This document shows, piece by piece, positions 1 through 64,000 of a stretch of 64,000 nucleotides of DNA; the stretch's first letter is position 1; each line of letters starts with the position of its first letter. Position numbers and translations under genes: made by a program. The notes beneath the pieces are model-generated. The model made no database searches. It was given only the letters and a program-made list of their open reading frames with translations, and was not told the origin of the DNA. This DNA is from Hyphomicrobiales bacterium (GTDB taxonomy: Bacteria > Pseudomonadota > Alphaproteobacteria > Rhizobiales > Rhizobiaceae): contig JAFKJY010000054.1 in assembly GCA_017305835.1 (NCBI GenBank), forward strand, positions 1-64,000, in the 5' to 3' direction.

Positions 1-666
1 GAAAAGCTGTTCTCGCTGCGCCACGGCATCATGCGGCCCTATCCCGATATCGAGGGCGCGCTGGACCGCGTGGCGGCGAGCAAGGCCGGTCCGGTGGTGC
101 TCGCCGACGTGTCCGACAATGCCGGCGGCGGCGCGCCGAGCGACGCGACCTTCCTGCTCGAAGCCATTCTGAAGCGCGGCATGACCGACATCGCGACCGG
201 CATCTACTGGGACCCGATTGCGCTTCGTATCTGCCGCGAGGCGGGCGAGGGGGCGACGCTCGACCTGCGGCTCGGCGGCAAATGCGGCCCGATGTCGGGC
301 CGGCCGCTCGACCTCAAGGTCACCGTGCGCAAGCTGGTGGGCGGCTTGAGCCAGCGCTTCGGCGAGCTCGCCGCGCCGCTCGGCCAGATGGCCTGGATCG
401 AGGCGAACGGCGTCGACATCGTCGTCAACGACACGCGCACCCAGACCTTCCACCCGGAGGCCTTCACCGGGCTGGGCATCGATCTTTCGTCGAAACGCGC
501 GGTGTGCGTGAAGTCGTCCCAGCATTTTTATGCCGGCTTCGCGCCGATCGCGTCGGAGGTGATCCACGTCGCCACGCCCGGCTCGATCACCCCCGACTAC
601 GCCAACATTCCCTACACGCGCCGCGCGCCGAACTACTGGCCGAAAATCGAGGACCCGTTCGCATGA
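1..666 (+). CDS. MlrC-like M81 family metallopeptidase, C-terminal part (5' partial)
   Basis: The reading frame is open from the first base of the window, so the N-terminus lies upstream and 221 residues are visible. They match the C-terminal half of the MlrC/DUF1485 family. Early in the segment is an Asp-rich DVSDNAGGGAPSD stretch, a glycine-rich loop that helps form the metal site, followed by the family hallmarks TGIYWDP, VVNDTRTQTFHPE, VKSSQHFYAGF and a TPGS(I)TPDYANIPYTR tail. MlrC proteins are zinc metallopeptidases known from microcystin breakdown, but most members have unknown substrates and sit in transport and catabolic operons. The stop overlaps the ATG of the next gene (ATGA), so the two are translationally coupled. 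Confidence 0.85.
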   Translation, partial: EKLFSLRHGIMRPYPDIEGALDRVAASKAGPVVLADVSDNAGGGAPSDATFLLEAILKRGMTDIATGIYWDPIALRICREAGEGATLDLRLGGKCGPMSGRPLDLKVTVRKLVGGLSQRFGELAAPLGQMAWIEANGVDIVVNDTRTQTFHPEAFTGLGIDLSSKRAVCVKSSQHFYAGFAPIASEVIHVATPGSITPDYANIPYTRRAPNYWPKIEDPFA

Positions 667-1514
667 ACAGCCTTATCGCAGCCCGCGACCGCTTCGGCGC
701 ATCGCATCCCGAGCAGCGTGTCACGGTGAACGGCCGCGAATGGGGCGTCGTCGAGGCCGGCAAGGGTGGCCCCGCGCTGCTCCTCATTCCCGGAACGCTC
801 GGCCGCGCCGACGTGTTCTGGCAGCAGATCGCCGCGCTGGAGGATCGCGCGCGTATCATCGCCGTCAGCTATCCGGGCAGCGGCGGCGTGCGGGAATGGT
901 CGGACGACCTCGCCACGCTGTGCGGCAGATACGGGCTCTCCGGCGTCACCGTGCTGGGCAGCTCGCTCGGCGGCTATCTGGCGCAGTATTTCGCCGCCAG
1001 CCATCCCGAGCTCGTCACGCGGCTGATCGCGGCCAACACGCTCACCTCGGTCGCCGACCTCAAGTCGCGGCCGCCCTACAGCTCCGATCTCGACAACAGC
1101 CCGATCGAGGAGCTGCGCGCCGGCTTCGGCGTCGGGCTGAAGGCGTGGGCGCAGGCCCATCCCGAACAGGCCGAACTGGTCGAGCTGCTGCTCGCCGAGG
1201 CGGGCGGCCGCATCCTGGAGCCGGAGCTGCGGGCGCGTTTGAACGCGCTGAAGCGCGGGCCAGAGCTGCCGCCGCTGGCGCTGCCCTCCGGGCAGATCGC
1301 GACGATCGAAGGCGTGGACGACCCGCTGATCCCGCCGCCGATGCGCGAGGCGGTGCGCGCGCGGCTCAAGCCGGCGGTCGCCTATCGCTTCGAGAGCGGC
1401 GGCCATTTTCCATACATCGCACGTCCTAGGCTCTATGTCGGCCTGCTTGAGGAACAGCTCGGCCTGCCGCTGACCGGCGAGGGCTGGGGCGGCGGCGCGG
1501 TGCGCGCCAGATGA
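663..1514 (+). CDS. alpha/beta hydrolase
   Basis: A 283-residue alpha/beta-hydrolase-fold protein. The oxyanion-side motif LIPGTLG lies near residues 41-47, the nucleophile elbow G-S-S-L-G at 99-103 puts the nucleophile at Ser101, an Asp occurs in the VDDPLIPP segment, and the catalytic His is in the late SGGHFPY segment. The fold is certain. The substrate (ester, lactone or carbon-carbon bond) is not. The ATG at 663 was chosen because it forms an ATGA overlap with the upstream stop and gives a normal-length N-terminus; an open extension upstream to 282 is only the overlapped frame of the preceding gene. It lies between an MlrC-like gene and a cyclodeaminase-family gene, which suggests breakdown of an amide- or ester-containing compound. 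Confidence 0.85.
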   Translation: MNSLIAARDRFGASHPEQRVTVNGREWGVVEAGKGGPALLLIPGTLGRADVFWQQIAALEDRARIIAVSYPGSGGVREWSDDLATLCGRYGLSGVTVLGSSLGGYLAQYFAASHPELVTRLIAANTLTSVADLKSRPPYSSDLDNSPIEELRAGFGVGLKAWAQAHPEQAELVELLLAEAGGRILEPELRARLNALKRGPELPPLALPSGQIATIEGVDDPLIPPPMREAVRARLKPAVAYRFESGGHFPYIARPRLYVGLLEEQLGLPLTGEGWGGGAVRAR

Positions 1515-2491
1515 TCGTCCTGTCCAGCGCCGACGTCGCCGCGCTGCTGCCGATGGAGACGGCCATCGAGGTGGTCGCCGGCGCGATGGTCGCGGTCTCG
1601 GCCGGCAAGGCGAACCTGCCGCTGCGCTCGCTGGTCGACGTCGGCGGCGCCAACCGGCTGGGGATCATGCCGGGCGCGCTCGCCGAGCCGGCCTGCTACG
1701 GCGTCAAGCTGCTCTCCCTGTTCCCCGACAACCCGGCCGACGGCTATTCCTCGCACGAGGGCGCGATGGTGCTGTTCGAGGCCCGTCACGGCATGGTCGT
1801 GGCGATGGTGAATGCCGGCCCGCTGACGGCGATCCGCACCGCGGCGGCGAGCGCCGTCGCCACCTGCACGCTGGCCCGGCCGGAGGCTTCCGTGCTCGCC
1901 ATCGTCGGGACGGGTGAGCAGGCCGACCACCACATCGACGCCATGCTGGCGGTGCGGCCGGTCGGCGAGCTGCGGATTGCCGGGCGGACGGACGCGAAGG
2001 CCGATGCGCTGGCGCGGAAGGCTGCGACACGCCATCCGCAGGTGAAAATCTCGACCGGGACCGATATCCGGGCCGCCGTCGAGGGCGCGGATATCGTCTG
2101 CACCGTCACGGCCGCCGACGAGCCGATCCTGTCGGGCGAGTGGATCGCGGCGGGCACGCATCTCAACGTGGTCGGCTCGTCGATCCCCTCCAAGCGCGAG
2201 ATCGACGAGGAGATGGTCGCCCGCGCCGCGGTCTTCGTCGACTACCGCCCCTCCACCTTCGCGCAGGCCGGCGAGATCATCCGTGCGATCGAGAGCGGGC
2301 GGATCGGGCGCGAGCACGTGCGCGCCGAGATCGGCGAGGTGCTGGCCGGCAAGGCAACCGGGCGCACGGGTGCCGACCAGATCACGCTCTATCGCTCGCT
2401 CGGCATCGCCGCGCAGGACCTCGCCTGCGCCGCCTACTGCGTGGAGCAGGCAAAGGTGCGCGGGCTGGGCGTCACCGCGCCGCTCGAATAG
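1511..2491 (+). CDS. ornithine cyclodeaminase / mu-crystallin family protein
   Basis: A 326-residue member of the ornithine cyclodeaminase/mu-crystallin family, NAD(P)-dependent enzymes that act on alpha-amino or imino acids (cyclodeaminase, ketimine reductase or alanine dehydrogenase activity). The substrate-side motif GPLTAIRTAAASAVA and the Rossmann dinucleotide motif IVGTGEQA are present, followed by the VCTVTAADEPIL segment typical of the family. The ATG overlaps the upstream stop (ATGA), making this the third gene of the operon entering from the left edge. It ends 27 bp from the stop of the convergent LysR gene. The family is certain; the exact reaction is not. Confidence 0.85.
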   Translation: MIVLSSADVAALLPMETAIEVVAGAMVAVSAGKANLPLRSLVDVGGANRLGIMPGALAEPACYGVKLLSLFPDNPADGYSSHEGAMVLFEARHGMVVAMVNAGPLTAIRTAAASAVATCTLARPEASVLAIVGTGEQADHHIDAMLAVRPVGELRIAGRTDAKADALARKAATRHPQVKISTGTDIRAAVEGADIVCTVTAADEPILSGEWIAAGTHLNVVGSSIPSKREIDEEMVARAAVFVDYRPSTFAQAGEIIRAIESGRIGREHVRAEIGEVLAGKATGRTGADQITLYRSLGIAAQDLACAAYCVEQAKVRGLGVTAPLE

Positions 2492-2518
2492 CGACGAAGC
2501 GCAGGCCTCGCGGGTTTC

Positions 2519-3430
2519 CTATCTCAGCAGCGCATCGCCGAGGAAATCCTGCCGCGCCTGGCCGGCCTCGGCCTTGACGAAATCGGTCAGCGCGCGGATG
2601 CGCGGGGCGGCGGCGAGGTCCTGGTGACAGACGCACCAGTAATCGCGTTCCAGGAATATCTCGCGTTCGAGCACCGGCTGGAGCTCGGGATGGTGGCAGG
2701 CGATGAAGTGCGGCAGCACGCACAGGCCGATGCCGCTCAGCGTGGCGCGCAACTGCGCGTGGATGCTGGAGCTCTGGTAGGAGGCGTGCAGGCCGGGCAG
2801 GATCTCGCGATGGTAGTCGAGGCCCGGCGTGAAGATCATGTCCTCGATGTAGCCGATCATGCGGTGCGCGAGCAGGTCCTCCCGCTGCCTTATCGGCGGG
2901 TGGCGCTGGAGATAGGCGCGGCTGCCATAGACGAAGAGCCTATATGTGGTGATCCGCTCGTAGTGGTAGAAATCGGCGCGCGGCGAGGTCAGCGTGATCG
3001 ACACGTCGGCCTCGCGCCGCGACAGCGAGACGATCTGCTGGATGGTGACCAGTTCGATCGACAGGTTGGAATAGGAGAGCGCGAAGCGCGGAAGCCGGTC
3101 GGCGAGGAAGAAATTGCCGAACCCTTCGAGGGTGCTCAGCCGCACGACGCCGGCCACCGGCGATACGCCGCCCGAGGCCTCGTCGCGGAACTTGGCGGCT
3201 TCCTGCTCGATCTCCCGGGCGGATTCGACCAGGCGTTCGCCGACCGCGGTCAGGATGTAGCCCCGCGGGTTGCGCTCGAACAGCTTGGTGGAGAGCGCCT
3301 CTTCCAGCCGGTCGATCCGGCGCGATACGGTCGCATGGTTGGTGCGTAGCTGGCGCGCGGCCGTCGAGAGCTGGCCGGTGCGGGCCACCGCGAGAAAGAA
3401 CTGCAGGTCGTCCCAGGTGAAGCGTCGCAT
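2519..3430 (-). CDS. LysR family transcriptional regulator
   Basis: A 303-residue LysR regulator. The N-terminal winged helix-turn-helix spans residues 1-60 (WDDLQFFLAVARTGQLSTAA, then TNHATVSRRIDRLEE), and a periplasmic-binding-like co-inducer domain follows from about residue 90. The ATG at 3430 was chosen because the helix-turn-helix begins directly there; the open frame extends 32 codons further upstream, but with a composition unlike the family. It is divergent from the Liv-type importer operon starting at 3670 and probably controls it, as LysR genes often control the adjacent divergent operon. A TTTCGTAC/GTGCGAAA dyad lies 13 bp upstream of the start codon. Confidence 0.9.
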   Translation of the reverse strand: MRRFTWDDLQFFLAVARTGQLSTAARQLRTNHATVSRRIDRLEEALSTKLFERNPRGYILTAVGERLVESAREIEQEAAKFRDEASGGVSPVAGVVRLSTLEGFGNFFLADRLPRFALSYSNLSIELVTIQQIVSLSRREADVSITLTSPRADFYHYERITTYRLFVYGSRAYLQRHPPIRQREDLLAHRMIGYIEDMIFTPGLDYHREILPGLHASYQSSSIHAQLRATLSGIGLCVLPHFIACHHPELQPVLEREIFLERDYWCVCHQDLAAAPRIRALTDFVKAEAGQARQDFLGDALLR

Positions 3431-3442
3431 GTTTCTGTGCAA

Positions 3443-3465
3443 TTTCGTACGGAACTTGTGCGAAA
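3443..3465. promoter_or_regulatory. candidate LysR operator dyad
   Basis: The sequence TTTCGTAC, 7 nt, GTGCGAAA forms an inverted repeat matching at 7 of 8 positions. It begins 13 bp upstream of the LysR ATG, within the 239-bp divergent region shared with the importer operon. LysR regulators commonly bind interrupted dyads in such a position for autorepression and activation of the divergent operon. The dyad is directly visible; its use as an operator is inferred. Confidence 0.4.
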
Positions 3466-3614
3466 ATAGAGCGTTTCCGCGACGTGGGGTCAATGCTACG
3501 TTCGGAGCGTGTGCAGATTCAGGCATCTAGGCCGGGTCCGGACACGTCGGGCGGCGAGCCTGCGCGGAGGAGCGCACGCCACCTGCAATCCAGTTTCGGT
3601 CGGCCTCTCGCGGC

Positions 3615-3632
3615 CGGCGGAATATGCCGCCG
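3615..3632. other. leader hairpin CGGCGG/CCGCCG
   Basis: A perfect 6-bp stem (CGGCGG, 6-nt loop AATATG, CCGCCG) lies about 38 bp before the ATG of the binding-protein gene at 3670. It would form in the 5' leader of the transporter mRNA. No T-tract follows, so it is not an obvious terminator; it may stabilise the mRNA or have no role. Confidence 0.3.
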
Positions 3633-3669
3633 CCCGCTGCCGGGCGCTGGCCAGCAAGGGAGGAACACC

Positions 3670-4824
3670 ATGAAAGCTCTGCCAATCATCTCGGCCGCTC
3701 TGCTGGCGGCCACGGTCATCCCGGCCGCCGCCGACGTCTCCGACGGCAAGGTCAAGATCGGCATCCTGAACGACCAGTCTGGCGTCTATGCCGATTTCGG
3801 CGGCAAGGTGCAGGGCGCGGCGATCGAGATCGTCGACGCCGACCACCAGAACAAGCCCGACATCGCCTCCAACATCGCGCGCCAGTGGTACGACACCGAG
3901 CAGGTCGACGCGATCATGGAACTGACCACCTCGTCGGTGGCGCTGGCCGTGCAGGGCATCTCGGCCGAGAAGAAGAAGATCGACATCGTCACCGGCGCGG
4001 CCACCACGGACCTGACCGGCAAGGCGTGCTCGCCCTACGGCTTCCACTGGGCCTACGACACCCATTCGCAGGCCGTCGGCACCGGCGGCGCGCTGGTCGC
4101 CCAGGGCGGCGATAGCTGGTACTTCATCACCGTCGACTACGCCTTCGGCCATTCGCTGGAGGAGCAGACCGCCAATTTCGTGAAGGAAAAGGGCGGCAAG
4201 GTGCTCGGCTCGGTGCGCTACCCCCTCGGCGCGACGGACTACTCGTCCTTCCTGCTGCAGGCGCAGTCGTCGGGCGCCAAGATCGTCGGCCTGGCCAACG
4301 CCGGCCTCGACACGTCGAACTCGATCAAGCAGGCTGCCGATTTCGGCATTGTAGCCGGCGGCCAGCGCCTCGCCGCTCTGCTGTTCACGCTGGCCGAGGT
4401 GCACGGCCTCGGGCTTCAGGCGGCGCAGGGCGTCGTGCTGACGGAAGCTTGGTACTGGGACCAGAACGATCAGAACCGCGCCTTCGCGGAGCGCTTCTTC
4501 AAGCGCACCAACCGCATGCCCAACATGATCCAGGCCGGCACCTATTCGGCCGTACTGCAGTACCTGAAGGCGGTCGACAAGGCCGGCACCGACGAGACCG
4601 AGGCGGTGGCCAAGCAGTTGCACGAGATGCCGGTGAACGACGTCTTCACGGCCAACGGCAAGGTGCAGGCGGACGGCAACATGGTGCACGACATGTACCT
4701 GTTCCAGGTCAAGAAGCCGGAAGAGAGCAAGAAGGACTGGGACTACTACAGCTACCTCGCGACCATTCCGGGCGACGAGGCCTTCATCAAGGCCCAGGAC
4801 AGCGGCTGCCCGCTCGTCAAGTGA
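3670..4824 (+). CDS. ABC transporter substrate-binding protein, branched-chain amino acid type (LivJ/LivK family)
   Basis: A 384-residue periplasmic binding protein of the Leu/Ile/Val (type I) family. Residues 1-22 form a Sec signal peptide (Lys, hydrophobic core, AAA before the mature start near ADVSDGK), followed by the family opening VKIGILNDQSGVYADFGG. The ATG at 3670 is preceded by a GGGAGG ribosome-binding site. It is the first gene of a six-gene unit with two ATPases, two permeases and a GMC oxidoreductase. Homologues in such operons (ABC transporter substrate-binding protein next to an oxidoreductase) often bind aromatic or small carboxylic compounds rather than leucine, so the ligand is open. 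Confidence 0.9.
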   Translation: MKALPIISAALLAATVIPAAADVSDGKVKIGILNDQSGVYADFGGKVQGAAIEIVDADHQNKPDIASNIARQWYDTEQVDAIMELTTSSVALAVQGISAEKKKIDIVTGAATTDLTGKACSPYGFHWAYDTHSQAVGTGGALVAQGGDSWYFITVDYAFGHSLEEQTANFVKEKGGKVLGSVRYPLGATDYSSFLLQAQSSGAKIVGLANAGLDTSNSIKQAADFGIVAGGQRLAALLFTLAEVHGLGLQAAQGVVLTEAWYWDQNDQNRAFAERFFKRTNRMPNMIQAGTYSAVLQYLKAVDKAGTDETEAVAKQLHEMPVNDVFTANGKVQADGNMVHDMYLFQVKKPEESKKDWDYYSYLATIPGDEAFIKAQDSGCPLVK

Positions 4825-4837
4825 CGGCGGGCGGTCG

Positions 4838-5632
4838 ATGACGGCAGCCATGGCCACGGCGCCCGAGCGCGCCGCGACCGGACCGCGGGTGGTGCTTTCC
4901 GCCCGCGGTCTGCGGCGCGATTTCGCCGGCTTCGTCGCCGTGAACAATGTCGACCTCGACATCGCCCACGGCACGATCCACGCGTTGATCGGCCCGAATG
5001 GGGCGGGCAAGACCACGGTCTTCAACCTGCTCACCAAGTTCCTGGCGCCGACCAGCGGCACGATCACGCTGCTCGGCAAGGACATCACCCGCACGCCGCC
5101 GGCCAAGGTGGCGCGGCTCGGCGTGGTGCGCTCCTTCCAGATCTCGGCGATCTTTCCGCATCTGAGCGTGCTCGACAATGTGCGCGTCGCGCTGCAGCGG
5201 CCGGGTGGGCTGGGCGTGCAGTTCTGGCGTTCCGTCTCGGCGCTCGACGCGCTGACGCCGCGGGCGATGGAACTGCTGGAGCAGGTCGGGCTGGCGGACG
5301 CGCGCAACCGGCCGGCCGGCGACCTCTCCTACGGTCGCAAGCGCGTGCTGGAGATCGCGACGACGCTCGCGCTCGACCCCAAGGTGCTGCTCCTCGACGA
5401 GCCGATGGCAGGCATGGGCCATGAGGACGTCGGGACGGTCTCGGCAATCATCCGCGCTGCGGCCAGCGACCGCGCGGTCCTCATGGTCGAGCACAATCTC
5501 GACGTTGTCGCCGACCTCTGCGACTGGATCACCGTCCTGCAACGGGGAGAGATCCTGGCCGCCGGCGACTACGCGACCGTAAGCAGCGACGAACGGGTGA
5601 AGGTCGCTTATCTGGGGACCGACAATGGCTGA
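4838..5632 (+). CDS. livG: ABC transporter ATP-binding protein, LivG type
   Basis: A 264-residue ATPase of the branched-chain amino acid importer family. Walker A GPNGAGKT is at about residues 52-59. The signature is LSYGRKR (near 162) instead of canonical LSGGQ, as is usual for LivG, and Walker B is LLLDEPMAGM (near 187). A switch His lies in the VLMVEHNLDVV segment. It follows the binding-protein gene by 13 bp and overlaps the next ATPase gene by 8 bp. A second possible start (ATG, codon 5) lies close by. Confidence 0.92.
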   Translation: MTAAMATAPERAATGPRVVLSARGLRRDFAGFVAVNNVDLDIAHGTIHALIGPNGAGKTTVFNLLTKFLAPTSGTITLLGKDITRTPPAKVARLGVVRSFQISAIFPHLSVLDNVRVALQRPGGLGVQFWRSVSALDALTPRAMELLEQVGLADARNRPAGDLSYGRKRVLEIATTLALDPKVLLLDEPMAGMGHEDVGTVSAIIRAAASDRAVLMVEHNLDVVADLCDWITVLQRGEILAAGDYATVSSDERVKVAYLGTDNG

Positions 5633-6335
5633 GCTGGCCCCGCTCCTTTCCGTGCGCGGGCTGAACGCCTGGTATGGCGAAAGCCATGCGCTGCACGGCG
5701 TCGACCTCGACGTGCTCCCGGGCGAGACGGTGACGCTGCTCGGGCGCAACGGCGTCGGCAAGACGACGACGCTGCGGGCGATCATGGGCCTCATCCGCAA
5801 GCGCACCGGCACGATCACCTACGAGGGCAGGGAGCTGATGCGCCTGCCGCTGCACCACACGGCGCGCCGCGGCCTCGGCTTCGTGCCGGAAGAGCGCGGC
5901 ATCTTCGCGACCCTCAGCGTCGACGAAAACCTCGTGCTGCCGCCGGTGGTGGCGCCGGGCGGCATGTCGATCGAGGAGATCTTCACGCTCTTCCCGAACC
6001 TCAAAGAGCGCCGCAACAGCCAAGGCACCAAGCTTTCCGGCGGCGAGCAGCAGATGCTGGCGATCGCGCGCATGCTGCGCACCGGGGTCCGAACGCTGCT
6101 CCTCGACGAGCCGACCGAGGGGCTGGCGCCGGTCATCGTCCAGCGCATCGGCGAGGTGCTGCGCGAGCTCAAGGCGCGCGGCATGACCATCCTGCTCGTC
6201 GAGCAGAACTTCCGTTTCGCGCGGCGCATCGCCGATCGCTTCTACCTGATGGAACACGGCAAGGTGACGGCCGGCTTCCCGGTGGCCGAGATCGAGGCGC
6301 GCATGCCGCTGCTCCACGACGTGCTGGGGGTGTGA
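5625..6335 (+). CDS. livF: ABC transporter ATP-binding protein, LivF type
   Basis: A 236-residue ATPase paired with the preceding LivG-type subunit. Walker A is GRNGVGKTT at about residue 42. The canonical signature LSGGEQQMLAIARML lies near residue 139, and Walker B LLLDEPTEGLAP and the LivF-typical LVEQNFRFAR segment follow. Its start overlaps the upstream gene by 8 bp. It ends 7 bp before the first permease gene, so the five transporter genes form one coupled unit. Confidence 0.92.
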   Translation: MAELAPLLSVRGLNAWYGESHALHGVDLDVLPGETVTLLGRNGVGKTTTLRAIMGLIRKRTGTITYEGRELMRLPLHHTARRGLGFVPEERGIFATLSVDENLVLPPVVAPGGMSIEEIFTLFPNLKERRNSQGTKLSGGEQQMLAIARMLRTGVRTLLLDEPTEGLAPVIVQRIGEVLRELKARGMTILLVEQNFRFARRIADRFYLMEHGKVTAGFPVAEIEARMPLLHDVLGV

Positions 6336-6342
6336 GGTCGCC

Positions 6343-7230
6343 ATGACGATGGTCTTCGGGATACCGATCCAGGCTTTCCTCGGGCAGTTGCTGGTCGGCC
6401 TCATCAACGGCTCGTTCTACGCGATGCTCAGCCTGGGGCTCGCCATCATCTTCGGCATGCTGCGGATCATCAACTTCGCCCACGGCGCCCAGTACATGCT
6501 GGGCGCCTTCGTCGGCTACCTGCTGCTCGCCACGGCGGGCATCGGCTACTGGCCGGCGCTGATCCTCGTGCCGCTCATCGTCGGCCTGATCGGCGTCGTG
6601 ATCGAGCGCCTCGCGATCTCGCGGCTCTACAATCTCGACCCGCTCTACGGCCTGCTCTTCACCTTCGGCCTGGCGCTCGTGCTGGAAGGGGTGTTCCGCT
6701 ACTATTACGGCGTCTCCGGCCGGCCCTACGCGACGCCGCCGTTGCTCTCGGGCGGCACCAATCTCGGCTTCATGTTCCTGCCCAACTATCGCGGCTGGGT
6801 GGTGGTCGCCTCGCTGGTGGTCTGCCTCGGCACGTGGCTGGCGATCGAGAAGACCAAGTTCGGCTCCTATCTGCGCGCGGCGACGGAGAACCCCAGCCTC
6901 GTGCAGGCGTTCGGCGTCAACGTGCCGCTGCTGCTGACGCTGACCTACGGCATCGGCTCGGGGCTGGCCGGGCTCGCCGGCATCATGGCCGCCCCGGTCT
7001 ACCAGGTCAGCCCGCTGATGGGCTCCGACCTGATCATCATCGTCTTCGCGGTCGTCGTGGTCGGGGGCATGGGCTCGATCCTCGGCGCCATCGTCACCGG
7101 CTACATCCTCGGCCTGGCCGAGGGGCTGACCAAGGTCTTCTACCCGGAGGCCTCGAGCACGGTCGTGTTCGTCATCATGGCGCTGGTGCTGCTGGTGCGG
7201 CCGGCGGGACTGTTCGGGAAGGACGCCTGA
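6343..7230 (+). CDS. livH: branched-chain amino acid ABC transporter permease, LivH type
   Basis: A 295-residue inner-membrane permease with eight or so hydrophobic segments. The family motifs are present: GLINGSFYAMLSLGLAIIFGM at the start, INFAHGA after it, and the cytoplasmic loop that docks the ATPase (KTKFGSYLRAATENP) mid-protein. The C-terminus ends VRPAGLFGKDA, the standard LivH ending. The next permease gene starts 1 bp after the stop. Confidence 0.92.
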   Translation: MTMVFGIPIQAFLGQLLVGLINGSFYAMLSLGLAIIFGMLRIINFAHGAQYMLGAFVGYLLLATAGIGYWPALILVPLIVGLIGVVIERLAISRLYNLDPLYGLLFTFGLALVLEGVFRYYYGVSGRPYATPPLLSGGTNLGFMFLPNYRGWVVVASLVVCLGTWLAIEKTKFGSYLRAATENPSLVQAFGVNVPLLLTLTYGIGSGLAGLAGIMAAPVYQVSPLMGSDLIIIVFAVVVVGGMGSILGAIVTGYILGLAEGLTKVFYPEASSTVVFVIMALVLLVRPAGLFGKDA

Positions 7231-7231
7231 C

Positions 7232-8203
7232 ATGACGGACCTCACCCTTTCCCGGGAATCGGCAGGCGCGGCCGGCCCGCTGCAATGGGCGCTGCTGGCG
7301 TTGGCGATCGCGGCGCTGCTCGCCGCTCCCTTCGTCGTCTATCCGATCTTCCTGATGAAGATCCTGTGCTTCGCGCTGTTCGCCTGCGCGTTCAACCTGC
7401 TGCTCGGCTATACGGGCCTGCTCTCCTTCGGCCACGCGACCTTCTTCGGCGGCGCGGCCTATTTCGCCGCGCATGCGGTGAAGGTGTGGCACTGGCCGCC
7501 GGAGGCCGGCATCCTGCTCGGCGTCGCGGGCGCGGCCGTGCTGGGGCTGGTGATGGGCTTCTTCGCGATCCGCCGCCAGGGCATCTATTTCGCCATGATC
7601 ACACTGGCGCTGGCGCAGATGTTCTACTTCTTCTGCGTGCAGGCGCCCTTCACTCACGGCGAGGATGGCATACAGGGCGTTCCGCGCGGCGAGCTGCTCG
7701 GCTTCATCAGCCTGCACGAACCACTCAACATGTATTATTTCGTGGTCGCCGTGTTCCTGATCGGCGTCTTCGCCGTCTGGCGCATCGTCAACTCGCCCTT
7801 CGGCATGATCCTGCGCTCGATCCGCGAGAACGAGGGGCGAGCGGTCTCGCTCGGCTATTCGGTGGCGAACTACAAGCTCGCGGCCTTCGTCATGTCGGCG
7901 GCGCTCGCAGGGCTGGCCGGCGCGCTGAAGGCGATCGTCTTCCAGTTCGCCACGCTCACCGACGTGACCTGGCAGATGTCGGGCGAGGTGATCCTGATGA
8001 CGCTGCTCGGCGGCATCGGCACGATGATCGGGCCGATCGTCGGCGCCACGCTGGTGGTGGCCTTGCAGAACACCCTCGCCACCTCCGGCTTCCCGGTGAC
8101 CATCGCCACCGGACTGATCTTCATGGCCTGCGTGCTCGTATTCCGGCGCGGCATCGTCGGCGAGATCCTGGCGCGCTTGCCCGAACGACATTCGAAGCAG
8201 TGA
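7232..8203 (+). CDS. livM: branched-chain amino acid ABC transporter permease, LivM type
   Basis: A 323-residue LivM-type permease. It has multiple transmembrane segments, the FNLLLGYTGLLSFGHATFFG motif near residues 53-72, and an ATPase-docking loop around PFGMILRSIRENEGRA. It heterodimerises with the LivH-type protein encoded immediately upstream. Only 1 bp separates it from the downstream oxidoreductase gene, which ties that enzyme to the transported compound. Confidence 0.92.
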   Translation: MTDLTLSRESAGAAGPLQWALLALAIAALLAAPFVVYPIFLMKILCFALFACAFNLLLGYTGLLSFGHATFFGGAAYFAAHAVKVWHWPPEAGILLGVAGAAVLGLVMGFFAIRRQGIYFAMITLALAQMFYFFCVQAPFTHGEDGIQGVPRGELLGFISLHEPLNMYYFVVAVFLIGVFAVWRIVNSPFGMILRSIRENEGRAVSLGYSVANYKLAAFVMSAALAGLAGALKAIVFQFATLTDVTWQMSGEVILMTLLGGIGTMIGPIVGATLVVALQNTLATSGFPVTIATGLIFMACVLVFRRGIVGEILARLPERHSKQ

Positions 8204-8204
8204 A

Positions 8205-9803
8205 ATGGCCCTCGAAGCGGACTATGTGATCGTCGGGGCCGGCACCGCCGGCTGCCTCCTCGCCAACCGGCTGTCGGCCGATCCGAACACAAACGTGGTT
8301 CTGCTGGAGGCGGGCGGGCGCGACAACTACCACTGGATCCACATCCCGGTCGGCTATCTCTACTGCATCTCCAACCCGCGCACCGACTGGTGCTTCTCGA
8401 CGGACGCGGAGCCCGGCCTCAACGGCCGCGCGCTCGCCTATCCGCGCGGCAAGGTGCTCGGCGGATGCTCCTCCATCAACGGCATGATCTACATGCGCGG
8501 CCAGGCGCGCGACTACGACCAGTGGCGGCAGATGGGCTGCGCCGGCTGGGGCTGGGACGACGTGCTGCCCTATTTCCGCAAGTCGGAGGACTATTTCGGC
8601 GGAGCCGACGACATGCACGGAGCGGGCGGCGAATGGCGCGTCGAGGAGATGCGCGTGCGCTGGGACATACTCGACGCCTTCCGCGCTGCCGCAGAAGCAG
8701 CCGGCATCCCGCGCACGGACGACTTCAACCGCGGCAACAACGAAGGCTCCTCCTATTTCAAGGTCAACCAGCGCGGCGGCTGGCGCGTCTCCAGCGCCAA
8801 GGCCTTCCTGCGGCCGGCCGCGGAACGCCGCAACCTCAGGGTCGAGACCGGCGCGCAGGTGCGGCGTCTGACGATCGAGGAAGGGGCGGCGCGGGGCGTC
8901 GTCTTTTCCCGGAATAGCGAGGAGCGCGAGATCCGCGCGCGCCGCGAGGTCATCCTCTGCGCCGGCTCGATCGGCTCGCCGCATGTGCTGGAGCTGTCGG
9001 GGATCGGTGCCGGCCGCGTGCTCCAGGCCGCCGGCATCCCCGTGGTGCGGGAGCTGGCGCAGGTCGGCGAGAACCTGCAGGATCATCTGCAACTGCGGCT
9101 GATCTACAAGGTGACGGGCATCCGCACGCTCAACGAGCAGGCGAGCCGGCTCGTCGGCAAGGCGGCGATCGGGCTGGAATACCTGCTCCGGCGCTCGGGG
9201 CCGATGGCGATGGCGCCGAGCCAGCTCGGCATCTTCACGCGCTCCTCCGACGCCTACGAGACGCCGAACCTGCAGTATCACATCCAGCCGCTCAGCCTGG
9301 AGAAGTTCGGCGAGCGTGTGCATCCGTTCCCCGCCTTCACGGCGAGCGTCTGCAACCTGCGGCCGGAGAGCCGCGGCACGGTCCATTCGGTCGCGCCCGA
9401 CTTCAGGAAGCAGCCGGCGATCCGGCCGAACTACCTTTCCACCGAGACCGACAGGATCGTGGCGGCCGATTCGATCCGGCTGACGCGTGGGATCGTCGCG
9501 CAGGCGCCACTCAGGCCCTACCGCCCCGAGGAGTTCAAGCCCGGCCCGGCCTACGAGACGCAGCAAGAACTCGTCGCCGCGGCGGGCGACATCGGCACCA
9601 CGATCTTCCACCCGGTGGGAACGTGCCGGATGGGCGCCGATCCCGACGCGGTTGTCGCCTCCGACCTCAAGGTCAGGGGGATCGACCGGCTGCGGATCGC
9701 CGACGCCTCGATCATGCCGACGATCACGTCGGGCAACACCAATTCGCCAACGCTGATGATCGCGGAGAAGGCGGCGGAGCTGATCCGGGCCGACTGGCGC
9801 TGA
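8205..9803 (+). CDS. GMC family FAD-dependent oxidoreductase (choline dehydrogenase-like)
   Basis: A 532-residue glucose-methanol-choline oxidoreductase. The FAD-binding GxGxxG motif occurs at residues 11-16 (VGAGTAG), GMC signature 1 is in the GGCSSINGMIYMRG segment, and signature 2 is around LCAGSIGSPHVLELSGIG. The catalytic-site segment FHPVGTCRMG lies near residue 468 and a closing TSGNTNSPTLMIAEK segment follows. These enzymes oxidise primary alcohols to aldehydes with FAD in the cytoplasm. As the last gene of the Liv-type transporter operon (1-bp spacing), it most likely acts on the imported compound, which would then carry an alcohol group. No choline specificity is claimed. Confidence 0.92.
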   Translation: MALEADYVIVGAGTAGCLLANRLSADPNTNVVLLEAGGRDNYHWIHIPVGYLYCISNPRTDWCFSTDAEPGLNGRALAYPRGKVLGGCSSINGMIYMRGQARDYDQWRQMGCAGWGWDDVLPYFRKSEDYFGGADDMHGAGGEWRVEEMRVRWDILDAFRAAAEAAGIPRTDDFNRGNNEGSSYFKVNQRGGWRVSSAKAFLRPAAERRNLRVETGAQVRRLTIEEGAARGVVFSRNSEEREIRARREVILCAGSIGSPHVLELSGIGAGRVLQAAGIPVVRELAQVGENLQDHLQLRLIYKVTGIRTLNEQASRLVGKAAIGLEYLLRRSGPMAMAPSQLGIFTRSSDAYETPNLQYHIQPLSLEKFGERVHPFPAFTASVCNLRPESRGTVHSVAPDFRKQPAIRPNYLSTETDRIVAADSIRLTRGIVAQAPLRPYRPEEFKPGPAYETQQELVAAAGDIGTTIFHPVGTCRMGADPDAVVASDLKVRGIDRLRIADASIMPTITSGNTNSPTLMIAEKAAELIRADWR

Positions 9804-9814
9804 CCGGCCGCTCT

Positions 9815-9860
9815 CGTCCTTCCGGAACGAGAAACCCCGCGAGCCTTGCGGCCCGCGGGG
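9815..9860. terminator. candidate bidirectional terminator
   Basis: Between two convergent genes lie a small CTCGT/ACGAG dyad (within 9809-9831) and a stronger stem at 9835-9860 (CCCCGCG/CGCGGGG plus further pairs after one mismatch). On the minus strand the stem is followed by GGTTTC. The T-tracts are weak, so the assignment rests mainly on the position between two converging stops. Confidence 0.4.
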
Positions 9861-9892
9861 CGACTTCGTTGCAGGCCGGGTGACCGGGGTGG

Positions 9893-10903
9893 CTACTTCT
9901 TGTTGACCCTCGCCGCGGCCGCCTCGACGATCGACAGGTCGATGTAGGGCGCCACATCCAGCTTCGCCTTCAGGAAGCCGGCGTTGGACTGGTTGTCGAT
10001 GTTGGACTGCAGCGCCTGGACGTTCGGCTTGGCGTCGGGGTCGCGATAGGCGTCCTGGTCGGTGAAGATCCAGCTATCGTAGAACTCGCGCGGCTGCTTG
10101 GTGAACTCGGTCACGATCTTGATCGCTTCCTCGCGGTTGGCCGGGTCGACGTACCAGCGGCGGGCGCGGATGACGTCCTCCATGAAGTCGGTCAGCGCAG
10201 CCTTGTGCTGCTCGAGGAAGCCGGCCTTGGCCGCCCACAGCAGGGTCTGCGTGATGCCGACATACTCGCCCTGCGTGAACAGCACGCGCGAGGCGGCCTT
10301 CAGCTCGGGGTCGTGGGCGAAGGGGATGGTGCGCGAGATCAGGTCGACCTTCTTCTCCAGCAGCAGCGCCTTCATGGTCGGCAGGGGCGCCTCGACGATC
10401 GTGTAGTCGCGCTTGTCCTGCATGCCGTGCTTGCTGAGCGCCGTGCGCAGCGCGATGTCGATCGCGCCGCCGGCGCCATTGGTGGCCAGCACCTTGCCGC
10501 GCAGGTCCTCGATGGTCTTGATCGGGCTGTCCTTGAGGACGAGATAGCCCTCCTGGAACCCGCCCGGCACGTTGCCCTGGAAGTCGTCGGCGATGACGCG
10601 CATGTCGGTCATGCCGGCGTTCTGCACAGCGAGCGCGAAGGACGAGTAGGAGAAGAGCGCGATGTCGAGCTCGCCGACGCCCATCGCGGTGATCATCTGC
10701 GGGCTGCCGTTGAAGCGCACCGGCTCGATCGTATAGCTCTTGCCCAGATGCTGGGCCACGCCTTCCTTGGCGAACAGGATGGGCGCGAGATTGGTCGGCG
10801 CGGCGATCCACGCGATGCGGATCTTGACCGGTTCCTCGGCCTGGGCCGCGAAGCCGGCGAACAGCATCGCGCACGCGGCCAGACATGCCTTAACAAGACG
10901 CAT
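9893..10903 (-). CDS. ABC transporter substrate-binding protein, NitT/TauT (SsuA-like) type
   Basis: A 336-residue periplasmic binding protein of the NMT1/SsuA type. A signal peptide occupies residues 1-22 (Arg/Lys start, hydrophobic core, ending AAQA). The family pattern follows: VKIRIAWI near the mature start, GELDIALFSYSSFALAVQ, and a central KTIEDLRGKVLATN segment. A GGAGGA ribosome-binding site precedes the ATG. It is encoded divergently from the decarboxylase genes at 11283, while the matching ATPase and two permeases are at 13675-16054. It is the only NitT-type binding protein near them, so it probably completes that importer. Likely ligands are small sulfonates or carboxylates. Confidence 0.88.
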   Translation of the reverse strand: MRLVKACLAACAMLFAGFAAQAEEPVKIRIAWIAAPTNLAPILFAKEGVAQHLGKSYTIEPVRFNGSPQMITAMGVGELDIALFSYSSFALAVQNAGMTDMRVIADDFQGNVPGGFQEGYLVLKDSPIKTIEDLRGKVLATNGAGGAIDIALRTALSKHGMQDKRDYTIVEAPLPTMKALLLEKKVDLISRTIPFAHDPELKAASRVLFTQGEYVGITQTLLWAAKAGFLEQHKAALTDFMEDVIRARRWYVDPANREEAIKIVTEFTKQPREFYDSWIFTDQDAYRDPDAKPNVQALQSNIDNQSNAGFLKAKLDVAPYIDLSIVEAAAARVNKK

Positions 10904-11130
10904 TCAATCCTCCTCATTCGACTGATGTGTCCACCCGACGCGGACATGTCGTCCGGCGCGTCGCGTGTGAACGGTTGAGCCCCGTCGCAGGCCTCTCGAG
11001 AGCCCGCCGTGGCGGGCGGCCTGCATCGCTTTCAGGAATGACGACGTCGGCAGAGCCGTCGCGGCAACTGCTGTGACCACGGCTTCCTCCCTCGCCGAAA
11101 TCCAACATATACGGTATTTCTACCGCCTGC

Positions 11131-11154
11131 AATTCCCACATTGACGCGGGAATT
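11131..11154. promoter_or_regulatory. candidate operator AATTCCC-N10-GGGAATT
   Basis: A perfect 7-bp inverted repeat with a 10-nt spacer, so the half-site centres lie about 17 bp apart. This is suited to a dimeric helix-turn-helix regulator. It sits just beyond the likely promoter of the minus-strand binding-protein gene. One of the two XRE-cupin regulators encoded downstream could bind it; this is inference. Confidence 0.45.
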
Positions 11155-11159
11155 TCAGA

Positions 11160-11188
11160 AATATGCATCGTATTATGCATAGTTTCAA
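11160..11188 (-). promoter_or_regulatory. candidate promoter for the binding-protein gene, overlapping a TATGCAT dyad
   Basis: Read on the minus strand there is TTGAAA (11188-11183), a 17-nt spacer and CATATT (11165-11160), a fair sigma-70-like match in an otherwise very G+C-rich stretch. The TATGCAT-N6-ATGCATA dyad (11162-11181) fills the spacer and enters the -10 box, a layout expected for a repressor site. The promoter would give the binding-protein mRNA a leader of about 250 nt. Confidence 0.35.
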
Positions 11189-11282
11189 TATGTAGATGCC
11201 AACTTTCTGATTGACAGGCCGCGGCGTCTCGGACACCGTAGCAACAAGAGGCGACGCTGCGGCGGAGCAGGGGAGGACGTTC

Positions 11283-11846
11283 ATGGCAGGTAGTTCGGGG
11301 CCATCTCCGACACGTGCAGGATACCGGCACGACATGCAGCTCGTGGCCGCCGCGCACGCGGCGCTGCGGGAGGCCGGCATCGACTTCGCCGTGCATCTGC
11401 CGGACACGCTCAACTATCCGCTCATCCGTGCGCTCGACGCGGACCCGGACGTCATCTCGGTGAGCTGCTCGCGCGAGGACGAGGGCGTGGCGATCGCCAT
11501 GGGCGCCTATCTCGGCGGCCACTGGCCGGTGCTGCTGACGGAAGGATCCGGCCTCGGCTTCTCCGGCCTGGCGCTGGCTCGGGCCGTGGTACAGCGCACG
11601 CCGCTGCTGATCATCGCCAGCCACAACAGCGCGCTGGGGGAGCGGCACGACTACGCGGCCGCGACGCGGCGGGTGACGGAGCCGCTGCTCGACGCGCTCA
11701 CCATTCCCTATGTGATCGCCATGCGCGGCAGCGACATCCCGATGCTCATCCGCGAGGCGCAGATGACGGTGTATGGCGACCGCCGCCCCGTCGCCCTTCT
11801 GCTGCCGCGCCATTCGCTGCACGAGACCGAAGGGGGCCAGGCATGA
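11283..11846 (+). CDS. thiamine-diphosphate 2-oxoacid decarboxylase, alpha (PYR-domain) subunit, sulfopyruvate decarboxylase-like
   Basis: A 187-residue stand-alone N-terminal (PYR) domain of a thiamine diphosphate enzyme, as in sulfopyruvate decarboxylase alpha. It has the VHLPDTLNYPLI segment, the SREDEGVAIAMGAYLGG helix carrying the cofactor-activating Glu (E65 or E67) and the TPLLIIASHNSALGE strand-loop. The ATG at 11283 is preceded by GGGGAGG; an open extension to 11211 lacks such a site. It overlaps the beta-subunit gene by 4 bp (ATGA). The family decarboxylates 2-oxo acids (sulfopyruvate, phosphonopyruvate, phenylpyruvate-like) and the substrate here is unknown. The neighbouring NitT/TauT-type importer fits a sulfonate or carboxylate. 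Confidence 0.82.
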   Translation: MAGSSGPSPTRAGYRHDMQLVAAAHAALREAGIDFAVHLPDTLNYPLIRALDADPDVISVSCSREDEGVAIAMGAYLGGHWPVLLTEGSGLGFSGLALARAVVQRTPLLIIASHNSALGERHDYAAATRRVTEPLLDALTIPYVIAMRGSDIPMLIREAQMTVYGDRRPVALLLPRHSLHETEGGQA

Positions 11847-12442
11847 ACCGGGTCGAGGTGCTGGAGATTCTCGCCCGGCACAGGGGCGACAGCCCGGCCG
11901 TCACCGGGCCGAGCTTCGGCGGGCGCGTCCTCTACGGCGTCGATCACCGCCCGGCCACGCTCTACAACATGGAGCTTGGCTATCCGACGGCTGTCTGCCT
12001 CGGGCTGGCGCTGGCGCTGCCCGGCGAGCGCATCTACGCGGTGGAAGGCGACGGCTCGATGCTGGCCGGGCTGGCGACGCTGACCACGGTCGGCCGCTAC
12101 CAGCCGGAGAACCTCGTCATCCTGGTCGTCGACAACCGCGCCTACGTCACCACCGGCTCGATCGCCTCGGCGACGTCCGGGACGACCGACCTCGTGGCAA
12201 TCGCCAAGGGCGCCGGGATCGCCGAGGCCCATCGCGTGTCGGACCCGGCCGCACTCGACCGGTTGATGGCGCGGGCGGCCAGCGAAAAGGGTCCGTTCTT
12301 CGTGGTCGCATCGATCGAGCAGGAGGACATGCGCGCGGTGGGCAAGTCGGGCGCGATGCCGTTCGACATCGTGGAATCGAGCATCCGCTTCCGGCGCACA
12401 CTCGAGGACAAGGGGCTGGTGCCGCCGATCTGGGCGGTCTGA
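11843..12442 (+). CDS. thiamine-diphosphate 2-oxoacid decarboxylase, beta (PP-domain) subunit
   Basis: A 199-residue C-terminal (PP) domain with the thiamine-diphosphate motif: GDG at residues 69-71 and the ligand Asn at 98 (VVDN), the roughly 27-residue spacing of the family. It completes the active site with the alpha subunit encoded in the overlapping upstream gene, as in ComDE-type sulfopyruvate decarboxylase and some phosphonopyruvate decarboxylases. A 92-bp gap follows, containing a hairpin, before the FAH-family gene. The product aldehyde, or the acid formed from it, may be handled by enzymes outside this locus, because no aldehyde dehydrogenase is encoded here. Confidence 0.85.
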   Translation: MNRVEVLEILARHRGDSPAVTGPSFGGRVLYGVDHRPATLYNMELGYPTAVCLGLALALPGERIYAVEGDGSMLAGLATLTTVGRYQPENLVILVVDNRAYVTTGSIASATSGTTDLVAIAKGAGIAEAHRVSDPAALDRLMARAASEKGPFFVVASIEQEDMRAVGKSGAMPFDIVESSIRFRRTLEDKGLVPPIWAV

Positions 12443-12473
12443 CCGGTCCGCGATCCGGCCACGGCCGGTTCGA

Positions 12474-12512
12474 CCGGGCGACGGCATGCCGCCGCCCGGA
12501 GGGAAGATTTTT
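12474..12512 (+). terminator. possible attenuator or weak terminator
   Basis: A CCGGGCG (12474-12480)/CGCCCGG (12493-12499) stem enclosing a CGGCATGCCG palindrome is followed, after 8 nt, by a run of five T (12508-12512). The gap between stem and T-run is longer than in a canonical intrinsic terminator. It lies between the decarboxylase genes and the FAH gene and could lower read-through. Confidence 0.35.
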
Positions 12513-12534
12513 GTGATTGAGAAAGGAGAATTCG

Positions 12535-13557
12535 ATGCCCCTGGTCTATCGTCTCGCAACCGTATCCCACCGGTCGCGGACATTCGTGGCCCTCGAGGTC
12601 AATGGCACACTGTATGATCTCGCCGCGGCCTACGAGGCGTTCAAGGCCGCGCGCGGCCGGCGCGACTTCTTCAAGGCCCGCCACAACTATTCGATGATCG
12701 ACATCCTCGAGGAGTGGGAGCTCTTCGACGGCGTGCTCGACGACGTCGCCGCCTTCGTCGCGGCGAAGGACACCAAGTCGGCGCCGTTCGCCTACTCGGT
12801 TGACGAAGTCGAGTTCCTGCCGCCGATGCTCTACCCGGACAAGGTGCTGAACGCCGGCTCCAACTTCTACGACCATTCCAAGGAGATGGGTGCGGCCCCG
12901 CCGGATCCGGAGAAGCAGGAGCCCTACTTCTTCTACAAGGGCTCGAAGGAGACGCTGATCGGCCATGGCGACAAGATCAGGCTGACGCCGCGCTCCGACT
13001 ACACCGACTGGGAGGCCGAGATCGCCGTCGTGATCGGCCGCACGGCCAAGAACGTCAACCGCAAGGACGCGTTCGACTACGTCGCCGGCTACACCTGCTA
13101 CAACGACGTGTCGGCGCGCGACCGCATGCGCCGCTGGAACGAGACCTTCGACTACGACTGGTTCTCGAACAAGGGCAACGACACGTTCGGGCCGATCGGC
13201 CCCTACATCCTGCCGCGCAAGTTCATGCCGGACCTGTCGGACGTCATGATCAAGTGCTTCCACAACGGCGACATGGTGCAGAGCTTCTCGACCAGCAACA
13301 TCATCTTCGACATTCCCCGGCTGATCGAGACCGCCAGCTCGGTGACGACGCTGTCGCCCGGCGACGTGATCGCCTGCGGCACCGGCGCCGGCGCCGGTAT
13401 GGCGCACGGCATCAAGGTCGGCTGGAACGAGATGGAGAAGGTGTTCGAGCACATGTATGCCGGCAAGGCCCGGCTGCTGAAGGCCGGGGACACGATCGCG
13501 GTGGAGATCGACGGCATCGGCCGGCTGGAGAACAAGGTTTTCCCCGCCGCCAACTAG
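12535..13557 (+). CDS. fumarylacetoacetate hydrolase (FAH) family protein
   Basis: A 340-residue FAH-fold enzyme. The mid-protein metal site is seen as the YKGSKETLIGHGD segment followed by DWEAEIAVVIG (acidic ligands for Mg2+/Ca2+), then GYTCYNDVSARD and a closing SPGDVIACGTGAG segment. Family members hydrolyse or decarboxylate acylpyruvates and 2-oxo-diacids in aromatic catabolism. The ATG at 12535 has a perfect AAAGGAG ribosome-binding site; a TTG 18 bp upstream is less likely. Adjacent 2-oxoacid decarboxylase and NitT-type importer genes suggest one catabolic route for an imported aromatic or keto-acid compound. Confidence 0.88.
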   Translation: MPLVYRLATVSHRSRTFVALEVNGTLYDLAAAYEAFKAARGRRDFFKARHNYSMIDILEEWELFDGVLDDVAAFVAAKDTKSAPFAYSVDEVEFLPPMLYPDKVLNAGSNFYDHSKEMGAAPPDPEKQEPYFFYKGSKETLIGHGDKIRLTPRSDYTDWEAEIAVVIGRTAKNVNRKDAFDYVAGYTCYNDVSARDRMRRWNETFDYDWFSNKGNDTFGPIGPYILPRKFMPDLSDVMIKCFHNGDMVQSFSTSNIIFDIPRLIETASSVTTLSPGDVIACGTGAGAGMAHGIKVGWNEMEKVFEHMYAGKARLLKAGDTIAVEIDGIGRLENKVFPAAN

Positions 13558-13572
13558 GCCTGCCTGCGCATC

Positions 13573-13598
13573 GCGGCGGCGCCCGACGGCGCCGCCGC
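13573..13598. other. 11-bp perfect stem-loop between FAH and transporter genes
   Basis: GCGGCGGCGCC (13573-13583), a CGAC tetraloop and GGCGCCGCCGC (13588-13598) form a perfect 11-bp G+C stem in the 117-bp gap. No T-run follows, so it is more likely an mRNA-processing or stabilising hairpin, or a partial terminator, than a strong stop. Confidence 0.5.
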
Positions 13599-13674
13599 CC
13601 CGAAGCGGACGTCGGATGGCTGCGCGGCCGTGAACGGCACGCCTCGCCATCCCCCGGCAAACGGAAGGGTGAAG

Positions 13675-14496
13675 ATGGGGTCTGCAACGCAAGCGGAAGT
13701 GTCGGGTGCGGGCGGCGCCAAGGGCGATTCCCACATCGTCGTCTCGGGCCTGACCCACGTCTACCGCCCCCGCCACGGGCGGCAGGTGACCGCCCTCGAC
13801 GACATCAACCTGACCGTCGGCAATCACGAGTTCGTCGCCCTGCTGGGACCTTCCGGCTGCGGAAAGTCGACGCTGCTCTATCTCATCGGCGGCTTTCTTC
13901 CGGTCGAGAAGGGCTCGATCTCCGTGCTCGGCGAGCCGGTGCGCGAGCCCGGGCCAGACCGCGGCATCGTCTTCCAGCACTTCGCGCTGTTCCCGTGGAA
14001 GACGGTGCGCGCCAACGTCATGTACGGGCTCGAGCGCAAGGGGCTGCCGAAGCGCGAGGCCGAGGCGCGGGCGGCCGAGATGATCGCGCAGGTCGGCCTC
14101 AAGGGCTTCGAGGACAGCTATCCCTCGCAGCTTTCGGGAGGCATGCGGCAGCGCGCGGCGATCGCCCGCACGCTGGTACTCGACCCCTCGACCCTGCTCA
14201 TGGACGAGCCGTTCGGGGCGCTCGACGCGCAGACGCGCAACCTGATGCAGATCGAACTGCTCGCCCTGTGGCGGCGCTCACCCAAGGCGGTGGTGTTCGT
14301 CACCCACGACGTGCACGAGGCCGTCTACCTCGCCGACCGCGTCTTCGTCATGTCGGCGCGACCCGGGCGCATCAAGGCGGTCGTCAGCACCGGCATCGAC
14401 CGCTCCGACCGCGAGTTCGTCAAGTCGCGCGCCTTCGTCGAGAAGGTCGACGAGATATGGCACCTCGTCCACGACCAGCCGCAGGGACCCCGGTGA
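13675..14496 (+). CDS. ABC transporter ATP-binding protein, NitT/TauT type
   Basis: A 273-residue ATPase of the SsuB/TauB class. Walker [10 protein letters not shown] lies near residue 59, a Q-loop in the FQHFALFPWKTV segment, the signature LSGGMRQR near 153, Walker B LLMDEPFGALD near 176, and a switch His in VTHDVHEA. The ATG at 13675 follows GGAAGGG; a GTG at 13630 is an alternative. It overlaps the first permease gene at TGATG. With the two permeases downstream and the divergent binding protein at 9893 it forms an importer. Confidence 0.92.
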   Translation: MGSATQAEVSGAGGAKGDSHIVVSGLTHVYRPRHGRQVTALDDINLTVGNHEFVALLGPSGCGKSTLLYLIGGFLPVEKGSISVLGEPVREPGPDRGIVFQHFALFPWKTVRANVMYGLERKGLPKREAEARAAEMIAQVGLKGFEDSYPSQLSGGMRQRAAIARTLVLDPSTLLMDEPFGALDAQTRNLMQIELLALWRRSPKAVVFVTHDVHEAVYLADRVFVMSARPGRIKAVVSTGIDRSDREFVKSRAFVEKVDEIWHLVHDQPQGPR

Positions 14497-15233
14497 TGAC
14501 GCGGCTGCGCGGCGGCATCGGCCTGCTGGTCCTGGCGCTGCTGTGGGAGCTCGCGCCGCGGCTGGGCCTCGTGCGCATGGACACGCTGCCGCCGCTGTCG
14601 GCGATCTTTCTCGCCTGGCTCGACCTCGCGCGCTCGGGCGACCTGTGGACCCATGGCTCCGCTTCACTGCTGCGCGCCGCCGCGGGCGTCGCCATCGCCA
14701 TCGTCGCAGGCACGGTGATCGGCATCGGCATGGCCGCCTGGGTGCCGGTGCGCATCGTCTTCCGCCCGCTGATGGAGGCGTTCTATCCGGTGCCGAAATC
14801 GGCGCTGATCCCGGTCACCGCGCTATGGCTCGGGCTGGGCGACGCCTCCAAGGTCACGCTGATCGCACTCGGCTGCATCCTTCCGGTGGCGATCGGCGCC
14901 TACAACGGCGCGCGCGGATGCGAGCGCGTCCTCATCTGGTCGGGCCGCTCGCTCGGGGCGGGCAAGCTGCGCACGCTGGTCGACGTCGTCGTGCCGAGCG
15001 CGCTGCCGGAACTTCTCAACGGCGTCCGCACCGCGCTGGCGCTGTCGCTGGTGCTGCTCGTCAGCTCCGAGCTAATCGTGGCCAAGAACGGGCTCGGCTA
15101 CCTGATCGGCTTCCTCGGCGGCAGCGGCATCTACGACGCCATGTTCGCCGTCGTGCTCACCATTGCGATCTTCGGCCTGATCGTCGATCGTCTTTACCTG
15201 CGCTATGTGAGATCGGTCCTGTCATGGCAATAG
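14496..15233 (+). CDS. ABC transporter permease, NitT/TauT type (first)
   Basis: A 245-residue inner-membrane permease of the SsuC/TauC type with about six hydrophobic segments. The ATPase-docking EAA loop is in NGARGCERVLIWSGRSLGAG, and a VPSALPELLNGVR segment follows. The ATG overlaps the ATPase stop by one base. It overlaps the second permease gene by 10 bp. Two different permease genes in one operon imply a heterodimeric channel, whereas many SsuC systems use a homodimer. Confidence 0.9.
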   Translation: MTRLRGGIGLLVLALLWELAPRLGLVRMDTLPPLSAIFLAWLDLARSGDLWTHGSASLLRAAAGVAIAIVAGTVIGIGMAAWVPVRIVFRPLMEAFYPVPKSALIPVTALWLGLGDASKVTLIALGCILPVAIGAYNGARGCERVLIWSGRSLGAGKLRTLVDVVVPSALPELLNGVRTALALSLVLLVSSELIVAKNGLGYLIGFLGGSGIYDAMFAVVLTIAIFGLIVDRLYLRYVRSVLSWQ

Positions 15234-16054
15234 ACGGTCTTGAGCGTGCCGGCGAACGGACGCCGGCGCTGGTCGCGGTGCTCAACGGAGCCGGCAGGAT
15301 CCTGCTCGACTACGGGTCGCTGATCGCGCTGGTGATCGTGTGGGAAGCCTGCGCGCGCCTGCAGATCGTGTCGCCCTACCTGCTTCCGTCCTTCACCAAC
15401 GTGCTCGCCCGGATCTGGGCCGAGATCGGCGACGGCACGCTGCTCGTCAACCTCGCCGACACGCTGCGGCGCGCGCTGCTCGGCTTTGCCATCGCGGTCG
15501 TGGCCGGCGTGGCGCTCGGCATGCTGCTGGCGCGCAGCGTGACGGCGGAATGGCTTGTCGGCCCGCTCGTCTCGCTCGGCTTCCCGCTGCCCAAGATCAC
15601 CTTCCTGCCGATCTTCATCCTGTGGTTCGGCGTCTACGACACCTCCAAGGTGATCATGGTCGTGTGCGACGCCATCTTCCCGGTGATCACCGCGACGATC
15701 GCCGGCGCGCAGGGCGTGGAGCGGCAGATCATCTGGTCGGCGCGCAACCTCGGCGCGCGCGAGCGCGACCTGTGGTCGACGATCATCCTGCCGGCCGCGG
15801 CGCCGCAGATCCTCAGCGGCATCGAGGTCGCGCTGCCGATCGCGCTGATCATCGCCGTCGTCGGCGAGATGATGCTCGGCGGCTCGGGGCTGGGCGGCGC
15901 GATGATGCAGTCCTGGCGCTTCGCCGATTCGGTCGGCGTCTTCGCCGGCCTGCTCGAGCTCTCGGTGGTCGGCTTCATCCTCATCCGCCTGATGGCGGCG
16001 GTGCGGCGGCGGCTGCTCAGGTGGCACGCCGAAGCCCAGCCCGATCTCGTCTAG
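15224..16054 (+). CDS. ABC transporter permease, NitT/TauT type (second)
   Basis: A 276-residue permease homologous to its upstream neighbour. It has a hydrophobic segment near residues 25-45, the PLPKITFLPIFILWFG segment typical of the family, an EAA loop (AGAQGVERQIIWSARNLGAR) and a C-terminal transmembrane helix. The ATG at 15224 lies inside the end of the preceding permease gene, consistent with translational coupling. It ends 25 bp before the first XRE-cupin regulator gene. Confidence 0.9.
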   Translation: MAIDGLERAGERTPALVAVLNGAGRILLDYGSLIALVIVWEACARLQIVSPYLLPSFTNVLARIWAEIGDGTLLVNLADTLRRALLGFAIAVVAGVALGMLLARSVTAEWLVGPLVSLGFPLPKITFLPIFILWFGVYDTSKVIMVVCDAIFPVITATIAGAQGVERQIIWSARNLGARERDLWSTIILPAAAPQILSGIEVALPIALIIAVVGEMMLGGSGLGGAMMQSWRFADSVGVFAGLLELSVVGFILIRLMAAVRRRLLRWHAEAQPDLV

Positions 16055-16079
16055 GCCGGGGAGCAGGGCAGGTGCAGGC

Positions 16080-16694
16080 ATGGCAGGCGGGGTCGGCGTG
16101 AAGCAGAAGAAGCCCGATCGTGCCGACGAGGCGGCCGCCTTCGGCGAGGAGCAGATGGCGGCCTTCGGCCGCGAGCTGCGGCGTCTGCGGCTCGACCGCG
16201 GCTGGTCGCTCCAGCGCATGGCGACGGAGAGCGGCATCAGCGTCGCGGGCATCCAGAAGATCGAGCGCGGGCTGACCAACCCGAGCCTGCAGACGGCGTT
16301 CAGCCTGTCGGAGGCGCTGGGCCAGCCGCTGCCCGACCTGGTCGCCACCGCGCGGGCGGCGAGGCCGCCGGTCGTCGCGGCGAGCGGTCAGGCTCCGCGG
16401 CCGACGCACGGGCTCGCCGATTTCGCGGAAGGTCTGGCCGAGCGCCGCCTGTGCTCGCGGCTGGCGGTGGTCGCGCCGCACTCAACCCTCGATGCTGATG
16501 GCTTGGGCGGGCCGCTCTTCCTCTACGTCCTGCGCGGCCGGGTCCAGATGCAATTCGGCAGCGGCCGGGTGGAGGCCCTCGGTCCGGGCGATGCGATCCA
16601 CATGCGCGAGGAACTGCCGCGGCTGCTGGAGAACACGACGTCGCGCCGCGCGGTCGTGCTGTGCGTGTCGGACCTGCGCGGGCAGGCGGGCTAG
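16080..16694 (+). CDS. XRE family regulator with C-terminal cupin domain
   Basis: A 204-residue regulator. The N-terminal helix-turn-helix spans about residues 26-85 (FGRELRRLRLDRGWSLQRMA, then GISVAGIQKIERGLTNPSL) and a single cupin ligand-binding domain fills residues 120-200 (LFLYVLRGRVQMQFG, then LGPGDAIHM). Cupins of this group sense small ligands. It lies 25 bp after the NitT permease and 11 bp before a second regulator of the same architecture, so both are probably co-transcribed with, and control, the importer/decarboxylase locus. Its cupin is more divergent than those at 16706 and 31078. Confidence 0.88.
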   Translation: MAGGVGVKQKKPDRADEAAAFGEEQMAAFGRELRRLRLDRGWSLQRMATESGISVAGIQKIERGLTNPSLQTAFSLSEALGQPLPDLVATARAARPPVVAASGQAPRPTHGLADFAEGLAERRLCSRLAVVAPHSTLDADGLGGPLFLYVLRGRVQMQFGSGRVEALGPGDAIHMREELPRLLENTTSRRAVVLCVSDLRGQAG

Positions 16695-16705
16695 AGGCGA
16701 CGGCG

Positions 16706-17341
16706 ATGGCGCGCAATGGCAGGAACGGGACGGGCGACGAGGCGGGCGAGCCGCTGCCGCCCGACGACGGGGCGGGCAGCGAGATCGAGAAGGTCGGCTG
16801 GCGGCTGCGCGCCATGCGCAACCGGCATAGCATGACGATCACCCGGCTTGCGGAGCTTTCCGGCGTGCCGGCGAGCACGATCAGCAAGATCGAGAACGGC
16901 CATCTGCGGCCGAGCCTCGTCAACGCGATCAACCTCGCGCAGGCGCTGGGGGAAAATCTCGGCTTCCTCGTCGGCCGCTATCGCGACCCGCAGCAGGCGG
17001 AGGTCGTGGTGCGGGCGGCGAAGCGGCCAACCATCGCCTACGAGGACATGGGGCTCGTCCTGCAGGACCTCAACGGCGCCTTTCCGGCGGGGATGCTGGA
17101 GGCGCGCGTCGGGATCCTCTCGCCGGGCGCGACCTCCGGCAAGCGGCAGATGAGCCATTCGGGCGAGGAGCTGTGCTACGTCGTCGCCGGCGAGGTCCGC
17201 TACGAGGTGGATGGGCAGGAGTTCGTGCTTTCGGCCGACGACTACATCCAGTTCAAGTCCGAGCTTCCGCATTCGTGGAAATGCACGTCGGCGCAGGACG
17301 CCACGGTTCTGTGGGTCTTCTCCGACGGGCTTTCGTTCTGA
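16706..17341 (+). CDS. XRE family regulator with cupin domain
   Basis: A 211-residue XRE-cupin protein. Its helix-turn-helix is around residues 35-90 (PASTISKIENGHLRPSLVNAI) and its cupin carries an SHSGEELCYVVAGEVRYEVDG segment. The sequence is strikingly similar to the regulator at 31078: the recognition helix PASTISKIENG, the linker SLVNAINLA, and the ending FSDGLSF are shared. The ATG at 16706 was preferred over an in-frame extension to 16661 because the latter lies inside the previous gene. It may act on the ATACAATGTA boxes found immediately downstream (17375, 17607) and thus on the molybdenum-hydroxylase operon. Confidence 0.9.
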   Translation: MARNGRNGTGDEAGEPLPPDDGAGSEIEKVGWRLRAMRNRHSMTITRLAELSGVPASTISKIENGHLRPSLVNAINLAQALGENLGFLVGRYRDPQQAEVVVRAAKRPTIAYEDMGLVLQDLNGAFPAGMLEARVGILSPGATSGKRQMSHSGEELCYVVAGEVRYEVDGQEFVLSADDYIQFKSELPHSWKCTSAQDATVLWVFSDGLSF

Positions 17342-17371
17342 CGGCTATGGTGCGTTATGGCGCAGATGTAA

Positions 17372-17384
17372 TGTATACAATGTA
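17372..17384. promoter_or_regulatory. upstream ATACAATGTA box with TGTATACA palindrome
   Basis: It lies 30 bp after the stop of the XRE-cupin gene. The palindrome TGTATACA (17372-17379) overlaps ATACAATGTA (17375-17384), which recurs exactly at 17607-17616. Two copies 232 bp apart would permit cooperative or looping regulation. Operator function is inferred from the repeat. Confidence 0.45.
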
Positions 17385-17592
17385 AGTAAGCTTTCTCCAA
17401 GGTCGGCACTCGGCCATCCGGACAGCCTTTCGGAGATGATGCGGCGTACGAGATGGGCCGCCTGCATCATCATTTTTGCCCCATTTTTGGCACGTTATGC
17501 GCTAATTCCTGCTCAATGAGCTTTTCAGCGCCGCTCCGGACGCGGCTTTCACCGATCGCTTCGCACCGTATTTTTCAACCAGCACAAGCGCG

Positions 17593-17620
17593 TTGACTTT
17601 CTGAAAATACAATGTATTAG
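17593..17620 (+). promoter_or_regulatory. promoter with overlapping operator dyad
   Basis: TTGACT (17593-17598), a 16-nt spacer and TATTAG (17615-17620) form a sigma-70-like promoter about 36 bp before the GTG start of the binding-protein gene. The dyad AATACA-A-TGTATT (17606-17618) spans the end of the spacer and the -10 box, which points to repression by a dimeric regulator such as the adjacent XRE-cupin protein or the MarR protein encoded at 24300. Confidence 0.5.
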
Positions 17621-17656
17621 TTATTTATCGTACACGCCTACAAAGGGAGGATGGTC

Positions 17657-18601
17657 GTGTCAGTGTGTTTCAGATCGTCGATTTTCGCCGGTGCGGCAGC
17701 CGCCGTCGGGCTCTGGGCATTGTCGCTCGGCGGCGCCCAGGCTTCGGACGTCGTGATGCCGGCCAAGGATGATGCCGTCAACGCGCAGCTGCCCCAGGAG
17801 GTCAAGGACCGCGGCCAGATCCGCATCGTTTCCACCTTCGGCTATGCCCCGCAGCAGTTCTTCGCCGAGGACGGCAAGACGCCGGACGGCCTGTCTGTCG
17901 ATCTCGGCAAGGCGCTCGGCGCGGTCGCCGGCGTCCCGGTCGAGTTCACCAACGCCACGTTCGACTCGCTCATTCCGGGCCTCGACGCCGGGCGCTTCGA
18001 CATGGTCATCGCGGCCATGAGCGCGACCGCCGAGCGGGGCGCCAAGGTCAATTTCGTCATCTACCAGAAGACGGACGCGCGGCTGCTCGTGCGCGCCGGC
18101 AACCCGAAGGGGATCAATGGCCTGCAGGATCTGTGCGGCCTCAAGGTCGCGTCGCTGAAGGGCTCGCTCTACAACCAGGTCATCGACGCGGTCTCGGCCA
18201 AGTGCAAGGAAGCCGGCAAGGAGCCGGTCGACCTCAGCACCTACGACAATTCCGACTCCGTCTACCAGGCGCTGATCGCCGGGCGCGTCGACGCCAACTA
18301 TCGCGACTCCGCCCCGCTGATCTACACGGCGCGCGCCTCCGAGGGGCGGCTCGAAGTGGTCGGCCCCGAATATCCGGACACGCCCTACGGCATCGCGATC
18401 GCCGGCAAGAACGCCGACTTTGCCAAGGCGATGACCGCCGCTCTCGACGTGCTCATCAAGAACGGCACCTACCAGGCCATCCTGGACAAGTGGGGCCTCG
18501 GCTCGCGCGCCGTCGGCGCAGCCACCCTCACGGCGGTCGGCTCCCCGGCGGACTCCTATCCGCGTCCCCCGTCAGCGGTCGAGATTGCCTTCGGCAAGTA
18601 G
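17657..18601 (+). CDS. ABC transporter substrate-binding protein, polar amino acid type (family 3)
   Basis: A 314-residue periplasmic binding protein of the family-3 (His/Gln/Arg-type) fold. A signal peptide covers about the first 30 residues, ending near GGAQASD. The mature protein has the RGQIRIVSTFGYAPQQFF opening, then GLSVDLGKALGAVAGVPVEF and FDMVIAAMSATAER. The GTG at 17657 was chosen because GGGAGG lies 6 bp upstream; the ATG at 17651 directly abuts that site. A strong terminator follows the gene, so the binding protein can be made in excess over the downstream enzymes. Its permease and ATPase are encoded after the molybdenum hydroxylase. Confidence 0.88.
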   Translation: MSVCFRSSIFAGAAAAVGLWALSLGGAQASDVVMPAKDDAVNAQLPQEVKDRGQIRIVSTFGYAPQQFFAEDGKTPDGLSVDLGKALGAVAGVPVEFTNATFDSLIPGLDAGRFDMVIAAMSATAERGAKVNFVIYQKTDARLLVRAGNPKGINGLQDLCGLKVASLKGSLYNQVIDAVSAKCKEAGKEPVDLSTYDNSDSVYQALIAGRVDANYRDSAPLIYTARASEGRLEVVGPEYPDTPYGIAIAGKNADFAKAMTAALDVLIKNGTYQAILDKWGLGSRAVGAATLTAVGSPADSYPRPPSAVEIAFGK

Positions 18602-18628
18602 ACTCTGCTGATGATGCGCGGAATGCAG

Positions 18629-18656
18629 AGCCGGGCGAGTTCCCCCGCCCGGCTTT
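18629..18656 (+). terminator. intrinsic terminator after the binding-protein gene
   Basis: AGCCGGGCG (18629-18637) pairs perfectly with CGCCCGGCT (18646-18654) across an 8-nt loop, and the descending arm ends in TTT. It lies 28 bp after the stop of the binding-protein gene and before the ATG of the molybdenum-hydroxylase gene. It probably sets a ratio of binding protein to enzyme rather than ending the operon completely. Confidence 0.7.
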
Positions 18657-18688
18657 GCGCCCGCTCCTGGCGTCGGACTGGTGGTTGC

Positions 18689-21600
18689 ATGGCCCCGATC
18701 GGAACCCGCACTCGGCATGTCGACTGGATGGCCATCACCGATGGCTCCGCCGGCTACGCCGCCGATCTGCGCCTGGAAGGCGAACTGGCCGCAGCCGTCC
18801 TGCGCAGCCCGCACCCGCATGCCAGGATCGTCTCGATCGACACGTCGCGGGCCCGCGCGCTGCCGGGCGTCCACGCGGTGCTGACCGCGGCCGACGTGCC
18901 CGAAACCCTCTACCTCGACTACCGCGTCATGGACCGGGACCGGCGGATCCTCGCCGCCGACGTCGTGCGCCATGTCGGCGAGCCGGTGGCGCTGGTCGCG
19001 GCCGACGATGCCGAAACCGCCGCACGGGCGCTCGATCTGATCGACGTCCGCTACAGGCGGCTGCCGGTCGCCGACACGGTTGCCAAGGCGCTGTCGCCCT
19101 CCGCGCCGGCTATCCATCCGCATCCCGAGGAGCGCAACGTCGCGGCGCGTGTCCGGCGCGATCTCGGCGTGGCGCCGCAGGGTGCGCCGGCGTCTGCGCA
19201 CTCGGTACGGGCGTCCTACAGCTCCACGCGGCAGACGCATGCGACGATGGAGCCGCATACGGTCAAAGCGTACTGGAAGGCCGACGAGAAGTGCCTGCAC
19301 GTGTGGGCGCCGTCGCAGAACCCGCGCCTCATCCATCGCGATCTCGCCCAGCTTTTCGGCCTCGACACGTCGGCGGTGCGCCTGCACCAGCTCGCGATCG
19401 GCGGCGATTTCGGCGGGCGCACGCAGATCTCGGGCACGGAGGCGCTGGTCTGTGCGCTCAGCCTCGCGACCGGCCGGCCCGTGGCGCTGCACCAGTCGCG
19501 CGCCGAGGAGTTCGCCTTCACCAAGTGGCGGCTAGCCTGGGACATGGACCTTGCGCTCGGCTGCGACGCCGGCGGCAAGGTCACGACGCTGCAAGCGTCA
19601 TTCGACGTCGACAACGGCGCCTACAACCAGGCCGGGCCGGGCGAGATGGTCTACGGCTCGGTCGCGCTGGGCTCGTCCTATCGCTGGCTCGGCTACCAGG
19701 CCGACGGGCGCTGCGTCTACACCAACAGGGTGCCGGCCTCGTCCTTCCGCGGCGCGGGCGGCTACGCGATCAACTGGGCGCTCGAATGCGCCGTCGACGA
19801 GCTGGCCGAGAAGGCCGGCATCGATCCGATCGACTTCCGGCTGGCCAATGCCGTCGGCGACGAGCACGAGGTGTCGCTGACCGGCTGGGAGATCAAGTCG
19901 TCGGGGCTGCGGCGCTGTCTGCAGGCCGTGCGCGAGGGGATCGACTGGGACGCCAGGCGCCGGCAGGGCGGCAAGGGGCGCGGCGTCGGGGTGGCATGCA
20001 CCATCCACGTCACCGCCCTGTCGCGCGACTATATGCTGCGCTCTTCCTGCGCGCTCGACATAGACGGCCGCGGCCACGTCATCATCCGCTCCGGCTGCGG
20101 CGACGCCGGCACCGGGCAGAAGACGCTGATCTGCCAGACCGTCTCCACGATCCTCGGCGTGCCCCTCGACAGGATCTCGATCGTCACCACCGACACGCTC
20201 GTCACGCCGCACGATGCGGGCGCGGGCGCCTCGCGCGGCAGCTTCGTCGCGGTCAACGCGGCGCGGACGCTGGCGAGCAAGGTCCGCGCCGACCTCTCGG
20301 CGGTCGCGCTTGATCATTTCGGGATCGGGGACGGCGAGCCGGACTGGGCCGACGGCGTCGTGCGCAGCGGCAACCACGTCATGGAGCTGGGCGAGCTCGC
20401 CCTGCTAGCCGGCTCCGCGCAGGGATACTCCGCACAGACGGAATATGTCGGCGCGTCGCACGACCCCGATCCGCGCGGCTACGAGGACATCTCGCCGACC
20501 TATTCCTTCGCCGCGCACGCCGTCGAGGTCGAAGTCGACGAGGCATTGGGCACCGTGAAGGTGCTGAAGGTCGTGGCGGCGCACGATTCCGGCACGATCC
20601 TCAACCCGCTCAGTGCCCGGGGACAGGTCGAGGGCGGCGTCGTCATGGGGCTCGGCGCCGTGCTCGGCGAATCCCTGATCTTCGAGGAGGGGCGGGTCGT
20701 CAATCCGAGCTATGCCGACTACGTGCTGCCGCGTCCCGCCGATGCGCCGCCGATCGAGACGATCTTCGTCGACGTCGCCGACAGCGTCGGCCCGTTCGGA
20801 TCGAAGGGACTGGGCGAGATCCCGCTGATCACGATCGGCCCGGCGGTCACCAACGCCATCGCACATGCGACGGGCCTGCGTCTGCGGACTGCCCCGCACA
20901 CGCCTGACCAGATCGTGACGGCGGCGCGGCGGCGCGACGGCAAATCCCTGCGCGCCGGCTCCATCGCCGCCCGGCCCGACCGCTGGTGGACGGCGGCCGT
21001 GCGCACCGCCTATCCGCGCGGGCTGCACAAGGGCCTGCGGCTGCTTTCGGAACGCGTCGGCCGGCCGCGGCCGGCGGGCCGCATCGAGACGATCCGGCCG
21101 GCGGCCGGGATCGACGAGGCGCTCGATCTTCTGCACGAGGGCGGTGCAGACGCGCCGATCGCCGGCGGCACGGACCTGCTTGCGCTCGAAACGCAGGGCC
21201 TGCCGCTGCCGGGCCGGCTGGTCGACATCGCCGGTCTCGGCGAACTTCGCGACATCGAGACTCGCGACGACGGCTCGCTGCGCATCGGCTCGGCGGTCAC
21301 GCTGGCGGATCTGGCGGAGAGCGCCGCCTGCGATCCGGTGCTGCGCAAGACTGCCGCACTGATCGCGACGCCGCAGATCCGTCAGGCCGCGACCGTCGGC
21401 GGCAATCTGTGCCAGACCAAGCGGTGCTGGTTCTTCCGCAACGGCTTCGATTGCTACAAGCGTGGCGGCGCGACGCGGCCCTGCTATGCGGTGATGGGCG
21501 ACCATCGCTTCTACCATTCGATCCAGGACGCGCACCGCTGCCAGGCGATCACGCCGTCCGACCTCGCGACCACGCTGGTCGCGCTCGACGCGGAGATCGA

Positions 21601-22042
21601 GGTGCGCCGCTCGGGCGGTGTCCGCCGCGTGGCGGCCGAGCATTTCTACGAGGGGCCGGGCGAAACGGGCCTTGCGTCCGGCGAGATCGTCGGCGCGGTG
21701 GAAATCCCCGCACAGGCGCGGCGACGGCGGTCGGCCTACCGCAAGCTGGCGCTCTGGCAGGGTGCCTTCGCCATCGCGACAGCCTGCGTCTCGGCCGAGC
21801 TTTCGGGGGGACGCATTTCCGACCTGCGCGTGGCGCTCGGCGGCGTCGGGCCGGTGCCGGTGCGCGTGCATCGGCTCGAACGCATGCTGCGCGGCCAGCG
21901 TCCCGATCCCACCGCCATCGAGGCGGGCATCGCGGCGTGGATGAAGGGAACGCATCCGCTGCGCGACAACCACTGGAAGGCCTTCGCCACGGCAGATCTG
22001 CTCAGGCGGACGCTGTCCGACGTGCTGGAGCGGCCGTCATGA
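18689..22042 (+). CDS. xanthine dehydrogenase family protein: fused molybdopterin-binding and FAD-binding/[4Fe-4S] subunits
   Basis: A 1117-residue molybdenum hydroxylase subunit made of two subunits that are usually separate. Residues 1-760 are the molybdopterin-binding large subunit: QTHATMEPHTVKAYW, GGDFGGR and, near residue 710, GSKGLGEIPL with the catalytic Glu. Residues 795-1117 are the FAD-binding medium subunit: IAGGTDLLAL, then TVGGNLCQ. An insert in it holds C913, C922, C932 and C951, resembling the [4Fe-4S] loop of E. coli PaoB (YagS) and 4-hydroxybenzoyl-CoA reductase beta. The ATG at 18689 was chosen because the upstream extension runs through the terminator hairpin; ATG 18728 is an alternative. 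The enzyme would hydroxylate an N-heterocycle or oxidise an aldehyde. It sits between the binding protein and the permease of an importer. Confidence 0.88.
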   Translation: MAPIGTRTRHVDWMAITDGSAGYAADLRLEGELAAAVLRSPHPHARIVSIDTSRARALPGVHAVLTAADVPETLYLDYRVMDRDRRILAADVVRHVGEPVALVAADDAETAARALDLIDVRYRRLPVADTVAKALSPSAPAIHPHPEERNVAARVRRDLGVAPQGAPASAHSVRASYSSTRQTHATMEPHTVKAYWKADEKCLHVWAPSQNPRLIHRDLAQLFGLDTSAVRLHQLAIGGDFGGRTQISGTEALVCALSLATGRPVALHQSRAEEFAFTKWRLAWDMDLALGCDAGGKVTTLQASFDVDNGAYNQAGPGEMVYGSVALGSSYRWLGYQADGRCVYTNRVPASSFRGAGGYAINWALECAVDELAEKAGIDPIDFRLANAVGDEHEVSLTGWEIKSSGLRRCLQAVREGIDWDARRRQGGKGRGVGVACTIHVTALSRDYMLRSSCALDIDGRGHVIIRSGCGDAGTGQKTLICQTVSTILGVPLDRISIVTTDTLVTPHDAGAGASRGSFVAVNAARTLASKVRADLSAVALDHFGIGDGEPDWADGVVRSGNHVMELGELALLAGSAQGYSAQTEYVGASHDPDPRGYEDISPTYSFAAHAVEVEVDEALGTVKVLKVVAAHDSGTILNPLSARGQVEGGVVMGLGAVLGESLIFEEGRVVNPSYADYVLPRPADAPPIETIFVDVADSVGPFGSKGLGEIPLITIGPAVTNAIAHATGLRLRTAPHTPDQIVTAARRRDGKSLRAGSIAARPDRWWTAAVRTAYPRGLHKGLRLLSERVGRPRPAGRIETIRPAAGIDEALDLLHEGGADAPIAGGTDLLALETQGLPLPGRLVDIAGLGELRDIETRDDGSLRIGSAVTLADLAESAACDPVLRKTAALIATPQIRQAATVGGNLCQTKRCWFFRNGFDCYKRGGATRPCYAVMGDHRFYHSIQDAHRCQAITPSDLATTLVALDAEIEVRRSGGVRRVAAEHFYEGPGETGLASGEIVGAVEIPAQARRRRSAYRKLALWQGAFAIATACVSAELSGGRISDLRVALGGVGPVPVRVHRLERMLRGQRPDPTAIEAGIAAWMKGTHPLRDNHWKAFATADLLRRTLSDVLERPS

Positions 22043-22551
22043 TGGCGCGGCTGCGGGTGAACGGGCAGGAACACGTCCTCGACCTGCCGGCCGGCGAGCG
22101 GCTGATCGACGTGCTGCGCGATCGGCTGGGGCTGACCGGCACCAAGCAGGGCTGCCGCGCCGGCGAGTGCGGCGCCTGCACCGTGCTGGTCGACGGGCGG
22201 CCGATGCAGGCCTGCATCATGCTCGCCTGCCGCGTGCATGGCGAGGTGCGCACGGTCGAGGGGCTGGGCGAGCGCTTCATGCCGCTGCGGCAGGCCTTTG
22301 CCGACGAAGGCGGCTTCCAGTGCGGCTTCTGCACGCCGGGCCAGCTCATGCGGGCCGCCGCGCTGCTCGCGGAGGCGCCGCTGGAGCGGCTCGGCGACGA
22401 GGCATGGCTGCGGGAGCAGATGAACGGCAACATCTGCCGCTGCACCGGATATTGCGGCATCATCCGTGCGCTGATGAACGAGGACGTGCGGACGCTCGCC
22501 CGCGACCTGCGCGGCGAGCCGGCCGTGACCGAGGGAGGATTTCAGGCTTGA
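22039..22551 (+). CDS. molybdenum hydroxylase small subunit, 2x[2Fe-2S] ferredoxin-like
   Basis: A 170-residue electron-transfer subunit. The N-terminal plant-type ferredoxin domain has cysteines at 39, 44, 47 and 59 (C-x4-C-x2-C-x11-C). The C-terminal helical [2Fe-2S] domain has C95, C98, C133 and C135 (CGFC, then CRC). It passes electrons from the Mo centre to FAD in the large fused subunit encoded just upstream; the genes overlap at ATGA. It overlaps the permease gene by 4 bp at TTGA. The protein is normal in length for the family and lacks an export signal, in contrast to the periplasmic PaoA type. Confidence 0.93.
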   Translation: MMARLRVNGQEHVLDLPAGERLIDVLRDRLGLTGTKQGCRAGECGACTVLVDGRPMQACIMLACRVHGEVRTVEGLGERFMPLRQAFADEGGFQCGFCTPGQLMRAAALLAEAPLERLGDEAWLREQMNGNICRCTGYCGIIRALMNEDVRTLARDLRGEPAVTEGGFQA

Positions 22552-23498
22552 CCCATCGACCTGATCTCGAGGCGATCGCCGCGCTGCCCCGGCTGGACGG
22601 CCCCGGCAGCGTGGTCCCGATCCGCCACTACGGCCGCTGGGCCTCGGCCGTGCTGGTGGCCTTCCTCGGCGGCGGTTATCTCTACCTGCTCGCGACCAGC
22701 GACAACATGCGCTGGGACGTGACCTACGACTACCTGTTCCACCCCGCCGTGATGAGCGGGCTGTGGCTGACGATCCAGCTCACGGTCGCTTCCATGGCGC
22801 TGGCGATCGTCAGCGGTGCGATGCTGGGCTTCATGCGGCTGTCGCAGAACCCGGTGCTGCGCTCGGTGAGCTGGTGGGTCATCTGGTTCCTGCGCGGCAC
22901 GCCGCTCCTGGTGCAACTGCTGTTCTGGTACTTCCTCGCCTCGCTGTTTCCCTTCCTCAGCCTGACGATCCCGTTCGGGCCGACGCTGTTCTCGGTCGAC
23001 ACCAACAGCCTCATCAACCAGTTCGGCGCGGCCGTCCTCGGCCTCGGGCTCAACGAGGGCGCCTACATGGCCGAGATCTATCGCGCCGGCATCCTGTCGG
23101 TCGACAAGGGCCAGACGGAAGCAGCACAGTCCGTCGGCATGTCGCGGGCGCGACTGATGCGCCGCATCGTCATGCCGCAGGCGATGCGCTTCATCATCCC
23201 GCCGACGGGCAACGCGACGATCTCCATGCTCAAGACCACGTCGGTCGTCCTCATCATCGGCCTGCCCGACCTGCTCACCTCGGTGCAACTGATCTACGCC
23301 CGCAACTTCCAGCAGATCCCGCTGCTTGCGGTCGCCTGCTTCTGGTATCTCGTCTGCACGACTGCGCTGACGATCGTCCAGAGCCGGCTGGAGCGTCACT
23401 ATTCGCGCGGCTCGCGGGTCGAGGGCGGGCTCGACCTGGTGAGCCTGCTCGGGCCGCTGCTACGGCCCCGGCGCGCTTCCAGGGAGGTCCGCCCGTGA
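22548..23498 (+). CDS. amino acid ABC transporter permease (HisM/GlnP type)
   Basis: A 316-residue inner-membrane permease. A predicted cytoplasmic N-terminal extension of about 30 residues and a first hydrophobic segment near residues 34-52 are followed by the family-3 permease core: GLWLTIQLTVASMALAIV, FLRGTPLLVQL, and the ATPase-docking YRAGILSVDKGQTEAAQSVG with MRRIVMPQAMRF. The start is the TTG at 22548, inferred from a GAGGGAGG site about 9 bp upstream and the TTGA overlap with the preceding stop; no ATG lies in a suitable place. It partners the ATPase at 23495 and the binding protein at 17657. Confidence 0.88.
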   Translation: MTHRPDLEAIAALPRLDGPGSVVPIRHYGRWASAVLVAFLGGGYLYLLATSDNMRWDVTYDYLFHPAVMSGLWLTIQLTVASMALAIVSGAMLGFMRLSQNPVLRSVSWWVIWFLRGTPLLVQLLFWYFLASLFPFLSLTIPFGPTLFSVDTNSLINQFGAAVLGLGLNEGAYMAEIYRAGILSVDKGQTEAAQSVGMSRARLMRRIVMPQAMRFIIPPTGNATISMLKTTSVVLIIGLPDLLTSVQLIYARNFQQIPLLAVACFWYLVCTTALTIVQSRLERHYSRGSRVEGGLDLVSLLGPLLRPRRASREVRP

Positions 23499-24316
23499 CC
23501 GTTCAACCCAGCTTCGAGGCGGGCACCACGCTCGCGCCCATGGTCGTCGCCCGCGGCGTCGAAAAGTCCTTCGGCGCGGTTCGGGTGCTGCGCGGCATCG
23601 ACCTCGACGTAATGCCCGGCCAGGTCGTTTGCCTGATTGGTCCGTCCGGCTCCGGCAAGACGACGTTCCTGCGCTGCATCAACTTGCTGGAGAAGATCGA
23701 CCGCGGGCTGCTCGCGGTCGACGGCCGGCATATCGGCTACCGCGTCGGCCGCGACGGTCGGCTGTGCGAGATGACCGAGCGCGAGATCTGCCGGCAGCGG
23801 CGCGACATCGGCATGGTGTTCCAGCGCTTCAACCTGTTCCAGCACATGACCGCGCTCGAAAACGTCATCGAGGGGCCGGTCGGCGTGCTGGGCGAGAACC
23901 GGCGCGAGGCGACGGCGCGGGCGCGCGAGTTGCTGAAGCGTGTCGGGCTGGAGCACAAGGCCGACAGTTTTCCGGCGGAGCTGTCGGGCGGCCAGCAGCA
24001 GCGCGTCGCGATCGCGCGCGCGCTCGCCATGCGGCCGAAGCTGATCCTGTTCGACGAGCCGACCTCGGCGCTCGATCCGGAGCTCGTCGGCGAGGTGCTC
24101 GACGTCATGCGCACGCTGGCCCACAGCGGCATGACGATGGTCATCGTCACGCACGAGATTGCGTTTGCGCGCGATATTGCCGACTTAGTCGTGTTTATGG
24201 ACGAGGGGCAGGTGGTCGAGAGCGGCCCGCCGGCCGAGGTGCTGGCCAATCCGAGGCAGGAGCGGACCAGGAAGTTCCTTCTCAGCGTGAGGGGCGAAGA
24301 TGGCCACGCGCGCTAG
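23495..24316 (+). CDS. amino acid ABC transporter ATP-binding protein (GlnQ/HisP type)
   Basis: A 273-residue ATPase starting at a GTG that overlaps the permease stop (GTGA) and is preceded by GGGAGG. It has Walker A GPSGSGKTT near residue 48, a Q-loop in VFQRFNLFQHM, the signature [15 protein letters not shown] near 164, Walker B LILFDEPTSALDPE and a switch His in VTHEIAFARD. It closes the importer whose binding protein is encoded before the molybdenum hydroxylase. It overlaps the MarR gene by 17 bp. Confidence 0.93.
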   Translation: MTVQPSFEAGTTLAPMVVARGVEKSFGAVRVLRGIDLDVMPGQVVCLIGPSGSGKTTFLRCINLLEKIDRGLLAVDGRHIGYRVGRDGRLCEMTEREICRQRRDIGMVFQRFNLFQHMTALENVIEGPVGVLGENRREATARARELLKRVGLEHKADSFPAELSGGQQQRVAIARALAMRPKLILFDEPTSALDPELVGEVLDVMRTLAHSGMTMVIVTHEIAFARDIADLVVFMDEGQVVESGPPAEVLANPRQERTRKFLLSVRGEDGHAR

Positions 24317-24878
24317 GAAGAGCCGGAACCCGCGACGCCTCTCGCCCGCGACGGAGGGCGTCATGGACATGGACGAGGCAGACAGGCCGATCGGGGCCGC
24401 CGCAGGCGAGCCGCTGTTCGATCTCACCAACAACGTCAACTACCTGCTGCGGCGGGCGCATGCGCGCGCCGACCAGCTTTTCGACGAGGCGATGCAGGAT
24501 CTCGGGCTGACGCCGCGCCAGGCCGCGCTCCTCTACGGCGTGCAGCGCTGCGAGGGCGGCAGCATCAGCGCGCTCACCGCGCTGACCGGGATGGACCGCG
24601 GCACGCTGTCGGAGATGGTGCCTCGGCTGACCAAGCGCGGCCTGCTGGAGCGGCGTCTCGCCAAGGACGACGGCCGCGCCATCGCCCTCTACCTCACCGA
24701 GACGGGGGCGGAGCTTGTCGATCTCGCCACCCAACGCACCGCTGCGCTGCAGGCGAAGGTGCTGGAGCCGCTGCCGGTCGAATACCGCCTGCTGTTCATC
24801 AAGATGCTGTCCCTGTTCGTCGGCCTGACGGTGGAGACGCAGACCAAAACCCGGATGGCGGACGAGGCCGGCATCTAA
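24300..24878 (+). CDS. MarR family transcriptional regulator
   Basis: A 192-residue winged-helix regulator. After a basic N-terminal tail, the MarR core runs from about residue 38 (FDLTNNVNYLLRRAHARADQ) through LGLTPRQAALLYGVQ, the recognition region ALTGMDRGTLSEMVPRL, and a wing RRLAKDDGRAIALYLTE. The ATG at 24300 overlaps the ATPase gene; an ATG at 24363 would remove the unstructured tail and is equally possible. As part of the transporter/hydroxylase operon it probably senses the substrate. Its binding site could be the dyad over the promoter at 17606. Confidence 0.88.
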   Translation: MATRARKSRNPRRLSPATEGVMDMDEADRPIGAAAGEPLFDLTNNVNYLLRRAHARADQLFDEAMQDLGLTPRQAALLYGVQRCEGGSISALTALTGMDRGTLSEMVPRLTKRGLLERRLAKDDGRAIALYLTETGAELVDLATQRTAALQAKVLEPLPVEYRLLFIKMLSLFVGLTVETQTKTRMADEAGI

Positions 24879-24919
24879 AGCCGCACCGACCGTCAGCATC
24901 GTTCGAGGATTTTTGAGGC

Positions 24920-26056
24920 ATGGAACTACCCCTGATCGCGCGGACACGGCCGCAATCCGGCGTGCGCAAGATGATGGAGCTCGCCTGGGGGCGGGCCGAC
25001 GTCGTGCATCTCGAGGTCGGCGAGCCCGGCTTCGACACGCCCGACCATGTCAAGGAGGCGGCGGCCAAGGCGGCCCGCGACGGCAAGACCAAATATTCGC
25101 CGACCCCCGGCCTGCCGGAGCTGCGCGAGGTGGCGGCCGCCAAGATCCGCAGGGTGAACGGCATCGACTGCGAAACCTCGCAGGTGCTTGTGACGAATGG
25201 CGGCGCCAACGCGCTGTTCGGCATCTTCGGGACGGTGCTCGGCGCCGGCGATTCGATCCTGCTGCCCAATCCGGGCTGGTCAAACTTCACCATGATGACC
25301 AAGGCGTTCGGCGCGCGTCCGCTCTATTACGACCTCGCCGGCGGCAACGGCTACCTGCCGGACGTCGACCAACTCGCGAGCCTCGTCGACGACACGACGC
25401 GGGCGCTGCTGCTCAACTCGCCGTCGAACCCGCTCGGTACCGTGCTCGACCGCCGCAAGGCGGAGGAGCTGTTTGCCTTCGCCGAGGAACGCGACCTGTG
25501 GATCGTCTCTGACGAGTGCTACGACCAGATCGACTTCTCCGGCCGCCACGTCAGCATCGGCTCGCTGGAGCCGAAGCCGGAGCGGGTGATCTCGGTCTTC
25601 AGCTTCTCCAAGGTCTACGCCATGACCGGCTGGCGGGTCGGCTATGCAGCCCTGCCGAAGCGCGTCGTCGATCCCATGCTCGGCCTGCTGCAGCCCAGCG
25701 TGATGTGCGTCAACACGCCGGCGCAGTACGGCGCGCTGGCTGCCCTCAGCGGCCCGCAGGAGTATCTCGACGACTGGCGCGAGACCTACCGCCGCAACCG
25801 CGACCTCGTGCTGTCGCGCATCGCCGGCTCGCGCTACTCGGCCATGTCGCCGGACGGCGGCTTCTACGTCTGGCTCGACATCTCGGCGTTCGGGGAGCGC
25901 AGCGAGGCCTTCGCGCTGCGCGTGCTCGACCAGTGCAACGTCGCCGTGACGCCGGGCACGGCCTTCGGCACCAACGGCGAGGGCTATGTGCGCCTGTCGC
26001 TGGCGACGACGCGGGAGAAGCTCGACATCGGGCTCGACCGGCTGCTGCGCGCCTAG
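24920..26056 (+). CDS. PLP-dependent class I/II aminotransferase
   Basis: A 378-residue fold-type I aminotransferase of the aspartate aminotransferase superfamily. The N-terminal LEVGEPGFDTPDHV segment, the NSPSNPLGTVLDR loop, an SDECYDQIDF strand carrying the PLP-contacting Asp, the PLP-binding Lys231 in SFSKVYAMTGWRVGY and a C-terminal Arg in EGYVRLSLA are present. The ATG is preceded by a weak GAGG. It follows MarR by 41 bp and probably transaminates an amino acid related to the imported substrate; the amino donor or acceptor cannot be told. Confidence 0.9.
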   Translation: MELPLIARTRPQSGVRKMMELAWGRADVVHLEVGEPGFDTPDHVKEAAAKAARDGKTKYSPTPGLPELREVAAAKIRRVNGIDCETSQVLVTNGGANALFGIFGTVLGAGDSILLPNPGWSNFTMMTKAFGARPLYYDLAGGNGYLPDVDQLASLVDDTTRALLLNSPSNPLGTVLDRRKAEELFAFAEERDLWIVSDECYDQIDFSGRHVSIGSLEPKPERVISVFSFSKVYAMTGWRVGYAALPKRVVDPMLGLLQPSVMCVNTPAQYGALAALSGPQEYLDDWRETYRRNRDLVLSRIAGSRYSAMSPDGGFYVWLDISAFGERSEAFALRVLDQCNVAVTPGTAFGTNGEGYVRLSLATTREKLDIGLDRLLRA

Positions 26057-26193
26057 GCGCGTCGGGCGCTCGCCGGGCGTCCGATGCGCGGAAAATGACG
26101 TGCCGGATGCAGTCCCGCGCCGGCCCCGAATGCACGCCGGACAGAACCTGCGGAAGAGGCGATCCGAAAGGCGGAAAGGCCATGTTTCAGCGC

Positions 26194-26225
26194 TTGACAC
26201 GACTTTCAAATAGAACCACTGATAG
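26194..26225 (+). promoter_or_regulatory. weak promoter candidate before the XRE-cupin/hydantoinase operon
   Basis: A perfect TTGACA -35 (26194-26199) lies in a locally AT-rich stretch. The best -10 options are imperfect (CTGATA or TGATAG, spacing 19-20). A transcript from here would start before the GGGAGGA site at 26244 and fits the TTG start at 26257. The 200-bp gap after the aminotransferase gene otherwise holds nothing recognisable. Confidence 0.3.
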
Positions 26226-26256
26226 GCAGTTACTGAAATTTCCGGGAGGACGGGAA

Positions 26257-26805
26257 TTGCGTAATCAGGGCCATCTCTTCGGCGACAGGGAACTGCGCCA
26301 GCTCGGCCGCGCCGTGCGCGAGGCGCGCGAGAGGGGAGGCTTCAGCCAGTCCCAGCTCGCCGACGATTCCGGCCTCTCCGCCCGCGCGGTGCGCGAGCTC
26401 GAGGCCGGACGGTCGAGCCCGTCGCTCGCCACGATCGTGGCGATCGTCGATGCGCTTTCGATCACGCTCGACGAGCTGATCGCCGCAGCGCGCGCGCGCC
26501 GGCCGGTGTTCGGCCTGCTGCCGGCGGACGAGGCCGGTCCCTATGATCGCGAGCTGGTCACCGCCATCGAGCAGCCGCGCCTGCGCGTGCGGGTCGTCGA
26601 TGCGGGCTCGGGCGACCCCGTCGCGCTGCCTTCCGGATCCACCTTCGCGCACGTGCTCGGCGGCGCCGTGACGGCGACGCTCGACGGGGAGCAGGTGAAG
26701 CTGCGCCACGGCGACAGCCTGCACTCGCGCCCCGGCGTGCTGACGGATCTCGAGCCCGCGGACGGCCGCGTGCGCATGCTGCTGGTCGAGGCGCCCGGCA
26801 GCTAG
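26257..26805 (+). CDS. XRE family regulator with degenerate cupin domain
   Basis: A 182-residue regulator. The helix-turn-helix spans about residues 10-65 (LGRAVREARERGGFSQSQLA, then LSARAVRELEAGRSSPSLATI) and a cupin-like half lies near residues 110-180 (STFAHVLGGAVTATLDG, RHGDSLHSRPG). The TTG at 26257 was chosen because GGGAGGA lies 7 bp upstream and a TTGACA box lies before it; an ATG at 26181 in the same frame precedes that box. It is the first gene of the hydantoinase island and probably regulates it. It is less similar to the 16706/31078 pair, so it is a different subgroup. Confidence 0.8.
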   Translation: MRNQGHLFGDRELRQLGRAVREARERGGFSQSQLADDSGLSARAVRELEAGRSSPSLATIVAIVDALSITLDELIAAARARRPVFGLLPADEAGPYDRELVTAIEQPRLRVRVVDAGSGDPVALPSGSTFAHVLGGAVTATLDGEQVKLRHGDSLHSRPGVLTDLEPADGRVRMLLVEAPGS

Positions 26806-26860
26806 AGGCCGCGGATGCGGCGAACCTTCCCTGCCGATTGCTGAACAGGAAAAAGCGAGA

Positions 26861-28975
26861 ATGTCCGAAACCACCTACCTTGTTGCGACCGACGTTGGTG
26901 GCACCTGCACCGACACGATCGTCGTGTCGTCGACCGGCGAGATCACGATCGGCAAGGCGCTCTCGACGCCGCCGGACTTCGCGACCGGCGTGCTGAACTC
27001 GATCCGCTCGGCAGCCGACGCGATGCAGCTCGACATGAGCCGGATCCTTGAAAAGACGACGCTTTTCATCCACGGCTCGACCGTCGTCGACAATACGGTG
27101 TTCACCCGCGAGGGCTCGCGCACAGGTCTTGTGGCGACCGAGGGCTTCGAGGACACGCTGCTGGTGACGCGTGGCGCCTATGGCCGCTGGTCGGGCCTCA
27201 CGGAAGAGGGAATCAAGAACCCGGTCAAGACGAGCCGCGCGCCCGCGCTGGTCGATCCGGCGGCGATCGTCGGCGTCAGGGAGCGCATCGACTGCGACGG
27301 CGACGTCGTCCAGGCGCTCGACATGGCCGGCGCGCGCGAGGCCATCCGGCATCTGGTGCAGGACAGGAAGGTCGACGCCATCGCCGTCTCCTTCCTGTGG
27401 TCCTTCTACAATCCGAGCCACGAGCAGGCGATCCGCAAGCTCGTCGAGGAAGTGGCGCCGGGGACCTACGTCACGCTCTCCAGCGACATCGCGCCGGTGC
27501 CGGGCGAGTACGAGCGCACCTCGACGGCGGTCATCAACGCCTATGCCGGCCGGGTCGCGGGCGACTACCTGAAGGAGCTCGGCGATCTCCTGGCGCGCAA
27601 CGGCTATCGCGGCCAGACCATGGTCATGCAGGGCTATGGCGGCCTGCTGCCGGTCGAGGAAGCGGCCGTGCGCGCCGTCGGCATGATCGAATGCGGCCCG
27701 GCCGCCGGCGTCATCGGGGCGAAGTTCCTCGGCGACGCGATGGGCGACCTCGACATCATCGCGGCCGACATGGGCGGCACCACCTTCAAGGTCGGCGTGA
27801 TCCAGAACGGCGAGCTGGAATATGCGCGCGAGCCGATGGTCGACCGCTTCCACTACGTCGCGCCGAAGATCGACGTCGTTTCAATCGGCGCCGGTGGCGG
27901 AAGCATCATCCAGCTCGATCCGAAGACGAAGCTGCCGACGGTCGGGCCGCGCTCGGCCGGCTCGCGGCCGGGGCCGATCTGCTACGGGCTCGGCGGCCAG
28001 GAGCCGACGCTCACCGACGTCATGATGCTCATCGGCTACATGGATTCGGGCCACTTCCTGCGCGGCAGCATGCCGCTCGACAGCGAGAACACGCGGCGCA
28101 TCTTCAAGCAGAAGATCGCCGATCCGCTCGGCACCTCGGTCGAGGATGCCGCGATCGGCATCTACCGTATCGCCTCGGCGCAGATCACCGACCTGATCCG
28201 CAAGATCACCGTCGAGCGCGGGCTCGACCCGCGCGACTTCGTGCTGCACTCCTTCGGCGGCACCTGCGGCATGCTGGCTTCCGCCTTCGGCGAGGAGCTT
28301 TCGGTCCGCCGCATCGTCATCCCCTACACGGCGTCGGTGAACTGCGCCTTCGGCCTGGTGACGGCCGACGTGCGCCACGAATATTCGGTGACGAAGACGC
28401 TGCCGGTCGACGTGCCGGCCAGCGAGATCAATGCCGTATACGCCCCGCTGATGGAGAAGGCGGCGCGCCAGCTCGCATCGGAAGGGTTCGGCAAGGATTC
28501 CATCTCGATGAGCTGGTCGGTCGATTTCCGCTATCGCCGCCAGGTCCACGAGGTGACGACGCCGGTGCGCGTCGAGACGCCGCTGACCGACGATGGGCTG
28601 AAGGCGCTGGTGGCCGATTTCGAGAGCCTCTACGAGCGCAAGTTCGGCCGCGGCTCGGCCTATCGCGAGGCGGGCATCGAGATGACGATGTTCCGGCTCA
28701 CCGCGAGCGGCCTGCTGAAGCGGCCGGACCTGCCGAAGCTCGCCGAAGGCAAGGCCGATGCGAGCGCCGCCCGCATCGGCTCGCGCCCGATCTTCGTCGA
28801 ACGCCGGGGCGCGCTGGCCGAAGGCAACATCTACGATTTCGAGAAGCTGGAGCCCGGCAACCGGCTCAGGGGGCCGGCCGTCATCCATACGCCGATCACC
28901 ACCATCGCCGTGCAGGAGGGCCAGAGCGCCCGAATGGACGGGTTCCGCAACATTGTCCTCGAGATGGAGCGCTAA
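26861..28975 (+). CDS. hyuA: hydantoinase/oxoprolinase family protein, A subunit
   Basis: A 704-residue HyuA/oxoprolinase-type subunit with an actin-like ATP-binding fold. It opens with DVGGTCTDTIV (phosphate loop), has HGSTVVDNTV, the MQGYGGLLPVEEAA segment, MIECGPAAGVIGA, and a second phosphate-loop motif ADMGGTTFKVG. ATP-dependent N-methylhydantoinase, 5-oxoprolinase and the beta subunits of acetone/acetophenone carboxylase all share this fold. Length (about 700) and a neighbouring small zinc protein resemble the carboxylase branch, while the isochorismatase-type amidase downstream fits the hydantoin branch. Substrate therefore open. It is 3 bp upstream of hyuB. Confidence 0.88.
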   Translation: MSETTYLVATDVGGTCTDTIVVSSTGEITIGKALSTPPDFATGVLNSIRSAADAMQLDMSRILEKTTLFIHGSTVVDNTVFTREGSRTGLVATEGFEDTLLVTRGAYGRWSGLTEEGIKNPVKTSRAPALVDPAAIVGVRERIDCDGDVVQALDMAGAREAIRHLVQDRKVDAIAVSFLWSFYNPSHEQAIRKLVEEVAPGTYVTLSSDIAPVPGEYERTSTAVINAYAGRVAGDYLKELGDLLARNGYRGQTMVMQGYGGLLPVEEAAVRAVGMIECGPAAGVIGAKFLGDAMGDLDIIAADMGGTTFKVGVIQNGELEYAREPMVDRFHYVAPKIDVVSIGAGGGSIIQLDPKTKLPTVGPRSAGSRPGPICYGLGGQEPTLTDVMMLIGYMDSGHFLRGSMPLDSENTRRIFKQKIADPLGTSVEDAAIGIYRIASAQITDLIRKITVERGLDPRDFVLHSFGGTCGMLASAFGEELSVRRIVIPYTASVNCAFGLVTADVRHEYSVTKTLPVDVPASEINAVYAPLMEKAARQLASEGFGKDSISMSWSVDFRYRRQVHEVTTPVRVETPLTDDGLKALVADFESLYERKFGRGSAYREAGIEMTMFRLTASGLLKRPDLPKLAEGKADASAARIGSRPIFVERRGALAEGNIYDFEKLEPGNRLRGPAVIHTPITTIAVQEGQSARMDGFRNIVLEMER

Positions 28976-28978
28976 GCC

Positions 28979-30781
28979 ATGGATCCGATGACGTTCTCCA
29001 TTATCCGGCACCGGCTGTTCCGCATCGTCGACGAGGCGGTGATCACGCTCAAGCACGTGTCGGGCAGCGCCATCACCAACGAGGGCCACGACCTGATGGT
29101 CTCGCTCTACGGCGCCGACGGCTCGCTGCTGATGGGCGGTGTCGGCTTCCTGCATCACCTGACCAGCGCTGCGGAGGCCTGCAAGGCGGTCATCCGCAAG
29201 TTCGGCGACCGCATCGGCGAGGGCGACGTCTACCTGCTCAACGATCCCTATACGGCGGCGCTGCATACCTCCGACATCTATCTGGTCGCGCCGATCCACT
29301 ATGACGGCAAGCTGGTCGCCTGGAGCGCCTGCTTCGTCCACGTCTACGACATCGGCGCGATGAACCCCGGCGGCTTCAGCCCGCAGTCGATCGATATCTT
29401 CACCGAGGGCTTCTCCTCGCCCGGCATCAAGATCGTCGACAAGGGCGAGATGGTGCAGGACGTGGTCGACACGATCCTCAACATGGTGCGCTCGCCCGAG
29501 ATGGTGATGCTCGACCTGCGCTCCATGATCGCCTGCAACAACGTGGCGCGCGAGCGCATGCAGTCGCTGATCGCGAAATACGGCCCCGAGACGGTCAACG
29601 AGGCGGGCGCCGAGCTGATCCGCCAGTCGGAGGAGCTGCTGCGGGCGCGCCTACTGGAGCTGCCCGACGGCTCCTGGCAGTCGCGCCAGTATCTCGACGT
29701 GCAGGGCGAGACGGCGACGGTTCGCCTGACCATGACGAAGAAGGGCGACCGGCTGATCTTCGACTTCACCGGATCGAGCCCGCAGAGCCGGCACTCGATC
29801 AACTGCACCTACTGGGCCGCGCTCGGCGGCCTGTTCGCGCCGCTGTTCCCGCTGCTGTGCTACGACATCACCTGGAACGAGGGCGTCATCCGGCTGATCG
29901 AGATGATCGCGCCGGAGGGGTCGGTGGTGAACTGCACGCGGCCGGCGCCGGTTTCGGTCGCCACGGTCGGCGCCATCCAGTCGGTCAACAACGCCGCCTG
30001 CGCGACCATCGGCAAGATGCTGGCGGCGAGCGACAAGTACCGCGAGCAGGCGACGGCGGTCTGGCACGCCAACCACTTCGCCATCTTCAAGTTCGGCCGC
30101 AACCAGAAGGGCGGCCAGTCGATCGGCATCCTGACCGAGACCTTCGCCGGGGCCGGCGGCGCCAGCGCGTTTGCCGACGGCGTCGACATCGGCGGCGAGG
30201 TGCCGAACCCGATCTCGCGCATGGCCAATGTCGAGACGGTCGAGGCGAGCTTCCCGATCCGATACCTCTTCCGCAAGCGCATGGCCGATTCCGGCGGGCC
30301 GGGGCGCTGGCGCGGCGGCACCGGGGGCGAGCTGGCGATCGTGCCGCACAAGGCACCGGACGGCGGGCTCCACTACGTGATTTCCGGCAAGGGCGACCGC
30401 CACCCGATGAGCGACGGCCTGGCCGGCGGCCTGCCCGGCGGCCCGAACGCCTATCTCTGGGCGAAGAGTGGCGAAGCTGCCGCCGCGGGCGACGACGGGA
30501 GGCTGCCCGGCGGCGCGCAGGCCGTGTCGTGGGGCGTGTTCCCGCTGATGGGTGAGGATGCGCTCTATGTCCGCTGGAACGGCGGGGGCGGCTATGGCGA
30601 CCCGCTCGACCGCGATCCCGAGAACGTGGCGAAGGACGTCGTCGGCGCGCTGGTCAGCGCGGATGCGGCGAGGGACATCTACGGCGTCGTGCTGTCGGAA
30701 CAGGGCGTCGTGGATACCGCCGCGACGGACGCGCTGCGCGGCTCGATGAAGGCGGAACGCATGGCTGGGGAGGCCGCGTGA
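28979..30781 (+). CDS. hyuB: hydantoinase B/oxoprolinase family protein
   Basis: A 600-residue HyuB-type subunit, partner of the A subunit immediately upstream. Recognisable blocks are the N-terminal SAITNEGHDLMVSLYG, the metal-site segment YLLNDPYTAALHTSDIYLVAPIH with His residues, the FDFTGSSPQSRHSINC region, the PGRWRGGTGGELAI loop, and a GGGGYGDPLDRDPENVAKDV C-terminus. The complex hydrolyses cyclic amides or carboxylates ketones using ATP. Its length of about 600 is shorter than acetone carboxylase alpha (about 770). The stop overlaps the start of the small zinc-ribbon gene (GTGA). Confidence 0.9.
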   Translation: MDPMTFSIIRHRLFRIVDEAVITLKHVSGSAITNEGHDLMVSLYGADGSLLMGGVGFLHHLTSAAEACKAVIRKFGDRIGEGDVYLLNDPYTAALHTSDIYLVAPIHYDGKLVAWSACFVHVYDIGAMNPGGFSPQSIDIFTEGFSSPGIKIVDKGEMVQDVVDTILNMVRSPEMVMLDLRSMIACNNVARERMQSLIAKYGPETVNEAGAELIRQSEELLRARLLELPDGSWQSRQYLDVQGETATVRLTMTKKGDRLIFDFTGSSPQSRHSINCTYWAALGGLFAPLFPLLCYDITWNEGVIRLIEMIAPEGSVVNCTRPAPVSVATVGAIQSVNNAACATIGKMLAASDKYREQATAVWHANHFAIFKFGRNQKGGQSIGILTETFAGAGGASAFADGVDIGGEVPNPISRMANVETVEASFPIRYLFRKRMADSGGPGRWRGGTGGELAIVPHKAPDGGLHYVISGKGDRHPMSDGLAGGLPGGPNAYLWAKSGEAAAAGDDGRLPGGAQAVSWGVFPLMGEDALYVRWNGGGGYGDPLDRDPENVAKDVVGALVSADAARDIYGVVLSEQGVVDTAATDALRGSMKAERMAGEAA

Positions 30782-31071
30782 TGAAGGAAGTGAGATCCTG
30801 GTCGGCGACGCTGGTGAGCATGCCCGGCAAGTCCGGCCGCGTGATTGCCTGCCGCGCCTGCTCGGCCGAGCTGTGCGGGACCGATGCGTCGTGGAAGGAG
30901 CACGCCGTGCTGCGCGAGAGCCCGCTGCGGGAGGCCGCGGGCGCGACCTACCGCAGCGCCGGCGACGAGGTGCTGCTGCGCCGGTTCTACTGCGGGTCCT
31001 GCGGGGCGGCGCTCGACAGCGAGATCGCGCTGCCGGGCGAGCCCTTCCTGCTCGACCGACTGGCGGAGTAG
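30778..31071 (+). CDS. small zinc-ribbon protein, acetone carboxylase gamma-like
   Basis: A 97-residue protein starting at a GTG that overlaps the hyuB stop; the next codon is an ATG (30781), an equally good start. It has two Cys pairs, C25-x2-C28 and C72-x2-C75, with an extra C33, the spacing of a zinc ribbon. Small gamma subunits with similar Cys pairs accompany HyuA/HyuB-type subunits in acetone carboxylase, where gamma is about 165 residues; this one is shorter. Its overlap with hyuB suggests a third subunit of the same complex. Exact identity is inferred from context. Confidence 0.65.
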   Translation: MMKEVRSWSATLVSMPGKSGRVIACRACSAELCGTDASWKEHAVLRESPLREAAGATYRSAGDEVLLRRFYCGSCGAALDSEIALPGEPFLLDRLAE

Positions 31072-31077
31072 GCGAAC

Positions 31078-31680
31078 GTGCCGCGCAAGGGCAGAACCGG
31101 CACGGCGCGCCAGATCGAGGCGAGCGGCGTCCTCGGCGGTCGGCTGCGCGAGCTGCGGCTAGTGCGCGGCCTGACGATCGCCGGGCTCGCCGCCCGCTCG
31201 CAGGTGCCGGCCAGCACGATCAGCAAGATCGAGAACGGCCTGCTCAATCCGAGCCTGGTCAACGCGATCAACCTCGCGACGGCGCTGGAGGCCAATCTCG
31301 GCTTCCTCGTCGACCAGGCGCGCACGCGCTCGGCCCGCTACGCGATCGTGAGGCGCCACCAGCGCGGCCGCAACGACTTCCCCGAGATGGCGCTCGTGCT
31401 GGAGGACCTGAACAGCGGCTTCGTGCCGGGCGTGCTGGAAAGCCGCATCGGCACGATCAGCCCCGGCGCGCATTCGGGCCTCGAGGCGATGACGCATGCG
31501 GGCGAGGAAGTCGCCCATGTGCTCGCCGGCGCGCTGACCTACGACATCGACGGCGAGTCGATCCTGCTCGGTACCGGCGACACGCTGCACTTCAAATCGG
31601 ACGTGCCGCACCGGTGGATGAACGACAGCGACGGGCCAGTCCAGGTCCTGTGGATATTCTCGGACGGCCTGTCATTCTAA
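31078..31680 (+). CDS. XRE family regulator with cupin domain
   Basis: A 200-residue XRE-cupin regulator with a GTG start 6 bp after the zinc-ribbon gene. Helix-turn-helix near residues 18-75 (LGGRLRELRLVRGLTIAGLA, PASTISKIENGLLNPSL) and cupin near 125-200 (THAGEEVAHVLAGALTYDIDG, then LHFKSDVPHRWMNDS). It is closely related to the regulator at 16706, sharing the recognition helix, the SLVNAINLA linker and the FSDGLSF end. The second regulator of this island, encoded inside it, probably senses the substrate or a pathway intermediate through the cupin. Confidence 0.9.
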   Translation: MPRKGRTGTARQIEASGVLGGRLRELRLVRGLTIAGLAARSQVPASTISKIENGLLNPSLVNAINLATALEANLGFLVDQARTRSARYAIVRRHQRGRNDFPEMALVLEDLNSGFVPGVLESRIGTISPGAHSGLEAMTHAGEEVAHVLAGALTYDIDGESILLGTGDTLHFKSDVPHRWMNDSDGPVQVLWIFSDGLSF

Positions 31681-31699
31681 TTCTGGAAGGAAAAACAAA

Positions 31700-32365
31700 A
31701 TGATAAGCGAGCACATCATAGAGCGCGTGATCAAGCGGCGCGGCAGGCTTCACATCTTCGACACGATCGAGGCGCGGCGCACCGCGCTCGTCGTCATCGA
31801 CATGCAGAAGACGTTCTGCGAGCCGGGCGCGCCGGCCGAGGTCGCCTCCTCGCGCACCATCATCGGCACGATCAACCGGCTGGCCGCGGCGCTGCGCGAG
31901 GCCGGCGGCAAGGTCGTCTGGTGCACGCACGCAAATGTCGGCGTCGACGACACCAGCGACTGGCGCAACTTCTTCGACCATTTCGTCTCTGACGAGCTTC
32001 GCTCGCGCACGATCGAGAGCCTTTCGCCGGGCGGGTCCGGCCAGGATATCTGGCACGAGCTCAAGACGCATCCCGAAGACATCAAGCTGTTCAAGAACCG
32101 CTACAGCGCGCTCATCCCGGGCTCCTCGCAGCTCGAGCGGATCCTGCGCAGCCTGAACATCGACACGCTGCTGATTGCTGGGACGAAGACCAACATCTGC
32201 TGCGAGTCGACCGCCCGCGACGCGATGATGCTGGACTTCAAGGTGGTCATGGTTTCGGACGCAACCGCAGCCCTGTCGCCCGAAGAGCATCGCGCCGCGC
32301 TTGAGAACGTCATCCAGCAGTTCGGTGACGTGATGAGCACCGACGAGGTGATCCGGCTACTCTGA
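31700..32365 (+). CDS. isochorismatase family cysteine hydrolase (possible N-carbamoyl amidase)
   Basis: A 221-residue isochorismatase-fold hydrolase with the full triad: D34 in VVIDMQ, K132 in the LFKNRYSALIPGSS segment, and C167 in TKTNICCESTARDA (C168 adjacent). Cys-containing members are amidohydrolases such as N-carbamoylsarcosine amidase, nicotinamidase and ureidoacrylate hydrolase. Next to HyuA/HyuB this arrangement matches the N-methylhydantoin to N-carbamoylsarcosine to sarcosine route, in which hydantoinase is followed by an isochorismatase-type amidase. It is preceded by GGAAGG and lies 45 bp before the BMP-type binding-protein gene. Function is inferred from context. Confidence 0.82.
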   Translation: MISEHIIERVIKRRGRLHIFDTIEARRTALVVIDMQKTFCEPGAPAEVASSRTIIGTINRLAAALREAGGKVVWCTHANVGVDDTSDWRNFFDHFVSDELRSRTIESLSPGGSGQDIWHELKTHPEDIKLFKNRYSALIPGSSQLERILRSLNIDTLLIAGTKTNICCESTARDAMMLDFKVVMVSDATAALSPEEHRAALENVIQQFGDVMSTDEVIRLL

Positions 32366-32410
32366 ACCGCCATACCGGACACCCGTCATCATGTGAAAAG
32401 GGGAACTTCC

Positions 32411-33367
32411 ATGAAGACATTTCTTGCAGCCGCGGCGCTCGCCGCGGTGATGATCGCCGGAACGGCCCATGCCGCGACCAAGCGCATCGCGCTGGTCCTG
32501 CCCGGGCCGATCACCGACGGCACGTTCAACTCCGCCGCCAACAAGGGCATCGAGGCGGCCAAGAAGAAGTACGACATCGATGTCGTGGTGCGCGAGAACA
32601 CCGACTTCGCGCAGATCGAGGACGTGCTGCGGTCCTATGCCGAGGACGGCTTCGACATGGTGATCGGCCACGGCTTCCAGTTCGCCGAGCCGGTGATGAA
32701 CATCCATGCCGACTATCCCAAGACCTTCTTCGTGGTGAACACGGCGCAGGTCGCGGCGGAGCCCAACGTCGCCTCCTTCGACAACCGCTGGGGCGATGCG
32801 GGCTATCTCGCCGGCGCGGTCGCCGCGCTCTATTCCAAGACCGGCAAGATCGGTCATGTCGGGGCGATCCCCGTGCCGGTCATCGAGCAGTACAATCTCG
32901 GCTTCGAGCGCGGTGCCAAGCGCATGAAGCCCGAGACGCAGGTGCTGTCGGCCTATGTCGGCTCCTTCAGCGACATCGCGCGCGGCGCCGAGATCACGAC
33001 CTCGCAGATCGAGCAGGGCGCCGACGTCGTCACCTCGACCGGCAACGAGAACGTGATCGGCACGATCCAGGCTGCGCAGAAGGCCAAGGTGCTGGCGATC
33101 GGCACGGCCTTCGACAGCGCCGCCATGGCGCCCGAGACGATCATCACGACGGCGCTGATCAACATGGACGTCAACATCGACCTCGCCGTGGGCAAGCTGA
33201 TCGACGGCACGCTGAAGCCGGAGACCTACGTGCTGGGCATCAATGACGGCGGCATCGGGCTGGCGCCCCTGCGGGGCTTCGAGAGCAAGATCTCGGCCGA
33301 GGACAAGGCCAGGATCGACCAGCTCGTCAAGGATCTCGCCGAGGGCAAGATCACGGACCTGCCCTGA
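32411..33367 (+). CDS. BMP family ABC transporter substrate-binding protein
   Basis: A 318-residue basic-membrane-protein (Bmp/Med) family binding protein. A signal peptide covers residues 1-22 (MKTF start, Ala-rich core, ending AHA); the mature part has the IALVLPGPITDGTFN opening, GFDMVIGHGFQFAEPV, the DNRWGDAGYLAGAVAALYSKTGKIG stretch and a GINDGGIGLAPL C-terminal block. The ATG at 32411 has an AAAAGGGGAA site. BMP proteins with RbsA-like two-domain ATPases import purine nucleosides or related N-heterocycles. Here the ligand could be the hydantoin- or ureide-like substrate of the upstream enzymes. Confidence 0.9.
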   Translation: MKTFLAAAALAAVMIAGTAHAATKRIALVLPGPITDGTFNSAANKGIEAAKKKYDIDVVVRENTDFAQIEDVLRSYAEDGFDMVIGHGFQFAEPVMNIHADYPKTFFVVNTAQVAAEPNVASFDNRWGDAGYLAGAVAALYSKTGKIGHVGAIPVPVIEQYNLGFERGAKRMKPETQVLSAYVGSFSDIARGAEITTSQIEQGADVVTSTGNENVIGTIQAAQKAKVLAIGTAFDSAAMAPETIITTALINMDVNIDLAVGKLIDGTLKPETYVLGINDGGIGLAPLRGFESKISAEDKARIDQLVKDLAEGKITDLP

Positions 33368-33373
33368 CCGGCC

Positions 33374-34945
33374 ATGACGAGCGACCCGTCCGAGAGGGTC
33401 GGCTTCGTCGCCCTGCAGGCCGTCACGAAACGGTTCGGCCCGGTCGTGGCCAACCGGTCGGTCGACCTGCAGGTCGGCGCCGGTGAAGTTCTCGCCCTGG
33501 TGGGCGAGAACGGCGCCGGCAAGTCGACCATCGTCAACATGCTGTCCGGCCTGTTCATGCCGGACGAGGGCCGCATCCTGATGGAGGGGCAGCCCGTGCG
33601 GCTGCACTCTCCCTCGGTCGCGGTCCGGGCCGGCATCGGCACCGTGCACCAGCACTACATGCTGGTGCCGACGCTGACCGCGCTCGACAACATCGCCCTG
33701 CAGCAGACCGAGCTCGGCCTCGGCCGGCTCGACCGGGCTGCGCTCGCCGCGCGGGTAAGGCAGGTCGCGGCCGACCTCGGCTTCAGCCTCGACCTCGACA
33801 GCCGCATCGACGGGCTCGACGTCGCCCAGCAGCAGCGCATCGAGATCGTCAAGTCGATGATGCATGCGGTGCGCCTGCTCATCCTCGACGAGCCGACGGC
33901 CGTGCTGGGGGCCGACGACAGGCGCCATCTGTTCGAGGTGATCGCCCGGCTGAAGGGCCAGGGCACGGCCGTCATCCTCATCACCCACAAGCTCGAGGAC
34001 GTCTTCGCCATCGCCGACCGGGCGGTGATCCTGCGGGGAGGGCGGGTCGTGGCGGCCTCGCGCGTCGCCGACCTCACCGCGGCGGCCATCGTCGCCCACA
34101 TGGTCGGGACCGCCGACAGCGGCAAGGCCGAGGCGATCGCCACGGGCTCGCACAGGCGCGGTGGCGCGCCGGCCGGGGCAACCGCAGTTTGCCGCGTCCG
34201 CGGCGTCACGCTGCGGCGTGCCAACGGCTCGGTCGCCGTGTCGGGCCTCGACGTCGACCTGAACGCCGGCGAAATCCTCGCGCTGGCAGGCGTGGAGGGC
34301 AACGGCCAGAGCGAACTCGTCGCCTGCCTCGCCGGCATGAGCCGGCCGTATGGCGGCACCATCGAAAGCCTCGGCGAGCGCTCCGACGGCCGCCGCTGGG
34401 GCGCGGCGCGCCTGCGCGCGCTGGGCCTGCGCCACGTTCCGGAGGACCGGCGCCGCTACGGCATCGTCGGCCCGATGAGCCTCGCCCGCAACTACCTGCT
34501 CGGCAACCAGGATCGTCCCGCCTTCTTCCGCTGGGGGTTGGTCAAAACCCGACGGCTCAGGGACGCAGTCGCCGCGCGGCTTGCCGAATACCAGGTCGTG
34601 GCGCCCGGTCCCGAGACGCCGATGCAGAACCTTTCGGGCGGCAACCAGCAGAAGACGGTGCTCGCGCGCGAGCTCGGCGCCGACACGAGGATCCTCCTCG
34701 CCGCGCACCCCTCGCGCGGCCTCGACATCAAGACGATCCGCTTCGTCCACTCGGTGCTGGAGGAGGCCCGAGCGAAGGGCGCGGCGATCCTGCTGCAATC
34801 CTCCGACATCGACGAGATCATGGCCGTCGCCGACAGGGTGATCGTCTTTTCCGACGGCCGGGTGTTCGGCCCCGCTGCCTGCGACACGCTCAGCCGGGCC
34901 CAGCTCGGCTCATGGATCGCCGGCCATCAGGAGGTCACGCCATGA
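33374..34945 (+). CDS. ABC transporter ATP-binding protein, two nucleotide-binding domains (BMP/nucleoside type)
   Basis: A 523-residue ATPase with two fused nucleotide-binding domains. The N-domain has Walker A GENGAGKST near residue 44, a non-canonical signature around LDVAQQQRIEIVKSMM, and Walker B LLILDEPTAVLGADD. The C-domain has a degenerate Walker A, GVEGNGQSELV, and signature LSGGNQQK near 417 with AAHPSRGLD where most relatives have AAQPTRGLD. This asymmetric layout is usual for BMP-type and ribose-type importers. It overlaps the first permease by 4 bp. Confidence 0.92.
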   Translation: MTSDPSERVGFVALQAVTKRFGPVVANRSVDLQVGAGEVLALVGENGAGKSTIVNMLSGLFMPDEGRILMEGQPVRLHSPSVAVRAGIGTVHQHYMLVPTLTALDNIALQQTELGLGRLDRAALAARVRQVAADLGFSLDLDSRIDGLDVAQQQRIEIVKSMMHAVRLLILDEPTAVLGADDRRHLFEVIARLKGQGTAVILITHKLEDVFAIADRAVILRGGRVVAASRVADLTAAAIVAHMVGTADSGKAEAIATGSHRRGGAPAGATAVCRVRGVTLRRANGSVAVSGLDVDLNAGEILALAGVEGNGQSELVACLAGMSRPYGGTIESLGERSDGRRWGAARLRALGLRHVPEDRRRYGIVGPMSLARNYLLGNQDRPAFFRWGLVKTRRLRDAVAARLAEYQVVAPGPETPMQNLSGGNQQKTVLARELGADTRILLAAHPSRGLDIKTIRFVHSVLEEARAKGAAILLQSSDIDEIMAVADRVIVFSDGRVFGPAACDTLSRAQLGSWIAGHQEVTP

Positions 34946-35964
34946 CGCGCCTGAATCGACCAGAGGTTTACGGGATCGTCTTCGTTGTGGCCCTCGTGGT
35001 GGGCGCCATCCTCGTTGCCGGCGCAAACCCGTTCGAGGTGGCGCGGGCCGCCGTGCAGCGTGCGCTGTTCACGCGGGCAGGCTTTCTGGAAGCGCTGCTG
35101 CGCACCGTTCCGCTGACGATCATGGGGCTGGGCATCGCGCTCTCGTTCCGCGCCGGCGTCTTCAACATCGGCATGGACGGGCAACTGATCGCCGGCAGCG
35201 CGCTGGCCGTGGCGCTGGCGCCGTGGCTGCCGGGCGGCGCGGCCGGCATCGCGCTCTTCCTCGCGCTCGGCATTGCCGGCGGCGCGGCGTGGGGCGGCAT
35301 CGCCGGCCTCATCAAGGCGCGGCTGGGCGGCAACGAGATCATCACCACCATCATGCTCACCTATGTCGCCACGCAGCTCCTGTCGTGGCTGGTGCGCGGG
35401 CCGATGCAGGAGAAGATGCGGATCATTCCGCGCTCAGATCCGATCGACGCCGCGCTGCGCCTGCCGGTGATCGTCGAGGGGACGCGCATCCATGCCGGCT
35501 TCCTCGTCGCCGTGCTCGCCGTCGTCGCGACCGCCTTCGTCGTCCGGCGCGGCCGCTACGGCTTCAAGCTCGACGTGGTCGGCCAGAACGCGAGCGCGGC
35601 CGCCTATGCCGGCATGAACCCGGCCGCGATCGCGGGAATGGTGCTGGCCGTCTCGGGCGGCTTCGCCGGCCTCGCCGGCGCCGTCGAGATCTCCGGCGTC
35701 TACGGCCGCCTTCAGGAAGGGTTCGCGCCCGGTTTCGGCATCAGCGCCATCGCGGTGGCGCTGGTCGTGCGCCTCAACCCGTGGCTGGTGCCGGTCTCGG
35801 CGCTCGGCTTTTCGCTCCTCTATGCCGGGCTGGGTTCTGTGGCGCAGAAGGCGCTGGTGCCGTTCCCGCTGATCAACATCATCGAGGGCGCCGTGGTGTT
35901 CCTCTTCCTCGCCGCGTCGGTGATGCCGGCGCGCGTGCCCGCCGGAGCGAAATCGGATGGATGA
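34942..35964 (+). CDS. ABC transporter permease, BMP/nucleoside type (first)
   Basis: A 340-residue permease of the YufP/NupP type. A first hydrophobic segment follows an N-terminal Arg/Asn-rich stretch. Family blocks are LGIALSFRAGVFNIGMDGQLIAG, the GLIKARLGGNEIITTIMLTYVA segment and GLAGAVEISGVYGRLQEGF. A CAGGAGG site precedes the ATG, which overlaps the ATPase stop (ATGA). It overlaps the second permease gene by 8 bp. Confidence 0.9.
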   Translation: MTRLNRPEVYGIVFVVALVVGAILVAGANPFEVARAAVQRALFTRAGFLEALLRTVPLTIMGLGIALSFRAGVFNIGMDGQLIAGSALAVALAPWLPGGAAGIALFLALGIAGGAAWGGIAGLIKARLGGNEIITTIMLTYVATQLLSWLVRGPMQEKMRIIPRSDPIDAALRLPVIVEGTRIHAGFLVAVLAVVATAFVVRRGRYGFKLDVVGQNASAAAYAGMNPAAIAGMVLAVSGGFAGLAGAVEISGVYGRLQEGFAPGFGISAIAVALVVRLNPWLVPVSALGFSLLYAGLGSVAQKALVPFPLINIIEGAVVFLFLAASVMPARVPAGAKSDG

Positions 35965-36886
35965 GATCCTGTTCGTGTCGGCGGTGCTGGCCGCCGGCAT
36001 CCGCCTCGCCACGCCGATCATGCTCGCCGCCCTCGGCGAGACGCTCGGCCAGCGCTCCGGCGTCATCAATGTCGGCATCGAGGGCATCATGCTCGTCGGC
36101 GCCTTCGTGGCGGTGCTGGGCGCGGTCGAGACCGGCAGCCCGTGGGCCGGGCTCGCGCTCGCCATGCTGGCGGGGGCGGCGATGGGCGCGATCCACGCCT
36201 ATTTCTCGGTGGTGCTGAAGGCCGAGCAGATCGTCGCCGGCATCGCGCTCCTGTTCCTCGGCATCGGTCTGTCGGGCTACGGCTACCGCCTGACGCTGGG
36301 CGCGTCGGGCACGGCTGCCGCCATCCCCGGCTTTCGTCCGCTGGACGTGCTCGGCCTCGCCGGCGTCCCGGGGATCGGCCCCATCCTGTTCGGTCAGCAG
36401 GCGCTGGTCTACCTGACCTTCGCGGCGGCGATCGCGATGGCGTGGATGTTTTCCTCGACACGGCTGGGCGTCATCGTCAAGGCGGTCGGCGAATATCCGG
36501 CCGCCGCGGCGTCGGCGGGCATCGGCGTCGACCGTGTGCGCTTCGCCTGCGTATCGGTGGGCGGCGCCCTGGCCGGCGCCGGCGGCGCCTTCCTGTCGAT
36601 CGCCCATCTGTGGGGCTTCGTGGAAGGCATGACGGCGGGCCGCGGCTTCCTCGCGATCGCCTGCGTCGTGCTCGCCCGCTGGAGCCCGCTCGCAGCGATC
36701 GCGGTCGCGCTGCTGTTCGGCATCGCGGACGCCCTGCAAATCCGCGTCCAGTCGATGATGCCGGGCGTCCCCTACCAGTTCTTCGTCATCGCGCCCTATC
36801 TGGTCGCCATCGCGGCCGTGGGGATCGGCAGCCGCACTGCCATGCCGGCCGCACTCGGCAAGCCGTTCCGTCCGGGCGGCCGCTGA
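35957..36886 (+). CDS. ABC transporter permease, BMP/nucleoside type (second)
   Basis: A 309-residue permease of the YufQ/NupQ type. Blocks include LAALGETLGQRSGVINVGIEGIM, a VLKAEQIVAGIALLFLGIGLS segment and AGGAFLSIAHLWGFVEGMTAGRG. It is the last gene of the hydantoinase/importer island and converges on the antiporter genes, with only 30 bp between stops. A CCGGT/ACCGG dyad near 36908-36923 is the only candidate terminator seen in that gap and it is weak. Confidence 0.9.
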   Translation: MDEILFVSAVLAAGIRLATPIMLAALGETLGQRSGVINVGIEGIMLVGAFVAVLGAVETGSPWAGLALAMLAGAAMGAIHAYFSVVLKAEQIVAGIALLFLGIGLSGYGYRLTLGASGTAAAIPGFRPLDVLGLAGVPGIGPILFGQQALVYLTFAAAIAMAWMFSSTRLGVIVKAVGEYPAAAASAGIGVDRVRFACVSVGGALAGAGGAFLSIAHLWGFVEGMTAGRGFLAIACVVLARWSPLAAIAVALLFGIADALQIRVQSMMPGVPYQFFVIAPYLVAIAAVGIGSRTAMPAALGKPFRPGGR

Positions 36887-36916
36887 TCGGCTCCGGCCCG
36901 AAGCGGCCCGGTTGCC

Positions 36917-37318
36917 TCACCGGCCGCCGTCGACGGCTCGGTCCTGCTCCGCCTTGAGCGCGCCCGCGCGCCGGGCCGGGTGCGCAGGCACGTTGCCGCT
37001 TCCCTCGGCCCGATCGCGATACAGCGCCGCGCGGGCGAGCAGCATCAGCGTCACCGGCGTCGTGACCGTGATAAAGACGCCGATCAGGATTTCGTGCACG
37101 ACCGGGCGCGAGCCGAGGACCGAGAAGCAGATGATCGAAGCGAGCACGATCGAGCCCGTGCCCCAGCTCGTGCCGAGCGTGGGCGCGTGCACGCGCTCGA
37201 AGAAGGTGCGGAAGCGCAGGGTGCCGATCGCGCCGGCGAGCGCGAGCGCGGCCCCGACGAGGACGAGGGCGGCCGTCAGCAACGCCGCCCAGCCGGGCAG
37301 GTCCGCGGCGTGGGTCAT
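36917..37318 (-). CDS. mrpG: Na+/H+ antiporter subunit G (Mrp/Mnh/Pha)
   Basis: A 133-residue small membrane subunit with three hydrophobic segments (near residues 10-30, 43-65 and 70-90) and the MnhG/PhaG signature GAIGTLRFRTFFERVHAPTLG, followed by a charged C-terminal tail rich in Arg. It is the last gene of the minus-strand antiporter operon and overlaps mrpF by 4 bp. Mrp complexes export Na+ or K+ in exchange for H+ and are needed for salt and alkaline-pH tolerance. Confidence 0.92.
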   Translation of the reverse strand: MTHAADLPGWAALLTAALVLVGAALALAGAIGTLRFRTFFERVHAPTLGTSWGTGSIVLASIICFSVLGSRPVVHEILIGVFITVTTPVTLMLLARAALYRDRAEGSGNVPAHPARRAGALKAEQDRAVDGGR

Positions 37319-37599
37319 TCGATGACCTCCCCGCGCATCAGGAACTTCGCCAGCGCGACGCTGGAGACGAAGCCCAGCACGGCGATGATCAGGGCCGCCT
37401 CGAAATAGATCTGGCTTCCGGTGCGGATGCCGACGGTCAGCACCAGCAGCATGGCGCAGACATAGATCGCGTCGAGGCAGAGCACCCGGTCCTGCGCGCG
37501 CGGGCCGCGGATGAGGCGGTAGGTGTAGCAGCCCATAGCCACCACGAGCATCGTCTGGGCGATCGTCACGGACCACAGCAGGACGTCGGCGGCGGTCAT
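37315..37599 (-). CDS. mrpF: Na+/H+ antiporter subunit F
   Basis: A 94-residue subunit with three transmembrane helices and the MrpF/MnhF block YRLIRGPRAQDRVLCLDAIY. The ATG at 37599 gives the standard family length and overlaps mrpE by 4 bp; the long open frame upstream is the overlapped reading of mrpE. The product is a small structural subunit of the antiporter complex. Confidence 0.92.
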   Translation of the reverse strand: MTAADVLLWSVTIAQTMLVVAMGCYTYRLIRGPRAQDRVLCLDAIYVCAMLLVLTVGIRTGSQIYFEAALIIAVLGFVSSVALAKFLMRGEVIE

Positions 37600-38078
37600 T
37601 CGAAGATCTCCATGAGCAGCCTCTCGTAGCGGTTCTTGATCAGGGCGACCCAATCCTCCTCGTTCACGAGGTCGAGGACATGGATGTGCAGCACGCCGGA
37701 GCCCGGATCGTGCTCGATCCAGGCCGTTCCCGGCGTGCTGGTCACGATGCAGGCGAGCACGGCCAGCCCCGTCTCGTCGCGCAGGTCCAGCGGGATCGCC
37801 ACGAAGCCGGCCGAATGGTCGCGAGGGCCGCGCAGGATGACGCCGACGACGGCGATGTTGGAGCGCAGGATGTCCAGAAGCACGATCCCGACCAGCCACG
37901 GGATGAGCTGCCATCGCCGTAGCCTGGGCTTGGCGGGTTGCAGCGCGGCCATGGCGCGGGAGGCGGCCACCGCGACGATCGCGCCGAGGAGCAACTGCCC
38001 CGGCGAAAACGAGGTCAGCAGCAGCCACATCAGCAGGAGCGCGGCAGTCAGGACCGGATAGGGCAGTACGCGGCTCAT
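37596..38078 (-). CDS. mrpE: Na+/H+ antiporter subunit E
   Basis: A 160-residue MrpE subunit with two N-terminal hydrophobic segments (residues 5-40), then the SNIAVVGVILRGP block, VIVTSTPGT-like ACIVTSTPGTAWIEHD, and a cytoplasmic C-terminal domain. It overlaps mrpD by 4 bp and mrpF by 4 bp. Confidence 0.92.
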   Translation of the reverse strand: MSRVLPYPVLTAALLLMWLLLTSFSPGQLLLGAIVAVAASRAMAALQPAKPRLRRWQLIPWLVGIVLLDILRSNIAVVGVILRGPRDHSAGFVAIPLDLRDETGLAVLACIVTSTPGTAWIEHDPGSGVLHIHVLDLVNEEDWVALIKNRYERLLMEIFE

Positions 38079-39703
38079 TTGGTGCCGCTCCCCGCGTCAG
38101 CCGTCCCCAGCACGCCGTGGATGTAGCTCAGCGGATCGTGCAGCGAGCGGGCGGCCGCGTCCGTGTAGCCGATCACTGCGCCGCCCTCGACGGTCAGCAG
38201 CAGGCAGAGCGCCAGCAGCGCGACGATCGGGGCGATCTCCACCACCAGCACCCGCGGGACGATGGTCTCGAGCGGCGCCCAGAAGGTGCGGATGCCGGTG
38301 CGCATCATCGCGACCAGCGCGGCCAGCCCGGAGAGGATGACCAGCGCGAGCAGCAGCCAGGTGCGGGCCGGGATGTCGCCCGTGCTGCCCAGCCCGTCGA
38401 GGTTCAGCATGCCCGTAAGCATGGCGAACTTGCCGATGAAGCCCGAAAGCGGCGGCAGGCCCGCGAGCAGCAGGGTGGTGCAGCCGAAGCAGACGCCGAG
38501 GACGGCGAGCGCCCCGGGCATCGTCACCCCGACCTCCTCGTCCTCGTGCTCGCCCGGCTCCTCGCCGTCCTCGCCATAGGCCTCGATCGTAACCGCCAGG
38601 AGGTCGGCTCCGGGCTCGCGCGCGCGCTCCACGAGCTCGGTCAGCATGAAGAGCGCGGCGGTGCCGAAGGTCGAGCTGACGAGGTAGAACAGGGCTCCCG
38701 AGACCACGGCGGCGTCGCCCATGCCGACGGCCGCGAGCAGGGTGCCCGAGGAGACGAGCACGCTGTAGCCGGCGAGCCTGCCCAGCGCCTGCGAGGCGAG
38801 CACGCCGGACGTCGCGAATGCGAGCGTCGCCAAGCCGCCCCACAGCAGCGCGATGCCGCCGAACCCGGTGAGCTCGCCCGCCTCGCTGCCGAAGAACAGC
38901 AGGGTCAGGCGCAGCAGCACGTAGATGCCGACCTTGGTGAGCAGCACGAAGATGGCGCCGACCGGGGCGGCCGCCGCCATGTAGGCCGGCGGAAGCCAGA
39001 AGCCGAGCGGCCACATGCCCGCCTTGACGAGGAACGCGACGCCGAGGATCGCCGCGCCCGCCTGCACCAGCATCCGGTCCTCGGCCGGCACCTGCGCCAT
39101 GCGCAGCGCGAGGTCGGCCATGTTGAGCGTGCCGGCGACGCCGTAGATCAGGCTGACGCCGACGAGGAAGAGCAGCGAGGCGGCGAGGTTGATCGAGATG
39201 TAGTGCAGCCCCGAGCGCACACGGAACGCGCCGGTGCCGTGCAGCAGCAGGCCGTAGGACGCCGCCAGCGTCACCTCGAAGAAGACGAAGAGGTTGAAGA
39301 CGTCGCCCGTCAGGAAGGCGCCGCCGAGGCCCATGAGGAGGAACTGGAAGAGCGAGTGGAAGTGCGGCCCCGCCCTGTGCCAGCGGGCCATCGAGAAGAC
39401 CAGCGCGGCGAGGCCCAGGACGGCGGTGACGGCCAGCATCAGGGCCGACAGCCGGTCGAGCACGAGCACGATGGCGAAGGGCGCCGGCCAGTTCGCGACG
39501 GCGTAGGAGGACGACAGCGCGCCGGGGCCGCCGGCGTCCGCCATGCGCATCAGCGCGATGGCTACGACCAGCAGCAGCACGGTCGAGGCGAGGCTGACCA
39601 GCGCCTTGGCCGTATGGCGCAGCTCGTCGATCAGCAGCAGCGCCGCGCCCGTCGCCAGCGGGAGCAGGATCGGCACGACGAGGAGGTGCTTCGTCCACTC
39701 CAT
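38075..39703 (-). CDS. mrpD: Na+/H+ antiporter subunit D
   Basis: A 542-residue polytopic subunit of the NADH-quinone-oxidoreductase NuoM/NuoN family, with about 14 hydrophobic segments. Conserved blocks include FNLFVFFEVTLAASYGLLLHG and, near residues 213-222, AFLVKAGMWPLGFWLP with the proton-path Lys. A charged insert of about 30 residues (EDGEEPGEHEDEEVG) separates two membrane segments, as in rhizobial PhaD. It overlaps mrpC by 1 bp. Related to MrpA, and together they carry the cation and proton channels. Confidence 0.93.
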   Translation of the reverse strand: MEWTKHLLVVPILLPLATGAALLLIDELRHTAKALVSLASTVLLLVVAIALMRMADAGGPGALSSSYAVANWPAPFAIVLVLDRLSALMLAVTAVLGLAALVFSMARWHRAGPHFHSLFQFLLMGLGGAFLTGDVFNLFVFFEVTLAASYGLLLHGTGAFRVRSGLHYISINLAASLLFLVGVSLIYGVAGTLNMADLALRMAQVPAEDRMLVQAGAAILGVAFLVKAGMWPLGFWLPPAYMAAAAPVGAIFVLLTKVGIYVLLRLTLLFFGSEAGELTGFGGIALLWGGLATLAFATSGVLASQALGRLAGYSVLVSSGTLLAAVGMGDAAVVSGALFYLVSSTFGTAALFMLTELVERAREPGADLLAVTIEAYGEDGEEPGEHEDEEVGVTMPGALAVLGVCFGCTTLLLAGLPPLSGFIGKFAMLTGMLNLDGLGSTGDIPARTWLLLALVILSGLAALVAMMRTGIRTFWAPLETIVPRVLVVEIAPIVALLALCLLLTVEGGAVIGYTDAAARSLHDPLSYIHGVLGTADAGSGTK

Positions 39704-40044
39704 CAGCGCGACTCCCGCCCGTCGACGTGGTCGCTGCCGGTCAGGCCGCGCGCGGCGAGCAGCACCACCAGCAGCAGCGCGGTGGTGGCGAAGCCGATCA
39801 CGATCGCCGTCAGCACCAGCGCCTGCGGGACCGGATCCGCGAAGTCGGCGGGGCTTCCCGCGCCGTCCGTCCCGAGCACGGGCGCCGCGCCGACGCGCAG
39901 GCGGCCCATGCTGAAGATGAACAGGTTCACCGCGTAGGACAGCAGTGAGAGGCCGATGACGAGCTGGTAGGTGCGAGGGCGCAGGACGAGCCAGACGCCG
40001 GAGCCGGTGAGCACGCCGATGGCGAGCGCGAGCGTCAGTTCCAT
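39703..40044 (-). CDS. mrpC: Na+/H+ antiporter subunit C
   Basis: A 113-residue NuoK-like subunit with three transmembrane segments and the MnhC block LVLRPRTYQLVIGLSLLSYAVNLFIF, then DPVPQALVLTAIVIGFATTAL. The ATG at 40044 overlaps the mrpAB gene by 10 bp. The length fits the family. Confidence 0.93.
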   Translation of the reverse strand: MELTLALAIGVLTGSGVWLVLRPRTYQLVIGLSLLSYAVNLFIFSMGRLRVGAAPVLGTDGAGSPADFADPVPQALVLTAIVIGFATTALLLVVLLAARGLTGSDHVDGRESR

Positions 40045-42956
40045 TGCTGGCGCTCCTCCAGTTGACGTTCCTCTCCGGTGCGCGCCGCGCGCAGGCGGCG
40101 GATCGACTGGTGGGCGATGGCGATCAGCATCAGCACCGTGGCGCCGACGACGAGGCTGAACACGCCGAGGTCGAACAGCGCCGCGCTCGCCATCGGGACC
40201 TTTCCGATGACCGGCAGCTCGACATACTGGAAGTAGGAGGTGAGGAACGGGTCGTCGAGCAGGATGGCCGCGGTCCCTGTGAGGGCCGCCATCAGCAGGC
40301 CGGCGCCGATCCACACCACCGGCAGGATGCGCAGCCGGTTCTCCACCCAGACCGTTCCCGCCGCCATGTATTGCAGGATGAAGCCCGCAGCCATCGCCAC
40401 GCCGGCCGCGAAGCCGCCGCCCGGCGCGTCGTGGCCGCGCAGGAGGAGATAGGCGGCGAGCACGATGACCACCGGGAACATCCACTGCATGATCACCGAC
40501 GGCACGTAGAGATATTCCGCGGCCGTCGCGCCGGCTTCCCTGTCCGGCTCCGCCTCGTCGAAGGAGCGCTGGATCAACTGCTGCTCCGGGCGCTCGATGC
40601 TGTCGGGCGCCGGGCGGAAGCGCCGCAGCAGCGCGAAGACGGTGAGCGCCACGATGCCGAGGACCGTGATCTCGCCGAACGTGTCGAAGCCGCGGAAGTC
40701 GACCAGGATGACGTTGACGACGTTACGCCCGCCGCCCTCGCTGTAGGCCTTCTCGACGAAGAAATCCGCGATCGTGTCGGGCGGGGTCCGCGTCATGACG
40801 GCATAGGAGATCGCCGTCATGCCGACGCCGGCCACGACAGCGAGCGCGAGGTCGCGGACGCGGCGGACCCGGTCGAGGATGCCGGTCGACTCGACCAGCG
40901 CCTGAGAGCGCTTGGGCAGCCAGCGCAGGCCGAGCAGGATGAGCACCGTGGTGACGATCTCGACGACGAGCTGCGTCGCCGCGAGGTCTGGCGCAGAGAG
41001 CCAGACGAAGGTGACGCAGGTCACGAGGCCGGTCCCGCCCATGAGGACGAGAGCGGCGAGGCGGTGGAACTTGGCCTGCTGCGCGGCGGTGACGGCGCAG
41101 ACCATACCGACCGCCCACAGGCCGGCGAAGGCGAAGTCGGTCGTGGCGCCGCGGTAGGACCCGAAGCCGAGGCCCGCGGCGGCGAGGGGGATCGCCGCGG
41201 CCGCGATCGCCGCCGCCACGACGAGACGCATCTGCGGCTGCAGGCGGCGCGTGCCGAAGACGTCCTCGACGAGACGCGCGCCCCGCCACGAGATCGCGAC
41301 CATGACCCGCTCGAAGATGCGCTGGCCCTGTATGCGGCCGAACAGCGGCGCCCGTTCGGAGTGCTCCAGATAGTCTCCCGCCACCAGATAGAGCAGCGTG
41401 CCGCCGACCAGCGCGACCGCGCTCATCGCCAGCGGCAGGGTGAAGCCGTGCCAGACGGCAAGGCTGTATTCGGGCGTCTCGGCGCCGAGCACCGACGACA
41501 CGGCGACATGCAGGAACGGCCCGATGGTCATGCCGGGGATGATGCCGATGACGAGGCAGGCCACCACGAGGAACATGACCGGGAAGCGCATCCAGAAAGG
41601 CGGCTCGTGCGGCTCGCGCGGGAAGCTCTCGGGCGGCGCGCCGAGGAAGATCGAATGGATGAGCCGGATCGAATAGGTGACCGCCAGCGCGCTGCCGAGC
41701 ACGGCTGCATACGGCGCCACGGTGTCCACCCAGGAATTGGCGTGCGTCGCGACCGCCTCGGCGAAGAACATCTCCTTCGACAGGAAACCGTTGAGCAGCG
41801 GCACGCCCGCCATGGCGGCGCTCGCCACCATGACCAGCGTGCCGGTGATCGGCATGTAGCGGAACAGGCCGGAAAGCCGCCTCAGGTCGCGCGTGCCGGC
41901 CTCATGGTCGATGATGCCGGCGGCCATGAACAGCGAGGCCTTGAAGGTGGCGTGGTTGAGCATGTGGAATATGGCCGCGACCGCGCCGAGCGGGCTGCCG
42001 AGGCTGAGCAGCAGGGTGATCAGGCCGAGATGGCTGATCGTGGAATAGGCAAGCAGTCCCTTCAGGTCCTGCTGGTACATTGCGAGATAGGCGCCGAGCA
42101 GGAGCGAGGCCATCCCCGCCAGCCCCAGTATGGTGAACCATTCGGGCGTGTCAGAGAGGACGGGCCACAGCCGCGCCATCAGGAACACGCCCGCCTTGAC
42201 CATGGTGGCCGAATGCAGGAACGCCGACACCGGCGTCGGGGCGGCCATGGCGTTGGGCAGCCAGAAATGGAACGGGAACTGCGCGCTCTTGGTCAGCGTG
42301 CCGAGCAGGATCAGCAGCAGCGCCGGCACGTAGAGCTCGTGGCGGCGGATCGTGTCGCCCGAGGCCAGCACGACGTCGAGATCGTAGCTGCCGACGATGT
42401 GGCCGACGATGAGGACGCCGGCCAGCAGGCCGAGGCCGCCGATCGCCGTGATCGTCAGCGCCATGCGCGCCCCGTCGCGCGCCCCTTGGTTGTGATGCCA
42501 GTAGCCGATCAGCAGGAAGGAGAAGATGCTGGTCAGCTCCCAGAAGACGACCAGCAGGATCAGGTTGCCGGCGAGCACGATGCCCAGCATCGAACCGGTG
42601 AAGGCGAGGAAGAAGAGATAGAAGCGGCGGACCGGATCCTCGGCCGAGATGTAGTAGCGCGTGTAGACGACGACGAGCAGTCCGATGCCGCTGACCAGCA
42701 CCGCGAAGATCCAGGCGAAGCCGTCGATCCGCAGCACGAAGTCGAGGCCCAGCGACGGGATCCATTCGACCTCGTTGCGGACGACGCCGCCGGCGCCGAC
42801 GGCGGGATAGAGCGACAGGGTCAGCACAAGGCAGGCCAGCATCGTGATGCCCGCGAGCCAGGTCGACGGCGTGCGCGAATCCGACGGAAGCAGGACCGCC
42901 GCGAAACCGGCCACGAATGGCAGCATGACGATCAGAATCGGCGCGTAGTGCTGCAT
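40035..42956 (-). CDS. mrpA: Na+/H+ antiporter, fused A and B subunits
   Basis: A 973-residue protein. The first 780 residues are the MrpA core: NuoL-like, about 20 transmembrane segments, with FWELTSIFSFLLIGYWHHN, FPFHFWLPNAMAAPTPVSAFLHSATMVKAG and a MbhD/MbhE-like extension. The last 150 residues are MrpB: PSVIMQWMFPVVIVLAAYLLLRGHDAPGGGF. In rhizobial Pha/Mrp systems A and B are fused like this, whereas Bacillus-type operons encode them separately. The ATG at 42956 has an AAGGAG site; an open extension to 43031 lacks one. It is the first gene of a six-gene operon. Confidence 0.93.
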   Translation of the reverse strand: MQHYAPILIVMLPFVAGFAAVLLPSDSRTPSTWLAGITMLACLVLTLSLYPAVGAGGVVRNEVEWIPSLGLDFVLRIDGFAWIFAVLVSGIGLLVVVYTRYYISAEDPVRRFYLFFLAFTGSMLGIVLAGNLILLVVFWELTSIFSFLLIGYWHHNQGARDGARMALTITAIGGLGLLAGVLIVGHIVGSYDLDVVLASGDTIRRHELYVPALLLILLGTLTKSAQFPFHFWLPNAMAAPTPVSAFLHSATMVKAGVFLMARLWPVLSDTPEWFTILGLAGMASLLLGAYLAMYQQDLKGLLAYSTISHLGLITLLLSLGSPLGAVAAIFHMLNHATFKASLFMAAGIIDHEAGTRDLRRLSGLFRYMPITGTLVMVASAAMAGVPLLNGFLSKEMFFAEAVATHANSWVDTVAPYAAVLGSALAVTYSIRLIHSIFLGAPPESFPREPHEPPFWMRFPVMFLVVACLVIGIIPGMTIGPFLHVAVSSVLGAETPEYSLAVWHGFTLPLAMSAVALVGGTLLYLVAGDYLEHSERAPLFGRIQGQRIFERVMVAISWRGARLVEDVFGTRRLQPQMRLVVAAAIAAAAIPLAAAGLGFGSYRGATTDFAFAGLWAVGMVCAVTAAQQAKFHRLAALVLMGGTGLVTCVTFVWLSAPDLAATQLVVEIVTTVLILLGLRWLPKRSQALVESTGILDRVRRVRDLALAVVAGVGMTAISYAVMTRTPPDTIADFFVEKAYSEGGGRNVVNVILVDFRGFDTFGEITVLGIVALTVFALLRRFRPAPDSIERPEQQLIQRSFDEAEPDREAGATAAEYLYVPSVIMQWMFPVVIVLAAYLLLRGHDAPGGGFAAGVAMAAGFILQYMAAGTVWVENRLRILPVVWIGAGLLMAALTGTAAILLDDPFLTSYFQYVELPVIGKVPMASAALFDLGVFSLVVGATVLMLIAIAHQSIRRLRAARTGEERQLEERQQWN

Positions 42957-42987
42957 CACTCTCCTTGCGATCGGGCGAATCGTTCGA

Positions 42988-43016
42988 TGTGTAAGGCATA
43001 GCCGGAAATCCGCCAA
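42988..43016 (-). promoter_or_regulatory. weak promoter candidate for the antiporter operon
   Basis: On the minus strand TTGGCG (43016-43011), 17 nt and TACACA (42993-42988) lie 32 bp before the mrpAB ATG. It is the best match in the 153-bp gap between the antiporter and the IclR gene. Evidence is only the spacing and partial consensus. Confidence 0.3.
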
Positions 43017-43109
43017 CGGCAGGATCGGCAAAGCGCGAGAAAACGCGCTGGTCGGCGGACGATTTCTGCGATCGCCGGCCGAATAGACCGGAGAGCTCGC
43101 GCGGACGCT

Positions 43110-43886
43110 CTATTCGCCGCCGAGGTTGCGCGCCCTGTCGGCGACGGCGATCAGCGCGCCGGCGAGCCGGTCGATCCCGATGCGGTCGGCCACCTCGGAG
43201 ACGGAGATGATGCCGAGCGTGTGGGTCAATGCGCCGCCGCGGTCGAGCACGGGAACCGCCACCACGGTGATGCCCGTGATGTAGTTCTCGCGATCGACGG
43301 CGTATCCCCGCCGCCGGCATTCCTCCACCTCGGCCAGCCAGGCGGCCGGGTCGGGAAGCCTGGCCCACCGGCCCTTGCCGATCTGCCGCACCATCCTCTG
43401 CGGGTCGACATCGCCGAACGCCGCCACGCAGCGGCCGGTGCCGCCCATGTAGATCGGGTAGCGGCTGCCGACCTCGGTGTTGATCGCAAACGCCTTTTGG
43501 GGAATTGCCGTGGTGATCGTGATTGCGCGGTCGCCCTCGATCTTGGTGGCCACCGAGCTCACGAGGAAATCGTTCGCGACGCTTTCCAGCTCGGTCCGCA
43601 GGAAGTCGGCGAGCGGATCCTTGGCGAGAACGCTGCGCGCCAGCGACAGGATGCCGATGCCGAGCCGGTAGCGCTTGGTGGCCGGGTCGACGTTGACGAG
43701 CGATTCGGCCACCAGCACGCGCAATATGTGCAGGCATGTGCTCGGAACGATCTCGATCGTCGCGGCGATCTCGCTGAGGTTCATGGGCCGTGGTGCGCGC
43801 GACAGCAGCCTCAGGATCGCCACCGTCCTGCTTGCCGCCGGCACCAGCCGCTGCGTACTCGCCTGCTCGTCGCCCATCGTCGCCAT
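43110..43886 (-). CDS. IclR family transcriptional regulator
   Basis: A 258-residue IclR regulator. The winged helix-turn-helix is at residues 18-75 (ASRTVAILRLLSRAPRPMNLSEIA, then PSTCLHILRVLVAESLV) and the effector-binding GAF-like domain follows (GSRYPIYMGGTGRCVAAFG, then RRRGYAVDRENYITGITVVAVPV). The ATG has an AAAGGGGAG site. It is divergent from the NitT importer and CoA-dependent enzymes at 44075-51605 and probably controls them. A set of TTTGTC/GACAAA elements overlaps its own promoter. Confidence 0.92.
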   Translation of the reverse strand: MATMGDEQASTQRLVPAASRTVAILRLLSRAPRPMNLSEIAATIEIVPSTCLHILRVLVAESLVNVDPATKRYRLGIGILSLARSVLAKDPLADFLRTELESVANDFLVSSVATKIEGDRAITITTAIPQKAFAINTEVGSRYPIYMGGTGRCVAAFGDVDPQRMVRQIGKGRWARLPDPAAWLAEVEECRRRGYAVDRENYITGITVVAVPVLDRGGALTHTLGIISVSEVADRIGIDRLAGALIAVADRARNLGGE

Positions 43887-43951
43887 CCCCGCTCCCCTTT
43901 TTCGAGGCGGCTGCCACCCGCCACGCCTGTTGGTCCATTGCTAGCGCTCGA

Positions 43952-43991
43952 TTTGTCTTTTGTATATGGACAAAAGTTTTTTATTGACAAA
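43952..43991. promoter_or_regulatory. IclR promoter with phased operator elements
   Basis: On the minus strand TTGTCA (43990-43985), an 18-nt spacer and TATACA (43966-43961) form the IclR promoter. Overlapping it are TTTGTC (43952-43957), GACAAA (43969-43974) and GACAAA (43986-43991), each starting 17 bp after the previous one, plus the dyad TTTTGT-N6-ACAAAA (43958-43975). IclR proteins bind such sites as tetramers. Autorepression, and control of the divergent operon from the same site, are inferred. Confidence 0.5.
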
Positions 43992-44074
43992 ATTTGGCGG
44001 CCTGTGGTCGTCTGACGTCGTTCCAGCGGTCGCGGCCTCGCCCGGCCGCCGTCGCGGCATCGAAGGGAGGACCG

Positions 44075-44956
44075 ATGCAGAATGTCGTCCGCATCCGGCG
44101 GGAGCCCGAGGGCATGACGGAATCGAGCGCGCAGGCCGCGCCGGCCGGCGGCCCGGTGATCACCGCCAGGGATCTCGTGTTCCGCTATCCCTCCGCCAAT
44201 GGCGGCGACCCGACGATCGACGGGCTGACGCTCGATTTCGCGCGGGGTGCCATCACGGTCATCGTCGGCGCCAGCGGCTGCGGCAAGACAACGCTTCTCA
44301 ACCTGATCGGCGGCCTGCTGCGGCCGAGCGACGGCGAACTGCTCGTCGATGGCGGCGTGCCGGCCGCCCAGCACGCGAAGATGGGCTACATGCCCGCCCG
44401 CGACGGGTTGCTTCCCTGGCGCAACGCGATCGCCAACGTGACGCTGCCGCTGGAAGGCGGCCGCTCGGACCTGACGGCGAAAGGCCGCAAAGAGCGGGCG
44501 CGCGAGCTCCTGGAGCGCGTCGGCCTCGGGCGCTACGTCGACTATTTTCCCGACCAGCTCTCGCACGGCATGCGCCAGCGCGTCTCGCTGGCGCGGGCGC
44601 TGGTCTCGGACCCGCAGATCCTGCTGATGGACGAGCCCTTCGGCGCGCTCGACGCCCAGACCCGGCTGCGGGTGCAGTCGGATTTCCTGCGGGCGCTGGA
44701 GAATTCCGGCCGTTCGGTCGTGATGATCACGCACGACCTGCAGGAGGCGATCCTGCTCGGCGACCGCATCCTCGTCATGTCGAGCCCGCGCGGTGCGATT
44801 CTTGCCGATCGGGCCGTCGAGATCGAGGGCAGCCGCGCCGGCCGCCTGCATGAGCTCGTCGTCACCGACGAGTTCCGCGCCCTCTATCACGACCTCGTCG
44901 ACGTCGTGATGTCGGGCTTCACCGAGGTGCCGGGTGCGGCGGGGAGGGCTTCGTGA
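44075..44956 (+). CDS. ABC transporter ATP-binding protein, NitT/TauT type
   Basis: A 293-residue SsuB/TauB-type ATPase. Walker A is GASGCGKTT near residue 66. The signature is LSHGMRQRVSLARAL near 167, with His at the second Gly of canonical LSGGM. Walker B LLMDEPFGALDAQTR and switch MITHDLQEA follow. The ATG at 44075 has a GGGAGGA site; the open frame upstream to 43994 lacks one. It is the first gene of an operon that runs through the permease, the binding protein and CoA-dependent enzymes. Confidence 0.9.
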   Translation: MQNVVRIRREPEGMTESSAQAAPAGGPVITARDLVFRYPSANGGDPTIDGLTLDFARGAITVIVGASGCGKTTLLNLIGGLLRPSDGELLVDGGVPAAQHAKMGYMPARDGLLPWRNAIANVTLPLEGGRSDLTAKGRKERARELLERVGLGRYVDYFPDQLSHGMRQRVSLARALVSDPQILLMDEPFGALDAQTRLRVQSDFLRALENSGRSVVMITHDLQEAILLGDRILVMSSPRGAILADRAVEIEGSRAGRLHELVVTDEFRALYHDLVDVVMSGFTEVPGAAGRAS

Positions 44957-45810
44957 TGAGCAATGCGACACCTGCTGCGGCAGCCGCCGGACAGGCCGGC
45001 CGGCCGCCTTCGCCGCCGCGGACCGAGGCGGCCTGGCGCCGCCGCGCGCGCGGCGAGATGGCCGTGCTGCTGTCGCGCCTCGCGCTGGTGCTGCTTCTCC
45101 TGGTGATCTGGGAGGTCGCCGCCCGCATGGGCTGGGTCAACCGCCACTTCGCCTCGCAGCCGACCGACATCGTCGTCGCGCTGGGCGAGCTACTGCGATC
45201 GGCCGAACTGTGGAGCGACGTGGTCGCGACCACGGCGGCGACCCTGATCGGCTTCCTCGGCGGCACCGCGGTCGGCGTGCTCGCGGGGCTGATCGTCGGC
45301 TCGTCCAACTTCGTCGACAGGGTGACCAGCCCGCTTGTCGCCGTCGCCAACGGCATGCCGCGCATCGCGCTGGCGCCGCTCTTCGTCCTGTGGTTCGGCC
45401 TCAGCATCTGGGCCAAGGTGGCGCTGTCGCTGTCGCTCGTCGTGTTCATCCTCTTCTACAACACGAAGGGCGCGCTCGGCACCGTCAACCGGGACCACAT
45501 CGTCGTCTCGCGCATGCTCGACATGGGCGCGTGGGAAAAGTTCCGCACCATACTTCTGCCGACCTGCCTGCCGGCCATCATGGCGGGCATGCGCATCGGC
45601 ATCGTGCTTGGACTTCTCGGGGTGATCGCCAGCGAGATGATCGCCTCGTCCAACGGCCTCGGCCAGATGATCGTCGAGGCAAGTGCAACTTTCCAGATCG
45701 ACCGGCTCATGGCGCTCATCCTGCTGGTCTCGGTTCTCGCCGTGATCATGAACGCCTGCGTCGATCTGCTGGAAAGAAGAGTGATCTGGTGGAGGAAGGA
45801 CAGCAAATGA
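44956..45810 (+). CDS. ABC transporter permease, NitT/TauT type
   Basis: A 284-residue permease of the SsuC type with a cytoplasmic Pro/Ala/Arg-rich N-terminal stretch of about 40 residues, then six hydrophobic segments. The blocks ANGMPRIALAPLFVLWFG and the ATPase-docking NRDHIVVSRMLDMGAWEKF are present. The ATG at 44956 overlaps the ATPase stop; a GTG one codon upstream is an alternative. Only one permease gene is present, so the channel is probably a homodimer. Confidence 0.9.
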   Translation: MSNATPAAAAAGQAGRPPSPPRTEAAWRRRARGEMAVLLSRLALVLLLLVIWEVAARMGWVNRHFASQPTDIVVALGELLRSAELWSDVVATTAATLIGFLGGTAVGVLAGLIVGSSNFVDRVTSPLVAVANGMPRIALAPLFVLWFGLSIWAKVALSLSLVVFILFYNTKGALGTVNRDHIVVSRMLDMGAWEKFRTILLPTCLPAIMAGMRIGIVLGLLGVIASEMIASSNGLGQMIVEASATFQIDRLMALILLVSVLAVIMNACVDLLERRVIWWRKDSK

Positions 45811-46877
45811 CGACGTCACGCATGTTTCCGCAATCGGGCCCGGCGATGAAGCGCGGGTTCGGCAAATCCTCGCTCGCCGTTCTCGGCGTCCTGGCGGCGC
45901 TCGCCCTCGGCACGGCCGGCGCGCACGCCCAGTCGGGCGACGTGGTGAAGGTGTCCGAGCGCGGCGCGTTCTCCAACGCGCCCGTCTACGTGGCCGACAA
46001 GCAGGGCTTCTTCGCCGAGGAGGGCGTCAAGGTCCAGACCATCGTGCTCGGCGGCCAGAGCGACACGCTGACGGCAGCGCTGGTCAATGGCGACATCGAC
46101 GTGCTGCCGCAGAATCCGGTCGCCTTCGCGGCCGCGGCGACCAAGGTCGACATGAAGTATTTCCTCGGCATCCAGCGCGACGACATCGAGCTGGTCGTCA
46201 AGGCGAGCGACGACAAGGTGCCGGACGCCGCCAAGGCCGGATGGGAGGCGACGGTGAAGGCCCTCAAGGGCTATCGCCTCGGCTCCGCCACGCGCGGCTC
46301 GGTCACCTTCGCGAAGTTGGCCATCATGCTCAACGACGTGGGCTATGCCGCAGGCAGCGACTACCAGGTCGTCGTCTCCGGCATCGTCAACCAGTCGATC
46401 GCCGCGATGCAGGCCGACCAGGTCGACGCCTTCATCACCGACTCGTTCGGCGCGCGGCTCGCCGAGCAGCAGGGCGTCGGCAAGTCGGTGCTGGTCTGGG
46501 CGACGGACCGGCCGCAGCAGTACCCCGTAGGCATCCAGACGGCGCTCGCCGCGCGGGCCAAGTCTCTGACCGAGCAGGGCGACCTCTACACGCGCTTCTC
46601 GCGCGCCCTGATCAAGGCCGACGCCTGGATCAAGGATCCGGCCAACCAGCAGGCCTTCGCCTCGCTGATCCAGGATCAGTACAAGCTCGACGAGAAGAGC
46701 GCCGCTGCGCTTGCCCAGCGCACGCGCGAGACGGGAGTCTTCGATTCGAAGCTTGATCCGGCATTGTTCGATGCAACGATGAGCATCCTGCAAAAGGGCG
46801 GCACCAAGCTGCCGGACGGCACGCCCTCCTACGAGGAGGGGCTGGTGAAGCTCCAGCTTCCCGGCATCTACGAGTGA
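45807..46877 (+). CDS. ABC transporter substrate-binding protein, NitT/TauT type
   Basis: A 356-residue NMT1/SsuA-type binding protein. A Sec signal peptide follows a short N-terminal lead (Lys/Arg then a hydrophobic stretch ending AHAQ near residue 44). The mature part has SNAPVYVADKQGFFAEEGVKV, GQSDTLTAALVNGDIDVLPQNPVAF and GVGKSVLVWATDRP. The ATG at 45807 overlaps the permease stop (ATGA); the ATG at 45846 would give a more typical signal peptide length. It supplies substrate to the preceding permease and ATPase. Confidence 0.88.
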   Translation: MTTSRMFPQSGPAMKRGFGKSSLAVLGVLAALALGTAGAHAQSGDVVKVSERGAFSNAPVYVADKQGFFAEEGVKVQTIVLGGQSDTLTAALVNGDIDVLPQNPVAFAAAATKVDMKYFLGIQRDDIELVVKASDDKVPDAAKAGWEATVKALKGYRLGSATRGSVTFAKLAIMLNDVGYAAGSDYQVVVSGIVNQSIAAMQADQVDAFITDSFGARLAEQQGVGKSVLVWATDRPQQYPVGIQTALAARAKSLTEQGDLYTRFSRALIKADAWIKDPANQQAFASLIQDQYKLDEKSAAALAQRTRETGVFDSKLDPALFDATMSILQKGGTKLPDGTPSYEEGLVKLQLPGIYE

Positions 46878-46906
46878 AGCGGCATTAGCAGGCAGGAGAC
46901 GAGGAT

Positions 46907-47701
46907 ATGAACACGGTGACCAAGACGCGCTGGCGTACCGCCATCACGGAGGCGAGCGCCGAGACGGTGAGGATCCGGGGCTATGACCTGTCGGATCTCG
47001 CCGAGAAGGTGGACTTCGGCGCCGTGTTCTATCTTCTCTCCTGCGGCGAGCTCCCGTCGCCGGCGGCGGCCAAGGCGCTCAACGCGCTGATGATCGCGGC
47101 CTGCGACCGGGGCATCACCCCGTCCTCGGCGATCACCCGCACCATCGCCTCCTGCGGCGTCCCGCTGCAGGCGGCCGTCGCCGCCGGCATCATCAGTTTC
47201 GGCGACATTCACGGCGGCGTGGGCATCGCGATGGGCCATGCCCTCAAGGCGCAGACCGACAAGCTGCCGGCGAACCCCTCGCCGCAGCAGGCGGAAGACG
47301 CCGCGGAGCGTTTCGTGGCGGCTTTCCACGACGCCGGCGAGCGCGTGCCGGGATACGGCCAGCCGCTTCATCCGCAGGGCGACCCGCGGGCGCGCCGCCT
47401 CATCGCCTACGCGCAGAAGCTCGGCGTTGCGGGTCCCGCGCTTGCCGTCGGGCTGGCGGCCGGGGGCGTGCTCGCCCGCATCAAGGGACGTTCGCTGCCG
47501 ATGAACGTCGACGGAGCGATCGCCTGCGTCGCGCTCGACATCGGCATGCCGCCGGACATCATCCGCGCGATCAACTTCGTGGCGCGCGCCGCCGGCCTGT
47601 CGGCCCACGCTATGGAGGAGACGGCGCGCGAGCGCGGCTTCCGGCTGCTCGCGACCGACGACGAGGTCACCTATGACGGCGTCGCGCCTAGGTCGCTGTA
47701 G
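46907..47701 (+). CDS. citryl-CoA lyase / short citrate synthase-like protein
   Basis: A 264-residue citrate-synthase-fold protein, the short form used by citryl-CoA lyases. The first active-site His is in FGDIHGGVG (H102) and the active-site Asp in PMNVDGAI (D202). The second His of citrate synthase, in G[FY]GHRVY, is replaced by Gln here (VPGYGQPLH, Q152). The following genes encode a CoA transferase and an enoyl-CoA hydratase. That suggests cleavage or condensation of a CoA thioester in a carboxylic-acid pathway, not the TCA cycle. A CAGGAG site precedes the ATG by about 9 bp. Confidence 0.82.
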   Translation: MNTVTKTRWRTAITEASAETVRIRGYDLSDLAEKVDFGAVFYLLSCGELPSPAAAKALNALMIAACDRGITPSSAITRTIASCGVPLQAAVAAGIISFGDIHGGVGIAMGHALKAQTDKLPANPSPQQAEDAAERFVAAFHDAGERVPGYGQPLHPQGDPRARRLIAYAQKLGVAGPALAVGLAAGGVLARIKGRSLPMNVDGAIACVALDIGMPPDIIRAINFVARAAGLSAHAMEETARERGFRLLATDDEVTYDGVAPRSL

Positions 47702-47742
47702 ACTGCCACGCGCAACCGCACCGGCTTTTGACGGAAAACAGA

Positions 47743-48948
47743 ATGTCTAGACCACTGGACGGAATACGCGTTCTCGAGGTCGGCCAGTACATCGCCGCGC
47801 CCTACTGCGCGATGCTGCTGGCGGACCAGGGGGCCGAGGTCATCAAGATCGAGCGCCCGGGCACCGGCGACCCGCGCCGCGCCTACGACCCCTTCTACGA
47901 GAAGGACGGGCGCAAGGCGAGCGGCGGCTTCCTCGGCTACAACCGCAACAAGAAGAGCGTGACGATCGACCTGTCCCAGCCGGAAGGGGCGGCGGCGTTC
48001 CGCCGGCTGGCCCGCGCGGCCGACGTCGTCATCGAGAACCTCGCGCCCGGCACGATGGACCGGCTCGGCCTCGGCTACACGTCGCTGGCGGCCGACAATC
48101 CGCGCCTGATCTACTGCGCCATCAGCGGCTTCGGGCGTCTGCCGGAATTCCAGGGCCCCTATGCCGGACAGCGCTCCTTCGACGCGACCATCCAGGCCAT
48201 GTCGGGCGTCATGTCCATGACCGGCGAGCCGGGCGGCTCGCCCAGCCTCGGCCTGTCCGGCTTCGCCGACATCTATACCGGCGTGTTCGGCGCGCTTGCC
48301 GTGGGCTCGGCCCTCTACGGCCGCGAGCGCACCGGCAAGGGCACCTTCATCGACCAGGCGATGTACGACACGATGGCCTCGCTCGCGGAGCGGGCCCTGC
48401 TGCTGCACGAGCTGACCGGCTGGATACCCAAGCCCGGCCAGGACCTCTACTCGCCGCTCGGCCCCATCCGCGTGAAGGACGGCACGATCACCATCGTCGT
48501 CCCCACCGACGAGATGTTCGTCCGCTTCTGCAAGGCGATCGAGCGTCCCGACCTGCTCGACCATCCCCAGCTCTCGACCGTGCTCGACCGGGCCAAGCAC
48601 TTCCAGGACGTGCTGCGTCCCGAGGCCGAGAAGTGGACGACGCGGCACAGCCGCTCGGAGGTGATGGACAGGTTCGTCGCCGCCGGCCTGCCGGTCGGCA
48701 TCGTGCAGACCATCGACGAGGTCTATGCCTGCCCGCAACTGGAAGCGCGCAAGATGATGCTGACCATCGACGAGCCGGCGCTCGGCGCGTTCCACGTCAT
48801 CCGCACGCCGCTGCTGTTTTCCGCCTACGAGCGCGCCGACAACAGGACGCCGCCGCAGCTCGGCGAGGACACGCAGGCCGTACTCTCCGAAGTCGCCGGC
48901 ATCGGCGCAGACGAACTGCAAGCATTGAGGGCGAAAGGTGCGGTCTGA
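47743..48948 (+). CDS. CoA transferase, family III (CaiB/BaiF type)
   Basis: A 401-residue class III CoA transferase. The N-terminal LDGIRVLEVGQYIAAPYCAMLLADQGAEVIKIE block, the VVIENLAPGTMDRLGLGY segment, and the catalytic Asp in RSFDATIQAMSGVMSMTG (around residue 150) are present, followed by the conserved LYGRERTGKGTFIDQAMYD. It moves CoA between carboxylic acids. The ATG at 47743 was chosen; a TTG at 47728 is possible. It lies between the lyase-like gene and the hydratase gene, so it probably activates the imported carboxylate. Confidence 0.93.
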   Translation: MSRPLDGIRVLEVGQYIAAPYCAMLLADQGAEVIKIERPGTGDPRRAYDPFYEKDGRKASGGFLGYNRNKKSVTIDLSQPEGAAAFRRLARAADVVIENLAPGTMDRLGLGYTSLAADNPRLIYCAISGFGRLPEFQGPYAGQRSFDATIQAMSGVMSMTGEPGGSPSLGLSGFADIYTGVFGALAVGSALYGRERTGKGTFIDQAMYDTMASLAERALLLHELTGWIPKPGQDLYSPLGPIRVKDGTITIVVPTDEMFVRFCKAIERPDLLDHPQLSTVLDRAKHFQDVLRPEAEKWTTRHSRSEVMDRFVAAGLPVGIVQTIDEVYACPQLEARKMMLTIDEPALGAFHVIRTPLLFSAYERADNRTPPQLGEDTQAVLSEVAGIGADELQALRAKGAV

Positions 48949-49780
48949 TTCCCTGCCCAAGCAGATGTCGGGCGCGGCGCGGCCCGGCGACGGGTCCGGC
49001 CCGGCCGGGGACGGCGTGACCGTCGAGCGGACCGCCGACGTCGTCTATGTCACGCTCAACCGGCCCGCGCAGCGCAACGCGCTGACGGTGCCGATGATGC
49101 GCGCGATCGCCGGGGCCATCGAGGCGGCGGGGCGCGACGGCTCCACCCGCGCGATCGTCATCGGCGGCGCGGGCGACCGCTCCTTCTGCGCCGGTGCCGA
49201 CCTCACGCCGTCGGGCACGCCGTTCGTCGCCGATTTCGAGGCCACGCGCCTGCCGTTCGCCGACCTGCTGCGCTCGGCTCATTCCAGTGAGGTGCCGATC
49301 GTCTGCGCCATCAACGGCGCCTGCGTCGCCGGCGGCATGGGCTTCCTCGGCGTCTGCGACATCGCGATCGCCTCGCGCACCGCGCTGTTCGGCATGCCGG
49401 AGGTGAAGGTCGGCCTGTTCCCCATGCAGATCCTCGCCGTTCTTCGCGATTTGATCCCGACGCGCATGATGGCCGATATGTGCCTGACCGGCCGGCTCGT
49501 CACGGCCGACGAGGCGCTGGCGGCGGGCCTCGTCAACCGGGTCGTCGAGCCGGATGCGCTTTCGGCCTCGGTCGAGGCGTGGCTCGACGAGCTGCGTCAG
49601 GCCTCCCCCGTCGCCGTCAGGCGCGGCAAGTACGCGATGCGGGCGATGGCTGACATGTCGTTCGAGCAGATGATAGCCTTCGCGGAGACGCAGGTTTCGC
49701 TGATGAGCATGACCGCGGACGCGCGCGAGGGCATGAAGGCATTCCTCGAGAAGCGCGTTCCCGCGTGGGCCGCCCCGTGA
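48938..49780 (+). CDS. enoyl-CoA hydratase/isomerase family protein
   Basis: A 280-residue crotonase-fold protein. The oxyanion-hole segments are RSFCAGADLT and NGACVAGGMGFLGVCDIAIAS, and the catalytic Glu region is FGMPEVKVGLFP. The GTG at 48938 overlaps the CoA transferase gene by 11 bp; an ATG at 48965 would trim a poorly conserved stretch and is equally likely. The family hydrates or isomerises an enoyl-CoA or hydroxyacyl-CoA; here it presumably acts on the CoA ester formed by the adjacent transferase. Confidence 0.9.
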   Translation: MRSDSLPKQMSGAARPGDGSGPAGDGVTVERTADVVYVTLNRPAQRNALTVPMMRAIAGAIEAAGRDGSTRAIVIGGAGDRSFCAGADLTPSGTPFVADFEATRLPFADLLRSAHSSEVPIVCAINGACVAGGMGFLGVCDIAIASRTALFGMPEVKVGLFPMQILAVLRDLIPTRMMADMCLTGRLVTADEALAAGLVNRVVEPDALSASVEAWLDELRQASPVAVRRGKYAMRAMADMSFEQMIAFAETQVSLMSMTADAREGMKAFLEKRVPAWAAP

Positions 49781-49820
49781 GCGGGCGGTTCGTCTCTTGG
49801 CGCGTATGGGGAGCGGGCGG

Positions 49821-51605
49821 ATGAAGCGTGCCGTGAGGATCGGCGGTGCCAGCGGGTTCTGGGGCGACAGTTCCTTCGCCTTCGAGCAGCTCCTGCACCG
49901 GGGCGACGTCGACTACATCGTGGCCGACTATCTCGCCGAGCTGACGCTCGCCATCATGGCCAAGCAGAAGGAGCGCGACCCGAACGGCGGCTTCGCCACC
50001 GACTTCGTCGCCCTCGCCCTGCGGCCGATCCTGGGCGAGCTGCTCGGGCGCGGCATCCGCGTCGTCACCAATGCCGGCGGCATCAACCCGCGCGGCTGCG
50101 TGCGCGCGCTGCAGGAGGCGGCCGCCTCGCTCGGCCTGAGCCCCCGGATCGGCCTCGTCGAGGGCGACGACCTGATGCCGCGGCTGCCGGAGCTGCGCCG
50201 CAGCGGCACGGTCGAGATGTTCACCGGCGAGCCGCTGCCGAAGGACGTGGTCAGCGTCAACGCCTATCTCGGCGCCTTTCCGATCGCCGCCGCGCTCGAT
50301 GCCGGCGCCGACATCGTCGTCACCGGCCGCTGCGCCGACAGCGCGCTAGCGCTCGGGCCGCTGATCCACGAGTTCGGCTGGGGCGTCGAGGACTACGACC
50401 TGCTCGCCGGCGGCAGCATGGCCGGCCATCTGATCGAATGCGGCACCCAGGCCACCGGCGGTCTCTTCACCGACTGGCGCGAAGTGCCCGGCCGCGCCGA
50501 GATCGGCTACCCGATCGCCGAGTGCTACCCGGACGGGCGCTTCGCCCTGACCAAGCCGCACGACACCGGCGGGCTGGTCGCACCGCTGGTCGCGATCGAG
50601 CAGCTCCTCTACGAGGTCGGCGACCCGCGCGATTATCTGCTGCCGGACGTGACCTGCGACATCTCGGAGACCGACGTCAGCGCACGCGACGGCGACACCG
50701 TCCTCGTCTCCGGCATCAAGGGCAGGCCGCCGACGGACAGCCTGAAGGTGAGCGCGATCCATCTCGACGGCTATCGCGCGACCGCCATGCTCACCATGGT
50801 CGGCAGGGACGCCGCGGAGAAGGCGGCGCTGGTCGGCGCGGCGGTGCTGGAGCGCACGCGCGCGCTGCTGCGGCGCGGCAATCTCGGCGACTACAGCGAG
50901 ACCAATGTCGAGATCCTCGGCAGCGAGCAGGCGAGCTACGGCGCCACGGCGCGCGACACCGCAGCGCGCGAGGTCGTGCTCCGGATCTCGGTCCGCCATC
51001 CGCTGCGCGACGCGCTGGAGCTGTTCGCGCGCGAGATCGCCCCGTTCGGCACGTCGGGCACGCCCGGCACGACGGGCTTCGCCGGGCGCCCCAAGCCGCA
51101 GGCCGTGCATCGGCTGTTCTCCTTCCTGACCCCGAAGGACGGGATAGAGGTCGCGGTCAGCGTCGACGGTCGGCCTGTACCGTTCAGCATGGCTCGCGGC
51201 GCGCCCTACCGGCCGGCTGCCGCACCGGCGCCCGCGCCAGTCCCGCTTGCCGGCCCGCGCAGGAAGATCGCGCTGAGGGACATCGCGGTCGCCCGCAGCG
51301 GCGACAAGGCCGACATCTCCCACCTGGCGATCATCGCCCGCGACAAGGCGCTCTATCCGCTGCTCCTGGAGCAGGTCACCGAGGCGAGGATCGCCGACCA
51401 TTTCGCGCATCTGGTGAAGGGAAAGGTGCGTCGCTTCGACCTGCCCGGGCCGGCCTCGGTCATCTTCATGATGCACGAGGCGCTGGACGGCGGCGGCACG
51501 GCGTCGCTGAGGAGCGACGCGCTCGGCAAGGCCATGGCCGAGATCGCGCTCGACATGGAGATCGACGCCCCCGAGGATCTCGCGGCCGTGTCTTCCGCTA
51601 TCTGA
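49821..51605 (+). CDS. AtuA-family protein with fused C-terminal AtuA-like domain
   Basis: A 594-residue protein. Residues 1-450 are the AtuA core (acyclic terpene utilisation family): VRIGGASGFWGDSSFAFEQLL, the NAGGINPRGCVRALQEAA block, and GRCADSALALGPLIHEFGW. The last 115 residues (RKIALRDIAVARSGDKADISHLAII onwards) are a small AtuA-like domain that is often a separate gene. ATG 49821 has GGGGAG upstream; TTG 49797 and ATG 49806 are alternatives. The molecular function of AtuA is unknown. It co-occurs with CoA-dependent degradation of branched or terpenoid acids, fitting its neighbours. Confidence 0.88.
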   Translation: MKRAVRIGGASGFWGDSSFAFEQLLHRGDVDYIVADYLAELTLAIMAKQKERDPNGGFATDFVALALRPILGELLGRGIRVVTNAGGINPRGCVRALQEAAASLGLSPRIGLVEGDDLMPRLPELRRSGTVEMFTGEPLPKDVVSVNAYLGAFPIAAALDAGADIVVTGRCADSALALGPLIHEFGWGVEDYDLLAGGSMAGHLIECGTQATGGLFTDWREVPGRAEIGYPIAECYPDGRFALTKPHDTGGLVAPLVAIEQLLYEVGDPRDYLLPDVTCDISETDVSARDGDTVLVSGIKGRPPTDSLKVSAIHLDGYRATAMLTMVGRDAAEKAALVGAAVLERTRALLRRGNLGDYSETNVEILGSEQASYGATARDTAAREVVLRISVRHPLRDALELFAREIAPFGTSGTPGTTGFAGRPKPQAVHRLFSFLTPKDGIEVAVSVDGRPVPFSMARGAPYRPAAAPAPAPVPLAGPRRKIALRDIAVARSGDKADISHLAIIARDKALYPLLLEQVTEARIADHFAHLVKGKVRRFDLPGPASVIFMMHEALDGGGTASLRSDALGKAMAEIALDMEIDAPEDLAAVSSAI

Positions 51606-51617
51606 TCCACGCCGGTG

Positions 51618-52469
51618 TCATCCTCCCAGCCGGCAAGCCAGCAGGCTGGAGCGGGAGGCGGGCGTGCCCTTCGCCGTGACGAACAGCCTGCCGTCCGGCC
51701 CGAAGGCGAGCTTGGTGAGAGCGGGGGCCGGGGCGGGGCGGATGCTGCGGTGGAACTCTCCTGCGGGCGTGCGGGCTTCGATCGTTCCGGCTTCCAGGCA
51801 GGCGATCCAGTAGTTGCCGTCGGCGTCGAGTGCTGCACCGTCAGGGCGGCCGTCGCCGTCGCCGAATTCCATGAAAGGGACGGGCTCGCCGAGCTTCCGG
51901 CGGCCCGGATCATGGTCCGCGTGCCACACGCGCCGCACCGTCGGATGCGAGTCCGAGAAATAGAGGCGTGAGCGTTCCACGTCGAAGGCGAGCCCGTTGG
52001 GAGTGCGGAAGCCCCCGGCCAGCTCATGCATCCGCCAGTCGGCGGTTAAGACGTGGATCGCACCCTCTGCCCGGTCGTTGGCGATGCGCATCGTGCTCGC
52101 CCACAGCCGGCCCGTGGCGTCGACCGTCGCGTCGTTGAAGCGCATGCCGGCGGCGAGTTCGGTGCCGGAGACGAGGTCGAAACCGCCGGAGGCCGGATCG
52201 AACCCGTAGAGACCCCGTTCCATCCCCGCGACGAGCCGGCCGTCGACGCGGGCGATGAAGCCGATCTCCCCGGGCGTCGGCCAGCGTGCGGTCTCGCCGG
52301 TGTCGGCGTCGGTGCGCAGCACCTGCCGGCCGGTCACGTCGACCCACCAGACGCAGTTCTCCGCGGCGGACCAGAACGGGCTTTCGCCGAGCTCCGCCAC
52401 GGCGGGGCCGAGCGGCCGGGCGGTCACGGTCTCGCGCTGCACGGCTAGCGGCCGTGCCTTTCCCGCCAC
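51618..52469 (-). CDS. SMP-30/gluconolactonase/LRE family protein
   Basis: A 283-residue six-bladed beta-propeller of the SMP-30/gluconolactonase/LRE family. AELGESPFWSAAENCVWWVDV carries the metal-binding Glu near residue 29. RFNDATVDATGRLWASTM supplies the Asn ligand, GGFRTPNGLAFD another, and DGRPDGAALDADGNYWIA a catalytic Asp. Members hydrolyse sugar lactones with a divalent metal. The start is a GTG at 52469, overlapping the RraA-type gene by 25 bp; a GTG at 52442, just after that gene's stop, is an alternative. With the downstream-encoded aldolase and dehydratase it suggests lactone to aldonate conversion. Confidence 0.88.
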   Translation of the reverse strand: MAGKARPLAVQRETVTARPLGPAVAELGESPFWSAAENCVWWVDVTGRQVLRTDADTGETARWPTPGEIGFIARVDGRLVAGMERGLYGFDPASGGFDLVSGTELAAGMRFNDATVDATGRLWASTMRIANDRAEGAIHVLTADWRMHELAGGFRTPNGLAFDVERSRLYFSDSHPTVRRVWHADHDPGRRKLGEPVPFMEFGDGDGRPDGAALDADGNYWIACLEAGTIEARTPAGEFHRSIRPAPAPALTKLAFGPDGRLFVTAKGTPASRSSLLACRLGG

Positions 52470-53155
52470 GCCTTGAAGCGCGGGCCGGTGGCGGGGTCGG
52501 TCGGCGGATAGAGGCCGACGATGCTGCGCCCGCCGGCCACCTCCTCGGTGACGAAATCCTCGAACGCGGTCATCTCGGTCGCCTCCGCCGCGATCTCGGC
52601 GGCGATGGCGGCGGGGATGATGACCACGCCCTCGTCGTCGCCCACCACGACGTCGCCCGGAAATACGGCGACGTCGCCGCAGCCGATCGGCTCGTCGATC
52701 GCGATCGCCTGGTGATGGATCAGGTTGGTCGGCGCCGTCGGGCGGTTGTGGTAGGCGGGGAAGGGCAGGGCGGCGATATCGGGGGAATCGCGAAACCCGC
52801 CGTCGGTGACGATGCCGGCCGCGCCGCGTACCATCAGCCGGGTGACGAGGATGCCGCCGGCGGAAGCCGCGCGCGCATCCTTGCGGCTGTCGATGACGAG
52901 CACGTGGCCGGCCGGGCAGGTCTCGATGGCGACGCGCTGCGGGTGCGTGGGGTTCTGGAAGACGTCGAGCCCGTTCAGATCCTCCCGCGCCGGGATGTAG
53001 CGCAGTGTGAAGGCCGGGCCGACCATGTTGCGGCCCTTGCGCGCAACCGGCGACACGTCCTGCAGGAACTGGTTGCGCAGCCCGCGCTTGAACAGCGCCG
53101 TGGTCAGCGTCGCCGTGGAGACCTTCGCCAGCCTGTCGCGGGTCGTCGCGTCCAA
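52445..53155 (-). CDS. RraA family protein (4-hydroxy-4-methyl-2-oxoglutarate aldolase-like)
   Basis: A 236-residue RraA-like protein with GGILVTRLMVRGAAGIVTDGGFRD, the Arg-Asp pair of the divalent-metal pyruvate aldolases of the HMG/CHA family, and PGDVVVGDDEGVVIIP. The start is inferred as the TTG at 53155 because AAAGGA lies about 10 bp upstream and the conserved helix begins there; the longer open frame upstream to 53329 overlaps the dehydratase gene. As part of a lactonase/dehydratase set it may split a 2-keto-3-deoxy-acid into pyruvate and an aldehyde, but RraA-like proteins also have non-enzymatic roles. Confidence 0.82.
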   Translation of the reverse strand: MDATTRDRLAKVSTATLTTALFKRGLRNQFLQDVSPVARKGRNMVGPAFTLRYIPAREDLNGLDVFQNPTHPQRVAIETCPAGHVLVIDSRKDARAASAGGILVTRLMVRGAAGIVTDGGFRDSPDIAALPFPAYHNRPTAPTNLIHHQAIAIDEPIGCGDVAVFPGDVVVGDDEGVVIIPAAIAAEIAAEATEMTAFEDFVTEEVAGGRSIVGLYPPTDPATGPRFKAWRERHGR

Positions 53156-53168
53156 GATCTTCGTCCTT

Positions 53169-54899
53169 TCAGAATATGTCGGGTTCGGCGACTGCGGGGC
53201 CGAACCCGGTCTCCAGGAAATCGAAGTCGCAGCCCTGGTCGGCCTGCATGATATGGCGGGCGAAGAGCCAGCCATAGCCGCGCCCGTAATAGGGTTTTCG
53301 CGGCGGCAGCGAGCGCAGGCGCTCCTCAAGCTCGGCGTCGGTCACCATAAGCCGGATCGAGCGGCCGGGCACGTCGATCCGGATGCGGTCGCCGGTGCGC
53401 ACGGCGGCCAGCGGCCCGCCGATATGCGCCTCGGGCGCGACATGCAGGATGCAGGCGCCGTAGCTGGTGCCGCTCATGCGCGCGTCGGAGATGCGCACCA
53501 TGTCGCGCACGCCCTGCTTCACCAGCTTCGCAGGGATCGGCAGCATGCCCCATTCGGGCATGCCCGGCCCGCCCTGCGGGCCGGCATTGCGCAGCACGAG
53601 TACGTCGTCCGGCGACCAGTCGAAATCGAGGTCTTCCGTTCCGGCCTTGAGTTCGGGATAGCTGTCGAAGACGACGGCGCGGCCCTCGTGCACAAGAAGA
53701 TGCGGCGCGCAGGCGGCCGGCTTGATGACGCAACCGTCCGGGGCGATGTTGCCGCGCAGCACGGCGAGCGCGCCCTCGTGGTAGACGGGATTGTCGAGTG
53801 GCCGGATCACGTCGGCATTTATGGTCTCGGCCCCCGCGAGTGTGTCGCCGAAGGGCAGGCCGCTGACCGTGATCGCCGTTTGGTCGAGCCTGTCGCCGAG
53901 CTGCGCCATCAGCGCGCGCAGGCCGCCGGCATAGTAGAAATCCTCCATCAGGTAGGTCTTGCCGCTCGGCCGGATATTGGCCAGTACCGGCGTGACCCGG
54001 CCGATCGCGTCGAGGTCGTCGAGCGTGAAGGCCACGCCGGCGCGCCGCGCGATGGCGAGCAGGTGCACCACCGCATTGGTCGAGCATCCCGTCGCCATCG
54101 CCACGATCGCGGCGTTGCGGACCGCCGCGGCGGTGACGATGCGGTCCGGCGTCAGCTCCTCCCACACCATGTCGACGATGCGGCGGCCGACCGCGGCCGA
54201 CATCCTGATATGCTCGGAATCGGCGGCGGGGATGGAGCTCGCGCCGGGCAGCGTCAGGCCCAGCGCCTCGGCGATCGCCGTCATGGTCGAGGCCGTGCCC
54301 ATCGTCATGCAATGGCCGTAGGAGCGCGCGATGCCGCGCTCGACGCCGCCCCATGCCCCCTCGCTCAGCTTGCCGGCGCGCCGCTCGTCCCAGTATTTCC
54401 AGGCGTCCGAGCCGCTGCCCAGCGCCTCGCCGCGGTAATTGCCGCGCAGCATCGGGCCGGCGGGCAGGAAGATCATCGGCAGGCCGGCGCTGAGCGCGCC
54501 CATCACGAGGCCGGGCGTGGTCTTGTCGCAGCCGCCCATCAGCACCGCCCCGTCCACGGGGTGGGAGCGCAGCAGTTCCTCCGCCTCGATGGCGAGCAGG
54601 TTGCGGTAGAGCATGGTGGTCGGCTTCACCTGGCTCTCCGACAGCGACATCGCCGGCAATTCCATCGGAAAGCCGCCGGCCTGGAAGACGCCGCGCTTCA
54701 CGTCCTCGACCCGATGCCGGAAATGGGCATGGCAGGGATTGGCGTCGGACCAGGTGTTGAGGATGGCGATCACCGGCCGGCCAGCCCAGTCCTCGGGGGC
54801 ATACCCCATCTGCATCATGCGGGAGCGATGCCCCGACGAGCGCAGATCGTCCGGGACGAACCAGCGCGCGCTGCGCAACCGACCTGCCGTCTTCGCCAT
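53169..54899 (-). CDS. IlvD/Edd family dehydratase, sugar-acid (arabinonate) dehydratase-like
   Basis: A 576-residue dehydratase of the IlvD/Edd family. Cluster cysteines are C56 (DANPCH), C124 (GGCDKT) and C197 (YGHCMTMGTAST), the same spacing (68 and 73 residues) as C59, C127 and C200 that hold the [2Fe-2S] cluster in Rhizobium L-arabinonate dehydratase (579 residues). K126 and the late ARMSGTSYGACILH segment complete the active-site picture. The ATG at 54899 has GGAGG 6 bp upstream; TTG 54905 and GTG 54902 are alternatives. The pattern points to an aldonic-acid dehydratase rather than dihydroxyacid dehydratase. Divergent from GntR. Confidence 0.88.
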   Translation of the reverse strand: MAKTAGRLRSARWFVPDDLRSSGHRSRMMQMGYAPEDWAGRPVIAILNTWSDANPCHAHFRHRVEDVKRGVFQAGGFPMELPAMSLSESQVKPTTMLYRNLLAIEAEELLRSHPVDGAVLMGGCDKTTPGLVMGALSAGLPMIFLPAGPMLRGNYRGEALGSGSDAWKYWDERRAGKLSEGAWGGVERGIARSYGHCMTMGTASTMTAIAEALGLTLPGASSIPAADSEHIRMSAAVGRRIVDMVWEELTPDRIVTAAAVRNAAIVAMATGCSTNAVVHLLAIARRAGVAFTLDDLDAIGRVTPVLANIRPSGKTYLMEDFYYAGGLRALMAQLGDRLDQTAITVSGLPFGDTLAGAETINADVIRPLDNPVYHEGALAVLRGNIAPDGCVIKPAACAPHLLVHEGRAVVFDSYPELKAGTEDLDFDWSPDDVLVLRNAGPQGGPGMPEWGMLPIPAKLVKQGVRDMVRISDARMSGTSYGACILHVAPEAHIGGPLAAVRTGDRIRIDVPGRSIRLMVTDAELEERLRSLPPRKPYYGRGYGWLFARHIMQADQGCDFDFLETGFGPAVAEPDIF

Positions 54900-54922
54900 C
54901 ACCAACCTCCGACAGGCCTGTT

Positions 54923-54950
54923 CTAGTACACTAATGCATTATTGTGGCAA
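54923..54950 (-). promoter_or_regulatory. promoter of the dehydratase operon with TAATGCATTA operator
   Basis: On the minus strand TTGCCA (54950-54945), 16 nt and TACTAG (54928-54923) form a promoter 24 bp before the dehydratase ATG. The perfect palindrome TAATGCATTA (54932-54941) sits in the spacer between the two boxes. A very similar site lies upstream of the binding-protein gene at 55700-55709. The GntR protein encoded between them is the obvious candidate to bind both. Confidence 0.55.
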
Positions 54951-54968
54951 GATGAATTTTGTGGTGTC

Positions 54969-55676
54969 ATGCGCTCCATGACCGCACCGCATCGCACGCC
55001 GCTCGAACGCGACCGCCAGGCCGCCCCCCAGATCGCCGACATCCTGCGTCGGCGCATCCTCACCCTTGAGCTGAGGCCCAGTTCGGTGCTGTCGCGCCTC
55101 GCCCTGCAGGACGAGTTCGGCGTCAGCCAGACGCCGGTGCGCGACGCCCTCCAGCAACTGGAGCGCGAGGGGCTGGTGGAGATCTACCCGCAGAGCTCGA
55201 CGCTCGTCTCGCGCATCGACGTCGCCGCCGCCAGGCAGGCCCACTTCCTGCGCCGCTCGATCGAGATCGAGGCCGCGCGGGTGGTCGCATCGTCGCCGAA
55301 TGCCTATATTATACAGCAGCTTGCGGCGGCGATCGAAGAGCAGCGCCGCTACCGTGACCCGGCCGAATACCCCAATTTCATCCAGGCGGACCGCATGTTC
55401 CACCGCGTCTTCTACGAAGCCGCGAATGTGGCGTCGCTGTGGGATCTGGTGCGGCGCGAGAGCGGGCACATAGACCGGCTGCGCCTGCTGAACCTGCCGA
55501 TAGAGGGCAAGGTCGAGGCGATCTTCAACGACCACGAATCGCTGGTCGCGGCCGTCGAGCGCGGCGATCCCGAGGGCGCGGCGGCTGTGGTGCGGCGCCA
55601 TCTGTCCGGCACGCTGGCGGCGATCGACGAGATCGCGGCCGCGAATCCGGACTACTTCAAGGGTGAGTCCTCATAA
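54969..55676 (+). CDS. GntR family transcriptional regulator (FCD type)
   Basis: A 235-residue FadR-subfamily GntR regulator. The winged helix-turn-helix is at about residues 15-75 (IADILRRRILTLELRPSSVLS, then FGVSQTPVRDALQQLEREGLV) and the helical FCD ligand-binding domain follows with metal-ligand candidates in the FHRVFYEAANVASLW segment and the VRRHLSGTL segment. Starts at ATG 54969 or 54978; upstream TTG 54942 lies within the operator region. It is placed between the minus-strand sugar-acid genes and the plus-strand importer, with matching palindromes on either side. Confidence 0.9.
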   Translation: MRSMTAPHRTPLERDRQAAPQIADILRRRILTLELRPSSVLSRLALQDEFGVSQTPVRDALQQLEREGLVEIYPQSSTLVSRIDVAAARQAHFLRRSIEIEAARVVASSPNAYIIQQLAAAIEEQRRYRDPAEYPNFIQADRMFHRVFYEAANVASLWDLVRRESGHIDRLRLLNLPIEGKVEAIFNDHESLVAAVERGDPEGAAAVVRRHLSGTLAAIDEIAAANPDYFKGESS

Positions 55677-55699
55677 AAGCTCTTGCGCTGGCATGTAAC

Positions 55700-55709
55700 T
55701 GATGCATTA
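55700..55709. promoter_or_regulatory. second GntR-type operator before the polyamine/iron-type importer
   Basis: TGATGCATTA differs by one base from the palindrome TAATGCATTA upstream of the dehydratase, and the flanking sequence also matches when one copy is reverse-complemented (GTAC near ACTAATGCAT). It lies 68 bp before the binding-protein ATG, near a plausible promoter (TTGCGC at 55684 with TTAGTA or TAGTAT downstream). Confidence 0.5.
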
Positions 55710-55777
55710 GTATGGTACGTAGCGGCTGTGGCCGCTGTCGGGCTTGCGATGGCGCATGCCCGTAGGGGGAGGAACAC

Positions 55778-56962
55778 ATGACTTTCACTTTGACGCGCCG
55801 GACCCTGATGGCCGGCTTGGGTGCGTCGCTGGTCGTCGACCTGAGGGCCATGGCCCAGGGGCTGACGCTGCCGACCTCGCCCGTCGAGCTCAACATCGTC
55901 GACGTCGCCGGCAACCTTCAGCTCACGCAGCGGGCCATCGAGGCCTATCGCGACGCCCATCCGAAGCTCGTTTCGCGCATCAATTTCTCGAAGGCGCCGT
56001 CGCCCGAGCTGCCGGGCAAGATCAAGGCGCAGCAGGACGCCAACCGCCTCGACATCGACGGCGTTCTGACCGGCATCGACGCCATCGCCGCCGGCGCGGC
56101 CATGGACATGTGGGTGCCGATCGCCAACGACTTCGCCGCGACGCTGCCGAAGCTGCAGGACATCTATCTCGACGGCGCCTGGGCCATGCAGCAGCAGGCC
56201 AACGGGCAGGGCGTCTGCGTCACCTTCTGCGACGCCGGGCCGGTGATCAACTACATGCCCGACCGCGTGAAGCAGGTGCCCAAGACCGCCGAGGAGCTGC
56301 TCGCCTGGGCGGCCGCCAATCCGGGCCGCTTCCTCTACGCCCGCCCGGCCAATTCCGGCCCCGGCCGCATCTTCATGATGGGCCTGCCCTACCTTCTGGG
56401 CGACAAGGACCCGCAGGACCCCGAGAACGGCTGGGAGAAGACCTGGGCCTACCTGCAGGAGCTGGGCAAGTACGTCGAGTACTACCCGTCCAGCACCGGC
56501 GCCGTGTTCAAGGAGCTCGGCGAAGGCTCGCGCGACATGATCCCGTCGCAGGCCGGCTGGGACATCAACACGCGCGCGCTCGGCGTGGTGCCGAAGGAAG
56601 CGGCGGTGTTCTTCCTGAACGGCTTCCACTGGGTGATGGACGCGCACTATCTCTGCGTGCCGCGCGGCATCCCGCAGGAGAAGCTGGCCGTGATGGTCGA
56701 CATGCTGCTCTACCTGCTGTCGCCCGAGGCGCAGGCGATGACCTACGATTCCGGCTATTTCTATCCCGGCCCGGCGGTGAAGGACGTGCCGCTGTCGATG
56801 GCGCCCGCCGACAGCCAGGCGATCCTGGCCGAGTTCGGCCGGCCGGAATATGCCGACATCATCGCCAACAATCCGCGCGAGCTGCCGCTCGCGCCCGACC
56901 GCCTGATCCGCGCCTTCGCGCGCTGGGACGAACTGGTCGGCTCCAACAAGGTCAAGAAATGA
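55778..56962 (+). CDS. ABC transporter substrate-binding protein, spermidine/putrescine/iron type
   Basis: A 394-residue extracellular solute-binding protein of family 1/8 type. An N-terminal signal with RRTLMAG and a hydrophobic core (residues 6-25, ending RAMA) may use the twin-arginine route, though the second-Arg context is loose. Mature blocks are NIVDVAGNLQLTQRAIEAYRD, VLTGIDAIAAGAAMDMW and a PSQAGWDINTRALGV segment. A GGGGGAGGA site precedes the ATG. The three downstream genes supply the ATPase and two permeases. The ligand is unknown; the context suggests a sugar acid. Confidence 0.85.
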   Translation: MTFTLTRRTLMAGLGASLVVDLRAMAQGLTLPTSPVELNIVDVAGNLQLTQRAIEAYRDAHPKLVSRINFSKAPSPELPGKIKAQQDANRLDIDGVLTGIDAIAAGAAMDMWVPIANDFAATLPKLQDIYLDGAWAMQQQANGQGVCVTFCDAGPVINYMPDRVKQVPKTAEELLAWAAANPGRFLYARPANSGPGRIFMMGLPYLLGDKDPQDPENGWEKTWAYLQELGKYVEYYPSSTGAVFKELGEGSRDMIPSQAGWDINTRALGVVPKEAAVFFLNGFHWVMDAHYLCVPRGIPQEKLAVMVDMLLYLLSPEAQAMTYDSGYFYPGPAVKDVPLSMAPADSQAILAEFGRPEYADIIANNPRELPLAPDRLIRAFARWDELVGSNKVKK

Positions 56963-57045
56963 CGTCGATCCGGGCTCCCGCTTCCGGCGGGGGCCCGGCA
57001 CGATGCTGCCTTCGCGCCTGACGCATCAGAGGACTTGGGGGATCC

Positions 57046-58110
57046 GTGGCACGCACGTTCGAGCAGCTACGCCTTGAAGAGATCAAGCGCGACTTTGGCG
57101 CCATGAGCGCGCTGAAGGGCGTGAACCTTTCCGTCCGGCGCGGCGAGTTCATCGCCCTGCTCGGGCCGTCGGGCTGCGGCAAGTCGACGGCGCTCAACTG
57201 TCTGGCGGGCCTGCTGCCGCTGACCGGCGGGAGCATCTGGCTCGACGGCCAGCGCATCGACACGCTGCGTCCCGAGGACCGCGGCTTCGGCATGGTGTTC
57301 CAGAACTATGCGCTGTTCCCGCACATGAGCGTGCGCCAGAACGTGGCGTTCGGGCTGACCATGCAGAAGCGCGCCAGGGCCGAGATCGAGACGCGCGTCG
57401 ACAAGGCGCTCGACATCGTGCGGCTGCGCGACCAGTCACACAAGCTGCCCGGCCAGCTTTCCGGCGGCCAGCAGCAGCGCGTCGCCATCGCCCGCGCGAT
57501 CGTCATCGAGCCGCGCCTCGTGCTGATGGACGAGCCGCTGTCCAACCTCGACGCCAAGCTGCGCCTCGAGATGCGCTCGGAGATCCGCCGCATCCACAAC
57601 CTGATCGGCGCGACGACCATCTACGTGACCCACGACCAGGAGGAGGCGCTGTCGCTGGCGGACCGCATCGTGGTGATGCGCGACGGCCTCGTCCGCCAGG
57701 TCGGCACGCCGGAGGAGCTGTTCGCCCGCCCGCTCCATTCCGACGTCGCGGACTTCATGGGCTACCGCAACCTCGTGTCGACGCATGCGGGGCGGGCGGC
57801 TGGCGACGAGGTCACCGTGACGATCGCCGGTGCGCGGCTCGGCGCCCGGGTCGTCGAGCCGGTGGGCGCGGGCGGCATGGTGACCGTCGCCATCCGCCCC
57901 GACGACCTCGCCGTCTCGCCGGAAGGGCCGCTTTCCGTCACCACCGACACCTCCGAATATCGCGGCCACGACTTCTATTGTTCGGGCGCCACCGCCGACG
58001 GCACGACGCTCTACTTCACCTCGCCGCGCCGGCTGGCGCCGGGCGAGGCGGTGCGGCTGGCGTGCAGCCCCGACCGCGTGCTGGTCTATGCCGGGGGCGC
58101 GCGGCCATGA
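57046..58110 (+). CDS. ABC transporter ATP-binding protein, PotA/FbpC type
   Basis: A 354-residue ATPase. GPSGCGKST near residue 41, a Q-loop at [18 protein letters not shown], signature [15 protein letters not shown] near 138, Walker [17 protein letters not shown] and switch [13 protein letters not shown] are all present, followed by a C-terminal TOBE domain (about residues 240-354). The GTG start at 57046 has GGGGGA upstream. It overlaps the first permease gene by 4 bp. The TOBE domain is characteristic of importers whose ATPase senses substrate. Confidence 0.93.
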
Positions 58111-59006
58111 GCGGCGGCGACGGGCTGACGGGGCGGCAGCGGCTCTCCCGCTGGCTCGCCAACTACGAGGTCGACGGCGTCGCCCTGCTGGTCCTGCCGG
58201 CGATCGCCTGCATGCTGCTGCTGTTCATCTATCCCTTCCTGCACGGGCTGATCCTGTCGCTGCAGCCGCGCTCGGGGGAGATGCTCGACAACTACCGCAA
58301 GTTCTTCTCCGACCCGTTCCTCTACGACACGATCTGGACCACGCTGCGGCTGGCCTTTCCCGCGACGATCATCAATGTCGTGATGTCCGTGCCGATTGCG
58401 CTTCTGGTGCGCCGATTCCGCCGCCAGCGCCTGCTCACCGCGATCCTCGTCGTGCCGATCACGCTCGGCCCGGTGCTGATCGCCGAGGGCATGCTCAACT
58501 ATCTCGGCCCGCAGGGCTGGTTCAACGGCGCCATCGTCGGGCTGGGCATCAGCGGGGCGCCGGTCCGCCTCATCCACAACTATGCCGGCGTGCTGATCTC
58601 GCTGGTGGTGGCGGGCTTCCCCTTCGTCTTCCTGCTCACGTTGTCCTTCCTCAGCGGCCTCGACCCGTCGCTGGAGAAGGCCGCTTCCACGCTCGGCGCC
58701 GGCCCTCGTGCGCGCTTCCGCCACATCCTGCTGCCGCTGCTGCTGCCGGCGCTGGCGGTCAACTTCTGCATGTCCTTCGTGCAGATGTTCTCGGTGTTCC
58801 CGGCCGCCGTGCTGCTGGGCGAGCCGGCCGGCGCGACGCGCGTCATCTCTATCGCCGCCTATCAGGCGGCCTACGAGCAGTATGACGCCCCGATGGCCTC
58901 GACCATCGCGATGATCATGGGCGCGGTGCAGCTCGCGATCGTCGCGATCGTGCTCGGCAGCCGCGAGCTGTTCTACCGGGGCTCCACCGGATCGGGAAAG
59001 GGCTGA
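58107..59006 (+). CDS. ABC transporter permease, PotB type
   Basis: A 299-residue permease with six hydrophobic segments and the EAA docking loop (LEKAASTLGAGPRARFRHILLPLL). The N-terminal VDGVALLVLPAIACMLLLFIYP segment and NLVAGFPFVFLL-like middle segment are typical of the PotB/FbpB group. ATG 58107 overlaps the ATPase stop. It is followed after 3 bp by the second permease gene. Confidence 0.9.
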   Translation: MSGGDGLTGRQRLSRWLANYEVDGVALLVLPAIACMLLLFIYPFLHGLILSLQPRSGEMLDNYRKFFSDPFLYDTIWTTLRLAFPATIINVVMSVPIALLVRRFRRQRLLTAILVVPITLGPVLIAEGMLNYLGPQGWFNGAIVGLGISGAPVRLIHNYAGVLISLVVAGFPFVFLLTLSFLSGLDPSLEKAASTLGAGPRARFRHILLPLLLPALAVNFCMSFVQMFSVFPAAVLLGEPAGATRVISIAAYQAAYEQYDAPMASTIAMIMGAVQLAIVAIVLGSRELFYRGSTGSGKG

Positions 59007-59009
59007 CCG

Positions 59010-59852
59010 ATGTTCGCCGAAAGGGCGCTGGGAACGAGGACGCCGTCGGAGCTCATCTGGAGCGTCGCGCTCTGGACGGTGATGGGGCTGTTCGTCGCCA
59101 ATTTCATGCTGATGATCCTGGCCGTGCTGGTCAACAGCTTCGCCACACAATGGTTCGGCACATGGCTGCCGCCCGCCTTCACCACCAAATGGTACGTGTC
59201 GGCGTGGCGGGAGTTCCAGCTCGACCAGGTGCTGGTCGTCACCATGATGGTGGTCGGCGCCGTTGTCGTGATATCGGGCCTGATCGGCGTGCCGGCGGCC
59301 TATGCGCTGGCGCGGCGCAACTTCCCCGGCAAGCGCTTCGTCCTGCTGCTGCTGCTCCTGCCGCTGATGGTGCCACCCATCACCTACGGCATCCCGCTGG
59401 CGACGGTGCTCTACGAGGCGCGGCTGGCCGGCAACATCTGGGGCGTCATCCTCGCCAACCTCGTGCCGACGGTGCCGTTCGTGGTGCTCGTCATGATCCC
59501 GTTCATCGAGCAGATCGACCCGCGCATCGAACAGGCCGCTCGCCTGTTCGGCGCCGGCACCGGCCAGCTCTTCGTCCGGGTGCTGGTGCCGCTGCTGGCG
59601 CCGGGCATACTGGCGGCGCTGCTGCTCGTGCTGGTACGCACCATCGCCATGTTCGAGCTGACCTTCTTCACTGCCGGCCCGAGCAGCCAGACGCTGGTCG
59701 TCGCGCTCTACTACGCCGTCTATGCGCCCGGCGTGCGGGCGAACCAGTCGATCGACGCGATGTCGATCATCTACATGGCGACGACCCTGCTGTGGCTGAT
59801 GATCGCGCTGCGCTTCGTCAACCCGGTCCAGCTCGTCGGCCGGCCGAGATAG
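59010..59852 (+). CDS. ABC transporter permease, PotC type
   Basis: A 280-residue permease with six hydrophobic segments; the EAA loop is around IEQAARLFGAGTGQLFVRVLVPLLAPG. Heterodimeric partner of the permease encoded upstream. It ends the plus-strand importer. A 39-bp gap precedes a gene of unknown function in the same direction. Confidence 0.9.
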   Translation: MFAERALGTRTPSELIWSVALWTVMGLFVANFMLMILAVLVNSFATQWFGTWLPPAFTTKWYVSAWREFQLDQVLVVTMMVVGAVVVISGLIGVPAAYALARRNFPGKRFVLLLLLLPLMVPPITYGIPLATVLYEARLAGNIWGVILANLVPTVPFVVLVMIPFIEQIDPRIEQAARLFGAGTGQLFVRVLVPLLAPGILAALLLVLVRTIAMFELTFFTAGPSSQTLVVALYYAVYAPGVRANQSIDAMSIIYMATTLLWLMIALRFVNPVQLVGRPR

Positions 59853-59891
59853 CCTTGCAGGCGCGGGCGTGCGGTGGAATACAGGCATGCC

Positions 59892-60410
59892 ATGTGGAAG
59901 GAACTCTGGAGAAAGTGGACGATCGACAAGCCCGCCATGCTCGGCGACTGGCTGTGGGAATTCCTTCTCGCGCCGCTGGCGGCTTTCCTCGCGCGGCTGA
60001 CATTGAGGAAGATCGTCGCCCTCATCCCGCTCGGCGTGGTTCTCGTCGCCTACTACCACAGCGTCCCGGTGCCGCCCGAACTGATGCTGCTCGGCGACGT
60101 GCTCGCTTATATCGACATCTTTTCGGTGCTGTTCCTGCTCGGCATCCTGAGCCGTGCCGCGCCGATCCTGTTCGTCATGAGGCAGATGGCTGCGCGGCTG
60201 AAGGATCTGGCGAGCGCCACGATCGGAAAGGCACGACGGCTCCATTTCCGCAGCCGGCGTGAGCCACGCGCGCCGGGTGCCAAGAGGCCTGCCCGGCCTG
60301 AAGACGATGACGAGCCAGTCCCAGGCGTCGGGTTCGCGTGGGCCTGGTGTCCTGACGGGCGGCCGCAAACTACGGCATGGCGTCTTCATCGCGGCATGAT
60401 GCGGGCCTAA
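59892..60410 (+). CDS. hypothetical membrane protein
   Basis: A 172-residue protein that I do not recognise. It has a short N-terminal amphipathic stretch (WKELWRKWTIDKPAM), three hydrophobic stretches near residues 25-36, 41-57 and 65-87, then a cationic C-terminal tail rich in Arg, Pro and Asp. The ATG at 59892 was chosen; a GTG at 59874 in the same frame is an alternative. The tail's codon usage is less regular than in the flanking genes, so its last third is the least certain. It follows the importer by 39 bp in the same direction. Confidence 0.5.
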   Translation: MWKELWRKWTIDKPAMLGDWLWEFLLAPLAAFLARLTLRKIVALIPLGVVLVAYYHSVPVPPELMLLGDVLAYIDIFSVLFLLGILSRAAPILFVMRQMAARLKDLASATIGKARRLHFRSRREPRAPGAKRPARPEDDDEPVPGVGFAWAWCPDGRPQTTAWRLHRGMMRA

Positions 60411-60467
60411 GCTGTATCTCCATGCACCCGGCCCGTGCGGCCGGCCCGCGGCATGGAGGATCGAAAC

Positions 60468-61025
60468 ATGCGCCATCCGAAGAAACACGACTTTCCCGTC
60501 GGGCAGGTCCGCCGCTACTTGGAGCCGGGGCCGATCGTGCTGGTCACGTCGCGGCTGAAGGACAAGGCCAACGTCATGACGTTGGGGTGGCACACCATCC
60601 TCGAATTCTCGCCTTCGCTGGTCGGGCTGATGATCTCGTCGGGCAACCACAGCTTCCGGATGATCCGCGAGACGGGCGAATGCGTCATCAACCTTCCGAC
60701 GACGGCGCTGACGGATACCGTCGTGCGCGTCGGCAACACGTCCGGCGCCGACATCGACAAGTTCTCCGCATTCGGCCTGACGCCCGGTGAGGCCTCCGTG
60801 GTGAAGCCGCCGCTCATCCGGGAGTGCCATGCCTGCTTCGAATGCCGCCTCCGCGACGACGCGCTCGTCGACCGCTACAACTTCTTCATCTTCGAGGTCG
60901 TGAAGGCGCATGCGGCGCGCACGCCGAAGCATCCCGAAACGCTGCACTACACCGGCGACGGCGTGTTCATGGTCTCGGGAAAGATCATCAGCCGCAAATC
61001 GCTGTTCCGTCCCGGCATGCTCTGA
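60468..61025 (+). CDS. flavin reductase family protein (FMN-binding)
   Basis: A 185-residue split-barrel flavoprotein of the flavin reductase/DIM6 group. PGPIVLVTSRLKDKANVMTLGWHTILEFSPSLVGLMISSGNHSF carries the FMN phosphate-binding part, then RETGECVINLPT. Members reduce free flavin for a partner monooxygenase, or bind FMN with other roles. The ATG at 60468 follows GGAGGA; an in-frame GTG/TTG extension to 60435 lacks such a site. No monooxygenase lies nearby, so the partner is unknown. Its stop codon lies within a strong bidirectional terminator. Confidence 0.88.
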   Translation: MRHPKKHDFPVGQVRRYLEPGPIVLVTSRLKDKANVMTLGWHTILEFSPSLVGLMISSGNHSFRMIRETGECVINLPTTALTDTVVRVGNTSGADIDKFSAFGLTPGEASVVKPPLIRECHACFECRLRDDALVDRYNFFIFEVVKAHAARTPKHPETLHYTGDGVFMVSGKIISRKSLFRPGML

Positions 61026-61060
61026 TCCGCGATGCCGCCGTCCGGCGGCATCGCGGATTA
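61023..61060. terminator. strong bidirectional terminator containing both stop codons
   Basis: TCCGCGATGCCGCCG (61026-61040) pairs perfectly with CGGCGGCATCGCGGA (61043-61057) across a 2-nt gap, and pairing continues outward with A-T, G-T and T-A. The outermost bases are the TGA of the flavin reductase gene (61023-61025) and, on the minus strand, the TAA of the DJ-1 gene (61060-61058). There is only a short T-tract, but this is by far the longest perfect hairpin seen in the window. Confidence 0.75.
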
Positions 61061-62215
61061 CGGCCTGGCGGCGCCCGTCGCCCGCCGCGGATATTCGAGC
61101 TGCATGGCGACCACGCTGGTGGTGGGCGCTCCGTAGCGCGCCGTGATCGCTTCGAGCGTCCGGTCGAGCGCATCGGCCGGCTTGCTGTCGGAAAATACCG
61201 GTGCCTGCCGGCCCTCCGGCCAGTCCGCGGCCGCCCGGTCGGGCAGGATGCGGAGGCCGTTCATGGTTTCCACCGCGCCCGACGAAGCGGCATAGGTCGT
61301 GGCGCTCGACCGGTAGGTCCGCGACCAGGCATCGGCCACCAGCGCGAGCGACACCTCGTCCATGCCCGGCTCTAGCCGGATGCCGAGCTCCTCCCGGTTC
61401 CAGAAGGCCATTCCGTTTGCGAGCACGGTCGTGGCGAAGGGGCGTGTGAACCTGAAAGCGGCGCTCGCGTGCCGCGCGTCCCATCCCATGAGGCCGAGGT
61501 CGTGCGCGACTGCTTCCGCCTTGTCCCGCCCGGCGATCGCCTCGATCAGGGTGAGCATCATCGGCATCGAAGCGCTGATGCCGGTCGTCGTCGCCACGCC
61601 ACCGTCGGCGACCATCCGCCGGTCCGCGACATACCGGATCGTCGGGCTGCGCTTCAGCATCTCGCCGAGATAGTACCAGTGCGTCGTCGCGCGCCTGCCG
61701 TCGAGCAGGCCGGCCGCCGCGACGACCTTCGCGCCGGCGCAGATGCCGATGATCCGCGCGCCCTTCTCCGCCTGGCTCCTGATCCAGGCGAGCACGGCCG
61801 GGTCGTCGTCGCGGCTCATGGCCGGCACGACGACGTAGTCCGCGCCCCCGGGATGCGCGGCATCGAACTGCGCGATCGTCGCGTCCGGCTCGACCGCCAG
61901 CGCAGGATAGAGCCGCACCGGGCCAGGCCCGGTCGCCAGCATCGTCACGTCGGCCACGTCTGCCCGCCGCAATATGCCGGTCGGCATCAGGTAGTCGGTC
62001 GTCTCGGTGGCGTCGTTGAGGCCGATGATCGCGACCACCGGACGCTCGCGCTTCGGCTTGAGCGCGGCGAGCATGGCATCCGCCTCCGCGCGCGGCACCG
62101 GCGGCGCCTCCGCCGCCGCGTTTCCCGCCGGCAGGCTGAGCAGCCAGCCCCCGAAGCCCAGCATGGACAGCGCGAAGAGGACGACGACGCCCCAGATCAG
62201 GAAGGTCTTCCACAT
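61058..62215 (-). CDS. membrane-anchored DJ-1/PfpI family protein
   Basis: A 385-residue protein. One N-terminal transmembrane anchor covers residues 5-30 (TFLIWGVVVLFALSMLGFGGW). The DJ-1/PfpI domain starts near residue 58 (RPVVAIIGLNDATETTDYL), with the nucleophile elbow ARIIGICAGAKVVAAAGLLDG carrying the conserved Cys, then ATTHW. A further 150 residues, including GMDEVSLALVADAWSRTYRSS, are of unknown function. The start is at ATG 62215. Most GlxA-like proteins add a DNA-binding domain at the C-terminus; here that is absent and a membrane anchor is present. Divergent from the GlxA-type regulator. Confidence 0.82.
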   Translation of the reverse strand: MWKTFLIWGVVVLFALSMLGFGGWLLSLPAGNAAAEAPPVPRAEADAMLAALKPKRERPVVAIIGLNDATETTDYLMPTGILRRADVADVTMLATGPGPVRLYPALAVEPDATIAQFDAAHPGGADYVVVPAMSRDDDPAVLAWIRSQAEKGARIIGICAGAKVVAAAGLLDGRRATTHWYYLGEMLKRSPTIRYVADRRMVADGGVATTTGISASMPMMLTLIEAIAGRDKAEAVAHDLGLMGWDARHASAAFRFTRPFATTVLANGMAFWNREELGIRLEPGMDEVSLALVADAWSRTYRSSATTYAASSGAVETMNGLRILPDRAAADWPEGRQAPVFSDSKPADALDRTLEAITARYGAPTTSVVAMQLEYPRRATGAARP

Positions 62216-62313
62216 GGCTGCATCTCCCGCTGGAAAGAACCGGAAGCGCCTCCAGGCCGGCAGGCCTTCCGCGCGCTTCCCTCGATCGGTCGGAATCTAG
62301 GGCGGAAGCCGTC

Positions 62314-62348
62314 TGGCAGAAATGACAAAATCATGGCATTTTCTGCCA
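62314..62348. promoter_or_regulatory. inverted repeat before the GlxA-like gene
   Basis: TGGCAGAAATG (62314-62324) and CATTTTCTGCCA (62337-62348) form an inverted repeat with one extra base and a 12-nt centre. The right arm abuts the ATG at 62349. If it is an operator, that ATG, not the one at 62322, is the start of the regulator gene. Position between two divergent genes suits autoregulation plus control of the DJ-1 gene. Confidence 0.5.
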
Positions 62349-63320
62349 ATGCACCAGATCGCCTTCATCGTCTATCCGGGCTTCGAGCTGCTCGACGTCT
62401 CGGGTCCGGCATCGGTCTTCAACGGCGCCAATCATGCGTTGAAAGGGCAGGGGAAGCCTGCCTTCTATGCGATCGTGCTCGCATCCGCCGAAGGCGGCGC
62501 CGTCGAGAGCAGCAGCGGCGTCGCGGTTGAGACCCGGCCGGCCGCCGGGCTTCGACCGGATGAAGCGCGGACCGTGCTGGTCGCGGGCGCCGAGCGTGAG
62601 TACCTATTGCCGGCGGTGGCGGATGCGGCGCTGCGGGCGGCCCTGCCGCAACTGGCTGCGAAGGCCGAGCGGTTCGGCTCCGTCTGCACCGGCGGCTTCC
62701 TGCTGGCCGCGCTCGGACTGCTCGACGGCCGCCGCGTCGCGACCCACTGGGATTCCTGCGAACCGCTCGCGAAGACCTTCCCGGCGGTCACCGTCGATCC
62801 CGATGCGCTCTACGTCGTCGACGGCCGGCTGTGGACGTCGGCCGGCGTCACCACCGGCATCGACATGGCGCTGGCGATGGTGGCGCGCGACCTCGACGCA
62901 GGCGTCGCCGGCGAGGTCGCCAAGCGGCTGGTGCTCTATGCGCGGAGGCCCGGCTACCAGTCGCAGTTCAGCCCGGTGCTGACGGCGCAGGTGAAGGGCG
63001 ACAGCCCGTTCGCCGACCTGATCGGGTGGATGCAGGCGAACCTCGACGCGCCGCTGGACGTGCCGTCGCTGGCCGCCCGCTCCGGCCTCACCGAGCGCAC
63101 CTTCCATCGCAGGTTCGTGGCGGCGACCGGCCAGACGCCGGGCCGCTTCGTCGAGATCGCCCGGCTCGACGCCGCGCGCATGCTGCTCACCCGCGGGCTG
63201 CCGCTGAAGACGGTCGCCGCACAGGTCGGCCTCTTCCCGTCCGCCCGCCTAGCGGAGGCCTTCGCGCGCCGCTTCGGCGTGCCCCCGCGCCTGTTCCGCG
63301 ACATGCACGCCGGGCTGTGA
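62349..63320 (+). CDS. GlxA family transcriptional regulator (DJ-1/PfpI domain plus AraC helix-turn-helix)
   Basis: A 323-residue GlxA-type regulator. The DJ-1/PfpI domain (residues 1-190) begins IAFIVYPGFELLDVSGP and has the nucleophile region FGSVCTGGFLLAALGLLDG with Cys, then RRVATHW. The AraC helix-turn-helix domain (about 230-320) has DVPSLAARSGLTERTFHRRFVAATGQTPGRFVE. The ATG at 62349 is preferred over that at 62322 (9 codons earlier), because homologues start at this point and an inverted repeat ends just before it. Divergent from a DJ-1 protein with the same fold, so the two may respond to the same signal. Confidence 0.88.
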   Translation: MHQIAFIVYPGFELLDVSGPASVFNGANHALKGQGKPAFYAIVLASAEGGAVESSSGVAVETRPAAGLRPDEARTVLVAGAEREYLLPAVADAALRAALPQLAAKAERFGSVCTGGFLLAALGLLDGRRVATHWDSCEPLAKTFPAVTVDPDALYVVDGRLWTSAGVTTGIDMALAMVARDLDAGVAGEVAKRLVLYARRPGYQSQFSPVLTAQVKGDSPFADLIGWMQANLDAPLDVPSLAARSGLTERTFHRRFVAATGQTPGRFVEIARLDAARMLLTRGLPLKTVAAQVGLFPSARLAEAFARRFGVPPRLFRDMHAGL

Positions 63321-63321
63321 G

Positions 63322-64000
63322 CTACCCGCCGTTCGCCTGCAACGCCGCGACGATGCGGTCCGGCAGCAGCGGCAGGTCGGTCAGGCGGGTGTCCAGCGCA
63401 TGGTTGACGGCGTTGACGACGGCAGGCGCCACCGGGATGGTCGCGATCTCGCCGACGGCCTTGGCTCCGAACGGCCCGGTCGGCTCGCCTTCCTCCACCA
63501 GCAGGACGCGCAGCGGCGGCATCTCCGGCGCGTTGGCCAGCGTGTAGCGGGCGAAGCTGTCAGCCAGGATCCGTCCCGTCCCCGCCTCCATCGCGACGTC
63601 CTCGTAGAGCGCGTAGCCGATGCCGATCTGGATCCCGCCGTGGATCTGGCCCTCCACCAGCATCGGATTGATGGCCCGGCCGACGTCGTGGACGGCGAGG
63701 TAGTCGACGACCCCGACCCGGCCCGTCAGCGTATCGACCTCGACCTCGGCGAAATGCGCCGCGTAGGAGCCGGGATTGGCGCTGGCGCGGTGGGTTCGGG
63801 TGGCCGCGGGCAGATCGGTGCCGCGCGCGGCCAGCCAGGCGGCCAACTCCGCCAGCGTCATCGACGCGTGGGCGGCTTCGGCCCTGCCGCCGCGTAGCGC
63901 GATCTCGCCCGCGGCGGCGTTGAGGGCCAGCGCCGCCGCATCGGCGAGGGCCGCCCCGAGCGCGAGCGCGGCCCGGCGCACGGCCTCGCCGGCGATGTAG
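63322..64000 (-). CDS. xanthine dehydrogenase family molybdopterin-binding subunit, C-terminal part (5' partial)
   Basis: A minus-strand frame open to the window end; about 226 residues are seen and the N-terminus lies beyond base 64000. They match the last part of a molybdenum-hydroxylase large subunit. YAAHFAEVEVDTLTGRVGVVDYLAVHDVGRAINPMLVEGQIHGG is diagnostic, and GAKAVGEIATIPVAPAVVNAV holds the catalytic Glu of this family. An internal GTG at 63981 should not be taken as the start because coding character continues upstream of it. The stop is 1 bp from that of the convergent GlxA-type gene. It is a different molybdenum hydroxylase from the one at 18689. Confidence 0.85.
   Translation of the reverse strand, partial: YIAGEAVRRAALALGAALADAAALALNAAAGEIALRGGRAEAAHASMTLAELAAWLAARGTDLPAATRTHRASANPGSYAAHFAEVEVDTLTGRVGVVDYLAVHDVGRAINPMLVEGQIHGGIQIGIGYALYEDVAMEAGTGRILADSFARYTLANAPEMPPLRVLLVEEGEPTGPFGAKAVGEIATIPVAPAVVNAVNHALDTRLTDLPLLPDRIVAALQANGG

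Follow-up and report, generated by a model that had tools for sequence, protein, structure and literature searches.

Enzymes that pair an ATP-binding (ASKHA) subunit with a metal subunit were recognised as forming three branches in a structural study of 2017, which stated that a gamma subunit is absent from any Hyd complex (PMC5214803). The gamma is so far known only from carboxylases (PMC5214803), and all characterised gamma-bearing enzymes carboxylate. In acetone carboxylase (Acx) this protein binds zinc through Cys74, Cys76, Cys124 and Cys127 (PMC5543143), and in acetophenone carboxylase (Apc) the corresponding residues are Cys22, Cys25, Cys75 and Cys78 (PMC5214803). The known gammas are tightly bound to the metal subunit, distant from the active sites, and are presumed to have a structural role (PMC5214803). 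The first metal ligand of Acx is a glutamate, Glu89 (PMC8453981). Our literature search, in which subscription journals were thinly covered, gave no usable report of a characterised gamma-bearing hydantoinase, and nothing usable on HyuAB with a molybdenum hydroxylase and an isochorismatase or on the hydrolysis of isonicotinate or citrazinate.

Here we describe a locus in a 64,000-nucleotide stretch of a Hyphomicrobiales genome (the window, meaning the whole of this stretch) in which a zinc subunit previously seen only in ketone carboxylases accompanies a hydantoinase-like pair. Since the gamma is absent from Hyd among the three branches, this predicted three-part, ATP-using enzyme is a fourth, uncharacterised arrangement.

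Gene content of the locus

The genes for HyuA, HyuB, the gamma, an isochorismatase and an importer are all on the plus strand and form one tight run in which no gap exceeds 27 bp; every gene named in the original prediction is where it had been placed, in a tight operon. The HyuA-like subunit (26861..28975, 704 aa, ASKHA ATP-binding; PF05378, PF01968 and PF19278) is separated by 3 bp from the HyuB-like subunit that carries the metal site (28979..30781, 600 aa; PF02538, 9.9e-124). The HyuB stop and the start of the next gene overlap in TGATG, so that the gamma, a Cys4 zinc-ribbon protein resembling AcxC and the Apc gamma (30778/30781..31071), has 96 aa if it starts at the ATG at 30781 or 97 aa if it starts at the GTG at 30778. 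Further downstream are an isochorismatase-fold cysteine hydrolase of the amidase type (31700..32365, 221 aa; PF00857, 1.8e-44) and an ABC importer, comprising a BMP-family (PnrA-like) substrate-binding protein (32393..33367; PF02608, 2.6e-54), an ATPase with two ABC domains that is kept downstream of the BMP gene in orthologous loci (33374..34945), and two permeases (~34942..35964 and 35957..36886), open reading frames with homologs at the same position in those loci. The order HyuA-HyuB-gamma-isochorismatase is seen again in about 45 orthologous loci of other bacteria, so the cluster is more than a chance association.

Two HTH-cupin regulators, absent from the original prediction, also belong to the interval. 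The first is a probable HTH (XRE)-cupin transcriptional regulator (26182..26805, plus strand; PF01381, 1.8e-13, with cupin matches), whose ATG start at 26182 was deduced from the frame. The second (31078..31680, plus strand; PF07883, 1.6e-17; HTH_3, 5.5e-10) has a PuuR-like architecture.

The gamma subunit and its association with HyuB

In a Pfam profile search the small protein scored 31.7 bits against PF08882 (Acetone_carb_G, cut-off 21), and its single sequence gave weak matches to solved structures (E 0.04-1.5). Both CxxC pairs (C25, C28, C72 and C75) are invariant in an alignment of 35 orthologs, together with a WK motif. The AlphaFold model (pLDDT 88) matched the Apc gamma (5l9w_C) with a Z score of 11.0 and the Acx gamma with 10.4-10.6, the next match being at 3.8, and the five chains found by Foldseek with E < 0.001 were all Acx or Apc gammas. 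Judged by profile and predicted fold, the small Cys4 protein is thus truly homologous to the gamma subunit of acetone and acetophenone carboxylases, and the resemblance to the acetone carboxylase gamma that had originally been proposed is borne out as homology. Yippee- and cereblon-like matches (Z 3-4) were too weak to be taken as indicating function. In database records these small proteins carry the label 'acetone carboxylase subunit gamma', which may mislead annotation. A search of the phylum with PF08882 retrieved mainly gammas of the Acx/Apc type and was for this reason not used to estimate frequency.

A scan of 84,980 genomes yielded 51 orthologous loci, in which HyuB identity is 68-84%. 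The gamma is found 3' of HyuB in all 48 loci that have sequence past the HyuB end (47 intact and one, L073, in which an assembly gap cuts the gamma; the other three contigs stop inside HyuB). In five of them (L055, L056, L057, L059 and L060), all gammaproteobacterial, the C-terminus of HyuB continues in frame into the gamma, and the fusion was modelled with a pTM of 0.86. The HyuB of a Halorientalis plasmid (48% identity), the nearest archaeal relative and the nearest outside the clade, is also fused to a gamma. A profile search of the window genome found eight PF02538 genes and a single PF08882 gene, indicating that the gamma goes with the HyuB of the window and not with its paralogs. The linkage and the five fusions together indicate that the gamma is part of the complex, and fusion is strong evidence for a physical association with HyuB. 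The outcome that would have counted against the original prediction, a small protein unassociated with the complex, did not occur.

Phylogeny and distribution of HyuA and HyuB

We have built a HyuA tree of 47 sequences, in which the Hyd references were paralogs from the window's own genome, CapA and the N-methylhydantoinase 7hk5, with neither a proven 5-oxoprolinase nor IaaCE among them; the CapAB and N-methylhydantoinase references were taken from phmmer alignments and lack their unaligned ends. The sampled Hyd proteins, including fused ones, formed a closed branch (100/100), Acx and Apc formed another (99/97), and the window clade closed at 100/100 outside both. A reduced HyuA tree kept all three closed groups, and the HyuB tree (quick method only) agreed, with the Hyd branch closed at 100. 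Other gamma-bearing HyuAs were placed with the window clade at 86/79, a grouping not demonstrated as one clade. When the window clade was joined to Hyd or to the carboxylases, the AU test gave p 0.37 in each case and rejected neither. As placed in these trees, HyuA and HyuB are a clade of their own that fits none of the three described branches. Clustering with 5-oxoprolinase, which would have spoken against the original prediction, was not seen with these references.

Membership in the superfamily is well marked, by the ATP motifs, GxxPGP, the Asp/Glu-His-Asp-His tetrad and the overall fold. The best named NCBIfam match of both large subunits is caprolactamase, far under the cut-off. A fold search with the HyuB-gamma model placed Apc beta, CapB, Acx alpha and NMHase in one range, Z 26-31, which does not separate hydrolases from carboxylases.

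Among 385 genomes of the same class, ten beside the window's own had orthologs at 68-77% identity, followed by a clean fall to 40% or less. The clade also has members in Bacillus (L039), an actinobacterial MAG (L051), and beta- and gammaproteobacteria, which points to horizontal spread.

Active-site positions

The ATP motifs of HyuA (D11, T15, D18, D303, T307 and GxxPGP) are kept in nearly all of the 45 aligned sequences, and the HyuB metal tetrad D38, H96, D99 and H121 is invariant (48/48), corresponding to D41, H99, D102 and H124 of CapB (PMC8453981). HyuB thus has an aspartate where Acx has Glu89. A second marker is the hydantoinase-type HG[ST]T motif of HyuA, which reads HGST in the window clade and whose H71 is present in 45/45 of the clade's sequences; its counterpart is HGTT in most hydantoinases and YSGT, YSTT, YATT or FSNT in the sampled Acx and Apc. 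The HGST segment corresponds to the stretch of Apc that leads into the substrate-site helix. D124 of HyuB is also of the hydantoinase type. E97 of HyuA is of the carboxylase type and has been counted against hydrolysis.

The putative HyuB pocket, deduced from the positions that line the pocket of CapB, is polar, and its residues H59, H366, T388 and E407 are the same in 48/48 sequences and unlike those of CapB, Acx and Apc; these and the active-site assignments come from alignments at 24-30% identity and not from a solved structure of this enzyme. The Halorientalis HyuB has the same four residues and K310, while the other sampled gamma-bearing sets differ in the pocket. Taken together, the HG[ST]T motif and the aspartate ligand favour hydrolysis, and the gamma and the neighbouring CoA enzymes make carboxylation possible.

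Partner genes

The most constant partner is the isochorismatase-family gene, present in 47/48 loci and near and homologous in most; it is only distantly related (27%) in the Bacillus locus, lies about 5 kb off in L062 and is missing in L036. The PF00857 assignment is accompanied by an Asp-Lys-Cys triad (D34, K132 and C167/C168), which at least 97% of 48 sequences retain. By phmmer its closest solved relatives are 3irv (87 bits), RutB (68) and YecD (61), with the N-carbamoylsarcosine amidohydrolase 1nba (50) behind them. About half of the loci have the BMP-ABC importer, and elsewhere a different importer takes its place; among the solved relatives of the BMP protein are Bmp proteins and the periplasmic atrazine-binding protein 6pi5.

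Of the 51 loci, 11 contain a molybdenum hydroxylase (only its FAD subunit in L046); about 2.9 would be expected, from about 3.3 MoCoBD_1 genes per Mb in carrier genomes and the 0.88 Mb searched. The Poisson p of this excess is 2e-4 for the 11 loci and 0.03 when they are reduced to about seven independent lineages. One molybdenum hydroxylase lies in the window, made of a 1143-aa protein with fused Mo- and FAD-binding domains (18611..22042, plus strand; PF02738, PF20256, PF01315, PF00941 and PF03450) and a [2Fe-2S] subunit (22045..22551, plus strand; PF01799 and PF00111), preceded by a family-3 solute-binding protein (17651..18601, plus strand; PF00497). In Mesorhizobium soli JCM 19897 (L043) homologs of the Mo/FAD protein (79%), the 2Fe-2S subunit (82%) and the binding protein (71%) lie directly 5' of HyuA, and the genes for the hydroxylase, HyuABgamma, the isochorismatase and the BMP importer form one contiguous set. 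The window molybdenum hydroxylase (18611-22551) is therefore a probable pathway partner, and the solute-binding protein probably belongs to the same catabolic island. Amino-acid ABC genes, a MarR gene and an aminotransferase gene separate the hydroxylase from HyuA in the window; other loci do not keep them beside HyuA, and they have been excluded from the unit.

Acyl-CoA ligases occur in 14 loci of the window clade (a raw count) and an enoyl-CoA hydratase in one operon type. Around the Halorientalis genes we found no isochorismatase nearby, and genes for an acyl-CoA ligase, enoyl-CoA hydratases and MaoC are present. Pfam tallies of neighbouring genes, confined to the top families and made from ORFs picked mechanically, have been used as leads only.

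Proposed function

The polar pocket, the BMP importer, the molybdenum hydroxylase and the cysteine amidase fit with the catabolism of an N-heterocycle, and the enzyme and the amidase, which travel together in many bacteria, probably do so to degrade a compound with an N-containing ring. We put at about even odds the specific proposal that HyuA-HyuB-gamma is an ATP-dependent complex that catabolises an imported N-heterocycle by hydrolysis. Sequences and models show part of this, namely the homology and fold of the gamma, its linkage and fusion, the ATP and metal motifs, the linkage to the isochorismatase and the separate phylogeny. Against hydrolysis of a heterocycle we have counted the carboxylase activity of every characterised gamma-bearing enzyme, the AU result, the Halorientalis neighbourhood with its CoA enzymes and no isochorismatase, the acyl-CoA ligases of the 14 loci, the absence of molybdenum hydroxylases from most loci and the weaker excess of these enzymes once lineages are collapsed.

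In such a pathway the BMP-type importer would take up a planar N-heterocycle, and the molybdenum hydroxylase would oxidise the carbon beside the ring nitrogen to give a lactam, an imide or a cyclic ureide. HyuA, HyuB and the Cys4 protein would assemble as (HyuA-HyuB-gamma)n, with the gamma as a structural zinc element at the C-terminal side of HyuB. By homology, HyuA would use ATP to phosphorylate the amide carbonyl, possibly with the help of bicarbonate, as happens in caprolactamase. The activated species would then move to the HyuB metal site (D38/H96/D99/H121) for ring opening by water. The isochorismatase-fold cysteine hydrolase would then cut the open-chain amide or ureide, and the resulting acid could enter CoA chemistry where a ligase and a hydratase are present.

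The original prediction had offered a cyclic-amide hydrolase with an unusual third subunit or a carboxylase of an N-heterocycle, which was a fair pair; to it can be added that homology and the five fusions place the third subunit in the complex. The carboxylase, rather unlikely in our estimate, would be biotin-free and ATP-dependent and would act on an N-heterocycle or a ketone-like intermediate: HyuA would phosphorylate the substrate and bicarbonate, HyuB would join them, the gamma would stabilise HyuB as in Acx and Apc, an acyl-CoA ligase would activate the product acid and the isochorismatase would remove an amide elsewhere in the pathway. The restriction of known gammas to carboxylases (PMC5214803), E97 of HyuA and the recurrence of acyl-CoA ligases and enoyl-CoA hydratases in the operons and around gamma-bearing relatives all speak for it, whereas the aspartate at the Glu89 position, the hydantoinase-type HG[ST]T motif, the constant amidase partner and the lack of the alpha-prime and epsilon subunits of Apc argue against it. 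The CoA genes, some of them benzoate-CoA-ligase-like, would also suit the opening of a lactam as a CoA thioester, as has been suggested for the indoleacetate enzyme IaaCE (PMC8453981), with an acyl-CoA ligase acting first, then the molybdenum hydroxylase and then HyuABgamma. IaaCE is, however, reported to belong to the Hyd branch, with two subunits and no gamma (PMC5214803). Moreover, the ligase genes are not constant and the BMP importer would fit an N-heterocycle better than an aryl acid, which leaves this route improbable. The originally proposed N-methylhydantoin, N-carbamoylsarcosine and sarcosine route, in which HyuAB would act on N-methylhydantoin or a creatinine-derived hydantoin and the isochorismatase would be the N-carbamoylsarcosine amidohydrolase, has in its favour the adjoining amidase and its match to 1nba, but the amidase is nearer to 3irv, RutB and YecD, HyuA and HyuB fall outside the branch with 7hk5, molybdenum hydroxylases and acyl-CoA ligases recur as neighbours, and to our knowledge neither the gamma nor a molybdenum hydroxylase is part of that route, so that we consider it very unlikely.

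The rule that ties the gamma to carboxylases and keeps it out of hydantoinases is broken by this clade, which is widespread, bears a gamma and combines motifs of the hydantoinase type with a constant amidase. It makes testable whether the gamma is a mark of carboxylation or a mere stabiliser of HyuB, and it points to an unmapped bacterial route of N-heterocycle catabolism.

Comparison with known systems

CapAB of Pseudomonas jessenii (6yra; Hyd branch), the best phmmer and NCBIfam match, resembles the window in its two large subunits, which agree in size and fold, in the ASKHA ATP motifs, in the Asp-His-Asp-His metal site and in the Hyd-type motif region. It differs in having no gamma, in its pocket, which is hydrophobic and contains a vicinal disulfide (PMC8453981), and in its branch of the tree, whereas in the window clade the pocket positions are polar and the gamma is always there. 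AcxABC of Xanthobacter autotrophicus (5m45/5svb/5svc) has, like the window, an alpha-beta-gamma set with a Cys4 gamma of similar fold (Z 10.4-10.6) directly 3' of the metal subunit. Its Mn site contains Glu89, its ATP subunit has YSGT and its subunits are longer, while the window has Asp38, HG[ST]T and a shorter HyuB and gamma, and lies outside the Acx/Apc branch. Apc of Aromatoleum aromaticum (5l9w) provides the best fold match for the gamma (Z 11.0), which is of similar size, and its beta subunit matches the HyuB-gamma model at Z 30.9; the RERID..G segment is also shared. Apc also has alpha-prime and epsilon subunits and the order alpha'-gamma-alpha-beta (alpha-prime and the order were seen in the sampled Apc-type loci), in contrast to the single HyuA-type gene, the three genes HyuA-HyuB-gamma and the amidase partner of the window.

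The N-methylhydantoin and N-carbamoylsarcosine amidohydrolases likewise combine an ATP-dependent HyuA/B-type enzyme with an isochorismatase-fold amidase, but there is no gamma and neither the amidase nor HyuA/B is closely related. The other gamma-bearing sets (Niveispirillum, haloarchaea and others), uncharacterised like that of the window, have HyuA, HyuB and a gamma that is mostly a C-terminal fusion, and in most of them an HG/HA-type motif; they differ in their 33-48% identity, in an isochorismatase that is not constant and, except for Halorientalis, in the pocket.

Genomic context and distribution of the gene cluster

The nearest neighbour of the alphaproteobacterial HyuA of the window in the 47-sequence tree was the HyuA of a Bacillus (Bacillota) locus, L039, with a support of 100/99, and this sequence pairing suggests a transfer across phyla.

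The HyuA-HyuB-gamma(-isochorismatase-BMP) cluster is flanked by rpoC and rpsL/rpsG/fusA in several loci of Alcaligenaceae/Burkholderiaceae, namely those of Pusillimonas and relatives (L052, L053, L062, L065, L074 and L049), the flanking genes being identified from the locus sequences and L049 and L074 showing the rpsL side only. This interval is an odd place for the insertion of a catabolic operon. In the window, the operon is followed on the opposite strand by putative Mrp-type Na+/H+ antiporter subunit genes (36917-43031, minus strand), a resemblance judged by eye only.

The molybdenum hydroxylase of the window (18611-22551) has its Mo- and FAD-binding domains in a single chain of 1143 aa and a separate 2Fe-2S subunit; the fused Mo/FAD layout appeared also in the Mesorhizobium soli locus L043 (79%) and in locus L026 (44%).

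A haloarchaeal plasmid, that of Halorientalis marina (L160), carries at 7870-12139 a HyuA together with a HyuB-gamma fusion. The genes around the pair are of the acyl-CoA ligase, enoyl-CoA hydratase, MaoC and SDR types, with no isochorismatase in this neighbourhood. The fusion is 48% identical to the window HyuB. Further, diverse sets of HyuA plus HyuB-gamma fusion (L084, L086, L087, L141 and L143-L148) are about 33-40% identical to that HyuB.
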